From an uncultured Aquimarina sp. (lineage in GTDB: Bacteria > Bacteroidota > Bacteroidia > Flavobacteriales > Flavobacteriaceae): DNA of 64,000 bases. Shown here piece after piece: positions 1 through 64,000 of this stretch. Each line of letters starts with the position of its first letter. Position 1 is the first letter of the stretch. The stretch covers positions 62,001-126,000 of the forward strand of contig NZ_CANMED010000005.1 in NCBI RefSeq assembly GCF_947496855.1. Direction: 5' to 3'. A program made the position numbers and the translations under genes. The notes beneath the pieces were generated by a model. It had not been told where the DNA came from. It ran no database searches and saw only the letters and a list, made by a program, of their open reading frames with translations.

Positions 1-708
1 TCTTGTAAAAAAACTATTAAGTTCTGTTTCCTGCAACTCTTTTCTACCTTCCTGATTCCATTTATCCAATAACCAATCTGGTAAATTTACATTGTCATTA
101 GAATCCGTTCTAATATCTGGCAAATTATTTACCAATTCACAAGGTATTGTTCCTTCAGGACCTTGAAAATTACAATCAGGATCTCTTCGTACCCATTCGT
201 CTGGCCAAGATTGATTTTGATCCGTGCTTGTATCAGGTCCAACATGATTTAGCACCACATCTAATAATACTCTAATTCCATGCTCATGAGCAGTATCTAC
301 AAAAGTTCCGAAAAGTGCATTCGTTCCTAAATTTGCATCTATATTAGTCCAATCTTTTGCCCAATATCCGTGGAACCCATATCCAGCGCCTGGAACAGAT
401 CCGTAAATATTTTCAATGGGTGGTGTGATCCAAAGAGCATTTACTCCTAATTCATCAAAATATCCTTCCTCTATCTTATTAATCAATCCCTGAAGATCTC
501 CTCCTTCATAATTTCTTAAAGGCGGTCCATCTTGTGGCCTGTTATATGAAAAATCATTAGTCGTATCTCCATTTTCGAAACGATCCGTAAGAACAAAATA
601 AACCGTTGCGCTTTCCCAAACAAATGGTAAATTCTTATCAGCTTGTGAATAACCCCATTTTAATGCAGAAAACGTTGTCATTACTACGATTAGTAAGTTT
701 TTTTTCAT
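1..708 (-). CDS. Alpha-amylase family (GH13) protein, N-terminal part, cut by window edge
   Basis: The first 236 codons are visible; the gene continues beyond the left edge. It begins with a signal peptide (MKKNLLIVVMTTFSALKWGYSQ), so the enzyme is exported. The text that follows is typical of the GH13 (beta/alpha)8 barrel start: a WESATVYFVLTDRFENGD segment, then LGVNALWITPPIEN and GYGFHGYWAKDWTNID, and conserved region I as LLDVVLNHVG, whose Asp and His help shape the active site. The catalytic Asp and Glu regions lie outside the window. The family hydrolyses or rearranges alpha-glucans such as starch and glycogen. No SusC/SusD genes lie next to it inside the window, so whether it belongs to a starch locus cannot be seen. 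The fold call is firm; the exact specificity is not. Confidence 0.88.
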   Translation of the reverse strand, partial: MKKNLLIVVMTTFSALKWGYSQADKNLPFVWESATVYFVLTDRFENGDTTNDFSYNRPQDGPPLRNYEGGDLQGLINKIEEGYFDELGVNALWITPPIENIYGSVPGAGYGFHGYWAKDWTNIDANLGTNALFGTFVDTAHEHGIRVLLDVVLNHVGPDTSTDQNQSWPDEWVRRDPDCNFQGPEGTIPCELVNNLPDIRTDSNDNVNLPDWLLDKWNQEGRKELQETELNSFFTR

Positions 709-908
709 TGTGCAAATTTTTAATTTTAGTTTGTGTTTGATTTATGTATAAAGTCTAATTAGTTTAAATTTGAATCACATTTTAAGTAACTACATGGCTT
801 CATTTAGGAAAACGGCTTTTTTATAAATCTATTAGATTGAGTTTTTACGAAAACCTTTGATTGTTAATAAATTACCTTAAAACCATTAAAAAAAGTAAAT
901 CACATACC

Positions 909-1166
909 ATGAAATACATTATTCGAATTTTATTCATCGCTATTGTTACTCTTGTCGCTATTGGTTATTATTATAAAAATTCTGGAGATCACACCAATGG
1001 AGATAAATGGGTTGGAATCGGAATATTGAGTGCTTCTTTTATTCTAATGCCTCTATTTATCTATCATAGATGGAAAGACAAAAAGGTAAAAGACTATATG
1101 TTAACTGAAGAAAATATAAAAAAAATGAGGGATTTTAGCAATGAAGAAAAACCTGATAAAAACTAA
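909..1166 (+). CDS. Small two-helix membrane protein, unknown function
   Basis: This 85-residue protein starts at ATG 909 (MKYIIRILFIAIVTLVAIGY). An in-frame TTG at 861 would add 16 residues but puts polar, Lys-rich sequence before the first helix, so the ATG is preferred. Two hydrophobic segments are visible, roughly residues 5-20 and 35-52, followed by a basic, highly charged C-terminal tail (YHRWKDKKVKDYM and onward) that is probably cytoplasmic. I do not recognise the family. It lies just upstream of the cold-shock gene in the same direction, 83 bases away, but there is no evidence that they share a function. Confidence 0.6.
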   Translation: MKYIIRILFIAIVTLVAIGYYYKNSGDHTNGDKWVGIGILSASFILMPLFIYHRWKDKKVKDYMLTEENIKKMRDFSNEEKPDKN

Positions 1167-1249
1167 AACTAAGCAAAAGTTTACATTTTGATAACAAATT
1201 TTATTGTATTAAAAGTTACCTTTATATTTAATATTATTATCTCATTATA

Positions 1250-1447
1250 ATGGAAGGAACAGTAAAATTTTTCAATGAATCCAAAGGCTTCGGGTTCATT
1301 ACCAACGATGAAACAGGAAAAGACATTTTTGTACACGCCTCAGGATTAAATGGCGAAACACTTAATGAAGGTGACAAAGTAGAGTACGAAGAAGAAGAAG
1401 GGAGAAAAGGAATTATAGCAGCTCAGATTCGCGTGATTCACTACTAA
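1250..1447 (+). CDS. Cold-shock domain protein (CspA family)
   Basis: The 65-residue single-domain protein has the full cold-shock fold signature: GTVKFFNESKGFGFI (with the RNP1-type KGFGFI) and DIFVHASGL (RNP2-type), which bind single-stranded RNA and DNA. Members act as RNA chaperones that melt secondary structure and aid translation, especially in the cold. Length is normal for the family. The 83-base upstream region is AT-rich with no confident promoter. A strong terminator hairpin follows 28 bases after the stop, so the gene probably makes a short monocistronic or bicistronic message with the preceding small membrane protein. Confidence 0.93.
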   Translation: MEGTVKFFNESKGFGFITNDETGKDIFVHASGLNGETLNEGDKVEYEEEEGRKGIIAAQIRVIHY

Positions 1448-1475
1448 GATAAAACCTCTACTCTAAGTTTCACTG

Positions 1476-1499
1476 GCGCTATCTTATAGCGCTTTTTTT
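1476..1499 (+). terminator. Rho-independent terminator of the cold-shock gene
   Basis: Perfect 7-bp stem GCGCTAT (1476-1482) and ATAGCGC (1486-1492) with loop CTT, followed by seven T residues (1493-1499). It reads rightward. Its T tract overlaps the last codon of the convergent gene ending at 1498; the left side lacks an A run, so it is unlikely to work in both directions. Confidence 0.85.
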
Positions 1500-2277
1500 A
1501 TTCATTTATAGTATATTTATTTCTAAACTTCTCGCTTTGATAAATCAGAAACTCTAGTATTTTTAGATTATCTTTTCTCATAAGAATAAACTTTAAACCT
1601 GTTTCTTCATCTAAGAAATCAAGAAAATTATAAAACTCTGTTTCAGGAATTTTCAACTCATTAATAAAAAACTCTTCCTTATAAAAATCTAGTACGTGAG
1701 TTTTGAAATCAATTTCTTTTGGTTTTTTGCTAAATGCTCCAGAAATCAGATTAATTAATAATCCCAAATCTATTGATATTGATGCTTGACTATTACCATT
1801 TCCTAAAACTAGGTTTTCTACTGGTGATTGTGCGTCAAGAGGTCTAGAGATTCCCATTTTCTTAAGTTGCTTAGCGTTCCAAAAAGGGAGGTTTTTTTCG
1901 TAAGTTGGAATATCCTCAATATCTTTCTCTATAACCCCTGATAAAGAATACTGAGATATCCGTACTTCATCTAATTCATTAATCGCTGGTTCCAAAAAAA
2001 TACGCAAACTACCCGTTTGTAAATCCTCTTCTTTGACAATGTATTTTTGTAATTGAAATTGAACAGAAGAAAACACAATTGCATCCCCGACATTTGCAAG
2101 TATTTCAAAGTATCCAGATTCATCATTAATAGCACCTATTTCTTTGGTAAGATTGACAATATTTACGAATTCTAATTCTAATGTAGCCACAATGATTCTT
2201 CCTTTAAGTTCAAAAGATTTCTGACTAAAGCTCGAAAAGGTGATTAATAAAAAAGAAACATAAGTAATTTTCTGCAT
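1498..2277 (-). CDS. CarboxypepD_reg-like domain protein, tandem paralog A
   Basis: 259 residues with a signal peptide (MQKITYVSFLLITFSSFSQ), so exported. Residues about 20-115 form one carboxypeptidase-regulatory-like beta-sandwich of the kind found at the N-terminus of SusC proteins (ELKGRIIVATLELEFVNIVN, AINDESGYFEILANVGDAIVFSSVQF, and ELDEVRISQYSLSG). The rest is an uncharacterised tail without recognisable catalytic residues. It is clearly paralogous to the gene directly upstream on the same strand (2305-3087): both share the (E/Q)LKIPET(E)xYNFLD segment near the C-terminus and have almost the same length. The 27-base gap suggests one operon. The family is common in flavobacterial envelopes and usually has no assigned function. 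Confidence 0.7.
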   Translation of the reverse strand: MQKITYVSFLLITFSSFSQKSFELKGRIIVATLELEFVNIVNLTKEIGAINDESGYFEILANVGDAIVFSSVQFQLQKYIVKEEDLQTGSLRIFLEPAINELDEVRISQYSLSGVIEKDIEDIPTYEKNLPFWNAKQLKKMGISRPLDAQSPVENLVLGNGNSQASISIDLGLLINLISGAFSKKPKEIDFKTHVLDFYKEEFFINELKIPETEFYNFLDFLDEETGLKFILMRKDNLKILEFLIYQSEKFRNKYTINE

Positions 2278-2304
2278 TCGATAATCAAATAAAAGACGGT
2301 TGTA

Positions 2305-3087
2305 TCAATCTTTAGCTTTTAGTCTATTATTACTAAAAGTCTTACTTTCTTCAATAAGATATTCCAGTATTGATAATTTGTTTCTGGATTTAAGTATTTC
2401 ATTTGTTTTAGGTTGTTGATTTATATAATCAAGAAAATTATATACTTCTGTTTCGGGTATTTTCAGCTCGTTAATCAAAAAATCGCCACTATAAAAATCT
2501 GATATATCAGGAATACGAACCTCTTTTGATTTCCCAGTATCTTTCTTCTTAAAAATACTTGCAATCATTCTACTGACTGCAATGATATTAATTGGTGTTG
2601 CATCCATTTCATCCGTGAGAACTTTATTTTTGACTGTTTTTGCACCTTTTTCGTGAATAAATGGAGTTTCATCTAACACCTTAGCGTTACGTAGTGGTAA
2701 AATATCTTCATATGTTTCTATTTTCTTAACATCTTCTTTAGATTCTCCTGAAAGATTATATTGTGAAATCGTAACTTCCTCTAATTCGTTTACTTTAATT
2801 TCTAATCGAATCGATAGGTTAGCCTGCTTTATATCTTGTTTAGTAACAATATGTGCTTTTCGTTGATGCTGAACAGAAGAAAAAATAATCGTATCTCCCT
2901 TTTTAGCTTCTATCTGAAAAAAACCAAAACTATCGTTAATTGTTCCAATACCTTTAGTAACGTTTATAATGTTTATGGGTTTAGATTGCAGCGTATCCGT
3001 TACTATTTTACCACGCAATATTTCTGCATCTTGAGAAAACCCAAAAAAACCTAATAAGGAAATCACAAAATATAGTGCCTTTTGCAT
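2305..3087 (-). CDS. CarboxypepD_reg-like domain protein, tandem paralog B
   Basis: 260 residues starting at MQKALYFVISLLGFFGFSQ. The longer open frame to 3135 adds 16 residues before the signal peptide and is rejected because the paralog starts with the same MQK. Domain order matches paralog A: signal peptide, one carboxypeptidase-regulatory-like domain (ILRGKIVTDTLQSKPINIIN, TINDSFGFFQIEAKKGDTII, ELEEVTISQYNLSG), then an unknown region ending in LKIPETEVYNFLDYI. The pair probably arose by local duplication. Role in the envelope is unknown. Confidence 0.7.
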   Translation of the reverse strand: MQKALYFVISLLGFFGFSQDAEILRGKIVTDTLQSKPINIINVTKGIGTINDSFGFFQIEAKKGDTIIFSSVQHQRKAHIVTKQDIKQANLSIRLEIKVNELEEVTISQYNLSGESKEDVKKIETYEDILPLRNAKVLDETPFIHEKGAKTVKNKVLTDEMDATPINIIAVSRMIASIFKKKDTGKSKEVRIPDISDFYSGDFLINELKIPETEVYNFLDYINQQPKTNEILKSRNKLSILEYLIEESKTFSNNRLKAKD

Positions 3088-3145
3088 TCGAGTTGATTCT
3101 ACAAAAAAGACGTAGATTCTAAAGCACAGTTGCAAATAGGATTTG

Positions 3146-3330
3146 ATTAACGTGAGTTCGATCTAAGGATTTGGTTTAAAAAAGCCGTCAAATTGATTTC
3201 TTGTAGTAAAACGGAAAGAAATTGTATCGAAATTAGGCTTTTGATTGAATATTTACTTGTCTTCGATACGCTTTTCTATCGAAAATCACTCTGATTGACG
3301 TAAATTTTCTTACATCGAACTCACGCTAAT
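3146..3330. repeat. MITE-like element with imperfect terminal inverted repeats
   Basis: ATTAACGTGAGTTCGAT at 3146-3162 is matched in reverse complement at 3314-3330 (ATCGAACTCACGCTAAT) with one mismatch in 17; the match extends to about 21 of 24 bases. The roughly 135-bp interior has no coding potential but holds further partial palindromes around TATCGAAA and CTTCGATACG. It sits in the gap between two leftward genes. This looks like a non-autonomous or REP-type intergenic element; no target-site duplication is certain and no second copy was recognised in this window. Confidence 0.5.
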
Positions 3331-3340
3331 TATTCAAATA

Positions 3341-4003
3341 TTAGAAAAGAATAGAAACTTTATCCGTTTTATTTACCTTCAATTTTGTTATAATTTTAAG
3401 AAATGCCATAGCGGTAATAAATGCGTCTCCAGAGGCGGTATGTCTATCACTTTTAGAGATCATTAGATCATCACATAATTCATCTAAACTGTAATTTGTG
3501 TGTTTTCGATGACTACGGTATACTAAGTGTTTCGTTTTACCAAAAAGAACACCTGTATCCAAAAACTTATTCTTTAAGGTTCCTAATCCATGCCTCTGTA
3601 AAATCTTATTTATCATATTTCTATCAAAATTAGCATGGTGTGCTATCAAAATAGAATTTCCAATATACTTAATAAACATCTCAATAGCCTGAGATTCTGA
3701 TACAGTATCTAAACTATTATTTTTTCGAATTCCGTGAATCTCTACAGTATCCGAATTAAAAACATCTTGTTTTAAATATAGCTCCAGCTGGTCCACCACG
3801 TCAATGGCAGTATTATTTATAGCAACAGCTCCTATAGACAAAACTCTATCGTCTATATAATCAAAACCAGTAGTTTCTGTATCAAATGCAACAAAACGAA
3901 CTTTATCAATCGGTAATTTTCGTTGTTTATTATCAAAAAGTGTAAGATAGTCTACCCAGAAACTGGGAACTTCTTTATTATTTTTTCTTGACCACAAACC
4001 CAT
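3341..4003 (-). CDS. DnaQ-like 3'-5' exonuclease
   Basis: 220 residues with the three exonuclease motifs of the DEDDh group: ExoI FVAFDTETTGFD (Asp, Glu), ExoII ILIAHHANFDRNMI (Asp), and ExoIII HTASGDAFITA (His and Asp). These bind two metal ions for 3'-5' hydrolysis. It begins immediately after the stop codon of the DUF294 gene (TAG directly followed by ATG), so the two are translationally linked. This pairing of a cNMP/CBS/DUF294 protein with a DnaQ-like exonuclease recurs in many bacteria, which suggests an RNA/DNA processing or small-molecule-regulated role rather than being the Pol III proofreading subunit. The substrate is unknown. Confidence 0.85.
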   Translation of the reverse strand: MGLWSRKNNKEVPSFWVDYLTLFDNKQRKLPIDKVRFVAFDTETTGFDYIDDRVLSIGAVAINNTAIDVVDQLELYLKQDVFNSDTVEIHGIRKNNSLDTVSESQAIEMFIKYIGNSILIAHHANFDRNMINKILQRHGLGTLKNKFLDTGVLFGKTKHLVYRSHRKHTNYSLDELCDDLMISKSDRHTASGDAFITAMAFLKIITKLKVNKTDKVSILF

Positions 4004-5923
4004 CTACATAAATGTTTTAAGCTGAAAACGGACTCTTAATATTTCTTGTATATCTCGTATAGGTCTAAAGCATCTTTTAAGTCTTAGTTTATCTCTTTTG
4101 CTAAGTGTACTTAACTTGATAAATCTACCAGAGTCTTTATGCAGTAACCCTTGACGGGTTCTAAATTTAAGCAACACCCTAAATGCTTTTGCACAACTCT
4201 CAAAAAGTTCTTTATTATTAGGCTCTAATTCCGCAAGTTTTTCATAACGAAGTAATGTGTTATTTACTCCTTGTAAGTTATGATACAAGGTTAAAATTCG
4301 AGCACCATCAATAAGTACCATCATTGCTCTGGTCTTAATATCAAAAGTATCCTTATGTTCTCCATTTTGCTCTACTAAAAACTGTTTAAAAAACCCTAAA
4401 GGTGATGGTTTTTTTAACGCGCTAACTCCCAATAAAGCCAAAAACCTGTTACTTTTATTTACACCATCAAAAACCACATTTGATAGCTGATTTTCCATAT
4501 TCGAATCTCCATAAACTAATTGAAAATCAAAGAAAATAGATGATAATAATGTACTTTCTTCTGTAGGGATTGTCATCCAGTCTCTAAATTGCGTTTCCCA
4601 TTCTGAAACAGACATACACCATCTCGGATTACTTGCCATCATTTCTGCTGGGCAATATTCAAAACCAATAGTATGCAAACTTTTAGTGATTTTTCTAGCT
4701 AGCTCTAAAAAGTATGCTTGTACGGCTTCACGTTTCTCTTCACTAACATCTTCAAACACAATTGCATTATCTTGATCAGTCACTAATAACTGCTCTCTTC
4801 GGCCTTGACTTCCTAACACCAAAAAACTAAATTTTACAGGTATTGGTGAAGACATTTGTTTCAATGACAATTCTATTGTCCTTACTACTAATGCATCATT
4901 TATTTCAGAAATAAGATTTAGTATATGTAGTGTGGGTATATCCTGCTCTAAATATGTTTTAAGTAACTTTTCTACTTGTTTTCTTATATAACGAAGTCTT
5001 TCTATCTTCCTTACACGTTTAATTTCCTTTATCAGTACCGAAGGATTATTCCCAAAAGACACTAGTAAATCATGGTTAGAAAAAACACCTACCAATTTTG
5101 TATTACGGGTTCCGTCTTTAGTAATACACAAGTGACTTATATTATTTTTGATCAACGCAATCTGAGCCTCGGCAACAGTGATTTTCTTAGAATATGTTTT
5201 TACAGGAGCGGTCATTATCTCAGTAACTATAGATGTAGCAGGGAACAAACCAGTTGCAACTTTTGCTCTTAGGTTACTATCAGTTATAATACCCAAGGGA
5301 TATTTATTTTCGTCCACTACCACTATAGAGTTTGCTTTATGAAGATTCATCTTTAAGGCAATATCTTTTACAATGACGTTTGGCGAACAAGTAAGTGGTT
5401 TCTTTCGATAAGAAACAGTACGTAATGTAGAAAGGTCTTTTGCTATATCAATCGAAATTGTATTATCAATCTTATTCCCTTTTGCAGTCTCCGTATAATA
5501 GTTCCTAGCATGTGCTGCAAAAGTTTCTAACAAGAATTTATTTACTTCTTTATTTTCATCAATAAAAGGTTTAAAAACCATTGATGGAATCGCATATACA
5601 ATAGACTCTTCGTCTGCCTTGGCCGACATTCGGTAATCTTTCTTTATAATCATAATACGAAGTCCAAAAAGATCTCCAGAATCACATATATCAACTAAAT
5701 CTTGCTCATTATCAGCATTGCGATATAATCCAATCGCCCCTTCTCTTACAATATAAAACTCATCATGACATTTTTCATCTTGCCTAAAAACATACTCCCC
5801 TTTTTCTAAATACAATACTCTAATTTGACTGGAAATCATAAGAAGCTCGTCCTTTTCTAACATACTAAAAGGAGGAAACTGTTTTAAAAAATCCTGAATT
5901 CGCTCTGCAATTGTATTTTTCAT
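4004..5923 (-). CDS. cNMP-binding/CBS/DUF294 nucleotidyltransferase-like protein
   Basis: 639 residues, soluble. Residues about 15-130 form a cyclic-nucleotide-binding fold (LEKGEYVFRQDE, FYIVREGAIGLYRN, SGDLFGLRI). Residues about 175-295 are a CBS pair (ANSIVVVDENKYPLGIITD and SHLCITKD), which typically sense adenosine nucleotides. Residues about 368-390 carry the GlnD-like nucleotidyltransferase motif GSQGRREQLLVTDQDNAIVF (G371 to D385), with the paired acidic residues of the family, followed by the DUF294 C-terminal helical domain. The architecture implies nucleotidyl transfer controlled by two nucleotide sensors; the target protein or RNA is unknown. It is the first gene of a two-gene unit with the exonuclease. 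The domain call is firm. Confidence 0.9.
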   Translation of the reverse strand: MKNTIAERIQDFLKQFPPFSMLEKDELLMISSQIRVLYLEKGEYVFRQDEKCHDEFYIVREGAIGLYRNADNEQDLVDICDSGDLFGLRIMIIKKDYRMSAKADEESIVYAIPSMVFKPFIDENKEVNKFLLETFAAHARNYYTETAKGNKIDNTISIDIAKDLSTLRTVSYRKKPLTCSPNVIVKDIALKMNLHKANSIVVVDENKYPLGIITDSNLRAKVATGLFPATSIVTEIMTAPVKTYSKKITVAEAQIALIKNNISHLCITKDGTRNTKLVGVFSNHDLLVSFGNNPSVLIKEIKRVRKIERLRYIRKQVEKLLKTYLEQDIPTLHILNLISEINDALVVRTIELSLKQMSSPIPVKFSFLVLGSQGRREQLLVTDQDNAIVFEDVSEEKREAVQAYFLELARKITKSLHTIGFEYCPAEMMASNPRWCMSVSEWETQFRDWMTIPTEESTLLSSIFFDFQLVYGDSNMENQLSNVVFDGVNKSNRFLALLGVSALKKPSPLGFFKQFLVEQNGEHKDTFDIKTRAMMVLIDGARILTLYHNLQGVNNTLLRYEKLAELEPNNKELFESCAKAFRVLLKFRTRQGLLHKDSGRFIKLSTLSKRDKLRLKRCFRPIRDIQEILRVRFQLKTFM

Positions 5924-5939
5924 AGTTTCAAAACTGACA

Positions 5940-6389
5940 TCAATTTAAATTACGTTTTTCAACAAAAAATCGTTTCAGTATATCCCCACACTCTTCCTCA
6001 AGTATACCTCCAGTCATTTTGGTTTTAGGATGTAGTTTTGTCCCCATGTTTATACATCCACGTTGCTCATCTCTTGCTCCATATACGATTTTACCTATTT
6101 GAGACCAAAATAAGGCTCCGGCACACATTTGGCAAGGTTCAATAGTTACGTATAATGTACATTCTTTAAGATATTTCCCTCCTAAAAAATTAGCTGCCGC
6201 TGTAATGGCTTGCATTTCTGCATGAGCAGTAACGTCGTTTAATAGTTCAGTAAGATTATGTGCTCTTGCGATAACTCTATCAGCTACTACTATTACCGCT
6301 CCAATAGGTATTTCTCCTTTATCATAAGCCGCCTCAGCTTCCTGAAGCGCTTTTCTCATAAAATGTGAATCGTCATATGGGTCGAACAT
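5940..6389 (-). CDS. tadA: tRNA adenosine(34) deaminase
   Basis: 149 residues, normal length. The zinc-dependent deaminase signature is complete: HAEMQAI (H56 ligand, E58 proton shuttle) and PCQMCAGAL (C86 and C89 ligands). The enzyme converts A34 to inosine in the anticodon of tRNA-Arg(ACG), widening wobble decoding. The start at 6389 (MFDPYDDSHFMRKAL) is supported by the usual N-terminal helix. It lies 16 bases upstream of the DUF294 gene in the same direction, so it may be co-transcribed, and it diverges from dxs. Confidence 0.93.
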   Translation of the reverse strand: MFDPYDDSHFMRKALQEAEAAYDKGEIPIGAVIVVADRVIARAHNLTELLNDVTAHAEMQAITAAANFLGGKYLKECTLYVTIEPCQMCAGALFWSQIGKIVYGARDEQRGCINMGTKLHPKTKMTGGILEEECGDILKRFFVEKRNLN

Positions 6390-6566
6390 ATATTATTGAA
6401 TTTTAAGTAAAACTAATAAATATAATCCTTCTTATTTCCATTGAATAAAAGTTTATCTAAACTATTCTATCAATTATTTTCAAACATCTTTCTAACCTTA
6501 TCTATTATTAGTCCATAAACTACGCTAGTCGTTATAAACTTAATTATAACAGCTCATTTCAAAATA

Positions 6567-6574
6567 GTACTTTT
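6567..6574 (+). promoter_or_regulatory. Possible -7 promoter box of dxs
   Basis: TACTTTTA matches the Bacteroidota -7 consensus TAnnTTTG at seven of eight positions and lies five bases before the dxs ATG, which would give an extremely short leader. No clear -33 TTG is present at the expected distance, so this is tentative. Confidence 0.25.
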
Positions 6575-6579
6575 ACGGT

Positions 6580-8349
6580 ATGAAAGACACATTACTTTCG
6601 CATATTGATTATCCTGAAGACCTTCGTAAACTTTCTATGGATCAGCTACCTGATTTAGCCAAAGAGTTACGAGATTTTGTGATTAATATTGTAGCAACCA
6701 AAGAAGGTCATTTAGGAGCAAGTCTAGGTGTTATAGAACTTACGATTGCTTTGCATTATTGTTTTGATACTCCTAACGACTTATTAGTTTGGGATGTAGG
6801 ACATCAAGCATATCCGCATAAAATACTAACCGGTAGAAAGAATTCTTTTCATACAAATAGACAATTAAATGGGATTAGCGGTTTCCCAAAGCGTAATGAA
6901 AGTGAATATGACACCTTTGGTGTTGGACACTCTTCCACCTCTATTTCTGCTACTTTGGGAATGGCAATTGCTTCAAAATTAAAAGGAGCCATCGAAAAAC
7001 AACACATCGCCGTCATTGGCGACGCTTCTATTGCAAGCGGAATGGCTTTCGAGGGACTGAATCATGCAGGAGTTACAGATGCCAATATGCTGATCATACT
7101 CAATGATAATTCTATCGGAATTGATCCAAGCGTAGGTGCTTTAAAAGAATACTTAACCAAAGCAAAAGTTGGATACAAACCCAAAACGGACAATATAATA
7201 GAAGCACTAAATTTTGCATATTTCGGACCTATTGATGGACATGATCTACCTAAACTTCTGGAAACTTTAGAAAAGTTAAAGACCCTAAAAGGGCCAAAGC
7301 TTTTGCATATTATAACAACCAAAGGCAAAGGATTAAAGCAAGCTGAAGAAAATCAAGTAACATATCACGCTCCTGGTAAATTTGATGCTGTTACTGGAGA
7401 TTTACTCCCTAAAAAGAATACACAACAACCCCCTAAATTTCAGGATGTATTTGGATATACCATTATAGAATTAGCAAGAGAAAATAAAAAAATTATTGGT
7501 ATCACCCCAGCTATGCCAACCGGTAGTTCGCTAAAATATATGATGGAAGAGATGCCAGATAGAGCATTTGACGTAGGTATAGCCGAACAACACGCAGTTA
7601 CATTAGCTGCAGGGATGGCAACCCAGGGATTAGTTGTGTTTTGTACTATCTATTCTACCTTTTTACAACGTGCTTATGATCAATTGATCCACGATGTTGC
7701 TTTGCAAAACCTGCCTGTTATCTTCTGTATAGATCGTGCCGGATTAGTCGGTGCTGATGGAGCAACACATCACGGTATTTTTGATATTTCATATCTAAAC
7801 TGTATCCCAAATATGCTTATAGCGGCTCCTGCTAATGAAATAGAATTAAGAAATCTTCTCTACACAGCTTCTTTAGGATTAAAACATCCGATTGCCATTA
7901 GATACCCAAGAGGAAGAGGTACTATTAAAGATTGGCAAATAGGTATGCAAAAAATGCCTATAGGAAAAGGGAAATGTATTACTAAATCAACATCAGAAAT
8001 TGCAATGATATCTACTGGCACTATTGGAGCGAACGTTACTGATACTTTAAAAGCTATTGAAGAAAAAGTAAGTCACTATCATTTTTGCTTTATAAAACCT
8101 CTGGATTCAGATTTACTAAAAGAAATATTACTAAAATACAAAACCGTTATTACCGTCGAAGATGGCGCAATCAATGGTGGTTTTGGAAACACAATCATAA
8201 CTTTCGCAAATCAAAACAATTTTTCTGTAAAAATTATAAATCTTGGAGTCCCTGATCAATTCATTCACCACGGAACAACACAAGAATTACAAGAAATTTG
8301 CGGTATTTCAGTTAAAGGAATCGCCAATACTATCCTTAAGTATATTTAG
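6580..8349 (+). CDS. dxs: 1-deoxy-D-xylulose-5-phosphate synthase
   Basis: 589 residues; catalyses the first step of the MEP isoprenoid pathway, joining pyruvate and glyceraldehyde-3-phosphate to DXP with thiamine diphosphate. Visible landmarks are WDVGHQAYPHKILTGR (about residue 75), the TPP/Mg motif from GDASIASGMAFEG (147) to NDN (175-177), and the pyrimidine-domain IAEQHAVTLAAGMA with the catalytic Glu. It is somewhat shorter than the 620-residue Escherichia coli enzyme, as in other Bacteroidota. The usual GDG of the TPP motif reads GDA here. It diverges from tadA and is monocistronic as far as can be seen. A weak 6-bp hairpin (8370-8389) follows the stop. Confidence 0.95.
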   Translation: MKDTLLSHIDYPEDLRKLSMDQLPDLAKELRDFVINIVATKEGHLGASLGVIELTIALHYCFDTPNDLLVWDVGHQAYPHKILTGRKNSFHTNRQLNGISGFPKRNESEYDTFGVGHSSTSISATLGMAIASKLKGAIEKQHIAVIGDASIASGMAFEGLNHAGVTDANMLIILNDNSIGIDPSVGALKEYLTKAKVGYKPKTDNIIEALNFAYFGPIDGHDLPKLLETLEKLKTLKGPKLLHIITTKGKGLKQAEENQVTYHAPGKFDAVTGDLLPKKNTQQPPKFQDVFGYTIIELARENKKIIGITPAMPTGSSLKYMMEEMPDRAFDVGIAEQHAVTLAAGMATQGLVVFCTIYSTFLQRAYDQLIHDVALQNLPVIFCIDRAGLVGADGATHHGIFDISYLNCIPNMLIAAPANEIELRNLLYTASLGLKHPIAIRYPRGRGTIKDWQIGMQKMPIGKGKCITKSTSEIAMISTGTIGANVTDTLKAIEEKVSHYHFCFIKPLDSDLLKEILLKYKTVITVEDGAINGGFGNTIITFANQNNFSVKIINLGVPDQFIHHGTTQELQEICGISVKGIANTILKYI

Positions 8350-8467
8350 TAAATAATCCTCCAGGTAAACCCAATAGGTAATCATTGGGATTTCTCCCTT
8401 TTAAACTATTAACGCTTTTACTAGTGCCGAAAACCACAGAATATTTTCCTAATAAAAGAATAAAAAA

Positions 8468-8493
8468 AGAGGTTGTCTTTACAGACAACCTCT
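8468..8493 (-). terminator. Rho-independent terminator of the M36 peptidase gene
   Basis: Perfect 10-bp stem AGAGGTTGTC (8468-8477) and GACAACCTCT (8484-8493) with a 6-base loop. On the minus strand the stem is followed by a run of seven T (plus-strand A run 8462-8468), placing it about 27 bases after the peptidase stop. Confidence 0.85.
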
Positions 8494-8520
8494 ATATATT
8501 AAATCATAAGAATACTACCC

Positions 8521-11154
8521 TTACTGAATTACAATTTTAGAAGTTGAAACGGCAGTACCATTTTCTGCTTCTATTCTTAATAAATAGATTCCAGATCTAA
8601 GATTGGTATCTATTCTATGTGTACTCGTAAGTACAGTTTCATCCTTATAGACTACTCTTCCGTTTATATCAAATATTGATATTGTACTATTTCCTACATT
8701 TTCAGCAACTCTAATATCAAACGCTCCTGTAGAAGGATTTGGATATATTTGGAATACACCTTCATTTACATCATCAACACCTAAAGTGAAATCAGTACAA
8801 TCTAATTGAGATGTTGGTGGTAAATCAAAAGCTGGTGTTTGATCAGCTCTACTAGAAGAAAGTCCTTGATCTGCACTAAATCCAACTCCTCTTTTCGCAA
8901 ATACGCTCCAGATAAGACATTTATTATTATCACTATTTGGCAGTAAATCAGCAGCGGCAAGAATTCCATCTCTACCATCTACAAAACCTGGAGTACACGC
9001 TTGTAATTTTAAACCATCAATCACCAACTGCATTGCTAAGTTATTTCCACCTGTTCCATTATAAAGATCTGGATCAAAACCATCTCTGTCAATAAATGCC
9101 CATGTCATATCCCATAATATAGAAGCCCATACAGAACCTACTCCGTGAGGTATAGAAAATCTAGTATCATCACTAATACTAGCATAATCAACAGGGTTTG
9201 TAGTTGTATTCGTACTATATGGAAAAGGTCTAATTCCTCCTCCGGTAGTTGGCTGCCCTATAGCATAAGTACCAATACCTCTTGCTTCAGCACCTGTATC
9301 TCCAGATTGAATAGTCATCATCAATGCAAACCAGTCAGACCAACCTTCACCCATCTGCTCATCACCTCTCAAACAACCTGAATTAGAAGCTCCTCCAGTA
9401 AGACGTGTAGAAATTCCATGTCCAATTTCGTGAACTATAATACCATTATCAAATGAACCATCTGCACCAACGATCCAGTTTTCTCTTATCTCAGAAGCCA
9501 ATGTAACATTTACCGCTCCACTTGCCAATTGTACTACAAGTGCTTCTCCATCTGCTTGATTGATACTAAACGCAGGAATGTTAATGAAATTACTACCATC
9601 ACCACCCATGACTATATCACCAGGAACATTATTTACAAGTAACAAAGCAACTGCTCCGGCTCGTTGAGCTTCTAACACTTTAGCATCAAAATTACATTCT
9701 CCTCTTCTAACCACAGCAATATTCCCATTCATTTCTGCTGTATTTGTAATAACCGAACATGCATCATTCGGATCTGGGGTGGCATTATCATCTACTGTCA
9801 ATACTAAATCTGCTGTAATCCCAGCAGGCGCAAAAGGTGGCTCAATAGAACCATTGTCAAAAGAATTATTTAGAACTCTATACGAACCTGCTAATGGTGT
9901 ATTATTTACAGTAAATAAAAATTGATTCTCTGGGTTCCACAAAAACATTTGCATTCTTGGGTTAGCCCCATCTGGCGGAGTTCCAAAATTAGCATTGTTT
10001 ATACCCGATCCATCTTGTCCATCTGCCAATACCTCATCACCTTCGACTCCTCCTTTACCGTAGTTATTAACCTGAAAATTTCCTGATTCTTCATCGAACC
10101 CATACTGATACCAAACATCATGTGTAACGTTACTTACATAAAACATATTCGTTATGGAAGCATCCTGATATGCAGAAATTGGCGCTGTGGGATCAAAAGG
10201 ATAATCAAATATAAGATTCGCGCCTCCATCTGGTTGATTTCCTGGAGAATTATCTCCATTTAAATCATCTGCAGCCAAAACATTATTACCTTGTGTTGTC
10301 GTGAACTCTGCTCCAGCTGCTCCATTTGTATCATGCCATCCGAATGGAGACGCTACTGCATTTGCAGGATTTGTCTCCATAGTTCTACTACCATGATTAG
10401 GACTCTCTATTGCTGGAATTTTGAACACATTGTACGTACCATCCATTAATAATGGTGCGCTCTCAGATTTAGTGTTAAATCCAAATGAATTTGCTTTATT
10501 ATTATTTACTCCTTTTTTAATAGAAGTATTATGATCAAAAGTACATTTAGTCATCCAATTGTCCTTACTAATCATTTCTCCACTGTTAGCATCAATTCTA
10601 ACACTATACCAATTCTCACCGTCCTTCGCATGTATACTTAAATCCCAAGACAATAATAATTGATCTTCTCTTAATTCATATATCAGCTCTACTGGAATTT
10701 CATCAACAGAGATATTAGACTTAGATACCATTACTTTAGAAGCACTTGATTTATTGATAATCGTTATATTACCAATATCCGTAATATTAAGTGCTATTGC
10801 AGCTTTTTGAACCGCACTTGTCGCAGATAACTGTGCAGTTCCTGTATTAATCTTGGACTGCAAATCATTAATAAGTTTACCAGAAAAATGTACAACCTTC
10901 CCATCTTTAATAGCAAAATTACCTACGGTATTCTTAATAGGAAATCCATTATATTTTTGCACCACATAAACATTCGTTAAGTTCATGCTTTTTGAAAAAG
11001 ATTGTGACTGTATCTCAAGATCACTAACATCTTTTTGATCCATTCCGGATGTGACTAAATAGTCTTTAATAACACTAACGTTATCCTGATTTTGGGCAAA
11101 ACCAAAATGTACTCCAATTATAAAAATGAAGAGTTTAAAATAATTTTTATTCAT
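8521..11154 (-). CDS. Secreted M36 (fungalysin-type) metallopeptidase with PA insert and T9SS tail
   Basis: 877 residues from the ATG at 11154 (MNKNYFKLFIFIIGVHFGFAQ, a good signal peptide); the open frame extends upstream to 11211 but that would bury the signal. Order: signal peptide, FTP/propeptide region (about 25-180), M36 catalytic region interrupted by a PA domain (about 436-556, with RRGECNFDAKVLEAQRAGA), zinc motif HEIGHG (H575, H579, E576) with the downstream ligand in GEGWSDW, and a C-terminal T9SS type A sorting domain (YPNPSTGAFDIRV to KIVIQ). It is an extracellular zinc protease made as a zymogen and released or surface-anchored by type IX secretion. A terminator follows. No operon partner. 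Confidence 0.92.
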   Translation of the reverse strand: MNKNYFKLFIFIIGVHFGFAQNQDNVSVIKDYLVTSGMDQKDVSDLEIQSQSFSKSMNLTNVYVVQKYNGFPIKNTVGNFAIKDGKVVHFSGKLINDLQSKINTGTAQLSATSAVQKAAIALNITDIGNITIINKSSASKVMVSKSNISVDEIPVELIYELREDQLLLSWDLSIHAKDGENWYSVRIDANSGEMISKDNWMTKCTFDHNTSIKKGVNNNKANSFGFNTKSESAPLLMDGTYNVFKIPAIESPNHGSRTMETNPANAVASPFGWHDTNGAAGAEFTTTQGNNVLAADDLNGDNSPGNQPDGGANLIFDYPFDPTAPISAYQDASITNMFYVSNVTHDVWYQYGFDEESGNFQVNNYGKGGVEGDEVLADGQDGSGINNANFGTPPDGANPRMQMFLWNPENQFLFTVNNTPLAGSYRVLNNSFDNGSIEPPFAPAGITADLVLTVDDNATPDPNDACSVITNTAEMNGNIAVVRRGECNFDAKVLEAQRAGAVALLLVNNVPGDIVMGGDGSNFINIPAFSINQADGEALVVQLASGAVNVTLASEIRENWIVGADGSFDNGIIVHEIGHGISTRLTGGASNSGCLRGDEQMGEGWSDWFALMMTIQSGDTGAEARGIGTYAIGQPTTGGGIRPFPYSTNTTTNPVDYASISDDTRFSIPHGVGSVWASILWDMTWAFIDRDGFDPDLYNGTGGNNLAMQLVIDGLKLQACTPGFVDGRDGILAAADLLPNSDNNKCLIWSVFAKRGVGFSADQGLSSSRADQTPAFDLPPTSQLDCTDFTLGVDDVNEGVFQIYPNPSTGAFDIRVAENVGNSTISIFDINGRVVYKDETVLTSTHRIDTNLRSGIYLLRIEAENGTAVSTSKIVIQ

Positions 11155-11211
11155 AACAATAAAATAATTAAGTTTCATGAAAAAATATATTTTTAAGAAT
11201 TGTCTTATCAA

Positions 11212-11590
11212 AATTTTCTTAAAAAAATACTAAATTTTAATTGCTAAAATATATAATTACCTTTCAATCACCCACTTTTATTGAATATTTTTTTGTCTAT
11301 AAGCCCAAAAAGCTTTAAAAATTAACATATGTTCAACGAAATACACATAAATCAAAAGAATCATCAACACTCTCGATAATTATGAATAAGTCAAATTAGT
11401 TATAGAAGAATAACTAATTATAGACCTTTATATATTTAGTATCAACCATATTATAGCCTCATATATAGACGCAAATACCGCTAAATCTTCTTTGTTATTA
11501 TCATTTTTAGAACTAGAACACGCAATTATCCTTAATTACATCTTAGACACAGCCATAATTATCAATTAGAAAGTTATTATAATTAAATTT
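11212..11590. other. AT-rich gap upstream of the M36 gene
   Basis: About 380 bases without coding potential on either strand. It must contain the leftward M36 promoter, but no convincing TAnnTTTG box was found. Only short imperfect palindromes are present, such as the one centred near 11405 (TAGTTATAGAAGAATAACTA). Confidence 0.4.
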
Positions 11591-11970
11591 CTAACCCATT
11601 AATCTTCTGAAATTTTAATAATGTATTTTCATCCGTGAAACTAATAACATACTTACTAATACTAATTAATCTAATATAAATATCATCGTTTTTATATCCA
11701 AAACTACTTCCTCCTGCTTTTAGAATTAACTTGTCATAATTAAAAGTTTTTTCTTCATTAAAATTATGATTTGCAGTACGGTATAGATCTAATAATGTGG
11801 CTAGAATCTAATATCTTACAACCTCTTTCTCTACAACCTCTTTCTCTACAACCTCTTTCTCTACAACCTCTTTCTCTACAACCTCTTTCTCTACAACCTC
11901 TGTATTTGATATATTTCGGCGATACTAAAATCAAAGACATCATACATTGAATCTTACACTACTTTTTCAA
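11591..11970 (-). pseudogene. Decayed duplicate of the 3' end of dgt
   Basis: Reading leftward, this stretch encodes a sequence closely matching the last roughly 120 residues of the intact dgt at 12642-13988: for example YKNDDIYIRLISISKYV here versus YKNDDLYTRLISISNYV, and LLKFQKINGL then a stop (11591-11593) versus LLKFQKIRGLQV. It is broken: an in-frame TAG lies at 11808-11810 where dgt has a Glu codon in GYEILA, several residues just before it are missing, and there is a one-base frameshift just upstream of the repeat (around 11901). An expanded 15-bp repeat occupies 11818-11900. Homology fades near 11970. It is in the same orientation as dgt, with the lipocalin-like gene between, so it is best read as a remnant of a tandem duplication. 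Confidence 0.88.
11818..11900. repeat. 15-bp tandem repeat inside the dgt remnant
   Basis: Five perfect copies of ACAACCTCTTTCTCT (11818-11892) and a partial sixth. Read leftward each unit encodes Glu-Val-Val-Glu-Lys; dgt itself has a single EVVEK at the same position. It is an in-frame slippage expansion within a pseudogene, not a CRISPR (no spacers). Confidence 0.9.
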
Positions 11971-12138
11971 ATAATAATAACAACACGAAAATAGGTTAGA
12001 AAAATTTCCGTGAAAATTTTTTCAAAAAAAATAGTAACATATTCGTGAATTCATACACTATTTAATGAGAAGATTTTTCAACAGATCAAAAAATACTTAT
12101 TTCGCCAATTATTAATAAACAAAAACAACTTTTTAATT

Positions 12139-12591
12139 ATGAAAAAGCTAAATCTATTTTTAACCTTACTATTGACAATTACTTTATTCTCTTGTGGTAG
12201 TGATGATGATGGTACAACCGAAACTTTTGAAATTACCGAAGCTAATTTAATTGGAGCGTGGAAATTAATTTCCGTAACTGAGAATGGAACAGCAATACAA
12301 CTTGATGAATGTGATCTGCTTTACTCTGTACAATTATCTGTCGAACAGGGCGAAAATCGTGCTGTTTACACTGAGGCTGGACTTGAGGGTAATTCATGTA
12401 CGATATTTACGAGTACCGATTATACGTGGTCTTTAACTTCTGATAATATTCTTAATACAGAGACTCTCGAAGGATCCGATCAAGATTCTGAAAAAATAAT
12501 TGAATTGACAGCTATTACATTAAAATTAGAGTATATAGACACTGAAGGTTCAGATACATTTATTACCGTTGACACCTATACAAAACAATAA
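12139..12591 (+). CDS. Lipocalin-like lipoprotein
   Basis: 150 residues. A lipoprotein signal (MKKLNLFLTLLLTITLFSC) ends at Cys19 and is followed by GSDDDG, the acidic stretch used in Bacteroidota to direct lipoproteins to the cell surface. The mature part begins ITEANLIGAWKLISVTENG, the GxW motif typical of lipocalin-like (lipocalin_4/5-type) domains, then small beta-barrel strands. Such proteins are abundant in flavobacteria and ligands are rarely known. It sits between the dgt remnant and intact dgt, transcribed toward dgt. About 170 bases of AT-rich sequence precede it; the promoter is not clear. Confidence 0.75.
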   Translation: MKKLNLFLTLLLTITLFSCGSDDDGTTETFEITEANLIGAWKLISVTENGTAIQLDECDLLYSVQLSVEQGENRAVYTEAGLEGNSCTIFTSTDYTWSLTSDNILNTETLEGSDQDSEKIIELTAITLKLEYIDTEGSDTFITVDTYTKQ

Positions 12592-12606
12592 CTCTCTTTA
12601 AAACAA

Positions 12607-12643
12607 AGCCGTCCTTTTTTATTCATAAAGTGGATGGCTTTTT
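12607..12643 (+). terminator. Terminator between the lipocalin gene and dgt
   Basis: AGCCGTCC (12607-12614) pairs with GGATGGCT (12632-12639) with one G-T mismatch; a T run follows to 12643. It reads rightward and overlaps the convergent dgt stop codon; an A-rich left flank may give weak activity in the other direction. Confidence 0.7.
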
Positions 12644-13988
12644 ATACCTGTAATCCACGTATTTTCTGAAATTTCAATAGTGCATTTCCATCTGTAAGAC
12701 TGGCAACATAATTACTAATACTAATTAATCTGGTATACAGATCATCATTTTTATAGTCGAAATTACTTCCTTCGGCTTTTAGAATGAGTTTATCATAATT
12801 AGAGGCTCGCTCATTATTAAAATTATCCATCGCAGTACAATATCGATCCAATAAAGTAGCAAGAATCTCATATCCTGCAATCTCTTTCTCTACAACCTCC
12901 GAACTTTGATATATCTTATCTACACTAATCTTAATAATGTCATCAATCTGCGCTTGATACCTACTTTTATCAATCAATGCTATGTCAAAATTCCCTGATA
13001 ATATTTCCTCCTCGTACTGAACAAAAGTATGTGAAGCTTCTTGTATCAATGTATTAATTGCTAATGCTCTTAAGTAACTCAAACGATCCGCAGTAGTGGT
13101 CAGACTGTTATATTTTGAAGTATTAATTGTGTCTTTTACTAACTTAATTAGATATTCTAAAGCGTATTCTTCTTGTATCAACCCTAAATTAATACCATCT
13201 TCAAAATCTATAATTGTATAACAAATATCATCTGCTGCTTCTACCAAAAATGTAAGCGGATGACGACTATAGGTCGTTTCATTTCCTATTTGATAAGAAA
13301 GCAACCCCACTTCATCTGCTACTTCTTTAAAAAAAGAACTTTCATTCTGAAAATACCCAAATTTCTTATGTGCAATATGCGAAGTTGGTTTCTTTGGCAA
13401 AGACTCTTTAGGATACTTCATAAAAGCTCCTAGTGTAGCATATGATAATCGTAACCCTCCTTCTATACCTTGTCTGGATTCAGTTAAAATTTTAAACCCA
13501 TTAGCATTTCCTTCAAAATCTATAAGATCTTGATATTCCTTAGAGGTTAAAAGTTCTTTATATTTTTTTCCTTCACCTGTGGCAAAATATTCGCCAATAG
13601 CTTTTTCTCCAGAATGTCCAAAAGGAGGATTCCCAATATCGTGTGATAAGGAAGCTGCAGCGACAATTGCTCCAAAATCATTAAACTGATATCCATGAAT
13701 AGTACTAAGATGTGGATGCTTTTCTAAAATCCTTTTCCCTACTACTCTACCCAAAGAACGTCCAACAACAGAAACTTCTAGACTATGTGTTAATCTAGTA
13801 TGTACAAAACTGGTTTTGGATAATGGAATTACCTGAGTTTTATCCTGTAAACTTCTAAATGCCGAAGAAAATATGATTCTATCATAATCTACTTCAAAAC
13901 CTAATCGAGTTTCATCTTGTTCTTTACGTAATCTTTTATTCGTATCTCCTTGTCTTTTTAAGGATAGGAGTTGTTCCCAGTTCATCAT
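12642..13988 (-). CDS. dgt: Deoxyguanosinetriphosphate triphosphohydrolase (dGTPase)
   Basis: 448 residues. HD-domain phosphohydrolase that converts dGTP to deoxyguanosine and tripolyphosphate, controlling dNTP pools. Motifs: RIIFSSAFRSLQDKTQV, FVHTRLTHSLEVS (H63, H68) and SLSHDIGNPPFGHSGEKA (H116, D117), giving the HD metal site, plus VEAADDICYTIIDFEDG. Two adjacent Met codons (13988 and 13985) are both plausible starts. It stands next to nrdA and nrdB, all leftward; dNTP degradation next to dNTP synthesis is sensible, but a terminator hairpin separates dgt from nrdA. Its 3' end has a decayed duplicate at 11591-11970. Confidence 0.93.
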   Translation of the reverse strand: MMNWEQLLSLKRQGDTNKRLRKEQDETRLGFEVDYDRIIFSSAFRSLQDKTQVIPLSKTSFVHTRLTHSLEVSVVGRSLGRVVGKRILEKHPHLSTIHGYQFNDFGAIVAAASLSHDIGNPPFGHSGEKAIGEYFATGEGKKYKELLTSKEYQDLIDFEGNANGFKILTESRQGIEGGLRLSYATLGAFMKYPKESLPKKPTSHIAHKKFGYFQNESSFFKEVADEVGLLSYQIGNETTYSRHPLTFLVEAADDICYTIIDFEDGINLGLIQEEYALEYLIKLVKDTINTSKYNSLTTTADRLSYLRALAINTLIQEASHTFVQYEEEILSGNFDIALIDKSRYQAQIDDIIKISVDKIYQSSEVVEKEIAGYEILATLLDRYCTAMDNFNNERASNYDKLILKAEGSNFDYKNDDLYTRLISISNYVASLTDGNALLKFQKIRGLQV

Positions 13989-14012
13989 AATTTTAAGAAA
14001 AATCGAATATAC

Positions 14013-14049
14013 AAAAAAGGGAAGCTTCTATACAGAAAACTTCCCTTTT
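14013..14049 (-). terminator. Terminator after nrdA
   Basis: On the minus strand AAAAGGGAAG (plus 14040-14049) pairs with CTTCCCTTTT (plus 14015-14024), with a 15-base loop, and continues into a T run. It lies between the nrdA stop and the dgt start. Confidence 0.75.
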
Positions 14050-14069
14050 GCCCTATATAAATGGTCTTT

Positions 14070-16541
14070 TTAAGACCCACACATTAAACAATCATCTCCC
14101 TCTGCTTCTTTTGATTGTGCAATAATCGCACGAAGCTCCTCCGGAGTCAAGGCTGTCCCTTCTGCAGCAACTTGCACTGCTTCAGGTTCTGGTTGTGTTT
14201 TGGGAGCAGATTGTGCTTCCATTACTTGTGCTGCTGCAACTGCTACTTGTTCTGCTTGCGGCTGTTCTTTCTTTTCCGTTTTAAGTGTAAACTTAATCGC
14301 ATCTACAGCAGACTTAGTTCTCAGGTAATACATACCTGTTTTTAATCCACTCTTCCAAGCATAGAAATGCATTGAAGTAAGTTTTGCCATTGTAGCACCT
14401 TCCATAAATAGATTTAGTGATTGAGACTGATCAATAAAATACCCTCTGTGACGAGACATATCGATAATATCTTTCATACTCAATTCCCAAACTGTCTTAT
14501 AAAGCTCTTTAAGATCCTGAGGGATGATATCTATATTTTGAATAGATCCATTAGCACGCATAATCGCATCCTTAAGATCATCACTCCATAAATTTAATTG
14601 TACAAGATCTTCTAAAAGGTGTTTATTTACTACAATAAATTCTCCTGATAATACGCGCCTTGTATATATATTACTTGTATATGGTTCAAAAGCTTCATTA
14701 TTTCCTAAGATCTGAGAAGTTGATGCTGTTGGCATAGGAGCCACTAATAATGAGTTACGCACTCCATTCTCTTGTACTTCTTTTCTAAGACTAGACCAAT
14801 CCCAACGACCACTTAGTTCTTCGTCTTTAATTCCCCATAAGTTATACTGGAATTCTCCTTTAGAAATAGGTGATCCTTCATATGTTTGATACGGTCCATC
14901 TGTTGTAGCTTCTTCCATAGATGCAGTAACAGCTGCAAAGTATAAGGTTTCAAAAATCTCTTGATTTAATTTTTTAGCCTCATCACTAGTAAAAGGTAAA
15001 CGTAACTCGATAAAAGCATCTGCTAATCCCTGCACACCTAATCCAATAGGACGGTGACGCATATTAGAATTTTCAGCTTCTTTTACGGGATAATAATTAC
15101 GATCAATTACCCTATTAAGATTTTTAGTAACTCTCTTTGTAATTCTAAAAAGTTCTTCGTGATCAAACGTTCCGTTTTTCACAAACATTGGCAATGCAAT
15201 AGAAGCCAAATTACATACAGCTACTTCATCAGGGCTTGTATATTCTATGATCTCTGTACATAAATTAGAAGAACGGATTGTACCTAAATTCTGCTGATTG
15301 GATTTGCGATTTGCTGCATCTTTATACAACATATATGGAGTTCCAGTCTCGATCTGAGATTCTAGAATTTTTTCCCAAAGCTCTCTTGCTTTTATAGTTC
15401 TACGACCTTTTCCTGCTGCTTCGAAACTTAAATATGCTTCCTCAAACGCATCACTATGGATATCAAACAACCCAGGACATTCATTAGGACACATTAATGT
15501 CCATTCTGCATCATCCTGCACACGTTTCATAAATAAATCCGGAATCCACATTGCATAGAATAAATCACGTGCTCGCATTTCCTCTTTACCATGGTTTTTC
15601 TTAAGGTCTAAGAAATCAAAAATATCAGCATGCCAAGGTTCCACATAGATTGCGAAAGAACCTTTACGTTTTCCTCCACCTTGATCCACATAACGCGCTG
15701 TATCATTATACACTTGTAACATTGGAACAATTCCATTAGAAGTTCCATTTGTACCTGCAATATATGAACCTGTAGCACGAACATTATGTATAGATAATCC
15801 TATTCCACCCGCAGATTGAGAGATCTTAGCCGTTTGCTTTAGCGTATCATAAATACCATCAATACTATCATCTTTCATTGCTAAAAGGAAACAAGATGAC
15901 ATTTGTGGTTTTGGTGTTCCTGAATTAAATAATGTTGGTGTTGCGTGTGTAAAATATTTTTTAGACATCAACTCATACGTTTCTATTGCTGCATCCAGAT
16001 CATTTAGATGAATCCCAATAGAAACTCTCATTAGCATATGCTGAGGACGTTCTGCAATCTTACCATTAATTTTTAATAAGTAAGAGCGCTCTAATGTTTT
16101 AAAACCAAAATAATCGTATCCAAAATCGCGGTTATATATAATCGTAGAGTCTAACTTTTCCTTGTTAGTCATAATTACATCATATACATCATCCGCAATT
16201 AGCGGACCTTTCTTACCATTTCTAGGATTTACATATTCATACAAATCTGTAACTACTTCAGAAAATGTCTTTTTCGTATTTTTATGTAGATTCGAAACCG
16301 AAATACGAGCAGCCAATTTAGCGTAATCAGGATGGGCAATCGTCATAGTAGCAGCAATTTCTGCAGCCAGATTATCCAGTTCACTAGTAGTTACCCCATC
16401 ATACAATCCTTCAATCACTCTCATTGCTACTTTCACTGGATCGACAAGAGCATTTAATCCATAACATAACTTCCTTACCCTTGCGGTAATTTTGTCAAAC
16501 ATAATTGGCTCCTTGTGACCGTCTCTTTTTACTACATACAT
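14070..16541 (-). CDS. nrdA: Ribonucleoside-diphosphate reductase, alpha subunit (class Ia)
   Basis: 823 residues. Reduces ribonucleoside diphosphates to deoxy forms together with NrdB. An N-terminal ATP-cone ([18 protein letters not shown] to about residue 90) provides dATP/ATP activity control. Active-site landmarks include SSCFLL, the NxCxE motif within [12 protein letters not shown], and [13 protein letters not shown]. Near the C-terminus a flexible Gln/Ala/Pro/Glu-rich linker of roughly 60 residues leads to the redox tail DDCLMCGS, whose CxxC shuttles electrons from thioredoxin or glutaredoxin. nrdB lies 316 bases upstream on the same strand. Confidence 0.97.
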
Positions 16542-16857
16542 ACGCTTTTGGTTTTATAAAATTCTCCTTCTGAAGAACGTGATATTAATTTGTGTTATTT
16601 TTCTCCTTTACTGAAATCCGTAATAGATAATTATAAGTGATTCCCCCAGAAATCAGATACTAAAAAGAAACCCCTGATAATAACCAGCGTTATTCTTATT
16701 AAGTAAAATATAATTATATGACTTTCGCCTTCTTTCGTTTTTTTTATAAAGCTTATAGAAAGCTTTATCAAACTGAGCTAATCATTATTCAAATAGAAGT
16801 TCTATTCTTGATTAGCTCAGAATGAATGTATTTTTATTTTAAAATGAATTTTAAAGC
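16542..16857. other. nrdB-nrdA intergenic region with long inverted repeat
   Basis: The 316-base gap contains a perfect 11-bp inverted repeat TGAGCTAATCA (16774-16784) and TGATTAGCTCA (16809-16819), enclosing a second palindrome AATAGAA-g-TTCTATT. On the minus strand it lies about 40 bases after the nrdB stop. There is no clean T run beside it, so it may be a processing or stabilising stem between nrdB and nrdA rather than a standard terminator. No promoter box for nrdA could be assigned. Confidence 0.5.
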
Positions 16858-17835
16858 TTAAAAATCAGCATCAAAACTTATTTTATTTTCTCCTGTATCT
16901 TTATTAAGCACTCCTGCTTTTTGGTATTCTGAAACTCGTTTTTCAAAGAAATTAGTTTTCCCTTGTAACGAAATCATATCCATAAAATCAAACGGATTAG
17001 CAGTACCGTATTCTTTTTCACACTCTAGCTCTACTAATAATCTGTCAGTAACAAATTCTAAGTATTGCGTCATTAATTTAGAATTCATCCCAATCAAACT
17101 CACAGGAAGTGATTCAGTAACAAATTCTCTTTCTATATTTAAAGCATCTACTATAATCGAACGAATTCTTTCTTTAGGCACTTTATTTACCAAGTGTTTA
17201 TTATGTAAATGCACTGCAAAATCACAATGCACACCTTCATCTCTAGAAATTAACTCATTAGAAAAAGTAAGACCTGGCATTAAACCACGTTTCTTTAACC
17301 AAAAAATTGAACAAAATGCTCCAGAAAAGAATATCCCTTCTACTGCAGCAAATGCAATTAAACGTTCTGCAAAAGAATCTGATTCAATCCATTTTAAAGC
17401 CCAATCTGCTTTTTTCTTAATTGCAGGAAAATTATCTATTGCTTTAAACAAAATATCTTTTTCCTTTTCATCTTTCACATAGGTGTCGATCAATAAAGAA
17501 TAGGTTTCAGAATGGATATTCTCCATCATAATCTGAAAACCATAAAAGAATTTTGCTTCACTATACTGAACTTCGTTTACAAAATTCTCTGCAAGATTTT
17601 CATTTACAATTCCGTCTGAAGCGGCAAAGAATGCTAAAATATGTTTAATGAAATATCGCTCATCATTTGTTAATTTAGTTGCCCAATCAGTAATGTCCTG
17701 ATGTAAATCAATTTCTTCAGCTGTCCAGAAACTAGCCTCTGATTTTTTGTACCAATCCCAAATATCATGATGTTTGATAGGAAAAATTACAAATCTGTCT
17801 TTATTTTCTTGCAAGATCGGCTCTACTGCATTCAT
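16858..17835 (-). CDS. nrdB: Ribonucleoside-diphosphate reductase, beta subunit (class Ia)
   Basis: 325 residues from ATG 17835 ([15 protein letters not shown]); the longer frame to 17889 starts at TTG and adds a basic stretch that family members lack. The diiron and radical residues are visible: Asp in [13 protein letters not shown], then the Glu, His and Tyr of [17 protein letters not shown] (E-x-x-H with the radical Tyr four residues after His), and later [13 protein letters not shown] and [15 protein letters not shown]. Presence of the Tyr marks a tyrosyl-radical enzyme. It pairs with nrdA downstream on the same strand. Confidence 0.96.
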
Positions 17836-17932
17836 CTTTTTTCTTTTAGCTAGTTTTATGTTTTTTTCTTTTCCGCTACGGACTAACAAAGATCAAAAAA
17901 TGTGCTAGAAGTTTCACAAAAAGTTAGCAAAC

Positions 17933-17954
17933 GTTTTCAACAAAGTTTTCAACA
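17933..17954. promoter_or_regulatory. Tandem GTTTTCAACA boxes upstream of nrdB
   Basis: GTTTTCAACA occurs at 17933-17942 and again at 17945-17954, spaced 12 bases start to start, roughly 100 bases before the nrdB ATG. The boxes resemble a DnaA-box variant with one changed base (CAACA for CCACA). Binding by DnaA or another regulator is only a suggestion. Confidence 0.3.
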
Positions 17955-18206
17955 CGACGGGAATTAACGGTTAAAATCCAGTAATTAACAAATTATACTT
18001 AAATCATTGATTATTAGATTTTTAATCATAAATAAAAAGATATAAACAACGTTGTTAGTAACCTCAGTAATTACTTATTTTTCACCTGCTAACACCGTTT
18101 TTTATAGTAAAAAAACAAAACCTAAAAACCATCGATTCTACGGTAAAACCACAGGCTAATAAATGCGAAAAAAAAACATTTTTTTTTAAATATTTATAAT
18201 AAAAAA

Positions 18207-18245
18207 AGGAAAAATCATATACAAATGATGTATATAATTTTTCCT
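18207..18245 (-). terminator. Terminator of the lipoprotein gene at 18273
   Basis: AGGAAAAAT (18207-18215) pairs with ATTTTTCCT (18237-18245), with an inner TATAC/GTATA stem; on the minus strand it is followed by a T run (plus A run 18201-18207). It is 27 bases past the stop. Confidence 0.8.
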
Positions 18246-18272
18246 AATAATCTTTTTAATACTTTTTTGATT

Positions 18273-19007
18273 CTAAGGCCAAGAAAAAGTTTCTCCTGTA
18301 CCATGGTTTGTATACACTCCTGTTCCATTAGATGACCAAACAAAACTTTCCGTTAAAACTCCTGCTTCGTAAGCTTTTATAGATCCAGATTGATCTATTT
18401 CATTAAAAACAAGTTCTATTTTGTCATTATTTCCATCTTCTATTGTAAAATTAATGATACTTCCTGTTTTATTGTAAGTCATTGACAAGAACTCTCCATC
18501 TTCTCCATTAAACCTTACTTCAAAAAAAGTACCATCTCTACTAATTCTACCTTCATAAAAGTTTCTACGAATACCACCTTCTTCAATATCGTATGTAAAA
18601 TAATCAAAAGCAGCATCTGATGTTACCGTATAATACAATGTAACTCCACCATAGCTCCATATCCAAGTACGCGTATTTTGACCACTTTTACCAATACTAC
18701 TTTGTTGTTCTGCATCATTAGGAATTGACAGAAAGATAGATGAATACGCTAACGCCTGCACTTGTAACGATGCTAATGAAAAAACAGCATTGGATGCATA
18801 GGTATTTTCTGTGGCGTACTGTTCCATCGCTTCAGGCGCTTCAATATTCTCTATAGATCCCTGATATTGCTCTATACGTTCTTGAATATTTTCTAATTGA
18901 TTTTCGTTTTCTAAAACTAATCCATCGTCTTCACTACTACAAGATTGAAATATAGCAGCAACGGCTATCATCAATAACATACTTATTCTCTTTACTCTTA
19001 AATTCAT
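18273..19007 (-). CDS. Hypothetical lipoprotein
   Basis: 244 residues. The signal (MNLRVKRISMLLMIAVAAIFQSC) ends at a lipobox Cys followed by SSEDDG, a surface-export-type acidic stretch. Residues about 35-75 are helical (QLENIQERIEQYQGSIENIE), and the C-terminal 150 residues look like repeated beta strands (GGVTLYYTVTSDAAFDYFTY, FYEGRISRDGTFFEVRFNGE, GSIKAYEAGVLTESFVW), perhaps a beta-sandwich or porous barrel. I do not recognise the family. It lies 88 bases downstream of the OmpA-family gene on the same strand and may be co-transcribed with it. Confidence 0.6.
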   Translation of the reverse strand: MNLRVKRISMLLMIAVAAIFQSCSSEDDGLVLENENQLENIQERIEQYQGSIENIEAPEAMEQYATENTYASNAVFSLASLQVQALAYSSIFLSIPNDAEQQSSIGKSGQNTRTWIWSYGGVTLYYTVTSDAAFDYFTYDIEEGGIRRNFYEGRISRDGTFFEVRFNGEDGEFLSMTYNKTGSIINFTIEDGNNDKIELVFNEIDQSGSIKAYEAGVLTESFVWSSNGTGVYTNHGTGETFSWP

Positions 19008-19095
19008 TGTGTTTTCTTTTAATTGTTAGATAATTTATTATTTAGTGTTTAAGAAACTACTGAGGTAAACATTTGAGAAATTATTTTTAAAAAAA

Positions 19096-20451
19096 TTAAA
19101 TCTTTTTAAATTCTACTCTTCTGTTTTTTGCCTTAGCCTCTAATGTATTTTCAGCAGCAATCGGGTCACTTTCCCCTTTACCATCCGTTTTCAACCTAGA
19201 GGCATCAACTCCAAATTCATTTACAAGTATTTCCTTAACAGATACTGCTCTTTTTTCAGAAAGTTTTTGATTAAAAACATCATCTCCATCTGTATCTGTA
19301 TGACCTGTGATTAGAACTTTTACATCAGTATGATCAGAAAGAACATTAGCAATTTTTTTAATTGTACCGTAAGATTCCGGTTTTATGGTAGCTTTTCCAG
19401 TATCAAAAGTAATTCCATAAGTAACCAACTTACCTTCTGTAATTAGCTTATTTCGCATATCAGGTTTGCCAACTGCATACCTAATATTACCTAAATAGTA
19501 AAATGTATTTTCTGGTGTCGTTTCTGAGAAAAATTTTAAATTCTTAATTACTACATTTTTTTCAAATGCCCTAGGTATATCAAACACCTTTTGTTCATCT
19601 ATATACACTCTCATTCTTTGTTTTTGTTTCCAAATAGAAATGTGCATCTTTTTACCTCTACCATTATTATCTTTATTTAGCTTTCCAAATTTTTTATCAG
19701 AGCGTAGATTTAAATTACGATCTGAACAATATTTCTGAATATCAACTTTTCCGCCACCACTTATTCCTCCTCGAATAACGAAAGAGAATCCGTTTTTTCC
19801 AGGAGTCCCTTTTTGTAATTCATACCCTGAATTTTTCACATCAGAAAAAACAACGTGGAGATCACGCTTATAAGCATATTTAGACACATCAAAATCAAAC
19901 ACTATATCATATTCTAAAGTAAAATTTTCAGGAAATTCTTCTATAAATTCCGGAACATAAGATCCAGTCCCTGTTCCTATTTGGATAAAGCGACTTTCTT
20001 GATTATTAAGAGTAACTACCTCTGCCGAATTAGAAGAGTTCCAACGTGCAGGCAAATCACCGATTTCATCCTGGCTAAAATCTTCGAAGGCAATTATTTT
20101 TTCTCCAGCCACAAAATCAAACTTAGAATACGCGGTAAAGGAAGGTTCTCGATTTTCAGTTTCATTTATTGCTCTTTCTTCTTTATTATTAGAAGAAATG
20201 ACTGCTCCTTTTTTCTTCTTCTTTTTACTCTTGCTTTTCTTCTTCTTTTTGGATTTTCCATCAACTGTATCGTCAATCGTTTTACTTGTCTTTTTTGATA
20301 CTTTTTCTTCTGTTTTCTTTAGAACGGTTTTCTCAGCAGCTTTCTCAGCAGTTTGCGCCACTTTTTTCCAGAACTGGGCTTCTACTTGCTGAGGGATTAG
20401 TAAAAGAAAAAAGATTACCGATATTCCCGTGATATGTTTTATAGTTTTCAT
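19096..20451 (-). CDS. OmpA-family outer-membrane/peptidoglycan-binding protein
   Basis: 451 residues. A signal peptide (to VEAQ, about residue 26) is followed by a strongly basic low-complexity segment (Lys/Ser-rich, about residues 45-85). The middle (about 110-330) resembles a jelly-roll concanavalin-like domain (EKIIAFEDFSQDEIGDLPAR to FYYLGNIRYAVG). The C-terminal OmpA domain (about 340-451) has the peptidoglycan-binding signature ITGHTDTDGDDVFNQKLSEK, then LKTDGKGESDPIAAENT and NRRVEFKKI. It probably links the outer envelope to the cell wall. It diverges from the ECF sigma factor gene, sharing a 106-base promoter region, and may be one of its targets (inference). Confidence 0.85.
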   Translation of the reverse strand: MKTIKHITGISVIFFLLLIPQQVEAQFWKKVAQTAEKAAEKTVLKKTEEKVSKKTSKTIDDTVDGKSKKKKKSKSKKKKKKGAVISSNNKEERAINETENREPSFTAYSKFDFVAGEKIIAFEDFSQDEIGDLPARWNSSNSAEVVTLNNQESRFIQIGTGTGSYVPEFIEEFPENFTLEYDIVFDFDVSKYAYKRDLHVVFSDVKNSGYELQKGTPGKNGFSFVIRGGISGGGKVDIQKYCSDRNLNLRSDKKFGKLNKDNNGRGKKMHISIWKQKQRMRVYIDEQKVFDIPRAFEKNVVIKNLKFFSETTPENTFYYLGNIRYAVGKPDMRNKLITEGKLVTYGITFDTGKATIKPESYGTIKKIANVLSDHTDVKVLITGHTDTDGDDVFNQKLSEKRAVSVKEILVNEFGVDASRLKTDGKGESDPIAAENTLEAKAKNRRVEFKKI

Positions 20452-20557
20452 AATTCTTATGTTTGGTTTTATCTCTTTGTGTGATTTTTATAAAAAAGGT
20501 TAACTTTATCTCCGGAAAATAAGATGAGGCTATTACCCTATAGTAAGGTTACAACGT

Positions 20558-21100
20558 ATGAAGGAAGAACTCTTAACGCTAAAAAAAGGTCATAATCAAG
20601 CCTTAGAAAAGATTTACAATGAGTATCGTAATGCTTTTTTGCAGTTTGCTAAAAAATATGATCTAGATCATGATGCTCTTATAGATGTATATCAAGAGGC
20701 ATTTATTGCATTACGTGAGCATGCAATTAATGGTAAACTAGATCATATAAAAAGTTCTATTAAAACATATTTATTTAGTATTGGGAAATACATGATCTAT
20801 GATCAGCTCAAAAAACAGAAAAAAACTATTTCTTATGAAAACAGTGTGGATTATACAGAAACTTCTGATACACCAGAAATTTTTGAAGAACCACAGTTAA
20901 CCCCAGAACAACAATTATTAAGACAGCATTTTAAAAATCTGGGGAAACGTTGTCAAGAAATGTTAACCTTATTCTATTATCGAGGACTAACTATTGATGA
21001 GATTGCAGAAAACTTAGGCTATGAAAGTAAAAATGTAGTAAAAAGCCAGAAATCTCGTTGCTTAAAATCCTTAAAAGAATTAATTAAAACCCCCGCATAA
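20558..21100 (+). CDS. ECF-type RNA polymerase sigma factor
   Basis: 180 residues with sigma region 2 (IYNEYRNAFLQFAKKYDLD to KSSIKTYLFSIGKYMIYDQLK, about residues 18-88) and region 4 (CQEMLTLFYYRGLTIDEIAE to VKSQKSRCLKSLKELI, about 128-178), the helix-turn-helix for the -35 element. There is no region 1.1 or 3, as expected for ECF factors. It is immediately followed by the TPR membrane protein (stop TAA abutting ATG), the usual place for an anti-sigma factor. Upstream is a divergent OmpA-family gene. Confidence 0.9.
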   Translation: MKEELLTLKKGHNQALEKIYNEYRNAFLQFAKKYDLDHDALIDVYQEAFIALREHAINGKLDHIKSSIKTYLFSIGKYMIYDQLKKQKKTISYENSVDYTETSDTPEIFEEPQLTPEQQLLRQHFKNLGKRCQEMLTLFYYRGLTIDEIAENLGYESKNVVKSQKSRCLKSLKELIKTPA

Positions 21101-21835
21101 ATGGAACGAGAAGAGCTAATAGACAAGCATTTACAATCAGAACTGACTCCGGCGGAAAAAGATCAGTTTAACAGCTTATTAGAAAATGATGCATCATTCA
21201 GAAAAGATGTTGAATTACATAAAAACTTAAAAGTAGTTTCTGGCACTGAAGATAGAGATCAGTTAAGGAAAAGCATGGCAGCTTTCGAAGCTAAAATTGT
21301 AGCGAATGAAACTAAAGTCATACCCTTGTTTAATTACAAAAAATTATTGGTTGCTGCCTCTATATTATTAATAATTGGTATTGGCGGAATAACATTCCTG
21401 AATCCTTTTGCAATAGACACTAATGAATTATATGCGGATAATTTCGAACCTTACAAAAACGTGGTAACCCCAATTGTTCGTGGTGAGAATGATGAAAATG
21501 AAGAAGTTATTGCATTCACTTCTTACGAAAGCAAAGAATATGAACTAGCTACAGATCAGTTTGCAAAACTGTATGAAACAACGAAAAGACCTTATTTCCT
21601 TTTATATCAAGCAAATTCTTTACTAGCATCAGACAATGTGAATGAAGCAATTCCATTATTAGAACAGCATGTCTCACTAAATGATCAACTATCAGAAAGA
21701 GGAAAATGGTATTTATCCCTGGCGTACCTAAAAGAAAATAGAAAAAAAGATGCCATCGCCATATTAGAAGAGATGGCTGAAAAAGGAAGTTTTAAAAAGA
21801 GTGATGTTGAGCAACTACTAAATCAACTAAGATAA
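21101..21835 (+). CDS. Membrane TPR protein, probable anti-sigma factor
   Basis: 244 residues. The N-terminal cytoplasmic part (about 1-82; EELIDKHLQSELTPAEKDQF, AFEAKIVANETKV) has the feel of the anti-sigma helical domain but lacks a zinc-binding HxxxCxxC motif. One membrane helix follows (KKLLVAASILLIIGIGGITF, about 82-102). The remaining 140 residues are periplasmic with TPR-like helices (YELATDQFAKLYETTKRPYF, GKWYLSLAYLKENRKKDAIA). The zero-base junction with the sigma gene supports an anti-sigma role: the cytoplasmic domain would hold the sigma factor and the periplasmic TPR part would sense. It converges on the CHAT gene with only 5 bases between stops. Confidence 0.75.
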   Translation: MEREELIDKHLQSELTPAEKDQFNSLLENDASFRKDVELHKNLKVVSGTEDRDQLRKSMAAFEAKIVANETKVIPLFNYKKLLVAASILLIIGIGGITFLNPFAIDTNELYADNFEPYKNVVTPIVRGENDENEEVIAFTSYESKEYELATDQFAKLYETTKRPYFLLYQANSLLASDNVNEAIPLLEQHVSLNDQLSERGKWYLSLAYLKENRKKDAIAILEEMAEKGSFKKSDVEQLLNQLR

Positions 21836-21840
21836 AATCT

Positions 21841-24681
21841 TTATTTCGAACTTTTTAGTTTCCTGACAATTACTAACAGAACTGGGATAATAAGCAATAA
21901 CAACCACCAGAAATAAGAAGCACTTGTCTGAAGCGCCGTAGTATCACCCGAAATCATAAACCCTGACCAATAATAAGGATGGGTTAACAACTCATCCTCA
22001 GCTGTTTTTAAATACGTTAGTTTTGCTTCGCGCAACGCTTTATCTTTTGAGAATGATGCATCTAGGTTTTTATAAAATTCTTGCATCAACTCTGAGGTAG
22101 TCTGATCATTAATTTTCCATAAAGTTGTGACTAGAGATTTAGCACCTGCATAACTAAATCCTCTTGCTAAACTTAGCATTCCTTCACCTTTCTGAAGCTT
22201 TCCTAATCCAGTCTGACAGGCACTTAATGTTACTAAATCTGCATTGATATTATACTCGTAGAGGTCTTTCACATACAACAAACTTGATTCACCTTTGTTA
22301 TTTGGAGCAAATGCAAGGTAGGAATAGTCGGGATGTTCATCATTTGCCGCTGCGTGTGTAGCAAAATGAAGCATATTATACGTTTGAGAATTTTCTAAAA
22401 AGGATACTAAAGAAGCTTCATTGCCCGTAACAGCTTTTCCGTCAAAGAATTTCGTTATTTGATCTGCCTCATCTGTATTATACAACAATGGCCCAAAATC
22501 AGATCTATCTTGCCGAACATTGACACTCGTTTTACCAAAAGTCGGAGCATATGCCAGTAACCGGTTCTTATCCGTTTTAATTTTATTTTGCTGTTCTTTA
22601 AGTAAGGTCGCTGAATTTATATAAGAAATCTGATACTCCTGAATCAAATAATCGGATTGATCTTTTGATGCAGACAATGCATCAAACGGCAAATAATTTA
22701 ATATATCATCTGGAATTATAATTAATTCTTTGGATTGAATCTTTTTTAAAGGTTCTTTTAGAATATTTTCATATATCGAATATCCTTCTTTATAAATCTC
22801 AGATAACTGCTTACTATTTACCTTTGATACTAATGAATAAAATTTAGTAATCCTTTCGCGATCTATATTTCCGAAAGGAATTTTATAAAAGCTTTTTGCG
22901 TCATTTTCTATCGTAATCAAAAATAAATCTGTGTCTGTAGAAAAATAACTTAATAGCGCTTTACTTTTGATAAGTTCTGAGGTAATCTCTTCTAAACTAA
23001 CCACTTCTGCATTATATTTTAGATCATAATACTTAGGATAGTTACGCTCAATATCGGAGATAAAATTATAATACCTATTTTTTAATTGAAATAACGAATC
23101 AAAAACTACCATATTAGACTTTTGGCTAAAAAACTTCTTTTCTAAATGAATAATATTTGCTCTAAACTGCTGTTCTCGATCAATTACATCTTCAGGAACA
23201 CCTCCATAAGAACTAGCCTGTGTACTCCTAGTAGCTTCTAACAACAACACGCTTTTACTTTTCTCCGTAAAGTAAAAAGCATCTGTAATATAAGATGATT
23301 CTTTGGTAGTACTAAAAAGATCGTATGCAACTTCTACCATACTATGAAAAGCTGGGTACATCTCTGATAGTAGAAACTGTTTATCAACCTTACTTTCGAA
23401 CTCAGGTTTTAACAAATCTAACGCTTCTATAATCGCATAAGACGTTGCTAACGCCACCTTAAGATCTTCTAATTCTTTACTTTGCTTGTATAATAACTTT
23501 AGTGCTTCTAGTTTTTCTTTAAAAACCTTCACTAGTTCCAATTTAGATAATACTTTTTTGGGGTTAGGATTATCTTTAATATTGGCATTCTCAAAATCCG
23601 GTGCCAATTGCATCAATGCTTCTTGATAAAACTGGAGCGCTTTTTTGGGATCACCTTTAGCCACATACAATCTACCTAATCTAGAAAATGCTTCTGCTAT
23701 GTCCTGATGTTTTTGATTTTGTCTATACGTTTTGGTTTTAGATACGTATGATTGATAGAAATTTTCTGCCTTATCAAATTGCTGATCTGACGTATATATA
23801 TCACCGTATAAAAGCTCTGCTTTCCGCTCAAAAGCATCATTTTCTGAATAATACTGTTCGCTTTCTTTTAGCGTACTGATTGCTTTTGGAATACTATCCT
23901 GAAGCAGATAGTTTTGAGATAGGCGTTGATAAGTAGAGAGAAGGTTGTTTTTAAATCTTGGGTTGTCACTTTGTAAAATATAGTAAGATAAAGATTCTTT
24001 AAACAATTGATTTGCATTTTTATAATCTTTTTCTTTTTCAAAAACTCTCGCCAACCTGACTTTAGTTCCGGCAACCCGTAATTTTATACTTTCAATCTGA
24101 TAATTCTCTCCAATTAAGAGGCCTTTTTTATAAAAATCTTTTGCTAACTTATTCTCACCGGTTGCTTCATTAATAGAAGCCAAATAATTATAAGTACTAA
24201 ATAAAAGGGTTTTATCTGGAGTTGAAATAGAATCTAACTCTTTATCTATCAACAGAACAAGAAGTTCTTGGAAGCTATTAGCAGCAGCATCATAATTTTT
24301 AACCTTAAAATTATAATTCCCTTTTTGTATCAAAAAGTTTTTTATATAATCATTTTTTTCATAGAGTGTATCAAAACGTTTATCAAAATTAACCATCGAA
24401 TCCATTCGGCGTAAATTCTTTCGTAAAGATTTTAAATTATAATGATAATCGTCGGCGGTAATCAGGTACGTTATGTTAGATAATTTCCAATCAAAACTAT
24501 CAATGTCGTAAGACAATTTTAAACTTTTGTCAAGATATTTGTGTACACTATCGTTATTAACATACAAATAAGGCAAACCACGATTAAAAAGGTTTTCTAT
24601 ATTGCTTAGGTTTTTCGAACTCTGGCAGAACAAAAAATTAATCCCTAAAAGGAAAAAAAAAGGTGTATATTTCTTTTTCAT
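21841..24681 (-). CDS. Periplasmic TPR-CHAT (caspase-like) protein with C-terminal membrane anchor
   Basis: 946 residues from ATG 24681 (MKKKYTPFFFLLGINFLFCQ, a signal peptide); the longer frame begins at TTG inside the upstream hairpin and is rejected. Residues about 100-420 contain TPR repeats (NYNFKVKNYDAAANSFQELL, DIAEAFSRLGRLYVAKGDPK). The C-terminal half is a CHAT domain with the clan CD His-Cys dyad: MLHFATHAAAND (H776) and LVTLSACQTGLG (C822), plus ARGFSYAGAKSLVTTLW. A final helix (YFWWLLLLIIPVLLVIV, about 923-940) with a basic tail anchors it, leaving the protease in the periplasm. It is convergent with the sigma/anti-sigma pair. The substrate is unknown; the periplasmic TPR domain of that partner is an obvious candidate (inference). 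Confidence 0.88.
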   Translation of the reverse strand: MKKKYTPFFFLLGINFLFCQSSKNLSNIENLFNRGLPYLYVNNDSVHKYLDKSLKLSYDIDSFDWKLSNITYLITADDYHYNLKSLRKNLRRMDSMVNFDKRFDTLYEKNDYIKNFLIQKGNYNFKVKNYDAAANSFQELLVLLIDKELDSISTPDKTLLFSTYNYLASINEATGENKLAKDFYKKGLLIGENYQIESIKLRVAGTKVRLARVFEKEKDYKNANQLFKESLSYYILQSDNPRFKNNLLSTYQRLSQNYLLQDSIPKAISTLKESEQYYSENDAFERKAELLYGDIYTSDQQFDKAENFYQSYVSKTKTYRQNQKHQDIAEAFSRLGRLYVAKGDPKKALQFYQEALMQLAPDFENANIKDNPNPKKVLSKLELVKVFKEKLEALKLLYKQSKELEDLKVALATSYAIIEALDLLKPEFESKVDKQFLLSEMYPAFHSMVEVAYDLFSTTKESSYITDAFYFTEKSKSVLLLEATRSTQASSYGGVPEDVIDREQQFRANIIHLEKKFFSQKSNMVVFDSLFQLKNRYYNFISDIERNYPKYYDLKYNAEVVSLEEITSELIKSKALLSYFSTDTDLFLITIENDAKSFYKIPFGNIDRERITKFYSLVSKVNSKQLSEIYKEGYSIYENILKEPLKKIQSKELIIIPDDILNYLPFDALSASKDQSDYLIQEYQISYINSATLLKEQQNKIKTDKNRLLAYAPTFGKTSVNVRQDRSDFGPLLYNTDEADQITKFFDGKAVTGNEASLVSFLENSQTYNMLHFATHAAANDEHPDYSYLAFAPNNKGESSLLYVKDLYEYNINADLVTLSACQTGLGKLQKGEGMLSLARGFSYAGAKSLVTTLWKINDQTTSELMQEFYKNLDASFSKDKALREAKLTYLKTAEDELLTHPYYWSGFMISGDTTALQTSASYFWWLLLLIIPVLLVIVRKLKSSK

Positions 24682-24709
24682 AAAAAAAGCTCTCAATAAT
24701 TTGAGAGCT
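24682..24709 (-). terminator. Terminator-like hairpin abutting the CHAT start codon
   Basis: Perfect 9-bp stem AGCTCTCAA (24688-24696) and TTGAGAGCT (24701-24709), loop TAAT. On the minus strand the stem is followed by seven T and then directly by the ATG of the CHAT gene. It lies between the lipoprotein gene (stop 24736) and CHAT, so it could terminate or attenuate read-through and mask the CHAT translation start. Confidence 0.75.
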
Positions 24710-24735
24710 AATTTAATTATTATTTATTTAGGTTA

Positions 24736-25389
24736 CTAAAGGTTAATATTTCCTTCTATAGAATAGGTGATAATATCACCTACTGGTTCAAAAAATTTAG
24801 TAATTTGTATTGTCACGTTTCCTTGAAAGTCAATTGCATCATTAATTGAAATTACACTTAATCCAGTATCTTCAAAATCGGAAATGTTTCCGAATTCAGC
24901 AATGACTTCCTGATTTTCTGTAAAGACAGTTACTGCAAAACCTTCGTCATTACCTGCTACTAATACTTCTTGAAGTCTAGTAAAATCCAAATTTGTGAAA
25001 CAACTACAAGGACTCGGTGGTGGTGGTATCGGAGGTAATCTTGGAACTCTTCCTCTGAATGCTACATTCTCTAAGGCACTATCGATTTGCCCATTTAGAA
25101 AATTGATTTGCTCTGTGTTGGTTTCTCTTCTTGACTCAAGCTCTTCTAATTGCGCTTGTAAATCCTGATTGTCTGGATCTCCTGCTAACTCTTCTTCGAT
25201 TGATGTAATCTCTTCGACAATGAGATCATCTTGTCTACTTAAATATAAAACATGAAGATCCTGTTCTAAAAATGTTCCTGTTTCTTCTGCATCAGGAACA
25301 TCAACATCGGAAACTAAATCATCGTCACTACAGCCAAATGGAACTGCAGCGAGCATAAAAAGTCCGATACATACTTGAATTGTTTTCAT
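24736..25389 (-). CDS. Hypothetical lipoprotein with coiled coil, upstream of CHAT gene
   Basis: 217 residues. The signal (MKTIQVCIGLFMLAAVPFGC) ends at a lipobox Cys followed by SDDD, the acidic surface-export type. Residues about 40-105 form a coiled coil rich in Glu, Gln and Leu (ITSIEEELAGDPDNQDLQAQ). A Pro-rich hinge (RVPRLPPIPPPPSPCSC, about 115-131, with two Cys) follows, then an approximately 80-residue beta-rich domain. The family is not recognised. It is read in the same direction as the CHAT gene, separated by 54 bases that hold a terminator-like hairpin; the two may be partly co-expressed. Confidence 0.6.
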   Translation of the reverse strand: MKTIQVCIGLFMLAAVPFGCSDDDLVSDVDVPDAEETGTFLEQDLHVLYLSRQDDLIVEEITSIEEELAGDPDNQDLQAQLEELESRRETNTEQINFLNGQIDSALENVAFRGRVPRLPPIPPPPSPCSCFTNLDFTRLQEVLVAGNDEGFAVTVFTENQEVIAEFGNISDFEDTGLSVISINDAIDFQGNVTIQITKFFEPVGDIITYSIEGNINL

Positions 25390-25455
25390 AAAATTATTGT
25401 TTTGGTTTTTTTATTAGTATCCCTTTTTCCCTAAAAGGTTAACATTTATTACAAT

Positions 25456-25477
25456 AAAAATAATGAAAATTATTTTT
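25456..25477 (-). terminator. Possible terminator of the DUF3109 gene
   Basis: AAAAATAAT (25456-25464) pairs with ATTATTTTT (25469-25477), loop GAAA. It overlaps the DUF3109 stop codon and runs into T residues on the minus strand. The stem is entirely A-T, so activity is uncertain. Confidence 0.4.
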
Positions 25478-26039
25478 TAAGGTCTTCAGCTACTTTTTCT
25501 AGTTCCATATACCAATCTTCTCCAAACTTACGGATCAATGCTTGCTTCACGAATTTATACACCGGTACTTGTAGTTCTTTACCAAGTGTACAAGCATCAT
25601 CACATATTTCCCATTTATGATAATTCACAGCAGAAAACTCTGTATAATCCTGGACTCTAACAGGGTATAAATGGCAGGATATTGGTTTCTTCCAATCCAC
25701 TTCTCCTTGGTTATAAGCCTCTTCAATAGCACATAATGCTGTCCCTTTTTTATCAAATATCACATAAGCACAATCCGCCCCATCAATTAGTGGAGTTTCT
25801 AATTCCTCATGTGGTGTTTTAATATAAGTACCTTGTTTTTCTATTGCTTCGATTCCTTCTTTTCGAAGATAGGGTTTTATAATAGGGTAGATTTCCTTAA
25901 GTTTTTGGGCTTCTGACTCTTCTAATGGTGCTCCTGCTTCGCCATCAATGCAACACGCTCCTTTACAAGCGGAAAGATTACACACAAAATCTTTTTCTAT
26001 GATATCTTCCGAAACTATGGTTTTTCCTAATTGAAACAT
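25470..26039 (-). CDS. DUF3109 family cysteine-rich protein
   Basis: 189 residues. Recognised by the Cys-rich N-terminus VCNLSACKGACCIDGEAGAP (about residues 19-38) and by later Cys residues in DGADCAYVIFDK, GTALCAIEEAYNQG, PISCHLYPVRV and WEICDDACTLG. The spacing suggests a metal-binding cluster as in the related YkgJ/CxxCxxCC proteins. Function is not established. It is present in most Bacteroidota. Here it is single, divergent from marC. Confidence 0.85.
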   Translation of the reverse strand: MFQLGKTIVSEDIIEKDFVCNLSACKGACCIDGEAGAPLEESEAQKLKEIYPIIKPYLRKEGIEAIEKQGTYIKTPHEELETPLIDGADCAYVIFDKKGTALCAIEEAYNQGEVDWKKPISCHLYPVRVQDYTEFSAVNYHKWEICDDACTLGKELQVPVYKFVKQALIRKFGEDWYMELEKVAEDLKK

Positions 26040-26119
26040 ATCGCTAAGATAGTTTTATGAAAGATATTTTTTACTGATTATTTATCTTTTTATGCTACTT
26101 TTACTATGTGAAGTCTATG

Positions 26120-26127
26120 TATTTTTG
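26120..26127 (+). promoter_or_regulatory. Candidate -7 promoter box for marC
   Basis: TATTTTTG matches TAnnTTTG exactly and lies 26 bases before the marC ATG. This also argues against the GTG at 26127 as a start, because transcription would begin downstream of it. No good -33 TTG was identified. Confidence 0.4.
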
Positions 26128-26153
26128 TGCCAACTTTAAAAAATCTACTAAAA

Positions 26154-26726
26154 ATGAACTTTGACTTAAAAGAGATACTGACTGCGAGTATGATACTCTT
26201 TGCAGTAATTGATATTGTAGGTAGCATTCCTATTATTATTGATCTACGTAAAAAAGTAGGACATATACAAAGCGAAAAAGCCTCCCTGGTAGCAGCCATA
26301 TTAATGATCCTATTTTTATTTGTAGGTAAAGAGATACTTAATCTTATTGGTATCGATGTGAATTCTTTTGCTGTAGCTGGTGCTTTTATCATATTCTTTC
26401 TAGCGCTAGAAATGATACTAGGTATTCAGTTATATAAAGATGATGAGCCAGAAACTGCCGCGGTTGTTCCCTTAGCATTTCCACTTATAGCTGGAGCTGG
26501 AACGATGACTTCTATCCTATCTCTTAGAGCAGAATACCAACCGATTAATATCGTAATTGCCATTGTTATCAATATCATATTTGTTTATATCGTTTTAAAA
26601 TCTTCTGGAAAGATTGAAAAGGTTTTAGGTAAACAAGGAATTAACGTTGTCCGTAAGATATTTGGTGTAATTTTGTTGGCTATTGCTGTAAAACTATTTG
26701 CAACTAATATAAAAGGCTTATTCTAG
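26154..26726 (+). CDS. marC: MarC family integral membrane protein
   Basis: 190 residues from ATG 26154; an in-frame GTG at 26127 would add nine residues but overlaps a probable promoter box. Six membrane helices can be drawn (TASMILFAVIDIVGSIPIII, AILMILFLFVGKEIL, VAGAFIIFFLALEMILGI, FPLIAGAGTMTSILSL, IVIAIVINIIFVYIV, FGVILLAIAVKLF). The family carries conserved DIVGSIPI and PLIAGAGT segments seen here. MarC proteins were once linked to multiple antibiotic resistance but that role was not upheld; the transported substrate is unknown. The next gene starts immediately at its stop. Confidence 0.88.
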   Translation: MNFDLKEILTASMILFAVIDIVGSIPIIIDLRKKVGHIQSEKASLVAAILMILFLFVGKEILNLIGIDVNSFAVAGAFIIFFLALEMILGIQLYKDDEPETAAVVPLAFPLIAGAGTMTSILSLRAEYQPINIVIAIVINIIFVYIVLKSSGKIEKVLGKQGINVVRKIFGVILLAIAVKLFATNIKGLF

Positions 26727-26927
26727 ATGAAATATTTTATTTACCTCCTGATTATAGTAGCTACTTCTTTGATGGTATACAATACAACTGTTTTGGATTT
26801 TAAAAATCTCCTGGAAGGAGATAGTAAAACTGCGCTCATTAGTATTCTGGCCTCTGCCTGTGTTGTAATTTTACTATTGATTTTATTAGTTTCTAGAGCT
26901 ATTCAACAAAAACGTGGAACTAGATAA
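26727..26927 (+). CDS. Small two-helix membrane protein after marC
   Basis: 66 residues starting directly after the marC stop codon (TAG then ATG), so probably translationally coupled. Two hydrophobic helices (YFIYLLIIVATSLMVYN and ISILASACVVILLLILLVS) flank a short loop, with a basic C-terminus (RAIQQKRGTR). It is not a family I can name. The tight coupling suggests a partner of MarC, or simply a shared membrane role. Confidence 0.65.
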   Translation: MKYFIYLLIIVATSLMVYNTTVLDFKNLLEGDSKTALISILASACVVILLLILLVSRAIQQKRGTR

Positions 26928-26945
26928 GTAGATTAGTAAAGATCC

Positions 26946-27260
26946 CTAAGCAATAAATGGTATCAAGAAACAAGCTATGATTACTGGCGGTAGTGATATG
27001 ACCGCAAGAATCATAAATAGGTTATGTAATTTCCTAAAGACAAGTGCCTTTTTTAAAGACTTTTTTAGTTTTACATCTTCGGTACTCTCAATATGTTCCC
27101 TAATTAAATCTCCGGACACATATGAAGAATCCACAAGAATTTCGTTATCTAAAAAAATAGAAGCACTATTATCTAACAATCTAAATGCTACAGCCACAAT
27201 AAAGAAAAAAAGTGGAGAACAAATTGCAATTGCTATTAGATACTCTGTTAATTCTGACAT
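26946..27260 (-). CDS. Small membrane protein, tandem paralog 1
   Basis: 104 residues. A hydrophobic N-terminal helix (YLIAIAICSPLFFFIVAVAF) is followed by FRLLDNSASIFLDNEILVDS, an amphipathic charged segment (LIREHIESTEDVKLKKSLKK) and a second helix (FMILAVISLPPVIIACFLI). It is paralogous to the next upstream gene (27309-27602), which shares RL(L/I)DNSxSI, SSY(V/I)S and (L/I)KKSLK(K/R). Function unknown. The two are in the same direction, 48 bases apart. Confidence 0.6.
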   Translation of the reverse strand: MSELTEYLIAIAICSPLFFFIVAVAFRLLDNSASIFLDNEILVDSSYVSGDLIREHIESTEDVKLKKSLKKALVFRKLHNLFMILAVISLPPVIIACFLIPFIA

Positions 27261-27308
27261 ATTTTGGGGGCTTATATTTATTTACATTTGTATTCTATTT
27301 TGCCAAAA

Positions 27309-27602
27309 CTACCCGAAGAAAATATTTCTTGTAATTACCCAACCAATAGTTGTTATAGATACTAGCAAACAAAAATTATGAATATTTCTAATTACAAGAA
27401 CTCTTTTCAAACTTTTTTTGAAATCTATTTCATTTTCGTTAAAAATATACTTTTTTAGTAATGATCGAGATATGTAAGAGGATTCTATATAAATACTATG
27501 CTTAAGCAAAATAGAACCGCTATTATCAATTAACCGAAGTATCGCAGCAGCAATAAAAGATATAAATGCTATAACAACCAGAAAATCATCAGAAATTAAC
27601 AT
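27309..27602 (-). CDS. Small membrane protein, tandem paralog 2
   Basis: 97 residues with the same layout as its neighbour: N-terminal helix (FLVVIAFISFIAAAILRLI), DNSGSILLKHSIYIESSYIS, a charged middle (NENEIDFKKSLKRVLVIRNI) and a second helix (FCLLVSITTIGWVI). The sequence is clearly diverged from paralog 1 but collinear. It lies 15 bases downstream of the S41 protease gene on the same strand and may be read through from that operon. Confidence 0.6.
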   Translation of the reverse strand: MLISDDFLVVIAFISFIAAAILRLIDNSGSILLKHSIYIESSYISRSLLKKYIFNENEIDFKKSLKRVLVIRNIHNFCLLVSITTIGWVITRNIFFG

Positions 27603-27617
27603 ATCACTTTGTTTTAG

Positions 27618-29201
27618 TTATGTACTATCGGATATAGATAAAACTTTTTGAATCATTTTATCGTCTTTATTAATAATTTTTTCGAATGCACTGGTTCCAA
27701 ATAACTGCTGAGCCATAATAGCTTTCAGATATTTCTTTAATTGATCTCTATAATTTTGTAAATTAATATCTACTCCTCTTTTTCTAGTATAAATTAGAAA
27801 TCCATCTGCAAAATCATCGTCAATTTCTATTTCTTGCTTAAACTGTTCTGGAGTAAGCTTATTATAAAAATCTCTTTTCTTATCGAGTTCTTCGAATATG
27901 TATCCACCCATTCTTCCAGATCTTAACATATAATCCAGTGTCTCTCCAACTCTGGTCGTGTCCTTACTTACAAAGATATCAGGTATGATCCCTCCTCCTC
28001 CATATACAGTTTTACCTCCTGGTGTTTTAAATCTCAAAGAATCTGCAACTTGTATACTATCTACATTTTGCAATTCACCATTTTTATATCGTTCTAAATA
28101 TTCATTAAAATACTCTTTATTACCATTCTCATATGGTTTCTGAATAGATCGCCCCGTTGGAGTATAATATCTTGAAATCGTTAGTCTAATCGCACTACCA
28201 TCTCCTAACGCCATCTCTCTTTGAACCAATCCTTTCCCATAAGAGCGTCTTCCGACAATTGTTCCTCTATCATTATCTTGAATGGCTCCAGCAAAAATTT
28301 CGCTTGCAGATGCAGAATTCTCATTAATTAACACATAGACATTTCCTTTTTCGAAACTTCCATTACGCGTAGCGTAATTATTTTCGATGGCTCCCTTTTT
28401 GTTTTTGGTAAACATGATAAGCTTATCATTTTCTAAGAACTCATCTGCCATTTTTAAAGCAGGAGCAATAAACCCACCTCCATTATCCCTTAGATCAACA
28501 ACTAAAGTCTCTGCTCCAAGATCCTGTAAGGAATCTAATGCATTTTTAAACTCCTTATATGTAGTTTCAGCAAAGCGATTTACTTTTATATAACCTAAAT
28601 TTTCTTTTAGCATATAACTAGCATCCACACTTTTTAGTGGCACTCTGCCTCGCTTAACGACTACATCAAATATACCTTTACCTTTTCTATAAACTTTTAA
28701 CTGAACCTGACTATTTAGTTCTCCTTTTAGCTTATCTGCTAATCCATCTCTTCTTAAACGCTCTCCATAAAGAGTATCTTTATCTGCCATCAGAATTCGA
28801 TCACCTGCCATAATTCCTGATCGTTGGCTTGGACCACCTTTTATAGTGTTAATTACAGAAATGGTATCTCTATAAGGATAGTAACTTACTCCAATACCAA
28901 TAAAATCACCTTGCATGCTTTCTGTGATTCCTTCTAGCTCTTCTGGAGGTATATATACCGAATGTGGATCCAGATTCTCGAGAATCCTGTTTACTGTGAC
29001 ATCTACAATACTATCCGTATTGATTTCATCAACATACTCATAGTCAATGTAATCAATTAGGCGGTTTAATTTTTCTTTTTTTGCATTGTAGGAAAATAAC
29101 TTAGCAGATGGATTGCTAAAATCGAGTTTACTACCTAAAAAAACTCCCGCTCCCATCGCCAAACCAATAAATAATGGCAAGTATTTTTTTGAATAACCCA
29201 T
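27618..29201 (-). CDS. S41 family C-terminal processing peptidase
   Basis: 527 residues. An N-terminal signal/anchor (YLPLFIGLAMGAGVFLGSKL) is followed by a PDZ domain (GDFIGIGVSYYPYRDTISVI to IMAGDRILMADKDTLYG, about residues 95-175) and the S41 catalytic region, with LVVDLRDNGGGFIAPALKMA, then NENSASASEIFAGAIQDNDR holding the catalytic Ser, and RRSYGKGLVQREMALGDGSA holding the Lys. These enzymes trim periplasmic and outer-membrane proteins at the C-terminus. It overlaps the deaminase gene by one base (TAATG), so they form an operon. Confidence 0.92.
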   Translation of the reverse strand: MGYSKKYLPLFIGLAMGAGVFLGSKLDFSNPSAKLFSYNAKKEKLNRLIDYIDYEYVDEINTDSIVDVTVNRILENLDPHSVYIPPEELEGITESMQGDFIGIGVSYYPYRDTISVINTIKGGPSQRSGIMAGDRILMADKDTLYGERLRRDGLADKLKGELNSQVQLKVYRKGKGIFDVVVKRGRVPLKSVDASYMLKENLGYIKVNRFAETTYKEFKNALDSLQDLGAETLVVDLRDNGGGFIAPALKMADEFLENDKLIMFTKNKKGAIENNYATRNGSFEKGNVYVLINENSASASEIFAGAIQDNDRGTIVGRRSYGKGLVQREMALGDGSAIRLTISRYYTPTGRSIQKPYENGNKEYFNEYLERYKNGELQNVDSIQVADSLRFKTPGGKTVYGGGGIIPDIFVSKDTTRVGETLDYMLRSGRMGGYIFEELDKKRDFYNKLTPEQFKQEIEIDDDFADGFLIYTRKRGVDINLQNYRDQLKKYLKAIMAQQLFGTSAFEKIINKDDKMIQKVLSISDST

Positions 29202-29632
29202 TAATCGTCTAAATCACTAATCTTTTCTATTTCTACTCCAGCTTTTTCTAAAAATAAAAGTCCTGAATTATCTTTATATCCTTTTTGATATACTATCCTC
29301 TTAATTCCGGCCTGATGAATCAATTTACTGCACTCCTTACAAGGTGATAACGTAATATATAATGTGGATCCCTTGCAAGATTGCGTCGAAGAAGCAACTT
29401 TAGATATCGCATTAGCTTCAGCATGAAGCACGTACCATTTAGTATATCCTTCTTCATCTTCACAAGGATTTTCGAAACCTGTAGGAGTTCCATTAAATCC
29501 ATCAGAAATAATCATTCTATCTTTAACAATAACCGCACCAACTTTTTTTCTCTCACAATGAGATAACTTTCCCCACTCTCTAGCTATTCTAAGATACGCT
29601 TTGTCATATTTTAGTTGTTTTTTTTTTGACAT
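29201..29632 (-). CDS. dCMP/cytidine deaminase family protein
   Basis: 143 residues with the zinc deaminase signature: HAEANAISKVA (His ligand, Glu) and SPCKECSKLI (two Cys ligands). The N-terminal KKVGAVIVKDRMIISDGFNG and an additional PCEDEEGYTKW segment match deoxycytidylate deaminases (ComEB-like), which make dUMP for thymidylate synthesis. It is the middle gene of a HupE/UreJ-deaminase-S41 operon, overlapping the protease by one base. The specific substrate is inferred from family. Confidence 0.88.
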   Translation of the reverse strand: MSKKKQLKYDKAYLRIAREWGKLSHCERKKVGAVIVKDRMIISDGFNGTPTGFENPCEDEEGYTKWYVLHAEANAISKVASSTQSCKGSTLYITLSPCKECSKLIHQAGIKRIVYQKGYKDNSGLLFLEKAGVEIEKISDLDD

Positions 29633-29715
29633 ATAAAAAATGGATGATATCTATATTTAATAAAATACGAATATATTATGACTATGTGTCAAATACAACC
29701 CTAATTGACAATAAA

Positions 29716-30300
29716 TTACCATATTTTGTTTGAAATTATCATCGGAATAACCATCCCTATTACTATTGAAGAAATGACTAGCATCCAATCTCGTTTAGAG
29801 AACCTAAAAATCGTTTGAATAATAAAACTAATTATAAGAACTATAATCACTACAATAAGTTGTGCAAGCTCTATCCCTAAAGCAAATTCCATCAATGGTA
29901 AAATTTTAGAACTAACATTACTACTAATTGCATTAAAAAAACTAGAAAAGCCTAATCCGTGAATTAGTCCAAAGAAAATTGTAGTGGCATATAGCACACC
30001 TATTTTATTTTTACCTGCAGTTTTTCCGGCAGTAAAAACATTAAATATTGCTGCTGCCAAAATTGTTAGAGGGATTAAAAACTCCACGAGTTTAGAGTTT
30101 ACAGAAACCACATCATACACTGCTAAAAACAAAGAAGTAGTATGACCTAACGTAAATAAAGTAACCAGTAAAAGAATCCTTTTCCAGTTATCAAAAGTGT
30201 AAGCAACGGTAAGTACAATTAAGAATAGAATATGATCGTACGCTTGCCAATCTAATACATGGTGGAAACCAAGCTTTAAGTAAAGCCAAAATTCGGACAT
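29716..30300 (-). CDS. HupE/UreJ family membrane protein
   Basis: 194 residues, six to seven membrane helices. The family signature appears as GFHHVLDWQAYDHILFL at the N-terminus and LFTLGHTTSLFLAVYDVV, then FFGLIHGLGFSSFF; the conserved His and Asp residues resemble the metal-permease motif HxxxD. Relatives with hydrogenase or urease genes are nickel transporters, but no hydrogenase or urease is here, so the metal and role are open. It is the first gene of the operon with the deaminase and S41 protease, 83 bases upstream. Confidence 0.82.
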   Translation of the reverse strand: MSEFWLYLKLGFHHVLDWQAYDHILFLIVLTVAYTFDNWKRILLLVTLFTLGHTTSLFLAVYDVVSVNSKLVEFLIPLTILAAAIFNVFTAGKTAGKNKIGVLYATTIFFGLIHGLGFSSFFNAISSNVSSKILPLMEFALGIELAQLIVVIIVLIISFIIQTIFRFSKRDWMLVISSIVIGMVIPMIISNKIW

Positions 30301-30518
30301 AATTTTAGGGTTGTTTGATGCTGCCTAATGTACAATTAAAAAGAACAAACCAGAAGTTATGTAGGAACTCTTATCAAAAATTTAGGATTAAATGGTTTTT
30401 TAAGGGATCAAATGGTCATTTATCGAATTTTCATTATTCTTAAAGAGCATATTATGTTTTCAAAAACATAAATCATTAATTTTAAGATTCACAAATCATA
30501 AATTTTAAAAAGTTATAT

Positions 30519-31334
30519 ATGGATATTCAAAAATGGTTAGATAAAGGATTAGATTTTATTGTAGATTTTGGGCCCAAGGTGGTAGGCGCAATTCTAATAT
30601 GGGTTGTAGGTTCTTGGATCATTAAAAAATTGATGAAAAGTGTTTCTAAACTCATGAAGGCTAGAAATTACGATGAAAGTTTGCAAAAATTTCTTGTCAA
30701 CCTTGTTGGTTGGATTATGAAAATATTATTAATTCTAGCAGTGCTAGGTACTGTTGGTGTAGAAACCACATCGTTTGCAGCCATTCTTGCAGCTGCTGGT
30801 TTAGCGATAGGTTTAGCTTTACAGGGATCTTTAGGTAATTTTGCCGGAGGTGTACTTATTATGATCTTTAAACCTTTTAAAATTGGAGACTTAATAGAAG
30901 CCCAAGGAGTTTTAGGTGTTGTAAAAGAAATAGAGATTTTTACCACAAAATTATCAACTCCAGATAACAAAGAAGCTATTATTCCTAATGGAACCTTGTC
31001 TAATGGTAATATTATCAATTACTCTTCTCAAGGAACACTAAGAGTGGACCTAAATATTGGTATTGGTTATGGAGATGATATCAAAAAAGCTAAAGACGTT
31101 ATTATGAAAGTCCTTACGGATAACCCTAAAGTTTTAAAAGATCCTGCTCCTACTGTTGCTGTTAGTGAGCTAGGAGATAATGCTATAAACTTAGTAGTAA
31201 GACCTAATGTAATGGTAGCGGATTATTGGGATGTTTACTTTGGAGCTCTAGAAGAATCTAAAAGGGCATTGGATACTGCTGGAATTTCAATCCCATATCC
31301 ACAACGAGATGTTCATATTCATAATGTAAAATAA
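30519..31334 (+). CDS. mscS: Small-conductance mechanosensitive channel (MscS)
   Basis: 271 residues, close to the 286 of E. coli MscS. Three N-terminal helices: about 18-36, about 62-82, and the pore-lining TM3 (AAILAAAGLAIGLALQGSLGNFAGGVLIMI, shown in part as LAAAGLAIGLALQGSLGNFA) with its Gly/Ala packing. The beta domain FKPFKIGDLIEAQGVLGVV and the cytoplasmic cage follow, ending PYPQRDVHIHNVK. The protein releases osmolytes under hypo-osmotic shock. It is monocistronic, with a strong terminator 13 bases after the stop. Confidence 0.94.
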   Translation: MDIQKWLDKGLDFIVDFGPKVVGAILIWVVGSWIIKKLMKSVSKLMKARNYDESLQKFLVNLVGWIMKILLILAVLGTVGVETTSFAAILAAAGLAIGLALQGSLGNFAGGVLIMIFKPFKIGDLIEAQGVLGVVKEIEIFTTKLSTPDNKEAIIPNGTLSNGNIINYSSQGTLRVDLNIGIGYGDDIKKAKDVIMKVLTDNPKVLKDPAPTVAVSELGDNAINLVVRPNVMVADYWDVYFGALEESKRALDTAGISIPYPQRDVHIHNVK

Positions 31335-31346
31335 TCATACAAAAAG

Positions 31347-31375
31347 AGGCCTCATTATAAGAGGCCTTTTTTTTT
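31347..31375 (+). terminator. Terminator of mscS
   Basis: AGGCCTC (31347-31353) pairs with GAGGCCT (31361-31367), loop ATTATAA, followed by nine or more T residues. A strong canonical terminator. Confidence 0.9.
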
Positions 31376-31532
31376 GCGATTGGAAGAAACGCTATTAAGT
31401 TGATATCATCATTCTAGTCATTTAAATTATAAATATTGCAAGTATTGTACAATTCTCTACCCAAAAATAAATCATTAGATACTACGCCCTAGGTATATTG
31501 CAATAGCATAATAAACCAGACCTTCTAGCCAT

Positions 31533-32942
31533 ATGAAAGCTATATCTACTTTTATCAACAATGATTTTTTACTACAAAACAAATTCTCCAAAATCTTATA
31601 TCATTCTTATGCTAAACATCTACCTATCATAGATTATCACAATCATCTATCCCCGGAAGATATTTACAAAAACAGAAGATTTAATACTATTACGGAAGCA
31701 TGGTTACAAGGAGACCATTATAAATGGCGTGCTATGCGAACATTGGGTATTAATGAAAATTTTATCACTGGAAAATCTGCCGATAAAGAAAAATTCCTAA
31801 AATGGGCAGAAACTGTTCCATATACTATACGGAATCCGTTGTTTCATTGGTCACATATGGAACTTGAGAAACACTTTTCGATCAATGAATTACTATCACC
31901 GAATACAGCCGAAAAAATTTATGAAGTAAGTAATGAACAACTTCAAAATTCTACTCATTCAACTCAGGAATTACTACAAATGAATAACGTTGATGTAATC
32001 TGTACTACAGACGATCCAATTGACACTCTTGATTCTCATAAAGCTTATGCTACTCAAGAAAAATCAATGAAACTCTTACCTACTTTTAGACCAGACAAAT
32101 CATATGCTGTAGAAAATTCTTTATCTTATGCAAACTACCTTCATAAACTAGGAAAAAAATCCAATATCGAAATTAAAAGTTTTGGGGATCTTCTATTGGC
32201 ACTAGAAAACAGAATTGATTACTTCCATAATGCAGGCTGTAGATTATCTGATCATGGATTAGAGAACTTATATTTTTTCTCTGCAGGAGCTTATAATATT
32301 GACCAAATTTTCAAAAAAATAAAATCACAACAACCACTTAATTTTGTAGAGATTAATTATTTTAAATTCGAGGTTTTATCTTATCTAAGTACTTGTTACC
32401 ATAAAAGAGGATGGATACAGCAATTCCACTTAGGTGCTATTAGAAACAATAACGAAAGGCTTTTACAAAAGCTTGGCCCAGATACTGGATTTGATTCGAT
32501 AGGAGATTATTCTCAAGCTAAAAATCTAAGTGGTTTTTTAAACTCTTTAGATAAAACAGACCAATTACCTAAAACCATTATCTACAATCTAAATCCTTCT
32601 GACAACGAAGTTTTTGCATCTATGGTTGGTAATTTTAATGACGGAAGCATTAAAGGGAAAGTTCAATATGGCGCGGCCTGGTGGTTTTTGGATCAAAAAG
32701 ATGGTATAGAAAAACATTTAAACACCTTATCAAATCTTGGTATGCTAAGTTGTTTTGTTGGAATGCTTACTGACTCAAGAAGTTTTTTATCTTTTCCAAG
32801 ACATGATTATTTTCGTCGTATTCTTTGTAATCTACTTGGTGAAGATGTAAAAAATGGAATGTTACCCACCGATGAAAAGTGGTTAGGGAAAATTGTTTCT
32901 GATATCTGTTATCATAACGCCAAAGAATATTTTCCTTTCTAA
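31533..32942 (+). CDS. uxaC: Glucuronate isomerase
   Basis: 469 residues, matching the 470 of E. coli UxaC. Converts D-glucuronate to D-fructuronate (and D-galacturonate to D-tagaturonate). Landmarks include PIIDYHNHLSPEDIYKNR (metal-site HxH), DVICTTDDPIDTL, RLSDHGLE, and the C-terminal GGMLTDSRSFLSFPRHDYFRR-type segment (here GMLTDSRSFLSFPRHDYFRR). It is the first step for saturated uronate and supplies fructuronate to the SDR reductase at 47861. It is read rightward toward the leftward GH2 gene, away from the main catabolic operon, so it is regulated separately. A TATTGCAA direct repeat (31434-31441 and 31496-31503) lies upstream. Confidence 0.95.
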   Translation: MKAISTFINNDFLLQNKFSKILYHSYAKHLPIIDYHNHLSPEDIYKNRRFNTITEAWLQGDHYKWRAMRTLGINENFITGKSADKEKFLKWAETVPYTIRNPLFHWSHMELEKHFSINELLSPNTAEKIYEVSNEQLQNSTHSTQELLQMNNVDVICTTDDPIDTLDSHKAYATQEKSMKLLPTFRPDKSYAVENSLSYANYLHKLGKKSNIEIKSFGDLLLALENRIDYFHNAGCRLSDHGLENLYFFSAGAYNIDQIFKKIKSQQPLNFVEINYFKFEVLSYLSTCYHKRGWIQQFHLGAIRNNNERLLQKLGPDTGFDSIGDYSQAKNLSGFLNSLDKTDQLPKTIIYNLNPSDNEVFASMVGNFNDGSIKGKVQYGAAWWFLDQKDGIEKHLNTLSNLGMLSCFVGMLTDSRSFLSFPRHDYFRRILCNLLGEDVKNGMLPTDEKWLGKIVSDICYHNAKEYFPF

Positions 32943-33013
32943 AAAAGTAGGGAAGATATCAAAAGACACCTTCCCCACAAACAATTCAAAAACTAACAAA
33001 ATGTGAACTCTAA

Positions 33014-35431
33014 CTATTGTTTTGATATGGTTAAATAAGTTCCTTTAAAACTTTGGTTTAATACCATCATCTCAATAGCAGAGTTTTCTTTATCTGGTAT
33101 AACTTCAATTTGTGCTATTCCATTAGACATTTTAATGGATTCACTACCCATTGGTGTCCCTAGATACTTCTTAGTTACTCCTCCAGATAAGCATTGAAAA
33201 TAGACTCTCTCTTCGTAGTCTAAACATCTCAATCCTTCTTTATCTTTTGCAGTAGCGATAATCAGGTAATTACCATTTTTTAATTTTTTATATGATAATG
33301 ACAAAGATTTAGCTACATCATTTTTCTTGTATCTGTAGTTAACTTTAAGACTATCTGTAACTTTAACTCCATCTTTATATCCTATTGCTTTTAATTGGTT
33401 AGCACCCTCTTTAAAAAGCACATCCCAGGTTAGTCCAGAAGCTGGAAACTCATTAATATCTTTTTTCTTTTCTCCTAAAGATTTTCCTTCAAAAAAGAAT
33501 TCTACCGTATCACAGTTACTAAATACATTCATAGTACGTGAAGTATCCCTAGGTCCTTGCCTTTCTGTCCACGTGTGAGATTCTATATATACAAATGGAT
33601 CCTTTGCCCAATAACTTTTAAAAACATAATATGAATCTTTAGGATTCCCCTCTCGATCCATTATTCCTTTTTGATTTACATACGGAATATCATTTTCTGG
33701 TCTTAATGGCGTTCCAAAATCTTTAAATGCCCATTGTACATTACCCACAAAGGATATATTAGTTTCCGCTATTTTTAAGTGCCAATCGAAAAGATCTACA
33801 ATATAATTTTCACTCCAATCACCAATCTTTGCAATATTAGTAACCGAAGTCTGTGTTATTGCTTCTGTCCAACCATCAGGATCCATAGCTCCTTGACCAT
33901 CAATTGGATTTTCGGTATGTCTAGCATAATGACTAGACCCTCCATATTCTGCATGGATAAAATGATCATATTCTTTTATATATTTTTTTAAAGCCTTCTC
34001 ATAAGTAGTATAACTACCAGAATACCAACCAGACCAAATTGAAGGGGAGAATACATCAACAATATCAGAACCAGCATAATATTTTCTGATAGCCGTCATT
34101 CTTGTAGGATCTAAAGTATGCGATAATGTATTTAATTCTTTCAAAAACTCGTTTAGTTTCTCTTCATTATCACCATCTTCAAAATCTGGCAACCAATAAA
34201 TTTCATTACCCAAAGACCAAATAATCACACTTGGATGATTATAATTTTGGTTGATAATCTCGGATAACATATTTTTAGTGTTGGTTTTCCACTTTTCATT
34301 CCCTATTCCTCCTCTGCACCATGGCAATTCATCCCATATTAGAATTCCTAGTTCATCGCACATTTTGTACACCTCTGGATCTTGCGGATAATGTGCCAAC
34401 CTAATAAAATTAGCTCCCATTTCCTTTATTGCCAAAATGTCTTTACGATGTAATGTATTAGGCATAGCAGCACCATATCCGGCATGCTCTTCATGACGAT
34501 GTGTTCCTCGTAACAATACTCTTTTACCATTTAAATAGAATGGCCCATTTTTCTTAAATTCGAACCAACGAAAACCAAATCGATCCATTAATTTATCAAC
34601 TTGCTCTCCGGATTTTAATAATAAAATTTCTACCTTATATAGATTAGGAACGTCAATACCCCAGAGTAATGGTTTAGTTATATTTTTAAAATCTATTGTT
34701 AATTGGCTATTATTTACTTTTTTCGAAACAGTTTGTATCTTTTTTCCGCTTGGCTCAAATAATTGAGCTACTAATTCATATTCCTCTTTTACTTTTAAGT
34801 CTTCTATTTCCAAATCTAACCTTAACGATGCTTTTTCTTCAGAGACATCTGGAGTAGTAATTTTTAGATTCGAAATATTGGTTATATACTTTTTAATAAA
34901 CCATACATCTCTGGTAATTCCACCGTAAATAAAAAAGTCACTTTTCTGAGAAGGTATTATTTCCGGATTATAGCTATTATCTACACGAACTAATATTTCA
35001 TTTTTTCCAATCCTTAATTGATCTGAAATATCAAAAGAAAAACCGATATAACCTCCAATATGTTCTCCGGAAAATTTTCCATTCACATAGACCTGAGTAG
35101 TAATGTTTGAACCTTCAAAATATAATTGATGTGCTAACTTCTTATCTATAGTATCTATCTGGATATATCTTCTATACCAACTGGCACTTCTTCTATAACC
35201 AGGTCGAAGATCCATGGTATCAAAATTATTCCAAGTGTGCGGTAAGTTAATTGACTCCCAATCAGTTTGTTTATGTACCTGATCTACACTGTTTAAATTT
35301 AATTCTAGATACTCCCAATCATTATTAATATTCTCTTTTGATGTATATACTTGTGCAGAACAACATGTAGAGAAAAAAACAAACACTACAATCTTAATTA
35401 AATTACAAGAAGACAAAATAGTATTATTCAT
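33014..35431 (-). CDS. GH2 family glycoside hydrolase (beta-glucuronidase/galactosidase-like)
   Basis: 805 residues with a signal sequence (to CCSAQ, about residue 27). Domain order is the GH2 pattern: jelly-roll sugar-binding (about 60-180), Ig-like (about 185-290), TIM barrel (about 295-580), then C-terminal beta domains. The acid/base Glu is in IIWSLGNE (E410) and the likely nucleophile in HAEYGG (E495); LLRGTHRHEEHAGYG and IRLAHYPQDPEVY are also typical. GH2 includes beta-galactosidases, beta-glucuronidases and beta-mannosidases. Given the uronate genes around it, an exo-beta-glucuronidase releasing saturated glucuronate is a fair inference, not proven. It follows GH88 by 15 bases, so it is the last gene of the susCD operon. 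Confidence 0.87.
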   Translation of the reverse strand: MNNTILSSCNLIKIVVFVFFSTCCSAQVYTSKENINNDWEYLELNLNSVDQVHKQTDWESINLPHTWNNFDTMDLRPGYRRSASWYRRYIQIDTIDKKLAHQLYFEGSNITTQVYVNGKFSGEHIGGYIGFSFDISDQLRIGKNEILVRVDNSYNPEIIPSQKSDFFIYGGITRDVWFIKKYITNISNLKITTPDVSEEKASLRLDLEIEDLKVKEEYELVAQLFEPSGKKIQTVSKKVNNSQLTIDFKNITKPLLWGIDVPNLYKVEILLLKSGEQVDKLMDRFGFRWFEFKKNGPFYLNGKRVLLRGTHRHEEHAGYGAAMPNTLHRKDILAIKEMGANFIRLAHYPQDPEVYKMCDELGILIWDELPWCRGGIGNEKWKTNTKNMLSEIINQNYNHPSVIIWSLGNEIYWLPDFEDGDNEEKLNEFLKELNTLSHTLDPTRMTAIRKYYAGSDIVDVFSPSIWSGWYSGSYTTYEKALKKYIKEYDHFIHAEYGGSSHYARHTENPIDGQGAMDPDGWTEAITQTSVTNIAKIGDWSENYIVDLFDWHLKIAETNISFVGNVQWAFKDFGTPLRPENDIPYVNQKGIMDREGNPKDSYYVFKSYWAKDPFVYIESHTWTERQGPRDTSRTMNVFSNCDTVEFFFEGKSLGEKKKDINEFPASGLTWDVLFKEGANQLKAIGYKDGVKVTDSLKVNYRYKKNDVAKSLSLSYKKLKNGNYLIIATAKDKEGLRCLDYEERVYFQCLSGGVTKKYLGTPMGSESIKMSNGIAQIEVIPDKENSAIEMMVLNQSFKGTYLTISKQ

Positions 35432-35446
35432 AAGGTTCTGAAACTT

Positions 35447-36655
35447 TTATTTAAGATTTTCTTTTCTCAGAACTGCTTCTAAAAAATAATAATCTGCATA
35501 ACTAATTGGACCATTTATCTCATCATTTTTCGGCCAGTTTCCTGTACTATGACTTAGAATGAATGGTATATTTGATTCATTTTGTATAACATATTTCATT
35601 GATGAAAGATTACTCATAATTCGATCAGAAAAATCTAAATATTTTTTATCACCGGTATATTCATACAATTCAATTAATCCTGAAGCAATAATTGCTGCTG
35701 CAGAAGCATCTCTAGGTTCACTAGGAATATTAGGCGCATCAAAATCCCAATAGGGTATAGCATCTTCAGGAAGATTTACGTGATTCATTAAAAAACTCGC
35801 TATTTTTTTTGACTGCTCCAAGAATTTAATGTTTTTCGTATATCGATATGCCATTGCGTATCCATAAAGTCCCCAAGCCTGGCCGCGCGCCCAGGAAGAT
35901 TCATTTCCAAATCCCTGATGCGTAACCTTAGATCTTATATCTCCTGTTATGGTATCATAATCTACTACATGATAACTACTATTGTTATTCCTAAAATGAT
36001 TTTTTAATGTTGTTTTGGCATGCTGTTCTGCTATTTCATAATATTTACCATCCCCAGAATAAGTAGATGCTTCAAAAAGCAATTCCAGATTCATCATGTT
36101 ATCTATAATAACCGGAAACTGCCATTCTTCTTTATTAAAATCCCACGATCGAATTGATTTAACAGTATCATTATAGCGGGTAGCTAGTGTCTGAGCACTT
36201 TCTATAATGATTTTTTTGTAAGATTCATCATTAGTTATCTTGTATCCATTACCAAAACTACAAAACACTTTAAACCCCATATCGTGGGTTTTGTCATTAT
36301 ATTTTTCTTTCTCTATAAATGCAGTCCATTCCTTAGCTTTATCACTGTACCTCTCATCTTGTGTCATTTTATATATAAGCCATAAACTACCTGTAAAAAA
36401 TCCACTTGTCCAATCTTTTGATGGTACCTTTTTTATTGATCCGTTTCCATCAGTGCTTCTTGGAAAAGCTAACGAGTCTAATGGATACTCTAGCAAGTAA
36501 GAAAACCTATCAGAATATTTGAGAACAGTATCTTGCTCTATTGTTTCTTCTTTGTTTTCTGGTGAAGCATCTTTACACCCTACACAAAATGTTAGTATAA
36601 TTAACAATAGTACAATAGGAGCTTTAATTTTTTTTTGTTTTATCATAGATATCAT
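35447..36655 (-). CDS. GH88-type unsaturated glucuronyl hydrolase
   Basis: 402 residues. Lipoprotein signal (ILTFCVGC, Cys about residue 27). An alpha/alpha-barrel follows with the GH88 signature: KTHDMGFKV (D125) and PVIIDNMMNLELLFE (D185), the two Asp residues that protonate and hydrate the 4,5-double bond, and SSWARGQAWGLYGYAMAYRYT. The enzyme removes the unsaturated uronic acid left at the non-reducing end by polysaccharide lyases, giving 5-keto-4-deoxyuronate for KduI/KduD. Two Met codons (36655, 36646) both give a good signal. It begins 3 bases after the susD stop and precedes GH2, in one operon. Confidence 0.92.
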   Translation of the reverse strand: MISMIKQKKIKAPIVLLLIILTFCVGCKDASPENKEETIEQDTVLKYSDRFSYLLEYPLDSLAFPRSTDGNGSIKKVPSKDWTSGFFTGSLWLIYKMTQDERYSDKAKEWTAFIEKEKYNDKTHDMGFKVFCSFGNGYKITNDESYKKIIIESAQTLATRYNDTVKSIRSWDFNKEEWQFPVIIDNMMNLELLFEASTYSGDGKYYEIAEQHAKTTLKNHFRNNNSSYHVVDYDTITGDIRSKVTHQGFGNESSWARGQAWGLYGYAMAYRYTKNIKFLEQSKKIASFLMNHVNLPEDAIPYWDFDAPNIPSEPRDASAAAIIASGLIELYEYTGDKKYLDFSDRIMSNLSSMKYVIQNESNIPFILSHSTGNWPKNDEINGPISYADYYFLEAVLRKENLK

Positions 36656-36658
36656 TAA

Positions 36659-38206
36659 TTAATACCCTGGATTTTGTGGTTCCAAGTTTGGATTCCTTGC
36701 TAACTCATCTGCTGGTAAAGGGAATAAATAATCTTGATTTGGATCAAAGTTTGCTTTTGCTCCTTCTAAACCTGAAGCACTAAACACCTCACTACCAAGT
36801 CTTCTTCTAGCGATATCATACCATCTTTTAAACTCGAATGCAAGTTCCCATTTACGTTCCTCTAAAATCACTGTTCTCAAATCATCTTGTGATAATCCAG
36901 AGATATCTGCAGGAAAATCAGCTCCATTACCACTTCTCGCTCTGGCTCTAACTCTATTTACATATTCGTGGGCTTCATTTGATCCTGGGCTTATTTCATT
37001 TAGTGCTTCAGCAGCAATTAATAATACCTCTGCATATCGCATCATCATGTAATTTGCTTCTGATCCTCTGCCGTTTCCAGTAGCAGTTGCTCCGATAGCA
37101 CGCGTATATTTTGCAATATGTGGACGATCTACACCTCGACCAGCACCGCTTTCTCGAAAAACAGTAAAAGGTCTTTCTTCTAGTGTTTGAACACCTGTAA
37201 CAGGATCGGTGATATTAAAGAGTCCTGTAGTATCTAAACTAACTTGTTTTCTGTAATCTCGACCATCCCAAGTATTGTATACCTCTAAAGAAGGTACCCC
37301 GACAGACCAACCCCCACCAAGACCATATTGTTGATCATCTCTAAGTCCTGTTAATGCTGCTTGATAATCTCTACCATCATCACCATTACTAGCTCCGATA
37401 AAATCCAATACAAAAATGGGTTCTAAAGAAGTATCTATTAGAGAAGAATCAAATAAATCTTGAAAATCTGATTCTAAGCCTAGATTATAAGTTCCTTCAT
37501 TGTCAATAACTCCTTTTGCTTCATCATAAGCTTTCTGATAATCACCTATAGTTAAATGTACTAATGCTAAATAAGAGTGCGCTGCGGATTTAGCAGGTAT
37601 AGATCTGGCTGCTTGGTTTTCTGGTAACCAGGTTTTAGCAAACTCAAAATCAGCAATAATATTTGCATACACATCAGCAGCTGGAGTTTTACTAATGGAA
37701 CTTGCTGCTTCCAAATCAGTTACTGGAGTATCTAAATATGGGATGTCTCCAAATTGTCTTACTAAATGAAAATATGCAAACCCTCTTGCAAAATAGGCTA
37801 GGGCAGTAACAGGGTTTTTTATTTCATCGGCTACATTTACTTCTTCTGCACCAGCAATTGCTTGATTAGCAGCAGCTATCATTTGATACGTTCTAAGCCA
37901 AAACCTATCAATCATTGCGTTATCAGTAGAAACATTGAATTCATCGTGTTCAATTCTTCTTGTTGCTGTTGTTGGGTCTCCAATAGCGACCATATCTCCG
38001 CGCAGCATTAATGCTAAAGACATTCTTCTTCCCCAAAAATTTTCATGGGTCATATGGCCATAAGCACCATTTGCTGCTGTTTGTATATCATTTATATTAT
38101 TAAAAAAACCATCTGGAGCTAATAGCCCTACTGGCTCTTCCTCTAAGTCAGAACATCCTATTATTGATACTCCTATCAATAAGAATAAATATTTATATTG
38201 TTTCAT
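36659..38206 (-). CDS. susD: SusD-like outer-membrane glycan-binding lipoprotein
   Basis: 515 residues. Lipoprotein signal (FLLIGVSIIGC, Cys about residue 18, then SDLEEEP). Typical SusD/RagB features: FFNNINDIQTAANGAYG near the N-terminus, TPR-like helices, and the C-terminal RYAEVLLIAAEALNEI, LRTVILEERKWELAFEFKRW and LFPLPADELARNPNLEPQNP. It forms the lid of the SusC transporter and captures oligosaccharides at the cell surface. It lies 22 bases downstream of susC. Confidence 0.95.
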   Translation of the reverse strand: MKQYKYLFLLIGVSIIGCSDLEEEPVGLLAPDGFFNNINDIQTAANGAYGHMTHENFWGRRMSLALMLRGDMVAIGDPTTATRRIEHDEFNVSTDNAMIDRFWLRTYQMIAAANQAIAGAEEVNVADEIKNPVTALAYFARGFAYFHLVRQFGDIPYLDTPVTDLEAASSISKTPAADVYANIIADFEFAKTWLPENQAARSIPAKSAAHSYLALVHLTIGDYQKAYDEAKGVIDNEGTYNLGLESDFQDLFDSSLIDTSLEPIFVLDFIGASNGDDGRDYQAALTGLRDDQQYGLGGGWSVGVPSLEVYNTWDGRDYRKQVSLDTTGLFNITDPVTGVQTLEERPFTVFRESGAGRGVDRPHIAKYTRAIGATATGNGRGSEANYMMMRYAEVLLIAAEALNEISPGSNEAHEYVNRVRARARSGNGADFPADISGLSQDDLRTVILEERKWELAFEFKRWYDIARRRLGSEVFSASGLEGAKANFDPNQDYLFPLPADELARNPNLEPQNPGY

Positions 38207-38228
38207 AATATATGCTTTAAATTATTGA

Positions 38229-41200
38229 TTAAAATTTTACACCAAGGCTAAAGTTCACAGATCTAACGGTTGGATAATTTCCAAAATCAAACCCATTAAA
38301 TGTGTTTTGACTTCCTGAACCACCTCCTCCTAAAAAATTCACTTCAGGATCTAATCCAGAGTAATCTGTAAAGGTTACTAAGTTTTGAGCACTTACAGAT
38401 ACTCTGATAGTATCCATACGCAACTTCTCAGTAATCTCTGATGGTAAACTGTAACCTAAAGCTATATTCTTTAATCTTATATAACTTCCATCTTCTACAA
38501 AACGAGAAGAGATTTGTTTTCCTCTAAGTTTAGCAGAAGGGATATCTGTATTTGTGTTTGTTGGTGTCCAGGCATTTAATACATCTGTAGTAGCATTAGA
38601 ATCTCCATTAAATAACTGTACATTGGTGAGATTCATTACATCACCACCATAAGCCCCTTGAAAAAAGATACTTAAATCAATGTTTTTATATGTAAAGGTG
38701 TTTGTGATACCTATTGTGAAATCTGGGTTTGGATCTCCTATTATTTGTTGATCATCGGTAGTAATTACACCATCTAAATTACCATCTTCATCCGCTAAAT
38801 CCGTGAATAATTGATCTCCTGCTTCACCACCTTCAAAAATAGCTGTTCCTTCTGGTAGATCACCACCTTGGTAAACACCTCTGTATTGATATCCCCAAAA
38901 AACACCAACAGCTTCACCTTCTCTTAAGATATGAGTACGGTCTATATTAAAATACCCTGGAGAAGCATCTTGAAATATATCCTCACCATTTAATAAGCTA
39001 ACAAATTCATTCTTATTTGTAGACCAATTAAAATCAGTAGTCCAGCTAAAATTCTCATTACTAATGTTTCTTGTGTTTAAGGTAATCTCAAATCCTTTGT
39101 TATTAATCTCTCCTACATTTCTTAAACTAGCTGCCGTTAGAAATCCTAAATATTCTGGTTGACTAGAATCTGCTATGATAAGATCTTTGGTATCGATGTT
39201 ATAGTAGTCTAATGAAAGAGAAACTTTATTAGAAAATAGCCCTAAATCTAAACCTAGATTGGTTTGATAAGAAGACTCCCATTTTAGATCTGGATTGGCA
39301 ACTTGATTTGGCGTTACATTAATTACAGTCTGTCCATTAATAGGAGTGAAGACGGAAGCAAAACTTGCTAATGATCCATACGCTACAATTGCTTGATTAC
39401 CGGTTACCCCATAACTAGCTCTTAGTTTTAGATTAGAAATAGTTTGACTGTCTTTTAAGAAATTTTCGTTTGATATTTTCCAACCAATGGCACCTGATGG
39501 GAAGATTGCATATTTTTCATTTTTAGCAAAATTTGATGATCCATCTCTTCTTACGGTAGCTGTTAGTAAATACTTGTCGTCATAATCAAAATTTAACCTA
39601 CCAAATTGAGATTGGATTTCTATTTCCGAAAAAGACGAGGTAGGTATTAATTGAGTAGAACCTGTTTGCAAAGCGTGATACGAAAAAGAATCCGAAGTAA
39701 ATCCTTCGGCTCCTGCAGAGAATCTATCTGTAGCATTTTTCTGATAAGAGTATCCCGCTAATAAGGTTAGATTTCCTTTTCCTATTTCTGCTTTATAGGT
39801 TAAATAATTCTCACTTAATATGCTTGTGCTTCTAGAATTTGTTATGGTTGCTCTTCCTCCTGTACCATCTCCAGCTGTAGTGATTAACGTTGAAGGACTA
39901 AAAGTTCCTTGCGTCCCATTAATAGTACTGAAACCAAATGTGGTTTTGAAAGTAAGATTTTCGAAAATATCATAATTAGCGTACAGATTTGCTCTATAAT
40001 TATCTGTTTTTGTTTCATCAATACTTTCAGTAGCAATTGCAAATGGATTATCGACATTATCACCTACCGAATTAATTGTATTTAAACCGTTAACATTCTG
40101 GATTCCAAGATCTGGTGTAAATCGAAAGAGTAATGAAACAACATCATCTCCGCCACCATTTACGGTAGCACCCGTTGATTGTGTAGGAACTCCATCTTTA
40201 TTTCCTCTACTACCAAAAAGATTAGCACCTAGCTTTAACTTATTTGTTACCTGCGCATCAATATTAGACAAGAAAGATATTCTTTCGAATTCAGAATTTA
40301 GAATAACACCTTCTTGCTTAAAATAGGTAGCAGAGGCATAAAAGTTTATTTTATCACTTCCTCCTGAAAAAGAAAACTGATGGTTTGCAGTGCTACCACT
40401 TTTGTATAACAAATCTTGCCAATCTGTATTGGCAGGTCCTTGAACGTACCCCGGATTGATAGTTTGCTGATATGCTGCAAATTCATTAGCGTTTAATAAA
40501 TCCAATCGATTCGCTGTATTTTGAATAGAATATGTGGTATTCACCTCAACAGATAATTTACCTTTTTTACCCTTTTTTGTAGTTACTAAAACAACACCAT
40601 TCGAACCTCTAGAACCATAAATAGCTGTAGCCGATGCATCTTTCAAAATCTCTATGGATTCAATATCATTTGCTTGTGGAAAAACACCTCCTACAAATCC
40701 ATCCACAACGATAAGTGGAGCACTGCTTGCATTAATAGAGGTATTTCCTCTGATTTTAACATTTATAGGAGCACCAGGTTCCCCACCATTATTAGATTGA
40801 ACCACCACACCTGCTGCACGACCCTGGAGGGCTTGTGCTGCATTTAACACTGGAAAAGCATTTAACTCTTCCGATTTTACTGAAGATACCGAACCTGTTA
40901 CATCACTTTTGCGCTGAGATCCATATCCTACAACAACGATTTCTTCTAATGCTTCAGAATCTTCTTCCATAGATACATTTAATGTAGTCTGCCCTGATAT
41001 GGTAATATTTTTTGTGATAAGGCCTATGTAAGAGAATTGTACCACATCCCCCGTATTTACATTTATGGTGTATTTCCCGTCAAAATCCGTTACTGAGCCC
41101 GAAGAAGTTCCTATAATAAGGACGCTAACACCTGGAATGGGTGTATTTGTTTCTATTGACGTTACAGTACCTGTTAACTCAATTTGCGCGAATAGCCCTG

Positions 41201-41270
41201 ACCCCAACATTAGTAATAAAATTGGAATACATTTCTTTAATACTTTTAAATATGTAAACTTTTTATCCAT
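38229..41270 (-). CDS. susC: SusC-like TonB-dependent transporter
   Basis: 1013 residues. Signal peptide to LFAQ (about residue 29), then a carboxypeptidase-regulatory-like domain (ELTGTVTSIETNTPIPGVSV, about 30-115), TonB-box-like EEIVVVGYG, plug domain (about 115-230, LIVVDGF, IYGSRGSNGVVLVTTKKGK), and a 22-strand barrel ending at LGVKF. It imports glycan oligomers with energy from TonB. It precedes susD, GH88 and GH2, and follows the hybrid regulator in the same orientation. A TAnnTTTG-type box lies about 130 bases upstream. Confidence 0.96.
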   Translation of the reverse strand: MDKKFTYLKVLKKCIPILLLMLGSGLFAQIELTGTVTSIETNTPIPGVSVLIIGTSSGSVTDFDGKYTINVNTGDVVQFSYIGLITKNITISGQTTLNVSMEEDSEALEEIVVVGYGSQRKSDVTGSVSSVKSEELNAFPVLNAAQALQGRAAGVVVQSNNGGEPGAPINVKIRGNTSINASSAPLIVVDGFVGGVFPQANDIESIEILKDASATAIYGSRGSNGVVLVTTKKGKKGKLSVEVNTTYSIQNTANRLDLLNANEFAAYQQTINPGYVQGPANTDWQDLLYKSGSTANHQFSFSGGSDKINFYASATYFKQEGVILNSEFERISFLSNIDAQVTNKLKLGANLFGSRGNKDGVPTQSTGATVNGGGDDVVSLLFRFTPDLGIQNVNGLNTINSVGDNVDNPFAIATESIDETKTDNYRANLYANYDIFENLTFKTTFGFSTINGTQGTFSPSTLITTAGDGTGGRATITNSRSTSILSENYLTYKAEIGKGNLTLLAGYSYQKNATDRFSAGAEGFTSDSFSYHALQTGSTQLIPTSSFSEIEIQSQFGRLNFDYDDKYLLTATVRRDGSSNFAKNEKYAIFPSGAIGWKISNENFLKDSQTISNLKLRASYGVTGNQAIVAYGSLASFASVFTPINGQTVINVTPNQVANPDLKWESSYQTNLGLDLGLFSNKVSLSLDYYNIDTKDLIIADSSQPEYLGFLTAASLRNVGEINNKGFEITLNTRNISNENFSWTTDFNWSTNKNEFVSLLNGEDIFQDASPGYFNIDRTHILREGEAVGVFWGYQYRGVYQGGDLPEGTAIFEGGEAGDQLFTDLADEDGNLDGVITTDDQQIIGDPNPDFTIGITNTFTYKNIDLSIFFQGAYGGDVMNLTNVQLFNGDSNATTDVLNAWTPTNTNTDIPSAKLRGKQISSRFVEDGSYIRLKNIALGYSLPSEITEKLRMDTIRVSVSAQNLVTFTDYSGLDPEVNFLGGGGSGSQNTFNGFDFGNYPTVRSVNFSLGVKF

Positions 41271-41400
41271 GAGTGATTGATTTATGTTAAGTGCATGTCT
41301 GTATTTAATACAGATATATAATCAGAAGACAAAAAAATACAATGCACAACGAAAAAAGAAGCTGTAAAAAAATATATCTGTTTTGTTTCCAATTCATACT

Positions 41401-41408
41401 CAAACCTA
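41401..41408 (-). promoter_or_regulatory. Candidate -7 promoter box for susC operon
   Basis: CAAACCTA on the plus strand reads TAGGTTTG leftward, a full match to TAnnTTTG. A possible -33 TTTG (plus CAAA 41433-41436) lies 24 bases further upstream, slightly more than usual. The implied leader is about 120 bases. Confidence 0.45.
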
Positions 41409-41510
41409 CTTAAAACACTATATCTAAAAGTTCAAAAAAGGGTATACTTATGTACTAAACGCTGATTACTAATGGATAAAAAGAGATATTCTTATAAAAA
41501 CCCTCTTTTT

Positions 41511-44500
41511 TTAAGAATAGAATTTTGATGCGTATTCTGAGGGGGTTTGATCAAAATGTTTTTTGAAACATTTAGTGAAATATTTTGGGTTTCGAAACCC
41601 AACTTTGTAGCAAACTTCTGAAATATTTATCTGACCTAATTCTAATAATTGAGATGCTCTTTTCATTCTTATAGAGTGAATAAATTCATTAGGTGTTAAA
41701 TTTGTCCATCCTTTAATTTTCGAAAATAACATGGTTCTACTTACTCCCAGTTCTGAGCTGAAGTATGGGATATCAAAAGACGTGTTGCTTATATTATCTT
41801 CCACGATGTTTACTGCTTTTTTCAACAGCTCTTCATCCATAGAAGTGACTGTAATATCTGTTGATTTAAAGTCATTGGATGAGAATTTTTGCTTTTGTTT
41901 TTGTATAGAAGAAAGTATATTTTTTATAGTTAATAAAAATTCTTTTACATTAAATGGTTTATTGATATAGGCGTCTGCTCCGGACTCCAAACCATCAAAT
42001 TTATATATTAATGAAGTTCTAGAGGTTAACAAAATAAAAGGAATGTGACTCGTTCTTATATCATTCTTAATTTTAGAACATAGTTCAGTCCCTTCCATTT
42101 TTGGCATAATAACATCACTTATAATCAGATCCGGTATTTTCTGTAATGCTTTTTTGAAAGCAACTTGTCCATTTTCAGCTTTAATTACCTGATAATAATC
42201 ATTAAGCATGTCGCTAATAAAATTCCTTAATTCATCATTATCTTCAGCAATCAGAATCAATGGTTTTTGATCATCCTTGTCCACCATTTCTAAGTCTAGA
42301 TCCTTACTTCTTCTAACCGAAGAGATTTGATTCTCATACTGACTGATATCATCACTTATTTTAAAATCTTTTATGATATCGGATTCGTTCAGATGTTCCT
42401 TTCCTGTTTTCAGTTTTACTCTAAAAATAGTTCCTTTATCTACGTTAGTGTCTACAACTTCTATAACTCCTTTATGCAGGTCAACTGCCTTCTTTGCTAT
42501 AGATAACCCAATACCACTTGCTTGATTAAATTGTTTCTGATAATCCTTATCTCCTGCTATTTCATAAAAACGATGAAACACCTTATCTACAAACTCTTTA
42601 TCGATACCTTTGCCATTATCCTGTATTTCTACTATTGCATTTTTTCCTTCCTGAAAAATTCTAATATTAATTTCTCCTCCTTCTGAGGTATATTTAAATG
42701 CGTTAGAAATTAGGTTGTAGAATACTCTTTCTAATTTATATCTATCAAAATATACTTGAACAATTTCTGAAGAAGCTTCGAATGTATAAGTGTAAGATCC
42801 TGCTTTTGCAAATTCGTTGAAGGACAGATAAATTTCTTTTAAATATTTAACTAAATTACCTTCTGCAACTTCGAGCTTTGAGTGCTTATTTTCAAATTTT
42901 CTGAAATCCAGCAATTGATTTATCAATTTCAGTAATTGATCGGCATTACGTTCTATAACCAATAAACGTTTATACATTTTATTACTCCCTTGATAATTTT
43001 CTATTAGTTGCTGTAGTGGTGCTATAATCAAAGCGAGGGGTGTTCTGAATTCGTGAGAGATATTAGTAAAAAACTCTAATTTAGAAAGGTTCATTTCTTC
43101 TTTTCTAATATTTTCTAGATGTTCTAAATCCAATTCATGCTTCAGTTTCGTTTTTGCTTTATTAATTTGGTTTAATCCAAACAACCCTAAAACTATCATT
43201 AAGACATATCCAGCAAAAGCAATCGGACTTTTCCAAGGAGCTGGTTTTAATGATATCTTTAATCGTTTTGGCTCATCATTCCAGAGATTATCATTGTTAG
43301 CTCCTTTTACTTCAAAAGTATAATTACCTGGTTTTTGTATTGCATAATTTACTTCCGTATTTTTTGTATACTGCCATTGATCATCCAACCCAACTAATCG
43401 ATATGCATATTGATTGTTTGATGGGTTAATAAAATTGGGCATAGCAAAACTAACCCCAAAAGAAGCCTGATCATGTAACAATGTTAATCTATCAGTATAT
43501 GAAATACTCTTTTTCAATACTTTATCATCTCCATATGCATCAATCTTCTTTCCTTGAACATTAAAATCCGTTAAAACTACTTGCGGTACGAAAGTGTTCT
43601 TTTTTATCTGATTAGGATTCAAAAAAGAGACTCCCGATGGACCACCAAAATAGAGATCTCCATTCTTAGCTTTTAAACATGCACTATTATTAAATTCATT
43701 ACTAATCAATCCATCTGTTTGATTATAAAGAATCGAAGTTTTTTTATCTGGGTTATATGCAACGATACCTTTGTTGGAGCTTATCCATATAACATTATCA
43801 TCATACTCTACAATACTAAAAACTGTACTAATTTTTGTTCCTACAACATTAAGTTTTAATCTATTAAACTTATTCCCATCAAACTTATAAATTCCATTTG
43901 CTTTGGTTCCAACATAGAGGGCTCCTCTTCTGTCCTCATATATACTTAAAATATCATCTCCCGACAGTTGCTCTTCATTAAAAAAGAAACGCTTTACTTC
44001 AATTATTTGTTCATTATTTAATCTATCTTTTCCTATATAATTGAGACCGTTTTGAGTACCAATCCATAAATTAGAGTCTTTATCGACAAGCAAAACTCTA
44101 ACTCTATCGTTAGAAAGTGATTTTTTATTTATACTATTATTATCTATAAATCTAAAGTCTTTACTTATTAAATTATATTGAATAAGACCTTTTCCAAAAG
44201 TCCCCAAGTACATAAAATGTTCGGATTTTTTAATTGTATATATTCCGATATCTTTCAGAAGTACTCGCAAATCTTTACTTAACAAGTTAGTAACAAATTT
44301 CTTAGAGTTTATATCGTATAAAGCTACTCCCGCATTATACGTTCCAATCCAAAGTTTTTGGTCATTGAGAAATAATGATTTTACACTAAGACTAGGGAGT
44401 TTCTCATCGGAAACTTTTTGAATATCAACAGATTGATCTTTCTTTAAATCTAATATACTAATACCTTTCCCTTCTGTACCGAAATAGATTTTACCGGAAT

Positions 44501-45617
44501 CATCCTGTATAATACTACTAACCACACCATATTCGATATCGGTATTGTTATTCTTTCTAAGCGATATAAAGTTAGAATTAGATTCATCCCAAATATTGAT
44601 TCCTCCATAATACGTTCCAAGCCAGGTTGAGCCCTTCCTATCGATAAAAATTGTTTTGATTGAATTCCTGCTAAGGCTCTTTAGGTTATTTTGTTGGTGT
44701 TTAATAGAAATAATAGAATCATCATTGTTTTTTATGCAAAGTCCATCATAGGTTGCAATCCATAGCACTCCACGATTATCTATAGATAAACTTCTAACAT
44801 CTTTATTAATTGTTTGATTTTTACTAGTCTTTTTTACGTGAATAAAAGTACCAGAAGTTAAGTCATAATAATTAAGACCCCCATATTTAGTTCCAATCCA
44901 CAACCTATTTTTATCATCTTCGACAATAGCCTGAATATAAGAATCACTTAAGTTATTTGATCTTTGGCTACTATAAAATCTTTCAAAACTAAAATTCTTC
45001 TCATTCTTGTTTTTAAGCTTATTCAAACCATTTGCAGTACCTATCCAAATATCTTTTTTCTTGTCTTCATATATACTTAAAACATAGTTATTAGAAAGAC
45101 TTGAAGCATTAGTGGGGTCATTTTTAATAGTAATGAATGAATCAGATTCTCTATTATATATCATAAGACCATTAGAAGAGCCGAACCAAAGTTCTCCGTT
45201 ATCCAACATTTTAATCGACCAGATGGTATTATCCGAAATACTTCCATTTTTACTAGAATGAAAATATGACTTAAACACATTAAGTTTCGGATCATATCTG
45301 TTTAAACCATTATATGTTCCAATCCAAATAAAACCTTCTTGATCCTCTTGTATTGATAAAATGTCATTATTACTAATTGAAGTAGAATCATTTAGTCTAT
45401 TCCTATACACAGTAAAATTATCTCCATCATATTTATTCAATCCATCTCTGGTTCCAATCCACATTCGCCCTAATCGATCCTGATGAATAGCAATTACTGA
45501 ACTTTGAGATAATCCATCGGAAGTAAATAAATGTAAAAATTTATTGTAAAAATTATCTTGAGCAATAGATGCGACAGAAATAAAAAATAAAAGTAATGCG
45601 TATATGTATTTCATCAA
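41511..45617 (-). CDS. Hybrid two-component system regulator (HTCS)
   Basis: 1368 residues, a single-chain sensor and transcription factor typical of PULs. Order: signal peptide (to IAQ20), periplasmic beta-propeller repeats (about 30-660, many WIGTxxGLN units such as MWIGTRDGLNKYD), Y_Y_Y domain (about 735-795), membrane helix (798-817), HisKA (ISHEFRTPLALI, H855), HATPase (QDNGKGIDKEF, GIGLSIAKKAV), receiver (ILIAEDND, phospho-acceptor D1168 in IISDVIMPKMEG), and an AraC-type HTH (about 1265-1368). Such regulators bind an oligosaccharide in the periplasm and activate susCD. It sits directly upstream of susC in the same orientation. The signature is complete, with no missing key residue seen. 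Confidence 0.95.
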   Translation of the reverse strand: MMKYIYALLLFFISVASIAQDNFYNKFLHLFTSDGLSQSSVIAIHQDRLGRMWIGTRDGLNKYDGDNFTVYRNRLNDSTSISNNDILSIQEDQEGFIWIGTYNGLNRYDPKLNVFKSYFHSSKNGSISDNTIWSIKMLDNGELWFGSSNGLMIYNRESDSFITIKNDPTNASSLSNNYVLSIYEDKKKDIWIGTANGLNKLKNKNEKNFSFERFYSSQRSNNLSDSYIQAIVEDDKNRLWIGTKYGGLNYYDLTSGTFIHVKKTSKNQTINKDVRSLSIDNRGVLWIATYDGLCIKNNDDSIISIKHQQNNLKSLSRNSIKTIFIDRKGSTWLGTYYGGINIWDESNSNFISLRKNNNTDIEYGVVSSIIQDDSGKIYFGTEGKGISILDLKKDQSVDIQKVSDEKLPSLSVKSLFLNDQKLWIGTYNAGVALYDINSKKFVTNLLSKDLRVLLKDIGIYTIKKSEHFMYLGTFGKGLIQYNLISKDFRFIDNNSINKKSLSNDRVRVLLVDKDSNLWIGTQNGLNYIGKDRLNNEQIIEVKRFFFNEEQLSGDDILSIYEDRRGALYVGTKANGIYKFDGNKFNRLKLNVVGTKISTVFSIVEYDDNVIWISSNKGIVAYNPDKKTSILYNQTDGLISNEFNNSACLKAKNGDLYFGGPSGVSFLNPNQIKKNTFVPQVVLTDFNVQGKKIDAYGDDKVLKKSISYTDRLTLLHDQASFGVSFAMPNFINPSNNQYAYRLVGLDDQWQYTKNTEVNYAIQKPGNYTFEVKGANNDNLWNDEPKRLKISLKPAPWKSPIAFAGYVLMIVLGLFGLNQINKAKTKLKHELDLEHLENIRKEEMNLSKLEFFTNISHEFRTPLALIIAPLQQLIENYQGSNKMYKRLLVIERNADQLLKLINQLLDFRKFENKHSKLEVAEGNLVKYLKEIYLSFNEFAKAGSYTYTFEASSEIVQVYFDRYKLERVFYNLISNAFKYTSEGGEINIRIFQEGKNAIVEIQDNGKGIDKEFVDKVFHRFYEIAGDKDYQKQFNQASGIGLSIAKKAVDLHKGVIEVVDTNVDKGTIFRVKLKTGKEHLNESDIIKDFKISDDISQYENQISSVRRSKDLDLEMVDKDDQKPLILIAEDNDELRNFISDMLNDYYQVIKAENGQVAFKKALQKIPDLIISDVIMPKMEGTELCSKIKNDIRTSHIPFILLTSRTSLIYKFDGLESGADAYINKPFNVKEFLLTIKNILSSIQKQKQKFSSNDFKSTDITVTSMDEELLKKAVNIVEDNISNTSFDIPYFSSELGVSRTMLFSKIKGWTNLTPNEFIHSIRMKRASQLLELGQINISEVCYKVGFRNPKYFTKCFKKHFDQTPSEYASKFYS

Positions 45618-45720
45618 TTCCCTTAGAATTTTCTCTTAATAACGTTAAGACCCTCCAAATTATTAAAAAAATGCTAATAATTTAACACTTAAAAACTAAT
45701 TCCTTTATTACCAGATTTTA

Positions 45721-47382
45721 TTAATTTTTCAATCTTCTATTAAGCTGATAGTTATATAATGAAGGAATTAATTTTATATCCTTATTTACGTAATCCACAT
45801 AAGCATTCGGATCGTAATTAATTGCTAGTTTTTTATTCCCCCAAACACCAATTAATCTAGCATTTGGTCCATCCTTCATACCACCCAACTTCATAAGTTT
45901 TTTATATTCTAAAGCATTCAAAAAATTTATTTTAATATTCCAAAAAGTACTGTACGATGCATGTGAAGGTTTCCAATACCCTGCTCCACCTCCAGCAAAA
46001 AGAGGGTATGAACTATCTCCTATAATGTCTAAATGAACAGTTATTAAATCAAATAAATTTTGATGATTTACTCCTGAATGCTGATCCAAAACTGGATTTT
46101 TAAAAACCTCACAATTATGATAAATACTTTTTGTAGAAAATGTATTAAAACTCAACGGATGCATCACATCATTATATACAGATAAGTTCTCAACTAAAAC
46201 ATTATGTACTCCTCCCATTTGTACCGTATAGTGACCTTTCTTTTTACCAGTAGTCATAACATCCTTAATAGTCACGTTAGCAATAGCTTCTGTTAATATG
46301 CCACTGTCAGAATTTTCTATAGTTACATTTTGAACCCAACTATTGAAGACTCTGGTTAGGTAAATACCATTATACCCTTGTTCTACGTGATGAGCAATCC
46401 GATTAGAAAAAGGAAAAGTAATTTTAAAATTTTGAATCCCCACTTCTTTTAAATGGTTCCATTCTATTATTCTTACCTTATATTCAGGAATAATATTTAT
46501 TAATAACGGAGACTTAATAATAACCTGATTCTTAATAATTTTTTCAATTTTTACCTGTTGACGAATTAACGGAAGATTGGGATAGTTCCAATGATGAGAC
46601 CCAATTTTTAAATTTTTATTATCTCCATATAGCTCTTGCAATATCTTACCATCTTTATCTTTTTTATTAAACCATTGTATTTCTACAACATCTCCTTTCT
46701 TTAACCCTAAATCTTCACGAACTTTAAACGAAATTGAACCACGTTTTCCGTTATCGATAGTTCCTAAAATCTTAGGTTCTTTATCATATTTTTTAAGATA
46801 CGATTTTACCCTAGCGCCAGAAATTCTAGTCCAAAACATACCACCTGACCAAGAATATTGAGAAAAAGGAAGAAAAATATTTTTATCTTCTTCTTTTTGA
46901 ATCTTATCTAGTTTAACCAGGTATTCTCTAAGTTCTTTTAAATCTTCTGGATCTTTTAAATACATCATTGGTCTTGGACAAAAAATTTCGGTTCCGTTAT
47001 TTTCTACTCCTTGACCATTAAGTATAATATTACTTCTTTCGAAATATAATACTTCACTTAAAATTATTCTTCCAGCAGGCAATTGAATTAACACTGATTC
47101 TTTTATCTGATGTGCCTTTTTGAAGACTCCTAATAAAGCTTTAGAATCATCTTTTCCATCATTCGCAACTACTCCAAAATCAGTTGCTTTTAACACAGTA
47201 ATATTACCTGGTATTGTTATCTCTTTTTCGCCAAACTGATATCCCGCATAACTATAATCAGGAATATAAGGTCCTTTATTATTTACTAAGTCAGGCAAAG
47301 AATATTTGTTCTGCGAAGAAATCTTAACAACCTGTAATAGTAATAAAAACAGGAAAAGAATATTTTTGTTATTTATTCCCAT
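45721..47382 (-). CDS. Secreted right-handed beta-helix protein, DUF4955-type, putative polysaccharide-acting enzyme
   Basis: 553 residues. Signal peptide (NILFLFLLLLQVVKISSQ), then a pectate-lyase-like parallel beta-helix beginning ITVLKATDFGVVANDGKDDS, the pectate_lyase_3-type start, with solenoid rungs (VQNVTIENSDSGILTEAIAN, VTIKDVMTTGK, HNVLVENLSVYNDVMHPLS). The end (FAGGGAGYWKPSHASYSTFW, ARLIGVWGNKKLAINYDPNA) matches my recollection of DUF4955. No catalytic residues can be assigned from sequence alone. As the only beta-helix in the susCD gene block, next to GH88, a lyase or hydrolase acting on a uronate polymer is plausible. It is read leftward just upstream of the HTCS, 103 bases away. 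Confidence 0.72.
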   Translation of the reverse strand: MGINNKNILFLFLLLLQVVKISSQNKYSLPDLVNNKGPYIPDYSYAGYQFGEKEITIPGNITVLKATDFGVVANDGKDDSKALLGVFKKAHQIKESVLIQLPAGRIILSEVLYFERSNIILNGQGVENNGTEIFCPRPMMYLKDPEDLKELREYLVKLDKIQKEEDKNIFLPFSQYSWSGGMFWTRISGARVKSYLKKYDKEPKILGTIDNGKRGSISFKVREDLGLKKGDVVEIQWFNKKDKDGKILQELYGDNKNLKIGSHHWNYPNLPLIRQQVKIEKIIKNQVIIKSPLLINIIPEYKVRIIEWNHLKEVGIQNFKITFPFSNRIAHHVEQGYNGIYLTRVFNSWVQNVTIENSDSGILTEAIANVTIKDVMTTGKKKGHYTVQMGGVHNVLVENLSVYNDVMHPLSFNTFSTKSIYHNCEVFKNPVLDQHSGVNHQNLFDLITVHLDIIGDSSYPLFAGGGAGYWKPSHASYSTFWNIKINFLNALEYKKLMKLGGMKDGPNARLIGVWGNKKLAINYDPNAYVDYVNKDIKLIPSLYNYQLNRRLKN

Positions 47383-47860
47383 CTACATTTCTTTTCATAA
47401 TCTTAAAAAATCTCATAATTAAAGAATTAAACGTTTAAAAAAGTACCAACTCTAAAATTTACGCACTTTGGATTAATTTCCTGAAGATTAAGAATAAAAT
47501 ACACCTCAACATTCTTAGAATAGATCTTTCTATCACAACTAATGAATTTAAAAAATGGATTGTTTCAAAACTACCAAAACTTACTATTGTAATAGTCCGC
47601 TTTAATGGCTCTAATTGTTCAGATAATCTAAAAAAAGTACCTATATTTTATCATATATTTAATATTACTACCTGTAAACCACACATATACTCAGGTTTTT
47701 AAGAAAGTACCCGCTTATCTTAAATAAACAACAAATACCTAATAATCAGGTAATTGTACTTTTATAACCTCATTTCCGTATGATCCTTTTCTAAAAATTA
47801 AACCTTAATTGTCATAAAAGCTTCAAATTTGAAATAGATGAATATTTTCTCTTTTTTTAT
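47383..47860. promoter_or_regulatory. Divergent regulatory region of the uronate locus
   Basis: 478 bases between the leftward beta-helix gene and the rightward catabolic operon. It contains three direct copies of AAAGTACC, each preceded by an A-rich run (47440-47447, 47634-47641, 47704-47711), and an inverted GTACTTTT (47756-47763), suggesting a repeated operator. A perfect 12-bp palindrome TTCAAATTTGAA (47822-47833) sits 28 bases before the first catabolic ATG. Plus CAAAACTA (47566-47573) reads TAGTTTTG leftward, a full -7 match for the beta-helix gene. No local LacI, GntR or AraC regulator gene other than the HTCS is present. Confidence 0.5.
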
Positions 47861-48691
47861 ATGGATAATAAAGTAATTGTACTAACCGGTGGTGGCGGTG
47901 TTTTAGGTAAAACAATGGCATTGGCTCTAGCAAAAAAAGGCGCTAAACTCGCCATTTTAGATTTGAGAAAAGATGCTGCCGAAGAAGTAGTAAAAGAAAT
48001 TAAAATACGTGGAGGAGTCGCAATTGGTATTGCTGCAGATGTACTTAGTAAGGAATCCTTATTAAAAGCACGAACGGAAATCAACTCCAAACTAGGAAGC
48101 TGCGACATTCTAATCAATGGTGCGGGAGGTAATCACCCTAAAGGAACTACATCCAATACCCATTTGGTTTTAGAAGATCTGGAAAATAAACAAAATGACT
48201 TTCAGACTTTCTTTGATTTAGATTCAGAAGGGATTCAATTTGTTTTTAACCTTAATTTTATTGGTACACTATTACCTACTCAGGTTTTCGCTAAAGACAT
48301 GGTTGGAAAAGATGGTTGTTGTATTCTTAATATCTCTTCGATGAATGCTTTTACACCCTTAACAAAAATTCCAGCTTACAGTGGTGCAAAAGCAGCTATA
48401 TCAAACTTTACGCAATGGCTTGCTGTACATTTTGCAAAAGTAGGTATTAGAGTAAACGCATTAGCACCTGGTTTTTTTTTAACAGAGCAAAACAGATCTC
48501 TGTTAACGGATTCTGAAGGAAATCCAACACAAAGAGGTAAAACTATCATAGAACACACCCCAATGGGTAGATACGGCGAACCTGAAGATCTTATTGGAAC
48601 CACAGAATGGTTATGTGGAAATGGTTCCAAATTTGTAACAGGCATTGTGGTGCCAATCGATGGAGGTTTTAGTGCCTTTAGTGGTGTTTAA
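47861..48691 (+). CDS. uxuB: SDR-family D-mannonate oxidoreductase (fructuronate reductase)
   Basis: 276 residues. Short-chain dehydrogenase: NAD(P)-binding VLTGGGGVLGKTMALALAKK, DILINGAGGN, catalytic Ser in ILNISSM and the YxxxK as PAYSGAKAAIS. The C-terminal part (APGFFLTEQNRSLLTD, IEHTPMGRYGEPEDLIG) closely resembles the Bacillus-type UxuB/YjmF D-mannonate oxidoreductase, which reduces fructuronate to mannonate. It is the first gene of the catabolic operon and feeds UxuA directly downstream (9 bases). It substitutes for the unrelated long-chain E. coli UxuB. Confidence 0.85.
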   Translation: MDNKVIVLTGGGGVLGKTMALALAKKGAKLAILDLRKDAAEEVVKEIKIRGGVAIGIAADVLSKESLLKARTEINSKLGSCDILINGAGGNHPKGTTSNTHLVLEDLENKQNDFQTFFDLDSEGIQFVFNLNFIGTLLPTQVFAKDMVGKDGCCILNISSMNAFTPLTKIPAYSGAKAAISNFTQWLAVHFAKVGIRVNALAPGFFLTEQNRSLLTDSEGNPTQRGKTIIEHTPMGRYGEPEDLIGTTEWLCGNGSKFVTGIVVPIDGGFSAFSGV

Positions 48692-48700
48692 TATATACAT

Positions 48701-49885
48701 ATGAATTTAGAACAAACATGGCGATGGTATGGGCCCAATGATCCCGTCTCATTATCAGATATAAAACAAGCCGGAGCAAGGGGTATTGTATCCGCATTAC
48801 ATCATATTTCTAATGGAGAAGTTTGGACTATTGAAGAAATACTAAAGAGAAAAGATGTTATAGAAGAATCTGGACTCAATTGGTCGGTTGTAGAAAGCGT
48901 ACCCATTCATGAGAATATCAAAACCAGATCTGGAAAATATCATGAGTACATAGAAAATTATAAAACTACTATCAGGAACTTAAGTGTTTGTAAAATAAAT
49001 ATCGTTTGCTATAATTTCATGCCTGTTCTAGATTGGACAAGAACCAATTTAGAATATGAAATATATGATGGATCTACAGCATTGAGATTTGATGCAACTG
49101 AATTTGCTGTTTTTGATCTATTATTACTTAAAAGACCAAATGCAGAAAAAGAATATACGGATACCCAACTACAGGCAGCAAAAACTTTAGAAAAACAAAT
49201 GTCTGATGCTCGAAAGAAACTGCTAGTAAACAATATCATTGCAGGCCTACCTGGTGCAGAAGAAGGTTATTCCTTAAAGGATTTTAATACCATTTTAAAT
49301 ACTTATAAAAACATTGGACCTAACGAATTAAAAGAAAATCTCTATTTCTTTCTAAAAGAGATTATTCCGGTAGCGGAAGAAACAGGAGTGCTTATGTCTA
49401 TACATCCTGATGACCCACCATATCCAATTCTAGGTTTACCAAGAGTGGTAAGTACCCAACAAGACATCCTTGATTTATATCACGCTGTAGATTCTCCAAA
49501 CAATGGATTAACATTTTGTACAGGATCTTTTGGGCTCCGTCAAGATAATGACTTACCATCGATGGTAGAACGTCTTGGAAATCGGATACATTTCATCCAT
49601 TTAAGAAGTACTAAGAGAGATAAAGAAGGTAACTTTTATGAAGCTAATCATCTGGAAGGAGACGTAGATATGTATGAAGTAATGAAAGCTTTAATCAACG
49701 AACAGAACAAAAGACAAAGGGCTGGCAGGTCCGATCTGAATATTCCAATGCGACCAGATCATGGCCACAAAATGTTAGATGATCAACATAAAAAAACGAA
49801 TCCTGGTTACTCCGGTATCGGAAGACTAAGAGGATTAGCTGAGCTTAGGGGTTTAGAATTAGGAATTAGAAAATCAATACGATAA
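48701..49885 (+). CDS. uxuA: Mannonate dehydratase
   Basis: 394 residues, the size of E. coli UxuA. Dehydrates D-mannonate to 2-keto-3-deoxy-D-gluconate (KDG). Family landmarks: [20 protein letters not shown] at the N-terminus, [38 protein letters not shown], and [12 protein letters not shown], whose Cys, His and Asp bind the metal. It lies second in the operon after the mannonate oxidoreductase, 19 bases before kduI. Confidence 0.96.
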
Positions 49886-49904
49886 AGAAATAAAACATAG
49901 AATT

Positions 49905-50744
49905 ATGACTACTGCTTACGAATCCAGATATGCATCTCATCCTAAATCTGTTAAAGCTATGGACACCGCAGAACTTAGAGATGAGTTTTTGATAGAAAAC
50001 CTAATGCAATTAGGACAAATCAATCTCACTTATTCTCATTACGACAGATATATTGCAGGATCTGTAGTGCCGAAAGACACATTAAAACTAGAGCCTATTG
50101 ATCCTCTAAAAGCCCAGTATTTTTTGGAAAGAAGAGAACTTGGTATAATCAATGTCGGTGGAAAAGGAGAAGTTGTAGTAGATGGAACTTCTTATGAATT
50201 AAATTACAAAGAAGCGTTGTATGTAGGAAAAGGAAATAAAGAAGTTCTTTTTAAGAGTCAGAGTTCGTCTAATCCTGCTAAATTTTATATCAATTCTGCG
50301 CCAGCACACCATAGCTATCCAACCGTAAAAGTGACAAAAGAAAAAGCTAACAAAATAGAGTTAGGTTCTTTAGAAACGTCTAATCATAGAACAGTATTAC
50401 AATTGATTGTTGGTGGAATTGTAGAAACTTGCCAATTACAAATGGGAATGACTGAATTAAAAAAAGGTAGTGTTTGGAATACAATGCCTGCTCATTCTCA
50501 CGATAGACGAATGGAGGTTTATTTCTATTTTGAAGTACCAAATGATCAATCTGTTTGCCATTTTATGGGACAAACTGACGAGACTAGACATATCTGGATA
50601 CAAAATGAACAAGCAGTAATTTCTCCTCCATGGTCAATTCATTCTGGCTCAGGAACTTCTAACTATACTTTTATCTGGGGAATGGCAGGAGAGAATTTAG
50701 ATTATGGTGATATGGACAAATGTGAAATAACGGCTCTTAAATAA
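49905..50744 (+). CDS. kduI: 5-dehydro-4-deoxy-D-glucuronate isomerase
   Basis: 279 residues, normal for KduI, a cupin. Isomerises 5-keto-4-deoxyuronate, the rearranged product of GH88, to 2,5-diketo-3-deoxygluconate. Visible are [20 protein letters not shown], the zinc-site [15 protein letters not shown] (two His and Glu), and the C-terminal [20 protein letters not shown]. Its presence shows that the locus handles lyase-generated unsaturated uronates, not only saturated ones. Confidence 0.96.
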
Positions 50745-50752
50745 ATACATCT

Positions 50753-51547
50753 ATGTCATTATCTCTATTTGATTTAAAAGGTAAAAATGCTTTAATAACA
50801 GGATCAACTCACGGTTTAGGAATGGCCATGGCAAAAGGATTGGGACTTGCGGGAGCTACTATCATTGTAAATGGTAATTCTTCTCAAGAAAAAATCGATC
50901 TCGCCGTAGAAACCTATAATAACTTAGGGATCCATGCTAGAGGCTATAAATTCGACGTGACCAATGAACAAGAAGTAATACAAGCTGTACAGCAAATTGA
51001 AAATGAAATCGGAATAATCGATATATTAATCAATAATGCCGGAATAATAAAACGTGTTCCTCTAGAAGAAATGGAAGTAGTCGATTTCAAACAAGTGATT
51101 GATGTCGATCTAGTGAGCCCTTTTATAGTTTCCAAACATGTAGTAAAAGCAATGATTGAACGAAAATCCGGAAAGATTATTAATATCTGTTCTATGATGA
51201 GTGAATTGGGTCGCAATACGGTCGGTGCCTATGCTGCTGCTAAAGGAGGTTTGAAAATGCTTACTCAAAATATGGCAACAGAGTGGGCAAAGCACAATAT
51301 ACAAATCAATGGCATTGGCCCGGGATATTTCGCAACTGAGCAGACTGCCCCAATCCGAGTTGATGGACATCCTTTTAACGATTTTATCATTAATCGCACA
51401 CCTGCTGCAAAGTGGGGAGATCCCAATGAATTAGCCGGTACAGCCATATTTTTAGCTTCTAAAGCTAGTGATTTTGTAAACGGTCATATTCTATATGTCG
51501 ATGGAGGCATTCTAGCTACCATTGGTAAACCTGCAAATGAAACGTAA
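50753..51547 (+). CDS. kduD: 2-dehydro-3-deoxy-D-gluconate 5-dehydrogenase (KduD)
   Basis: 264 residues; an SDR with ALITGSTHGLGMAMAKGLGL, DILINNAGIIKRVPLEEM, and catalytic Ser in IINICSMMSELG with YAAAKGG. KduD reduces 2,5-diketo-3-deoxygluconate to KDG. Position just after kduI supports this specificity over the related gluconate 5-dehydrogenase. Its stop overlaps the ATG of the next gene by one base (TAATG). Confidence 0.92.
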   Translation: MSLSLFDLKGKNALITGSTHGLGMAMAKGLGLAGATIIVNGNSSQEKIDLAVETYNNLGIHARGYKFDVTNEQEVIQAVQQIENEIGIIDILINNAGIIKRVPLEEMEVVDFKQVIDVDLVSPFIVSKHVVKAMIERKSGKIINICSMMSELGRNTVGAYAAAKGGLKMLTQNMATEWAKHNIQINGIGPGYFATEQTAPIRVDGHPFNDFIINRTPAAKWGDPNELAGTAIFLASKASDFVNGHILYVDGGILATIGKPANET

Positions 51548-52791
51548 TGAAGCATCTATTTATTCTTATCACCGCATTTCTCTTGATTACTTCTAGCTGT
51601 AAAAAGGCCAAAAAGTATACTACAGAACCAAAACACATAAGTTTTAAGAATACGCTAGATATAAAACGTGTCGATGAAAATATTTCTATTCCAAGAGATA
51701 AAATAATATCCATACTAGATAGCATCCCAAAAAACAGAGTTCCCATGATGAAAGACTCATCAGGGAAAATAATTCCTTTTCAACTAGATGATTTAGAGAA
51801 AAATGGTATTTGGGATGAACTCAGTCTAACTCTTGACTTTAAACCAAACCAATTACTTGATTTAGAATTAACTACTATCGCTCCAGAAAGTATTCCTTCA
51901 TTCACTCCAAGAACGAATATTAGATTTGGAATTGGAACTAACAAAACGAATGTAAGAGAAGTTTTAGAACAAAAACGCATAGGTGATCCTAGAACTAATG
52001 ATAGTATCTTTTATCAAATGGAAGGTCCTGCTTGGGAGAACGACAAGGTTGGTTTTAGGTTCTATTTCGATCCACGCAATGGCATAGATATTTTCGGAAA
52101 AACTACCTCAGGACTAGTTCTTGACAGAGTTGGTCTAGGGGAGGGAAATTATCACGAATTAGATGATTGGGGAATGGATATTCTTAAGGTTGGTAATTCA
52201 TTAGGTGCAGGAGCATTAGCAATAAAAAAGAATGATACTTTAATTAGAATAACGGGAAAGGATCAAGCCGAATTCAAAGTCATCGCTGAAGGTCCTATAA
52301 GATCGATTTTTGAAATGACTTATGAAAACTCTAAGATTGGAGATCAACGCATAAATGTTATTCATAGAATCACTATTTGGAAAGGGCAATGGGGATATCA
52401 AAATGAAGTTTTTTTTAAAGGCATAACGGATCAAATGAAATTAGTAAGTGGTATTGTAAATTTGAAACCCAATAAATTATATTCAAAAATAGTAGAAAAC
52501 TACCATGCTTTAGAAACATATGGCCCGCAATCAGAGAATAATGACGCACTTGGAATGGCAATCATTGTACCAAAAGAAGATTTTATAGATAACGGCGAAG
52601 CTCCAAAGGAAAAAGCAGATATCGTTAAAACATATTACACAGTAATGAATGCTTCAAATAAAAGACCTACGGCTTTTTATTTCCTTTCAGGATGGGAACG
52701 ATCTCATCAACAGTTTAAAACTTATAACGGATTTGAAAAAATGATTATCAATACGATCGAAAGACTATCAAATCCAATATTGATTCAATAA
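51547..52791 (+). CDS. DUF4861 family lipoprotein
   Basis: 414 residues. Lipoprotein signal (ILITAFLLITSSC, Cys about residue 18). The body is beta-rich and matches the DUF4861 pattern as I recall it (PMMKDSSGKIIPFQLDDLEK, YQMEGPAWENDKVGFRFYFD, DIFGKTTSGLVLDRVG, YHELDDWGMDILKVGNSLG). Function is not established. It is frequently found in uronate and pectin loci. Here it is embedded between cytoplasmic enzymes kduD and kdgK with overlapping or two-base junctions, so it must matter for uronate use; a periplasmic step such as sugar epimerisation or ester removal is conceivable. Confidence 0.78.
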   Translation: MKHLFILITAFLLITSSCKKAKKYTTEPKHISFKNTLDIKRVDENISIPRDKIISILDSIPKNRVPMMKDSSGKIIPFQLDDLEKNGIWDELSLTLDFKPNQLLDLELTTIAPESIPSFTPRTNIRFGIGTNKTNVREVLEQKRIGDPRTNDSIFYQMEGPAWENDKVGFRFYFDPRNGIDIFGKTTSGLVLDRVGLGEGNYHELDDWGMDILKVGNSLGAGALAIKKNDTLIRITGKDQAEFKVIAEGPIRSIFEMTYENSKIGDQRINVIHRITIWKGQWGYQNEVFFKGITDQMKLVSGIVNLKPNKLYSKIVENYHALETYGPQSENNDALGMAIIVPKEDFIDNGEAPKEKADIVKTYYTVMNASNKRPTAFYFLSGWERSHQQFKTYNGFEKMIINTIERLSNPILIQ

Positions 52792-52792
52792 T

Positions 52793-53788
52793 ATGCATAA
52801 AAGAGTTGTTACTTTAGGCGAAGTTCTAATGCGTCTCACCACTACGTCTAATGATCGTTTCGAGCAATCGGATACCTATGCCGTGCATTTTGGTGGAGCA
52901 GAAGCCAATGTTGCCATCTCTTTAGCAAACTGGAATATTTCTACTGCTCATATTACGGCATTTCCAGATCATACCATAGGAAAGGCAGCCTTTAGTTATT
53001 TAAGAAAACATGGCGTAGATACTGATTATATAAAGTTAAGTGATGGAAGAATGGGCCTATATTTTCTAGAAAACGGAGTGATGCAACGATCTTCTAAAAT
53101 TATTTATGATCGTTTTGATTCTGTATTTTCAAAATTAGACCCAGCCCTTTTTAATTGGGATGAAATTTTAGAAGGAACGGACTGGTTTCACTGGACTGGA
53201 ATTACTCCTGCAATTTCAGCATCTGCAGCACAATTATGCTTGGACGCAGTCTCCTCAGCTCAAAAATTAGGAATTACAATAAGTGGTGACATCAACTATC
53301 GCAGGAATCTCTGGCAATATAGAAAATCGCCTTTAGAAATAATGCCTGAACTTATAAACAAGAGCAATGTCATTATAGGAGGGCTGACAGATTTCGAAAA
53401 TTGTTTAGGAATATCTGCTAAAAGCTACGAAGAAGGTTGTAAAAAAGTCCAGCAAAAATATCCTTCTGTACACACTTTATCCAATACACATCGAGAAATT
53501 ATATCTGCTACATATAATAAACTGTCTGCCATACTATGGAAAAATGAAAAACTCCAGTTGTCGAAGATATATGATATGGAAAATATAGTGGATCGAATCG
53601 GTGGTGGAGACGCTTTTATGGCTGGATTGATTTATGGACTATTGCATCAAGAAGATAAAGAAGCGCTTGAATTCGCAGTAGCTTCATCGGTGCTGAAACA
53701 CGGAATTCTTGGAGATTCGAATTTGGTTTCTGTAGAAGAAGTAAAACAATTAGTACAAGGCGATAATACTGGAAGGTTATTACGATAG
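52793..53788 (+). CDS. kdgK: 2-keto-3-deoxygluconate kinase
   Basis: 331 residues of the PfkB/ribokinase fold: GEVLMRLTTTSNDRFEQSDT at the start, FGGAEANVAISLANW, and the C-terminal signature DRIGGGDAFMAGLIYGLLHQ with the catalytic Asp. KdgK phosphorylates KDG to KDPG. The order uxuB-uxuA-kduI-kduD-(DUF4861)-kdgK-kdgA makes the assignment secure. One base separates it from the preceding stop, and zero from the aldolase. Confidence 0.93.
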   Translation: MHKRVVTLGEVLMRLTTTSNDRFEQSDTYAVHFGGAEANVAISLANWNISTAHITAFPDHTIGKAAFSYLRKHGVDTDYIKLSDGRMGLYFLENGVMQRSSKIIYDRFDSVFSKLDPALFNWDEILEGTDWFHWTGITPAISASAAQLCLDAVSSAQKLGITISGDINYRRNLWQYRKSPLEIMPELINKSNVIIGGLTDFENCLGISAKSYEEGCKKVQQKYPSVHTLSNTHREIISATYNKLSAILWKNEKLQLSKIYDMENIVDRIGGGDAFMAGLIYGLLHQEDKEALEFAVASSVLKHGILGDSNLVSVEEVKQLVQGDNTGRLLR

Positions 53789-54454
53789 ATGAAATACACA
53801 CACGAACATATAATTAAAGTTATGGAAGATACAGGATTGATTCCTGTATTTAATCACGTCGATCTTCGTATTACCAAAAAAGTATTGGACGCTTCTTATA
53901 AAGCAGGTATAAGAGTATTTGAATTCACTAATAGAAATGAAAAAGCATTAACTGTATTTACTGAATTACATGAATACGCATCTAAATATGATGATCTTGT
54001 TTTGGGTATCGGTACTATTTTTACGAAAACTCAAGCACGAGAATTTCTAGATATTGGTGCAGACTTTATAGTTTCTCCTGCCTTGATTCATGAAGTTGCT
54101 GATTTTTGCAACATACAAGAAATCCTATGGATTCCCGGATGCGCTACCCTCACAGAAGTATATACTGCTCATCGACTAGGAACAAAGCTTATTAAAGCCT
54201 TTCCTGGTAATGTTTTGGGACCTGACTTTATAAAAGCCGTTAAAACAGTTTTACCTTATATAAAAATAATGCCAACAGGAGGTGTACAACCTACATTAGA
54301 AAACCTGAAACTTTGGTTTCATTCTGGCGTTAGTTGTGTTGGAATGGGATCGCAACTTTTTAATAAAGAAGATATTAAGAGTGAAAATTTTCTAAAACTA
54401 ACTAGAGACATCAAAGAAACGCTACAGCATATTCAAAAAGTGAAAAATATATAA
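53789..54454 (+). CDS. kdgA: 2-dehydro-3-deoxy-phosphogluconate (KDPG) aldolase
   Basis: 221 residues; class I aldolase that splits KDPG to pyruvate and glyceraldehyde-3-phosphate, the last step of the pathway. The Schiff-base Lys is in TKLIKAFPGNVLGP; the catalytic Glu in RVFEFTNRNEKAL; phosphate-binding MPTGGVQPTLENL. It starts directly after kdgK. Bifunctional KDPG/KHG activity is typical of the family. Confidence 0.94.
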   Translation: MKYTHEHIIKVMEDTGLIPVFNHVDLRITKKVLDASYKAGIRVFEFTNRNEKALTVFTELHEYASKYDDLVLGIGTIFTKTQAREFLDIGADFIVSPALIHEVADFCNIQEILWIPGCATLTEVYTAHRLGTKLIKAFPGNVLGPDFIKAVKTVLPYIKIMPTGGVQPTLENLKLWFHSGVSCVGMGSQLFNKEDIKSENFLKLTRDIKETLQHIQKVKNI

Positions 54455-54458
54455 ACCC

Positions 54459-55439
54459 ATGATGATCAAGAAACTATTATTACTTTTTATAGGATTATTT
54501 CTATTAGGATCTTGTTCTACAGAAAAGAAAACTAAAATACTCAGACTTGCACATACTTTGGACACCAAACACCCCGTGCACAAGGCGATGAAAATTTTAG
54601 GAGAAAAGCTTGAAAAAAAATCGAATGGCACTCTAAAAGTTAAATTGTATCCAAGTGGTCAATTGGGAGCAGAGCGTGAATGCTTGGAATTATTACAAAT
54701 AGGAAGTCTTGACATCACTAAAGTTTCTGCAGCGGTATTAGAAAATTTTATAACTGAATATAAAGTTTTCAGTATCCCTTATTTATTTAGAGACAGGGAA
54801 CACGCGTTTCAAGTTTTTGATGGTACAATCGGAGGTGACATGCTTACTAAGGGAGACAAATATCGATTAAGAGGACTCACTTTTTATGATGCAGGAAGCC
54901 GAAGTTTTTATACTAAAGAAAAACCAATAAGTACTCCCGAAGATCTTAAAGGTCTTAAAATTAGAGTTCAAAAAAGCAATATGGCGGTAGCTATGGTTAA
55001 CTCTTTAGGTGGTTCCCCTACTCCTATTTCATGGGGAGAATTATATACCGCATTGCAACAAGGTGTTGTGGATGGTGCAGAAAACAATCTCCCTAGCTTT
55101 TATACTTCCAAGCATTATGAAATATGTAAATATTTTAGCTTGGATCAGCACACTGCTGTCCCCGATGTTCTACTAATTGGTTTAGATAGCTGGGAACGGT
55201 TATCTAAACAAGAACAGGCTTGGTTAAAAGAAGCGGCCAAAGAATCTACTATTGAGCAACGTAGATTATGGGCAGATTCTGAAAAAGAGTCTTTGGATGC
55301 TATAACTGCATCAGGAGTTGAAATTATAACACCTGATAAAGTTTCGTTTGAAAAACAAACAGAAAGCATTAAAACTATGTTTCGGGATCAACCTGAAATG
55401 TTATCTCTGATTAAAAATATCAAAAACACTAATCAATGA
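54459..55439 (+). CDS. dctP: TRAP transporter substrate-binding protein (DctP family)
   Basis: 326 residues. Lipoprotein signal (LLLLFIGLFLLGSC, Cys about residue 20) anchors it in the periplasm. The DctP fold has GSRSFYTKEKPISTPEDLKG, then KIRVQKSNMAVAMVNSLGGS, whose Arg binds the carboxylate of the ligand, and WGELYTALQQGVVDGAENNL. Position after a full uronate pathway indicates a uronate ligand. It overlaps the small permease gene by 4 bases (ATGA). Confidence 0.92.
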   Translation: MMIKKLLLLFIGLFLLGSCSTEKKTKILRLAHTLDTKHPVHKAMKILGEKLEKKSNGTLKVKLYPSGQLGAERECLELLQIGSLDITKVSAAVLENFITEYKVFSIPYLFRDREHAFQVFDGTIGGDMLTKGDKYRLRGLTFYDAGSRSFYTKEKPISTPEDLKGLKIRVQKSNMAVAMVNSLGGSPTPISWGELYTALQQGVVDGAENNLPSFYTSKHYEICKYFSLDQHTAVPDVLLIGLDSWERLSKQEQAWLKEAAKESTIEQRRLWADSEKESLDAITASGVEIITPDKVSFEKQTESIKTMFRDQPEMLSLIKNIKNTNQ

Positions 55440-55897
55440 GAAAAGTAATTGATATATTTTTAGAAAAGGCTCTGATTCTGATATTCTCTATAATGCTGTT
55501 TAGTGTAATATGGCAGGTGTTTTCGAGATTTTTATTGAAATCTCCCAGTACAATTACAGACGAAATCTCTAGCTTTTCTCTGATATGGTTAGGTCTTCTG
55601 GGAGCAGCATATGCAACAGGAAAACGCTTACATCTTGCTATAGATTTAATACCCAGCCATATCGTAGCAAAAAAACAACAACTATATGATGGAATCGTTC
55701 ACGGAGCAGTATTTATTTTTGGATTGTTGGTTATGGTAATTGGTGGCGCAAGACTTTGCTGGCTTACATTCGTATTTCAGCAAAAATCAGCTACGCTAGA
55801 GATCCCTTTAGGATTTATTTATTTGGTAATACCTATCAGTGGATTATTAGTTTGTTACTACTCTATGGAAATTCTACTTCGAAAAAAACGATTTTAA
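55436..55897 (+). CDS. dctQ: TRAP transporter small permease (DctQ)
   Basis: 153 residues with four membrane helices (ALILIFSIMLFSVIWQVFSR, SSFSLIWLGLLGAAYATG, GAVFIFGLLVMVIGGARLCW, LGFIYLVIPISGLLVCYY). The central SLIWLGLLGAA motif is diagnostic. It pairs with the large permease 10 bases downstream. TRAP systems are sodium-driven, fitting a marine cell. Confidence 0.92.
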   Translation: MRKVIDIFLEKALILIFSIMLFSVIWQVFSRFLLKSPSTITDEISSFSLIWLGLLGAAYATGKRLHLAIDLIPSHIVAKKQQLYDGIVHGAVFIFGLLVMVIGGARLCWLTFVFQQKSATLEIPLGFIYLVIPISGLLVCYYSMEILLRKKRF

Positions 55898-55907
55898 AAT
55901 ATATTTT

Positions 55908-57203
55908 ATGAATTATACTGAAGTTTTGATCCTGACCCTTAGTTTTCTGGTATTACTTTCTATACGCGTTCCTGTAGCCTATGCTATTGGGCTTTCTGGC
56001 TTGTTTACGCTTATGGTGGCTATGCCATTCATGCCTTCAGTAACGACATTAGCACAACGTATGGCAACATCATTAGATAGTTTTACACTTTCCGCCATTC
56101 CTTTTTTTATTCTAGCCGGCCAGATTATGAATAAAGGAGGTATCGCTGTAAGGCTAATAAATTTTGCAAAAGCTATCGTGGGACCTCTTCCTGGAGGTTT
56201 GGCTTTTGTAAACATATTTGCTTGTATGCTTTTTGGTGCTATATCTGGATCTGCAGTTGCTGCAGCCTCAGCAATTGGAGGGTTTATGAATCCGATGATG
56301 GAAAAAGAAGGATATGATAAACCTTTTAGTGCCGCTGTGAATATTACGAGTTCTACTACAGGCTTATTGATTCCTCCGAGTAACGTATTGATTATATACT
56401 CTCTTGCCAGTGGTGGCGTTTCTATTGCAGCTTTATTTGTAGCAGGATATGTACCTGGATTACTTATTGGTCTTGCTCTAATGCTAGTTGCAGGTGTTTA
56501 TTCAGTAATCAAAAAGTATCCTACGGAAAAGCTGGTGAGCTTTAGAGAATTTTTCAAAAGATTTTTAGATGCATTACCTAGCTTATTGTTGTTAGTTGTA
56601 GTTATTGGAGGAATCGTTGCTGGAATTTTTACAGCTACAGAAGCTTCTGCTATTGCCGTGATTTACACTTTTGTATTAGCCTTGGCTTATAAAGAGATTT
56701 CTTTTAAAAGTATTGCATCCATACTTCTGGAAACTATAAAAACCTCATCAATTGTATTATTATTGATTGCTACCTCTATCGCAATGTCTTGGGTAATGTC
56801 CTATGAAAATATTCCACAGGAAATCAGTAATGCGTTACTTTCTGTTAGTGATAATCCAATAATAATCTTGATTCTTATAAATCTGATTTTACTATTTGTT
56901 GGTGTTTTTATGGATATGACTCCTGCAATATTAATTTTTACCCCTATATTTTTACCTATAGTTTCTGACTTAGGTATGAATCCAATTCACTTTGGTATTG
57001 TTATGATATTAAATCTTTGTATTGGATTGTGCACCCCTCCAGTAGGTTCTGTGCTTTTTGTGGGGTGTAGTGTTGCCGAATTAAGTATTCAAAAAGTAAT
57101 TAGACCTTTAATGCCTTTGTTTTTGATTATGATTCTGGTCCTAGTTTTAATTACTTATATCCCAGCACTAAGTCTATGGTTACCAAGGATGTTTGATTTG
57201 TAA
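55908..57203 (+). CDS. dctM: TRAP transporter large permease (DctM)
   Basis: 431 residues, about 12 helices. DctM signatures: RVPVAYAIGLSGL, the DSFTLSAIPFFILAGQIMNK segment, PGGLAFVNIFACMLFGAISG, SSTTGLLIPPSNVLIIYSL and NLCIGLCTPPVGSVLFVG. It completes a uronate TRAP importer. It is the last gene of the operon, with a strong hairpin following. Confidence 0.94.
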   Translation: MNYTEVLILTLSFLVLLSIRVPVAYAIGLSGLFTLMVAMPFMPSVTTLAQRMATSLDSFTLSAIPFFILAGQIMNKGGIAVRLINFAKAIVGPLPGGLAFVNIFACMLFGAISGSAVAAASAIGGFMNPMMEKEGYDKPFSAAVNITSSTTGLLIPPSNVLIIYSLASGGVSIAALFVAGYVPGLLIGLALMLVAGVYSVIKKYPTEKLVSFREFFKRFLDALPSLLLLVVVIGGIVAGIFTATEASAIAVIYTFVLALAYKEISFKSIASILLETIKTSSIVLLLIATSIAMSWVMSYENIPQEISNALLSVSDNPIIILILINLILLFVGVFMDMTPAILIFTPIFLPIVSDLGMNPIHFGIVMILNLCIGLCTPPVGSVLFVGCSVAELSIQKVIRPLMPLFLIMILVLVLITYIPALSLWLPRMFDL

Positions 57204-57260
57204 GCTTTTATTGAAAAACGGGGGTTCTTTTCTTATAGCCAAAAAATTAAATTTTAATGT

Positions 57261-57296
57261 AAATAACCTCAAGACTAATAAGTCTTGAGGTTATTT
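57261..57296. terminator. Bidirectional terminator between dctM and the G8 gene
   Basis: A perfect 16-bp stem from 57261-57276 (AAATAACCTCAAGACT) and 57281-57296, loop AATA. It lies between the two convergent stop codons (57203 and 57306), and the A/T flanks on both sides can serve both directions. Confidence 0.85.
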
Positions 57297-57305
57297 GTTA
57301 TTGCA

Positions 57306-60300
57306 TTAATTAGTTTTTACAACCTTATATATCATAGGATTCATTCGATGATTCTCTATATCGATAATTCGTACCATATAAATTCCCTTAGACAACTGAC
57401 TGAAATCAATTTCATTTTCCGTTTCATCTAAAGATTTACTTATTTTTTCGGCACCTAGAATATCATAAACCTTAATGAGTTTGTTGGAAATGTTTCCAGA
57501 TATAAACAACGTATTTTGGACAGGATTAGGGTAAAGCACAATAGGATCTTGATTATTATCCCTATTTAGATTCTCTTTTCCTATCACCTCAAATACCCAA
57601 TGCTGATTTTGATTTGCATCGTCACTAGCCCATAAATATGCTGATTGATTATTTTCGCCTCCATTATTTCCATCTATTGAAAACGTATTTGCGTTACGTT
57701 TTTCAAGACGATACATATTGTTAGCTATGCGTACTTTTAGCCATTGTTGGTTCTGATTAGTAGCATTACAATCCCAAAGTTTAAGATTTTGACCATTTAC
57801 ACCAGAGGCTCCACCATCCATGCAATACGTAGTATTTACTTTTTGATACGAATAATACCCATTACCACGGTCTATTTCTATCCATTGCTGATTGACATTG
57901 TTAGGGTTTGCCTGCCATAGTTTAACATTCTGATCGCGTGCTCCACTGCCTCCACCATCTAAGGCAAAATTCGTAGCATTACGTTTACGTATATGAACAA
58001 TTGGATTGCCATCATTATTGTTATTACTAACTATTTCTATTGTTTTTGTTACCGTCGTAGTTATGCCATCATTATCGGTAGCAATAGCTTTTAATACATA
58101 ATTTCCGGCTACAAGATTCAATAATCCAGCATCATTTTGACCAGGGTTTGAAGTACCCCATTCATATGGAGTTGCATTTTCTTGTCTTATCAATAGATCA
58201 TTAATGTATAGTTTTATATTAGAAACAGCTCCACTATTAACAGCAACTACAACACCCAAATCATCACCTTCTTCCAATTGTGTATCCGTAGGACTAGTAA
58301 ATACAATTTCTGGTGTATTATCACAAGGAGCATCTGATGCATTCGGGCCATGAATATAATCAATAAAAGTATGCCTTGATGCTGATGCATCCGGTGGAAA
58401 ATCTAATCGAATTTTAGTAATTGTTTTTCCCATCCAAGTATTGAGGCTACTCATATCAAAGATAAGTTCTTCATACACATTAGTAGCTTGCGGATTTACT
58501 GTTACGGAGCGAGCTGCTGCAAAGCCAGGTTGATCTGTAGTAGTCCAAAATAGCTGAAAAACACCAGTTGCTTCAGACTTAGCTCTAATCCTTAATTGTG
58601 GTACTTGGTTACCTTGAAATTTTAGCCCATTTCTCACAATATGAGGATCATTAGAGTTATCTGCTCTTATTAACCAATATTCATCACTGCTTGTATTTTC
58701 AGCAGCTGTATTAAATCGTTGAAAACTTTCCGAGGTTTTATTAAATCCAAAGTTTAAATCAGAAGCATTATTTGGATTACCACAGGTATCCGTTTCCACA
58801 ATATCTGGTCTTCCATCTCCGTCACTATCATTAGAATTAGCTCCACCAAGATCATTGGTCGTACAAGGAAGAGCAGCCGGCTGAAAACTTCCGTTATTAT
58901 CCCAATTTAAAGTAACATTTACTCTAGTGTCACCTTCAGCAGCTCTGAATTTAACATATACATCTCCATTGCTGGCTATAAAATACCCATTATTGGTAGC
59001 ATTTTCTACTGCTACTCTAGAATTTAATCGCGGAGGTCCATTCACTCTAAAATTCCCAAGCTTTCCTAAACCTTTAAAACATGCAAACCCTAGATCTCCT
59101 GCGTCACCTCTATTCCAAATAAGCAGTATACTTTTATTTGCAGGAGCCTTATCAAAATAATAGGTGTACTGAAAATCTTCGTTTACGATCATAGGAAATT
59201 TATAGGTTCCTGACTCTGATGAACCTGACTCATAAAAACAAACATCATCAGTACCTGGTTTAGAACGAACAATAGACATACGGACCCCACTTTTATTTAT
59301 TTTAGCCATCCATAGGGATGCAAAGTAATAATCAGATCGAGCTGCATTTCTCCAAGAAGGATGTCTATATTCATGTCCATCCCTAAGAAACGCGACGTCT
59401 CTAATTAGTGTACCTGGTTTTCCTAACATTGTTCCATCATAATCTTTAAAAAATTGACCAACTTTTCTGGTGCGGGTAGCAGCTGTGTTGGGCAAAGGGA
59501 AAAATCTAAATGGGAAAGGCTCAGAAAATCCTTTAGTGGTTCCTCTAAAGCTAGGATTGAAATTCTCTGTAGCGCCTCCACCAGTAATTTGTTTGATCAT
59601 TTCAGCATTTGATCGATTCCATCCTTCAAAATGACAATCGATATGTCTTCCTGGTCCATCATAGAATCTAAAGAATTCTCGTGTCCCACTAAAAACACCC
59701 AGATCCGTATCCACATTAAAAAGACTATTTTCTATAGTTAGGTCACCAGCAAGCATCGTAACCGTTTTATTGTCACTAAAGGCGCAATTAAAGAAAACTG
59801 TATTTTTGTTCTGTCCATTTACTCCCAAACCGGAATAAATTGCTTGATCATTTCCATAGAACAAACCATTTTTAATTAGTTGTCGAGTACCTATATCCCA
59901 ACCGAAATTTGCTTTTATAGAATGGTCATCGTTCAATTGATCAAAAACATCAAAACCAGTCATACTGGTATGAGCAACAAATCCGTCAAACCTTCCTAAC
60001 TTATCTTTCCAAGGAAGTGGATTGCCTTTATAATAATCCAATTCACCTGTTGCAAATAATGGCCCATTTGCAGGAAAGGCAAACCAAAATCCAGTTCCTT
60101 CCGTTCCTGCAGCGATATTATTCTCAAAGTAATTATTCGGATTGGTGATCCAGTATGATGAAGGTGTTCTGTTTTGCGGAGCATTAAATTGATTATCAGA
60201 AGGTGTTAGTTGCTCTCCAGGTTTTGGTCTCCTTGTTACAAACACTACATTGTTTTTGAGTGTATTAAAACGTTCTCCTCCATCTTCAAAAAATATCCCA

Positions 60301-61484
60301 TGTCCAATATGATCATAGGCAAATACTCCATCTACGGTTACATAGTCTGTACCGTGAATGGTTACTGCACGATTAAAAGATTTATGTACACTACTATTTC
60401 TTAAATAACTGCCTTGTGCTTTATCTTCGTTTAAATGCCAATGGAATGGATATCTTCCTAAAACTCCTTTTTGACCCATCTTGTAGAGTTCTACATGTTC
60501 TGCGTGAGCAGTAGAATTCTTCATTAGCATAATATGACCACCAAATCCAGTTTGTTCATTATTCCCATTCATTTTACCCTGAATCTTGATATAATGCGAC
60601 AACAAACCTACTTCTCCATAAATATCTACATTCCAAGTTTTTCCATCTCTGGCTCTCGTATATGTTTTAGATCCACCGATATGTTTAAATTTAAGAGGAG
60701 ATGTGAGTGTAAGAGTTTTTCTATCACCGCTAATAGCCGTTATCTCTCCTTCGTCTACATTGTTCCAAGCTTTAGATTGACTACTGGCTAAACCTGTAGC
60801 AGTCAATGCGATTTTATCGCCTACCTCCCAATCAACAGCCTCTTTTAAGGTAATTTGCGTAGCACCGATATTGGCAGTAGTGGCGATGTTTGTCCAACTC
60901 ATTCTTTTTTTACCGTGTAGCTCTAATCGACCTCCGCCCATTACCATTATAGCTTTATAAGAGGCAGGTGCATTGTTTATTTTATTACCTGTAAGTGTTA
61001 TTTGACAACTAATCCCGTTATTATTTTGAGTGGCATAGTACGGCTGGGCTTCAGTACCTATTTCTAGATAACCGCCATTGGCTACCATAATACTTTGTGT
61101 TTCTAGGTCGATCCACGCTCCTTCCGATTGCCAATTTACAGCACTCAATTTTCCTTGTACTGTGATACTTTTTGCTCTGCATGTACCAACCATAATTAGA
61201 TTAGTTCCTTGTGGGACTATAACATCATCGTTTGCTGTTGGTTTTATGCCGTTAGGCCATGTAGATGGATCTGTCCATAATCCAGAACTAATTGGTCTAA
61301 TCGTAGCCAAACTATTAGGAGGTACACAATCATATGAGGAAGTGACTTTGGGAGGTGGAACTTTGTTATTTGCAAAGAGAGTACCAATACAAAAAGTAAA
61401 AAATATAAGGACCACTGTAGTTGCGAAAGCGTTTCGTTTTGCTAAGCACTTCAGTATGGATATTGGGATTGTTAGTTTTTTCAT
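57306..61484 (-). CDS. Secreted G8-domain/beta-helix protein resembling CEMIP/TMEM2, with Ig, ricin-B lectin and T9SS domains
   Basis: 1392 residues. Signal peptide (about 20-39). The G8 domain runs from about 65 to 195 (LWTDPSTWPNGIKPTANDDV, MGGGRLELHGKKR). A parallel beta-helix (about 310-600) has the segment conserved in animal CEMIP and TMEM2, GRYPFHWHLNEDKAQGS (343 onward), SVHKSFNRAVTIHGTDYV and HIGHGIFFEDGGERF. Then come a TSP3-like Ca motif (NDSDGDGRPDI, 884), a CBM-like beta region (905-1050), an Ig-like domain (1058-1152), ricin-B QxW repeats (1160-1300: NNVNQQW, NQNQQW, NQNQHW) and a T9SS tail (1315-1392). CEMIP and TMEM2 degrade hyaluronan. Activity here is unproven. The leftward gene borders the uronate operon. 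Confidence 0.85.
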   Translation of the reverse strand: MKKLTIPISILKCLAKRNAFATTVVLIFFTFCIGTLFANNKVPPPKVTSSYDCVPPNSLATIRPISSGLWTDPSTWPNGIKPTANDDVIVPQGTNLIMVGTCRAKSITVQGKLSAVNWQSEGAWIDLETQSIMVANGGYLEIGTEAQPYYATQNNNGISCQITLTGNKINNAPASYKAIMVMGGGRLELHGKKRMSWTNIATTANIGATQITLKEAVDWEVGDKIALTATGLASSQSKAWNNVDEGEITAISGDRKTLTLTSPLKFKHIGGSKTYTRARDGKTWNVDIYGEVGLLSHYIKIQGKMNGNNEQTGFGGHIMLMKNSTAHAEHVELYKMGQKGVLGRYPFHWHLNEDKAQGSYLRNSSVHKSFNRAVTIHGTDYVTVDGVFAYDHIGHGIFFEDGGERFNTLKNNVVFVTRRPKPGEQLTPSDNQFNAPQNRTPSSYWITNPNNYFENNIAAGTEGTGFWFAFPANGPLFATGELDYYKGNPLPWKDKLGRFDGFVAHTSMTGFDVFDQLNDDHSIKANFGWDIGTRQLIKNGLFYGNDQAIYSGLGVNGQNKNTVFFNCAFSDNKTVTMLAGDLTIENSLFNVDTDLGVFSGTREFFRFYDGPGRHIDCHFEGWNRSNAEMIKQITGGGATENFNPSFRGTTKGFSEPFPFRFFPLPNTAATRTRKVGQFFKDYDGTMLGKPGTLIRDVAFLRDGHEYRHPSWRNAARSDYYFASLWMAKINKSGVRMSIVRSKPGTDDVCFYESGSSESGTYKFPMIVNEDFQYTYYFDKAPANKSILLIWNRGDAGDLGFACFKGLGKLGNFRVNGPPRLNSRVAVENATNNGYFIASNGDVYVKFRAAEGDTRVNVTLNWDNNGSFQPAALPCTTNDLGGANSNDSDGDGRPDIVETDTCGNPNNASDLNFGFNKTSESFQRFNTAAENTSSDEYWLIRADNSNDPHIVRNGLKFQGNQVPQLRIRAKSEATGVFQLFWTTTDQPGFAAARSVTVNPQATNVYEELIFDMSSLNTWMGKTITKIRLDFPPDASASRHTFIDYIHGPNASDAPCDNTPEIVFTSPTDTQLEEGDDLGVVVAVNSGAVSNIKLYINDLLIRQENATPYEWGTSNPGQNDAGLLNLVAGNYVLKAIATDNDGITTTVTKTIEIVSNNNNDGNPIVHIRKRNATNFALDGGGSGARDQNVKLWQANPNNVNQQWIEIDRGNGYYSYQKVNTTYCMDGGASGVNGQNLKLWDCNATNQNQQWLKVRIANNMYRLEKRNANTFSIDGNNGGENNQSAYLWASDDANQNQHWVFEVIGKENLNRDNNQDPIVLYPNPVQNTLFISGNISNKLIKVYDILGAEKISKSLDETENEIDFSQLSKGIYMVRIIDIENHRMNPMIYKVVKTN

Positions 61485-61936
61485 GATTTGTTGAGTTTGC
61501 TTTATTTTAATTTTAAGGTTTATAATAAGAGTATATTCTTTTAACTATGATATTTATTAATCTTCATCGATATTACACTTTGTCATATTAAAAAATTGTA
61601 ATCTATATAGTTGAACACAAATCACAGATATTGATTTAATCAACTAAAAAACTATAAAGTTTTAGCAAGATTTAATATTCAATTCTATGTAGCAACCACT
61701 AATTTTTAATCTTTTAACTAAATAACATCACCAATCCTCTTTATGAAAAATTCACAAAAGGAATGCCGTATGCGCTAACGCATATTAAATATTAAAGATC
61801 TAAGGGAAGAAATATTTTTTTTGGTATTAAATATCTTTTAAAACAACATTTTAAAAACGAATACTACCATATGTAATCTCTTTTAAGTTATAAATATTGT
61901 CCCAATAATGTTTGTTTAAAGTATTGTAATATTCAT

Positions 61937-61961
61937 AAAAGAAGAGTCTGGATCTTCTTTT
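61937..61961. terminator. Orphan terminator-like hairpin
   Basis: AAAAGAAGA (61937-61945) pairs perfectly with TCTTCTTTT (61953-61961), loop GTCTGGA. It is symmetric for both strands and lies about 290 bases beyond the nearest gene end. It may end an unseen small RNA or a long 3' extension. Confidence 0.45.
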
Positions 61962-62194
61962 CATAACCACTTAACAATATTAACGAAATTATTGACTTAG
62001 TTTATATTAAATCAATCTTCAAAAAACATAAAATACTGTATATCATATATTTAAATTTATTTTTTCAATATTTTTTATAGATTTCGCAAAGAACACTTCT
62101 GTGATATTTCGATTAAAAAGTGATATTGTTTTTATTAAAAATGAGTAAATGCTTATACTACAATTAAAATGGTATATTTTTTTGATGAAAATTT

Positions 62195-62235
62195 AACAAC
62201 CAAGACACTTAATTCAATAAAATATCCTGGTTGTT
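62195..62235 (-). terminator. Possible terminator of the 62248 gene
   Basis: AACAACCA (62195-62202) pairs with TGGTTGTT (62228-62235) around a 25-base loop. On the minus strand it is followed by only a short T-rich stretch, so termination strength is uncertain. Confidence 0.45.
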
Positions 62236-62247
62236 ATTAGCTCAATT

Positions 62248-64000
62248 TTATTTTTTAACAAACAATAATGATTCTTTAAACCTAACTGATTTTACTAATA
62301 AGAAATAAGAGCCTGAAGGTAATTCTGAAACCTCCAAAACTTCCGTTTCATTCTTTGTACTTATCTCTTTTATTAAGCGTCCATCCAGACTTACTATTTG
62401 AAGCGTTTTTAATTCAGATGACATACCTGACACAGTAAATGAAGAAGATAAAATCGGATTCGGAAATGCTTTGATCTGTACCAAATCGTTTTCTGGTCTT
62501 TCACGATTACAATTCGGCGCTGTCGGAGAATTGCTAAAGTAAATAGTAGCATCTTTTGTTTTAGAAACTAAGACCATATTTTCTCCATCTCTTGCTACCC
62601 AATACGATCCATCTAATCCCTCAAAACCAGTATTATTTAAAGTAACCTCTGGTTGAGCATTCTGTAACTGAAAAGTCATTGTATCTTTAAAATCTACATA
62701 CCAGTCTGGAGATCCATTATTAGTGTTTATAGCAAATTGATACAGACCATTACTATCTGGCACCCAATTAATCGTAAATTTTCTGAAGTTTCCTAATTTA
62801 GGTCCGTTATCCCCTAACACATGTACGTTACTATAAGTGATTTTATCCATAGGGCTTAGACCACTATTCATTGGCGCTCCAAAGGAACATGTATCTCCGC
62901 CACCTGAATCTGTTCCTCTTACTGTTAGTGTAAATGTTGCTTGATTGGTTGCTCCATCATTATCCGTAGCAATCGCTTTAAATGTATAAGAACCAGTACC
63001 CAACCCATTTATTTCTTGAGGGTTTGGAGAGGTATCATGACCCCATTCGTATGGAGCATTAACTTCTTGGCGCACAAGGTCATTATCTATATACAACTTT
63101 ACATTAGCTACAGTTCCATCGGAATCAGATGCATTCACAACTGCAGTAAGATCATATCCTTCATCAACCGTAATATTACCCAATGGTAATGCAAAAGATA
63201 CATTTGGTTTTTGATTATTTGAAGTACCAGTCACTGTTACTGTTATCGACTTACTTGATTTAGCACCATCATTATCAGTTGCTTCAGCTTTGATTGTATG
63301 CTGTCCGACTGGTAATCCTAAAAGCTCATTTGCATTATTCCCTTGTCCCCAAGTGTAGGGAGCATTGACCTCTTGACGAATAAAATCGCCGTCTACATAT
63401 AATTTTACATTACTAATAGAACCATCATTATCAGATGCATTTACAGTAACTTCGAGTTCATCATAACCTTCGGGCAAACTAATATCTCCTGATGGTGAAG
63501 CAAAAGAAATGTTTGGTTTTTGATTGGATCCTCCTGTACCAATTGAAGAAGGACATTGACTCTCAGAAGACTCGGAAACACACCAATCAGCAAATCGTAC
63601 CTGCTCATCATTTAATCCACTCGTTTTTCCTCTATAAACACCCCATTTAGGTCTATTATAATCTGCTCCACTTCTCCATAAATCTATATTAGAATTAGAA
63701 TAAGAAAAAACAGTTTGTCCATTAGACACTTTTTTCAGCACCACATTGAGTGTTCCATTATCCCCATGTTTTATTTTCACATACCCTTCGATCCATTCTC
63801 CTTTAAATCTAGATAGTGGTTCTTGTTTTAGATCAACATAAACAGAATTCGGATTTTTTCTATTATGTACCAACTCAAATTTATCTTTTTGTGCTGATAA
63901 AGTTAGTATTGGTGGCTTATCATTACTTCCTCCTTTAGCCTTTAATTGAAAGAAGTGACAAAATCTATTACTAGCTTTATAATTACTTGCTAAACGAAAC
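62248..64000 (-). CDS. Multidomain secreted protein: polysaccharide-lyase-like N-terminus, two Ig-like domains, T9SS tail; cut by window edge
   Basis: The frame stays open to the right edge (about 583 codons seen); the TTG at 63873 is internal, not a start. The first visible region ([60 protein letters not shown]) resembles the heparin-lyase-I/glucuronan-lyase jelly-roll family (PF14099-type). Two Ig-like repeats follow (both with [25 protein letters not shown] or [20 protein letters not shown]), then an unassigned beta domain ([20 protein letters not shown] to [13 protein letters not shown]) and a T9SS sorting domain ([13 protein letters not shown] to SLLFVKK). If the lyase call holds, it would generate the unsaturated uronate ends that GH88 and KduI/KduD use. 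Confidence is limited by the missing N-terminus. Confidence 0.68.

What the first reader, a model, noticed from the sequence alone, without database searches (positions are those of the whole stretch)
57306..61484. Bacterial CEMIP/TMEM2-like G8 protein encoded beside a uronate-degradation locus
The G8 domain plus the beta-helix segment GRYPFHWHLNEDKAQGS, AVTIHGTDYV and GHGIFFEDGGERF resembles the core of human CEMIP and TMEM2, which degrade hyaluronan by a poorly understood mechanism (established knowledge). Here it is fused to ricin-B, Ig and T9SS domains and sits next to genes for glucuronate use. A secreted bacterial relative could be a new polysaccharide-degrading family. Substrate and catalysis are inference.
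Basis: partly seen in the sequence, partly recalled or inferred. Interest (0 to 1): 0.72.

Follow-up and report, generated by a model that had tools for sequence, protein, structure and literature searches.

The report
Bacterial CEMIP-core protein in lyase array
A marine bacterium appears to secrete a stripped-down relative of the human hyaluronan-degrading proteins CEMIP and TMEM2, encoded among enzymes that cut uronic-acid-rich polysaccharides, which offers a simple way to find out where and how this protein family cuts sugars.

Summary
Observation confirmed. ORF 57306-61484(-), 1392 aa, carries G8, a CEMIP beta-helix (E 1.7e-62), ricin-B and a T9SS tail; the Ig domain is below threshold. 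A family profile matches TMEM2 (8c6i) at E 2.1e-121 through the helix and "domain X". The AlphaFold model (pLDDT 90.9) matches TMEM2 at Z 34.0 over 747 residues. The GG/lectin domain, where the published loss-of-activity residues lie, is absent. Nine His/Arg/Glu helix positions are at least 96% conserved among bacteria and identical in TMEM2.

New: upstream of G8, beyond the window edge, lies a same-strand array of T9SS proteins including a PF14099 lyase, an ulvan lyase and two PL14 lyases. In this 13-genome Aquimarina orthologue group, PL14 lies 5-15 kb from G8 in 10 and kduI 9-12 kb from a G8 gene in 9. Best reading: a surface enzyme cutting a glucuronate polysaccharide, perhaps ulvan-like, not a proven hyaluronidase. 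Activity, substrate and mechanism are inferred. Pfam already reaches bacterial members; my searches found no study of one.

The parts
57306..61484 (-). G8/CEMIP-core protein with T9SS tail, 1392 aa
   Evidence: ORF; Pfam; TMEM2 homology by sequence, profile and predicted fold
61371..61484 (-). Probable signal peptide, about residues 1-38
   Evidence: read by eye from the translation; no predictor run
58863..61292 (-). Core aligned to TMEM2 (residues about 65-874): G8 + parallel beta-helix + domain X, without lectin-like domains 1 and 2
   Evidence: 8c6i Z 34.0, rmsd 3.4, 747 aligned, 24% identity, model 6-815 (protein residue = model residue + 59); E 2.1e-121
60885..61262 (-). G8 domain, residues 75-200 (in TMEM2 part of the beta-helix)
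   Evidence: E 2.7e-20; PMC10206443 places G8 inside the helix of TMEM2
59958..60548 (-). CEMIP_beta-hel PF24606, residues 313-509
   Evidence: E 1.7e-62, 211.3 bits against a cut-off of 27.3
60249..60536 (-). Proposed active-site stretch, residues 317-412: H317, R344, H348, H350, R372, H377, H395, E400, E404, N407, N412
   Evidence: each 74-77 of the 77 sequences with a letter there (78 aligned: 77 loci + window); identical in the TMEM2 alignment. Active-site role inferred
58905..59507 (-). Domain-X-like part, about residues 660-860, with D681-x-D683-G684
   Evidence: one search aligns it to TMEM2 up to chain position 1064; D681 78/78 and G684 77/78; boundaries approximate
58143..58313 (-). 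Weak Ig-like (Big_7) match, residues 1058-1114
   Evidence: E 0.0034, below the curated cut-off
57597..58010 (-). Ricin-type beta-trefoil lectin, residues 1159-1296
   Evidence: E about 5e-10; ThreeFoil 3pg0 E 6e-4
57354..57536 (-). T9SS C-terminal sorting domain, residues 1317-1377
   Evidence: E 1.2e-12; TIGR04183 47.5 bits against 23
62248..64000 (-). Next gene upstream, running off the window (742 aa in the genome): PF14099 Polysacc_lyase + Big_7 + T9SS tail
   Evidence: E 1.3e-8, 35.4 bits over a cut-off of 29.9
54459..57203 (+). TRAP transporter DctP-DctQ-DctM
47861..54454 (+). Uronate catabolism genes: D-mannonate oxidoreductase (SDR), UxuA, KduI, KduD-like SDR, DUF4861, PfkB kinase, KDPG aldolase
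   Evidence: the KduD-like SDR is over the cut-off for PRK07097 gluconate 5-dehydrogenase and below that for kduD
45721..47382 (-). Beta-helix protein, distant match to the BT3328-family hyaluronic acid endo-lyase model
   Evidence: NF058554 76.8 bits, far below its cut-off of 1100; no PDB match
33014..45617 (-). PUL: GH2, GH88, SusD, SusC, hybrid two-component regulator
31533..32942 (+). UxaC glucuronate isomerase
   Evidence: E 6e-205

Best explanation
The gene encodes a T9SS-exported enzyme of a marine Aquimarina built on the same core as vertebrate CEMIP/TMEM2: a parallel beta-helix that includes the G8 turns, followed by domain X. It lacks the two lectin-like domains of TMEM2 and carries an exchangeable lectin at its C-terminus instead. 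It most likely depolymerises a glucuronate-containing polysaccharide at the cell surface together with a same-strand array of secreted lyases (PF14099, ulvan lyase, two PL14). The GH88/GH2 PUL and the KduI/KduD-like/kinase/aldolase route then use the unsaturated and saturated uronates. The proposed active site is the conserved His/Arg/Glu set on successive helix turns (H317, R344, H348/H350, R372, H377, H395, E400, E404), acting at the uronate O-4 bond, more likely by beta-elimination than by hydrolysis. Shown: homology, domain layout, conservation, gene neighbourhood. Inferred: export, enzymatic activity, substrate class, active site, chemistry.
For: Homology: Pfam; TMEM2 8c6i is the best hit in the single-sequence, profile, Foldseek and VIA searches (Z 34.0 against 20.8 for the next, AlgG). 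Conservation: read against the TMEM2 alignment. Modules: (of 57 C-termini scanned: T9SS tail 32, CBM96 9, CBM6 8, RicinB 3); the 88%-identical A. aggregata orthologue has CBM6 + CBM96 where this one has ricin-B. Lyase array in the own genome. Array in relatives. Co-location: PL14 5.2-15.3 kb from G8 in 10 of the 13 genomes of the orthologue group; ulvan-lyase homologue 2-10 kb from G8 in 6 of the 7 genus genomes that have one (in G047 the near copy is only 29% identical, the 53% copy 15.6 kb away); the KduI orthologue (91% identity or more) 9.0-12.0 kb from a G8 gene in 9 of 9. Other genera: three tandem copies with a sulfatase, GH43 and GH78 in Algibacter lectus; two with sulfatases, GH3, GH43 and GH78 in Flavicella; one with four sulfatases, GH78 and GH106 in Algibacter pacificus. 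Second uronate linkage beside a divergent G8 gene in an Algibacter MAG (L092). [quoted passage not shown] at the GlcNAc-GlcA O-4 bond; ulvan lyases also cut at GlcA O-4 (recalled).
Against: I know of no tested bacterial member, and activity is disputed for TMEM2 itself (human TMEM2 negative in PMC10206443 and PMC10276149, positive in PMC10474455). CEMIP-expressing cells are reported to degrade hyaluronan only, not chondroitin, dermatan or heparan sulfates (PMC6888145, passage). The ulvan-lyase domain is in only 6 of the 13 orthologue-group genomes and in 2 of 14 genomes searched by handle, where it is not beside G8; A. lectus and Marinoscillum have none. G8 persists in 4 of 13 orthologue-group genomes without the KduI orthologue beside it, and in RZ0 (L034) without any of the array domains searched for. 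A 763-bp gap separates G8 from the array. The helix fold also fits hydrolases, epimerases and an adhesin. The own genome has no sulfatase on this contig, which ulvan use would normally need. Neighbourhood conservation within one genus is partly shared descent. In Planctomycetota, Myxococcota, Gemmatimonadota and other loci outside Bacteroidota and Verrucomicrobiota no carbohydrate-active neighbour was seen to recur in the clustering of flanking ORFs; not every cluster or flank was annotated.
Confidence: 0.58

Rival explanations
1. It is a glycoside hydrolase, not a lyase: the core cuts the same kind of uronate-linked polymer by acid-base hydrolysis.
For: CEMIP action is described as endo-beta-N-acetylglucosaminidase-dependent (PMC6888145, PMC10276149, passages). 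Polygalacturonases are among the fold matches (Z about 17.5-17.9). E400 and E404 are invariant. The operon also handles saturated uronates (UxaC, UxuA).
Against: Four of the first six genes upstream of it in the array carry lyase domains, and KduI is needed only for unsaturated uronates (established pathway knowledge).
Confidence: 0.2
2. It is a non-catalytic surface protein: a beta-helix that binds and presents the polysaccharide to the lyases.
For: Two groups found no hyaluronidase activity of human TMEM2 (PMC10206443, PMC10276149), and no active site could be assigned in the crystal structure (PMC10206443). The protein carries a lectin. A pneumococcal surface adhesin, PfbA, is among the Foldseek rows (weak).
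Against: Polar residues such as H377, R372, E400, E404, N407, N412 are in 77 of 77 sequences with a letter there, from at least seven bacterial phyla by record title (phylum from general knowledge), and are kept in TMEM2, more than a scaffold seems to need. Mouse TMEM2 and human CEMIP do degrade HA in PMC10276149 (abstract, as shown in passages).
Confidence: 0.15
3. It is a uronate C5-epimerase that converts GlcA to IdoA in the polymer so that lyases can cut it.
For: The best fold matches after TMEM2 are AlgG and AlgE4 mannuronan C5-epimerases (Z 20.8 and 20.3, 315-326 aligned). Ulvan contains IdoA (recalled).
Against: Their lead over tailspikes and lyases is about 1 to 4 Z units, which is weak, and identity is 13%. 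The activity reported for CEMIP and mouse TMEM2 is chain cleavage.
Confidence: 0.07

Closest known systems
TMEM2/CEMIP2 and CEMIP (KIAA1199/HYBID), vertebrate hyaluronan-degrading proteins
   Same: G8 turns, parallel beta-helix, domain X and the His/Arg/Glu/Asn/Trp set align to TMEM2 (747 residues by structure). CEMIP itself was not compared; PMC10206443 says it shares TMEM2's domain structure
   Different: No GG/lectin-like domain 1 (no bacterial match for chain positions 167-335, TMEM2 about 249-417) and no second lectin domain; one loop said to obstruct the central cleft of TMEM2 (627-662) contains, and the other (733-756) overlaps, insertions relative to the bacterial profile; T9SS tail and ricin-B instead; different genomic context
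Fibrocystin/PKHD1L1 G8 proteins
   Same: share a G8 domain (recalled)
   Different: not compared here
Secreted ulvan-lyase and PL14 proteins of the same array
   Same: T9SS tail and Big_7 modules, same locus
   Different: other catalytic domains by Pfam and PDB match; no direct comparison with the G8/CEMIP core was run
AlgG/AlgE4 epimerases and PL6 lyases
   Same: right-handed parallel beta-helix, uronate substrates (Z 17-21)
   Different: 12-13% identity; match covers the helix only; catalytic motifs not compared

Membership tests
CEMIP/TMEM2 core family (Pfam PF24606 with PF10162) | CEMIP beta-helix over the curated cut-off | tested here: met
   211.3 bits against 27.3
CEMIP/TMEM2 core family (Pfam PF24606 with PF10162) | G8 domain in front of it | tested here: met
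   73 bits against 22.9
CEMIP/TMEM2 core family (Pfam PF24606 with PF10162) | TMEM2 fold: beta-helix plus domain X | tested here: met
   E 2.1e-121; Z 34.0, 747 residues, 3.4 A (predicted model)
Vertebrate-type CEMIP/TMEM2 hyaluronidase | GG/lectin-like domain 1 with R265, D273, D286 (R187 in CEMIP) | tested here: not met
   no bacterial match for chain positions 167-335 (TMEM2 249-417); residues per PMC10206443 and PMC10276149
Vertebrate-type CEMIP/TMEM2 hyaluronidase | Second, C-terminal lectin-like domain | tested here: not met
   alignment ends at chain position 1064; behind the core this protein has ricin-B and a T9SS tail
Vertebrate-type CEMIP/TMEM2 hyaluronidase | Degrades hyaluronan | not testable with these tools
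   needs an enzyme assay
Polysaccharide lyase (any PL family) | beta-elimination giving unsaturated uronate | not testable with these tools
   only context supports it; no PL Pfam domain reported in the protein itself
Mannuronan C5-epimerase / PL6 | fold plus catalytic motif | tested here: inconclusive
   fold similar (Z 20.8 / 17.2); catalytic motif not compared
Member of the SusCD PUL or the uronate operon | same transcription unit | tested here: not met
   on the other strand from the uronate and TRAP genes and convergent with them; the SusCD genes are over 10 kb away beyond them

The most novel reading that the evidence does not exclude
The bacterial CEMIP core is an undescribed polysaccharide lyase family acting on ulvan- or glucuronan-type polymers at uronate O-4. 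The disputed vertebrate hyaluronidases CEMIP and TMEM2 are the same machine with added lectin domains, so their unassigned active site is the beta-helix set H519, R546, H550, H552, R580, H585, H603, E608, E612 (TMEM2 numbering) and not the GG domain, where the mutations named in the passages I saw all lie.
Probability: 0.33. Interest if true: 0.87.

Novelty: new variant of a known kind. Interest (0 to 1): 0.7.

Why it matters
Whether TMEM2 is an enzyme at all, and where CEMIP/TMEM2 cut hyaluronan, are open: PMC10206443 solved the structure and could assign no active site, PMC10276149 found human TMEM2 inactive, PMC10474455 found it active. The point mutations named in the passages I saw lie in the GG/lectin domain. 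Bacterial homologues that lack that domain, keep the helix residues, and sit among enzymes of known substrate class separate sugar binding from catalysis. They make a direct test possible in an ordinary bacterial expression system. If active, they would define a new polysaccharide-degrading enzyme family of marine bacteria.

Tried and rejected
Hyaluronan as the evident substrate: rejected as unsupported. The hyaluronan hints are distant matches to the BT3328 model, of 45721-47382 (76.8 bits against a cut-off of 1100) and of an array gene of A. litoralis (34.9 bits); PDB searches with the former found nothing.

Uronate operon as the main partner: weakened. Orthologues with and without it are interspersed in the tree, and 4 of 13 lack it nearby. 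One search found uronate or TRAP genes within the fetched flanks (10 kb or less a side, some cut by contig ends) of 7 of 78 loci.

Sulfatase enrichment: 11 of 78 loci have one, among them 7 of the 11 loci that bear verrucomicrobial titles. But the five genomes checked are sulfatase-rich (31, 126, 63, 67 and 125 matches, two of these limited by the number scored) and were picked because their loci had one, so no enrichment is claimed.

Promoter and terminator scan of the region gave no more than shuffles: nothing concluded.

VIA-align lists give no residue pairs. Families absent from the fold lists are not taken as excluded.

Dropped rows: one search used the wrong strand for many loci and was redone. 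A1 holds the window and 14 of 31 genus loci. A2 holds the window and 38 of 78 loci. L061 was dropped from the conservation count because its frame is broken (77 of 78 loci used, plus the window). For the C-terminal tally, 62 of 78 loci were usable, and 56 of those plus the window's were scanned; L070, L080, L081, L101, L107 and L108 were left out for size or shortness.

The second structure-prediction job, two Foldseek jobs and three VIA jobs were not used.
Full report
OBSERVATION. The window holds an intact 1392-aa ORF at 57306-61484 on the minus strand. Pfam finds G8 (75-200), CEMIP_beta-hel (313-509, E 1.7e-62), two overlapping ricin-B models (within 1159-1296) and the T9SS sorting tail (1317-1377), all over their curated cut-offs. 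A signal peptide is visible by eye. A single-sequence PDB search already gives TMEM2 ectodomain 8c6i at E 2e-35.

WHERE IT COMES FROM. The nearest named relatives in genome contigs are Aquimarina, and G-handle contigs of the same genus have the lengths of those Aquimarina records. A pattern-based scan returned 487 stretches encoding relatives and kept 78 distinct loci; by record title they come from Bacteroidota, Myxococcota, Verrucomicrobiota, Planctomycetota, Gemmatimonadota, Meiothermus, Hahella and others (phyla from general knowledge). PF24606 occurs in 24 of 66 genomes of the genus (22 of them with a match over 150 bits), in 5 of 395 genomes drawn from the order and in 5 of 296 drawn from the phylum, the own genome counted each time. 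So the family is patchy and concentrated in this genus. The tool's control run finds it in 1 of 14 known genomes, Deinobacterium chartae, so Pfam already reaches bacteria.

HOMOLOGY TO TMEM2. A profile of 39 sequences (window plus 38 of the 78 loci; A2) matches 8c6i at E 2.1e-121 in two blocks: G8 (profile 21-135 to chain 47-166) and helix plus domain X (141-792 to 336-1064). Chain 167-335, which is TMEM2 about 249-417 and holds the GG/lectin-like domain 1, has no bacterial counterpart, and the alignment ends before the C-terminal lectin domain. The AlphaFold2 model of residues 60-920 has mean pLDDT 90.9 and pTM 0.89. Foldseek ranks 8c6i first (E 2.7e-37, TM-score 0.70 by query length; next 1.3e-11). 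VIA-align gives 8c6i Z 34.0, 3.4 A, 747 residues, 24% identity, against Z 20.8 for AlgG next. Membership of the CEMIP core family is therefore met; the vertebrate architecture is not.

RESIDUES. In an alignment of 78 sequences (77 of 78 loci plus the window; L061 dropped for a broken frame), Y345, P346, H348, N371, R372, H377, E400, E404, N407, N412, W445, N451, N456 and W467 are invariant in the 77 that have a letter there; H317 74/77, R344 74/77, H350 76/77, W349 76/77, H395 76/77, D430 76/77, H505 77/78; in domain X, D681 78/78 and G684 77/78. Read, these are identical in TMEM2 except N371 (Ser) and W349 (Phe); P441, also invariant in bacteria, is not kept; D430 rests on an alignment with a gap nearby. 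With chain position + 82 = residue number (23 tag residues before residue 106, PMC10206443), the TMEM2 equivalents of the proposed set are H519, R546, H550, H552, R580, H585, H603, E608, E612, and of the two Asn N615 and N620. By the model's strand list these residues recur in or next to strands of successive turns. The TMEM2 structure paper (parts 1-3 of 4 read) says the central cleft, where most beta-helix enzymes have their site, is obstructed in TMEM2 by loops 627-662 and 733-756. In one search the first loop contains two TMEM2 insertions (8 and 9 residues, with a 4-residue deletion) and the second overlaps an 18-residue insertion, so these loops look shorter in the bacterial profile. That a catalytic site lies there is inference.

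PUBLISHED MUTATIONS. R265C, D273N, D286N (TMEM2) and R187 (CEMIP) map to lectin-like/GG domain 1 (PMC10206443), and the residues H248 and A303 of mouse TMEM2 are placed in the GG domain too (PMC10276149, passages). The structure paper considers R265 unlikely to take part in catalysis. Activity is disputed: none for human TMEM2 in PMC10206443 and PMC10276149, activity in PMC10474455 (part 1 and passages read). CEMIP action is described as endo-beta-N-acetylglucosaminidase-dependent and specific to HA among the glycosaminoglycans tested (PMC6888145, passage; activity also PMC10276149, passage). A 2026 review calls the CEMIP mechanism incompletely defined (PMC13113925, passages).

C-TERMINAL MODULES. 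Of 57 C-termini scanned (56 of 62 usable plus the window's), 32 have the T9SS tail, 14 Big_7, 9 CBM96, 8 CBM6 and 3 ricin-B. The nearest orthologue, A. aggregata (88% over 753 columns of the core), has CBM6 + CBM96 in place of ricin-B. Swapping of carbohydrate-binding modules behind a constant core is typical of secreted polysaccharide-degrading enzymes (general knowledge).

THE LYASE ARRAY. The next gene upstream on the same strand runs off the window. In the genome (window position = C5 position minus 62000) it is a 742-aa PF14099 Polysacc_lyase protein (E 1.3e-8). It is followed on the same strand by a DUF5060/Collagen_bind_2 protein; a protein whose residues 27-492 match solved short ulvan lyases at E 1.1e-156; a 711-aa Big_7/T9SS protein of unknown N-terminus; PL14 (E 7e-31); PL14 (E 1e-34); and a GH5 + beta-helix protein, then a PorP/SprF gene. 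All seven carry Big_7 and the T9SS tail. Gaps inside the array are 43-213 bp; the gap to G8 is 763 bp. PF14099 is recalled to include glucuronan and heparin lyases.

CONSERVATION OF THE NEIGHBOURHOOD. In the flanks of Aquimarina relatives the array varies in content but stays next to G8: ulvan-lyase homologues in L033, L036 and L037; PL14 homologues in L037, L038, L041, L045 and L047; PF14099-type in L035 and L045; BT3328-like in L033 and L035 (N-terminal domains only as queries; Pfam PL14 for L037 E 1.4e-34). L034 has none of these in its 9.8 kb upstream; L032 is cut by the contig end about 1 kb upstream. Whole-genome searches, distances between matched domains: strong PL14 matches lie 5.2-15.3 kb from G8 in 10 of the 13 genomes of this orthologue group (G000, G007, G014, G025, G029, G034, G046, G047, G050, G065) and on other contigs in G004, G015 and G026; PL14 also occurs in genomes without strong G8. 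The ulvan-lyase domain occurs in 7 of 66 genomes and lies near G8 in 6 of them (2.2-10.1 kb to the nearest copy; in G047 the nearest copy is only 29% identical and the 53% copy is 15.6 kb away); the seventh, G023, is 55% complete and has no G8 match. So 7 of the 13 orthologue-group genomes lack it. KduI orthologues of 91% identity or more occur in 9 of 66 genomes, each 9.0-12.0 kb from a G8 gene (in G015, G034 and G047 the nearer copy is a paralogue and the orthologue lies about 5.5 kb further). The GH88-SusD-SusC-HTCS-uxuB-uxuA-kduI order is found in 3 of 4 sampled genomes, and in the fourth as far as SusC at the end of its contig; the BT3328-like gene is missing in G025. The tree intersperses linked and unlinked orthologues, so the operon was lost or gained more than once and G8 does not depend on it.

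OUTSIDE THE GENUS. An Algibacter MAG (L092) has a divergent G8 protein near uxuB-uxuA-kduI-kduD, a distant DUF4861, uxaC and DctP-DctQ homologues in another arrangement; kinase and aldolase were not found in its flank. Algibacter lectus has three tandem G8/CEMIP genes and Flavicella sediminum two, each with sulfatase, GH43 and GH78 genes (Flavicella also GH3); Marinoscillum furvescens has two on one contig with GH78 genes between them; A. pacificus has one amid four sulfatases, GH78, GH106 and DUF5722. Rhamnosidases, sulfatases and GH43 are what ulvan loci contain (recalled); Algibacter is among genera from which ulvan degraders were isolated (PMC9182395, abstract start in a search listing). 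Against this, the ulvan-lyase domain was found in only 2 of 14 genomes searched by handle, A. pacificus (about 300 kb from G8) and Flavicella (another contig); A. lectus and Marinoscillum have no match. Sulfatases also recur beside G8 genes in 7 of 11 loci with verrucomicrobial titles. In the remaining phyla no carbohydrate-active neighbour was seen to recur in the clustering, though not every cluster or flank was annotated.

MECHANISM. Most likely an extracellular depolymerase of a GlcA-containing polymer acting at the uronate O-4 bond, feeding GH88/GH2 and the KduI route. The lyase reading rests on context (lyases beside it, KduI needed only for unsaturated uronates); hydrolysis, epimerisation and mere binding remain open. 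No sulfatase lies on this contig of the own genome; its eight matches are elsewhere, five of them at C2:361-398 kb, so a non-sulfated polymer such as glucuronan is possible.

NOVELTY. Searches for a described bacterial G8/CEMIP protein turned up no paper on one in the rows listed (one search listed 12 of 43; a bacterivorous flagellate paper, PMC7852580, names the domain only in a table passage). The library holds open-licence papers only. The core family is known and Pfam reaches bacteria, so this is a new variant of a known kind: a lectin-domain-less bacterial CEMIP core in a uronate-lyase array.

Noticed in passing
own genome C2:414613-417642 (L126:2613-5642, minus strand): A second, divergent CEMIP_beta-hel protein (28.3 bits, just over cut-off) with CBM6 and a T9SS tail, near other beta-helix proteins with T9SS tails, one with CBM6, and about 10-15 kb from a SusC/SusD/sulfatase PUL; five of the genome's eight sulfatase matches lie at C2:361-398 kb.
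   Followed up: partly
L121:251-2476 and L121:6695-9409 (own genome, C5:124-134 kb): Two array proteins share a domain that matches the solved 'unknown domain UKD' of bifunctional CelAly (9kvn, E about 1e-46 and 1e-49).
   Followed up: no
L035:15386-19864, L037:15377-20047, L069, L072, L080, L087, L097, L108: Tandem G8/CEMIP paralogues recur; in some Aquimarina a second subfamily (RYPWHWH motif) sits between the orthologue and the TRAP genes.
   Followed up: partly
L080, L081, L097 (Saprospiraceae MAGs): Very long G8/CEMIP proteins of about 2400-2760 aa, with further copies beside them in L080 and L097.
   Followed up: no
L061 (Flavobacterium sp. RU_4_13 MAG): The G8 gene is split over several ORFs: a frameshift in a low-coverage contig or a pseudogene.
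   Followed up: no
L122:11381-18556 (own genome C5, about 145-153 kb): A 2391-aa protein with 13 DUF285 stretches and a CHU_C tail next to PorP/SprF, at the far end of the lyase array.
   Followed up: no
window 51547-52791: DUF4861 protein among the uronate genes, kept in the sampled relatives and, at 24% identity, in the Algibacter MAG; function unknown.
   Followed up: no
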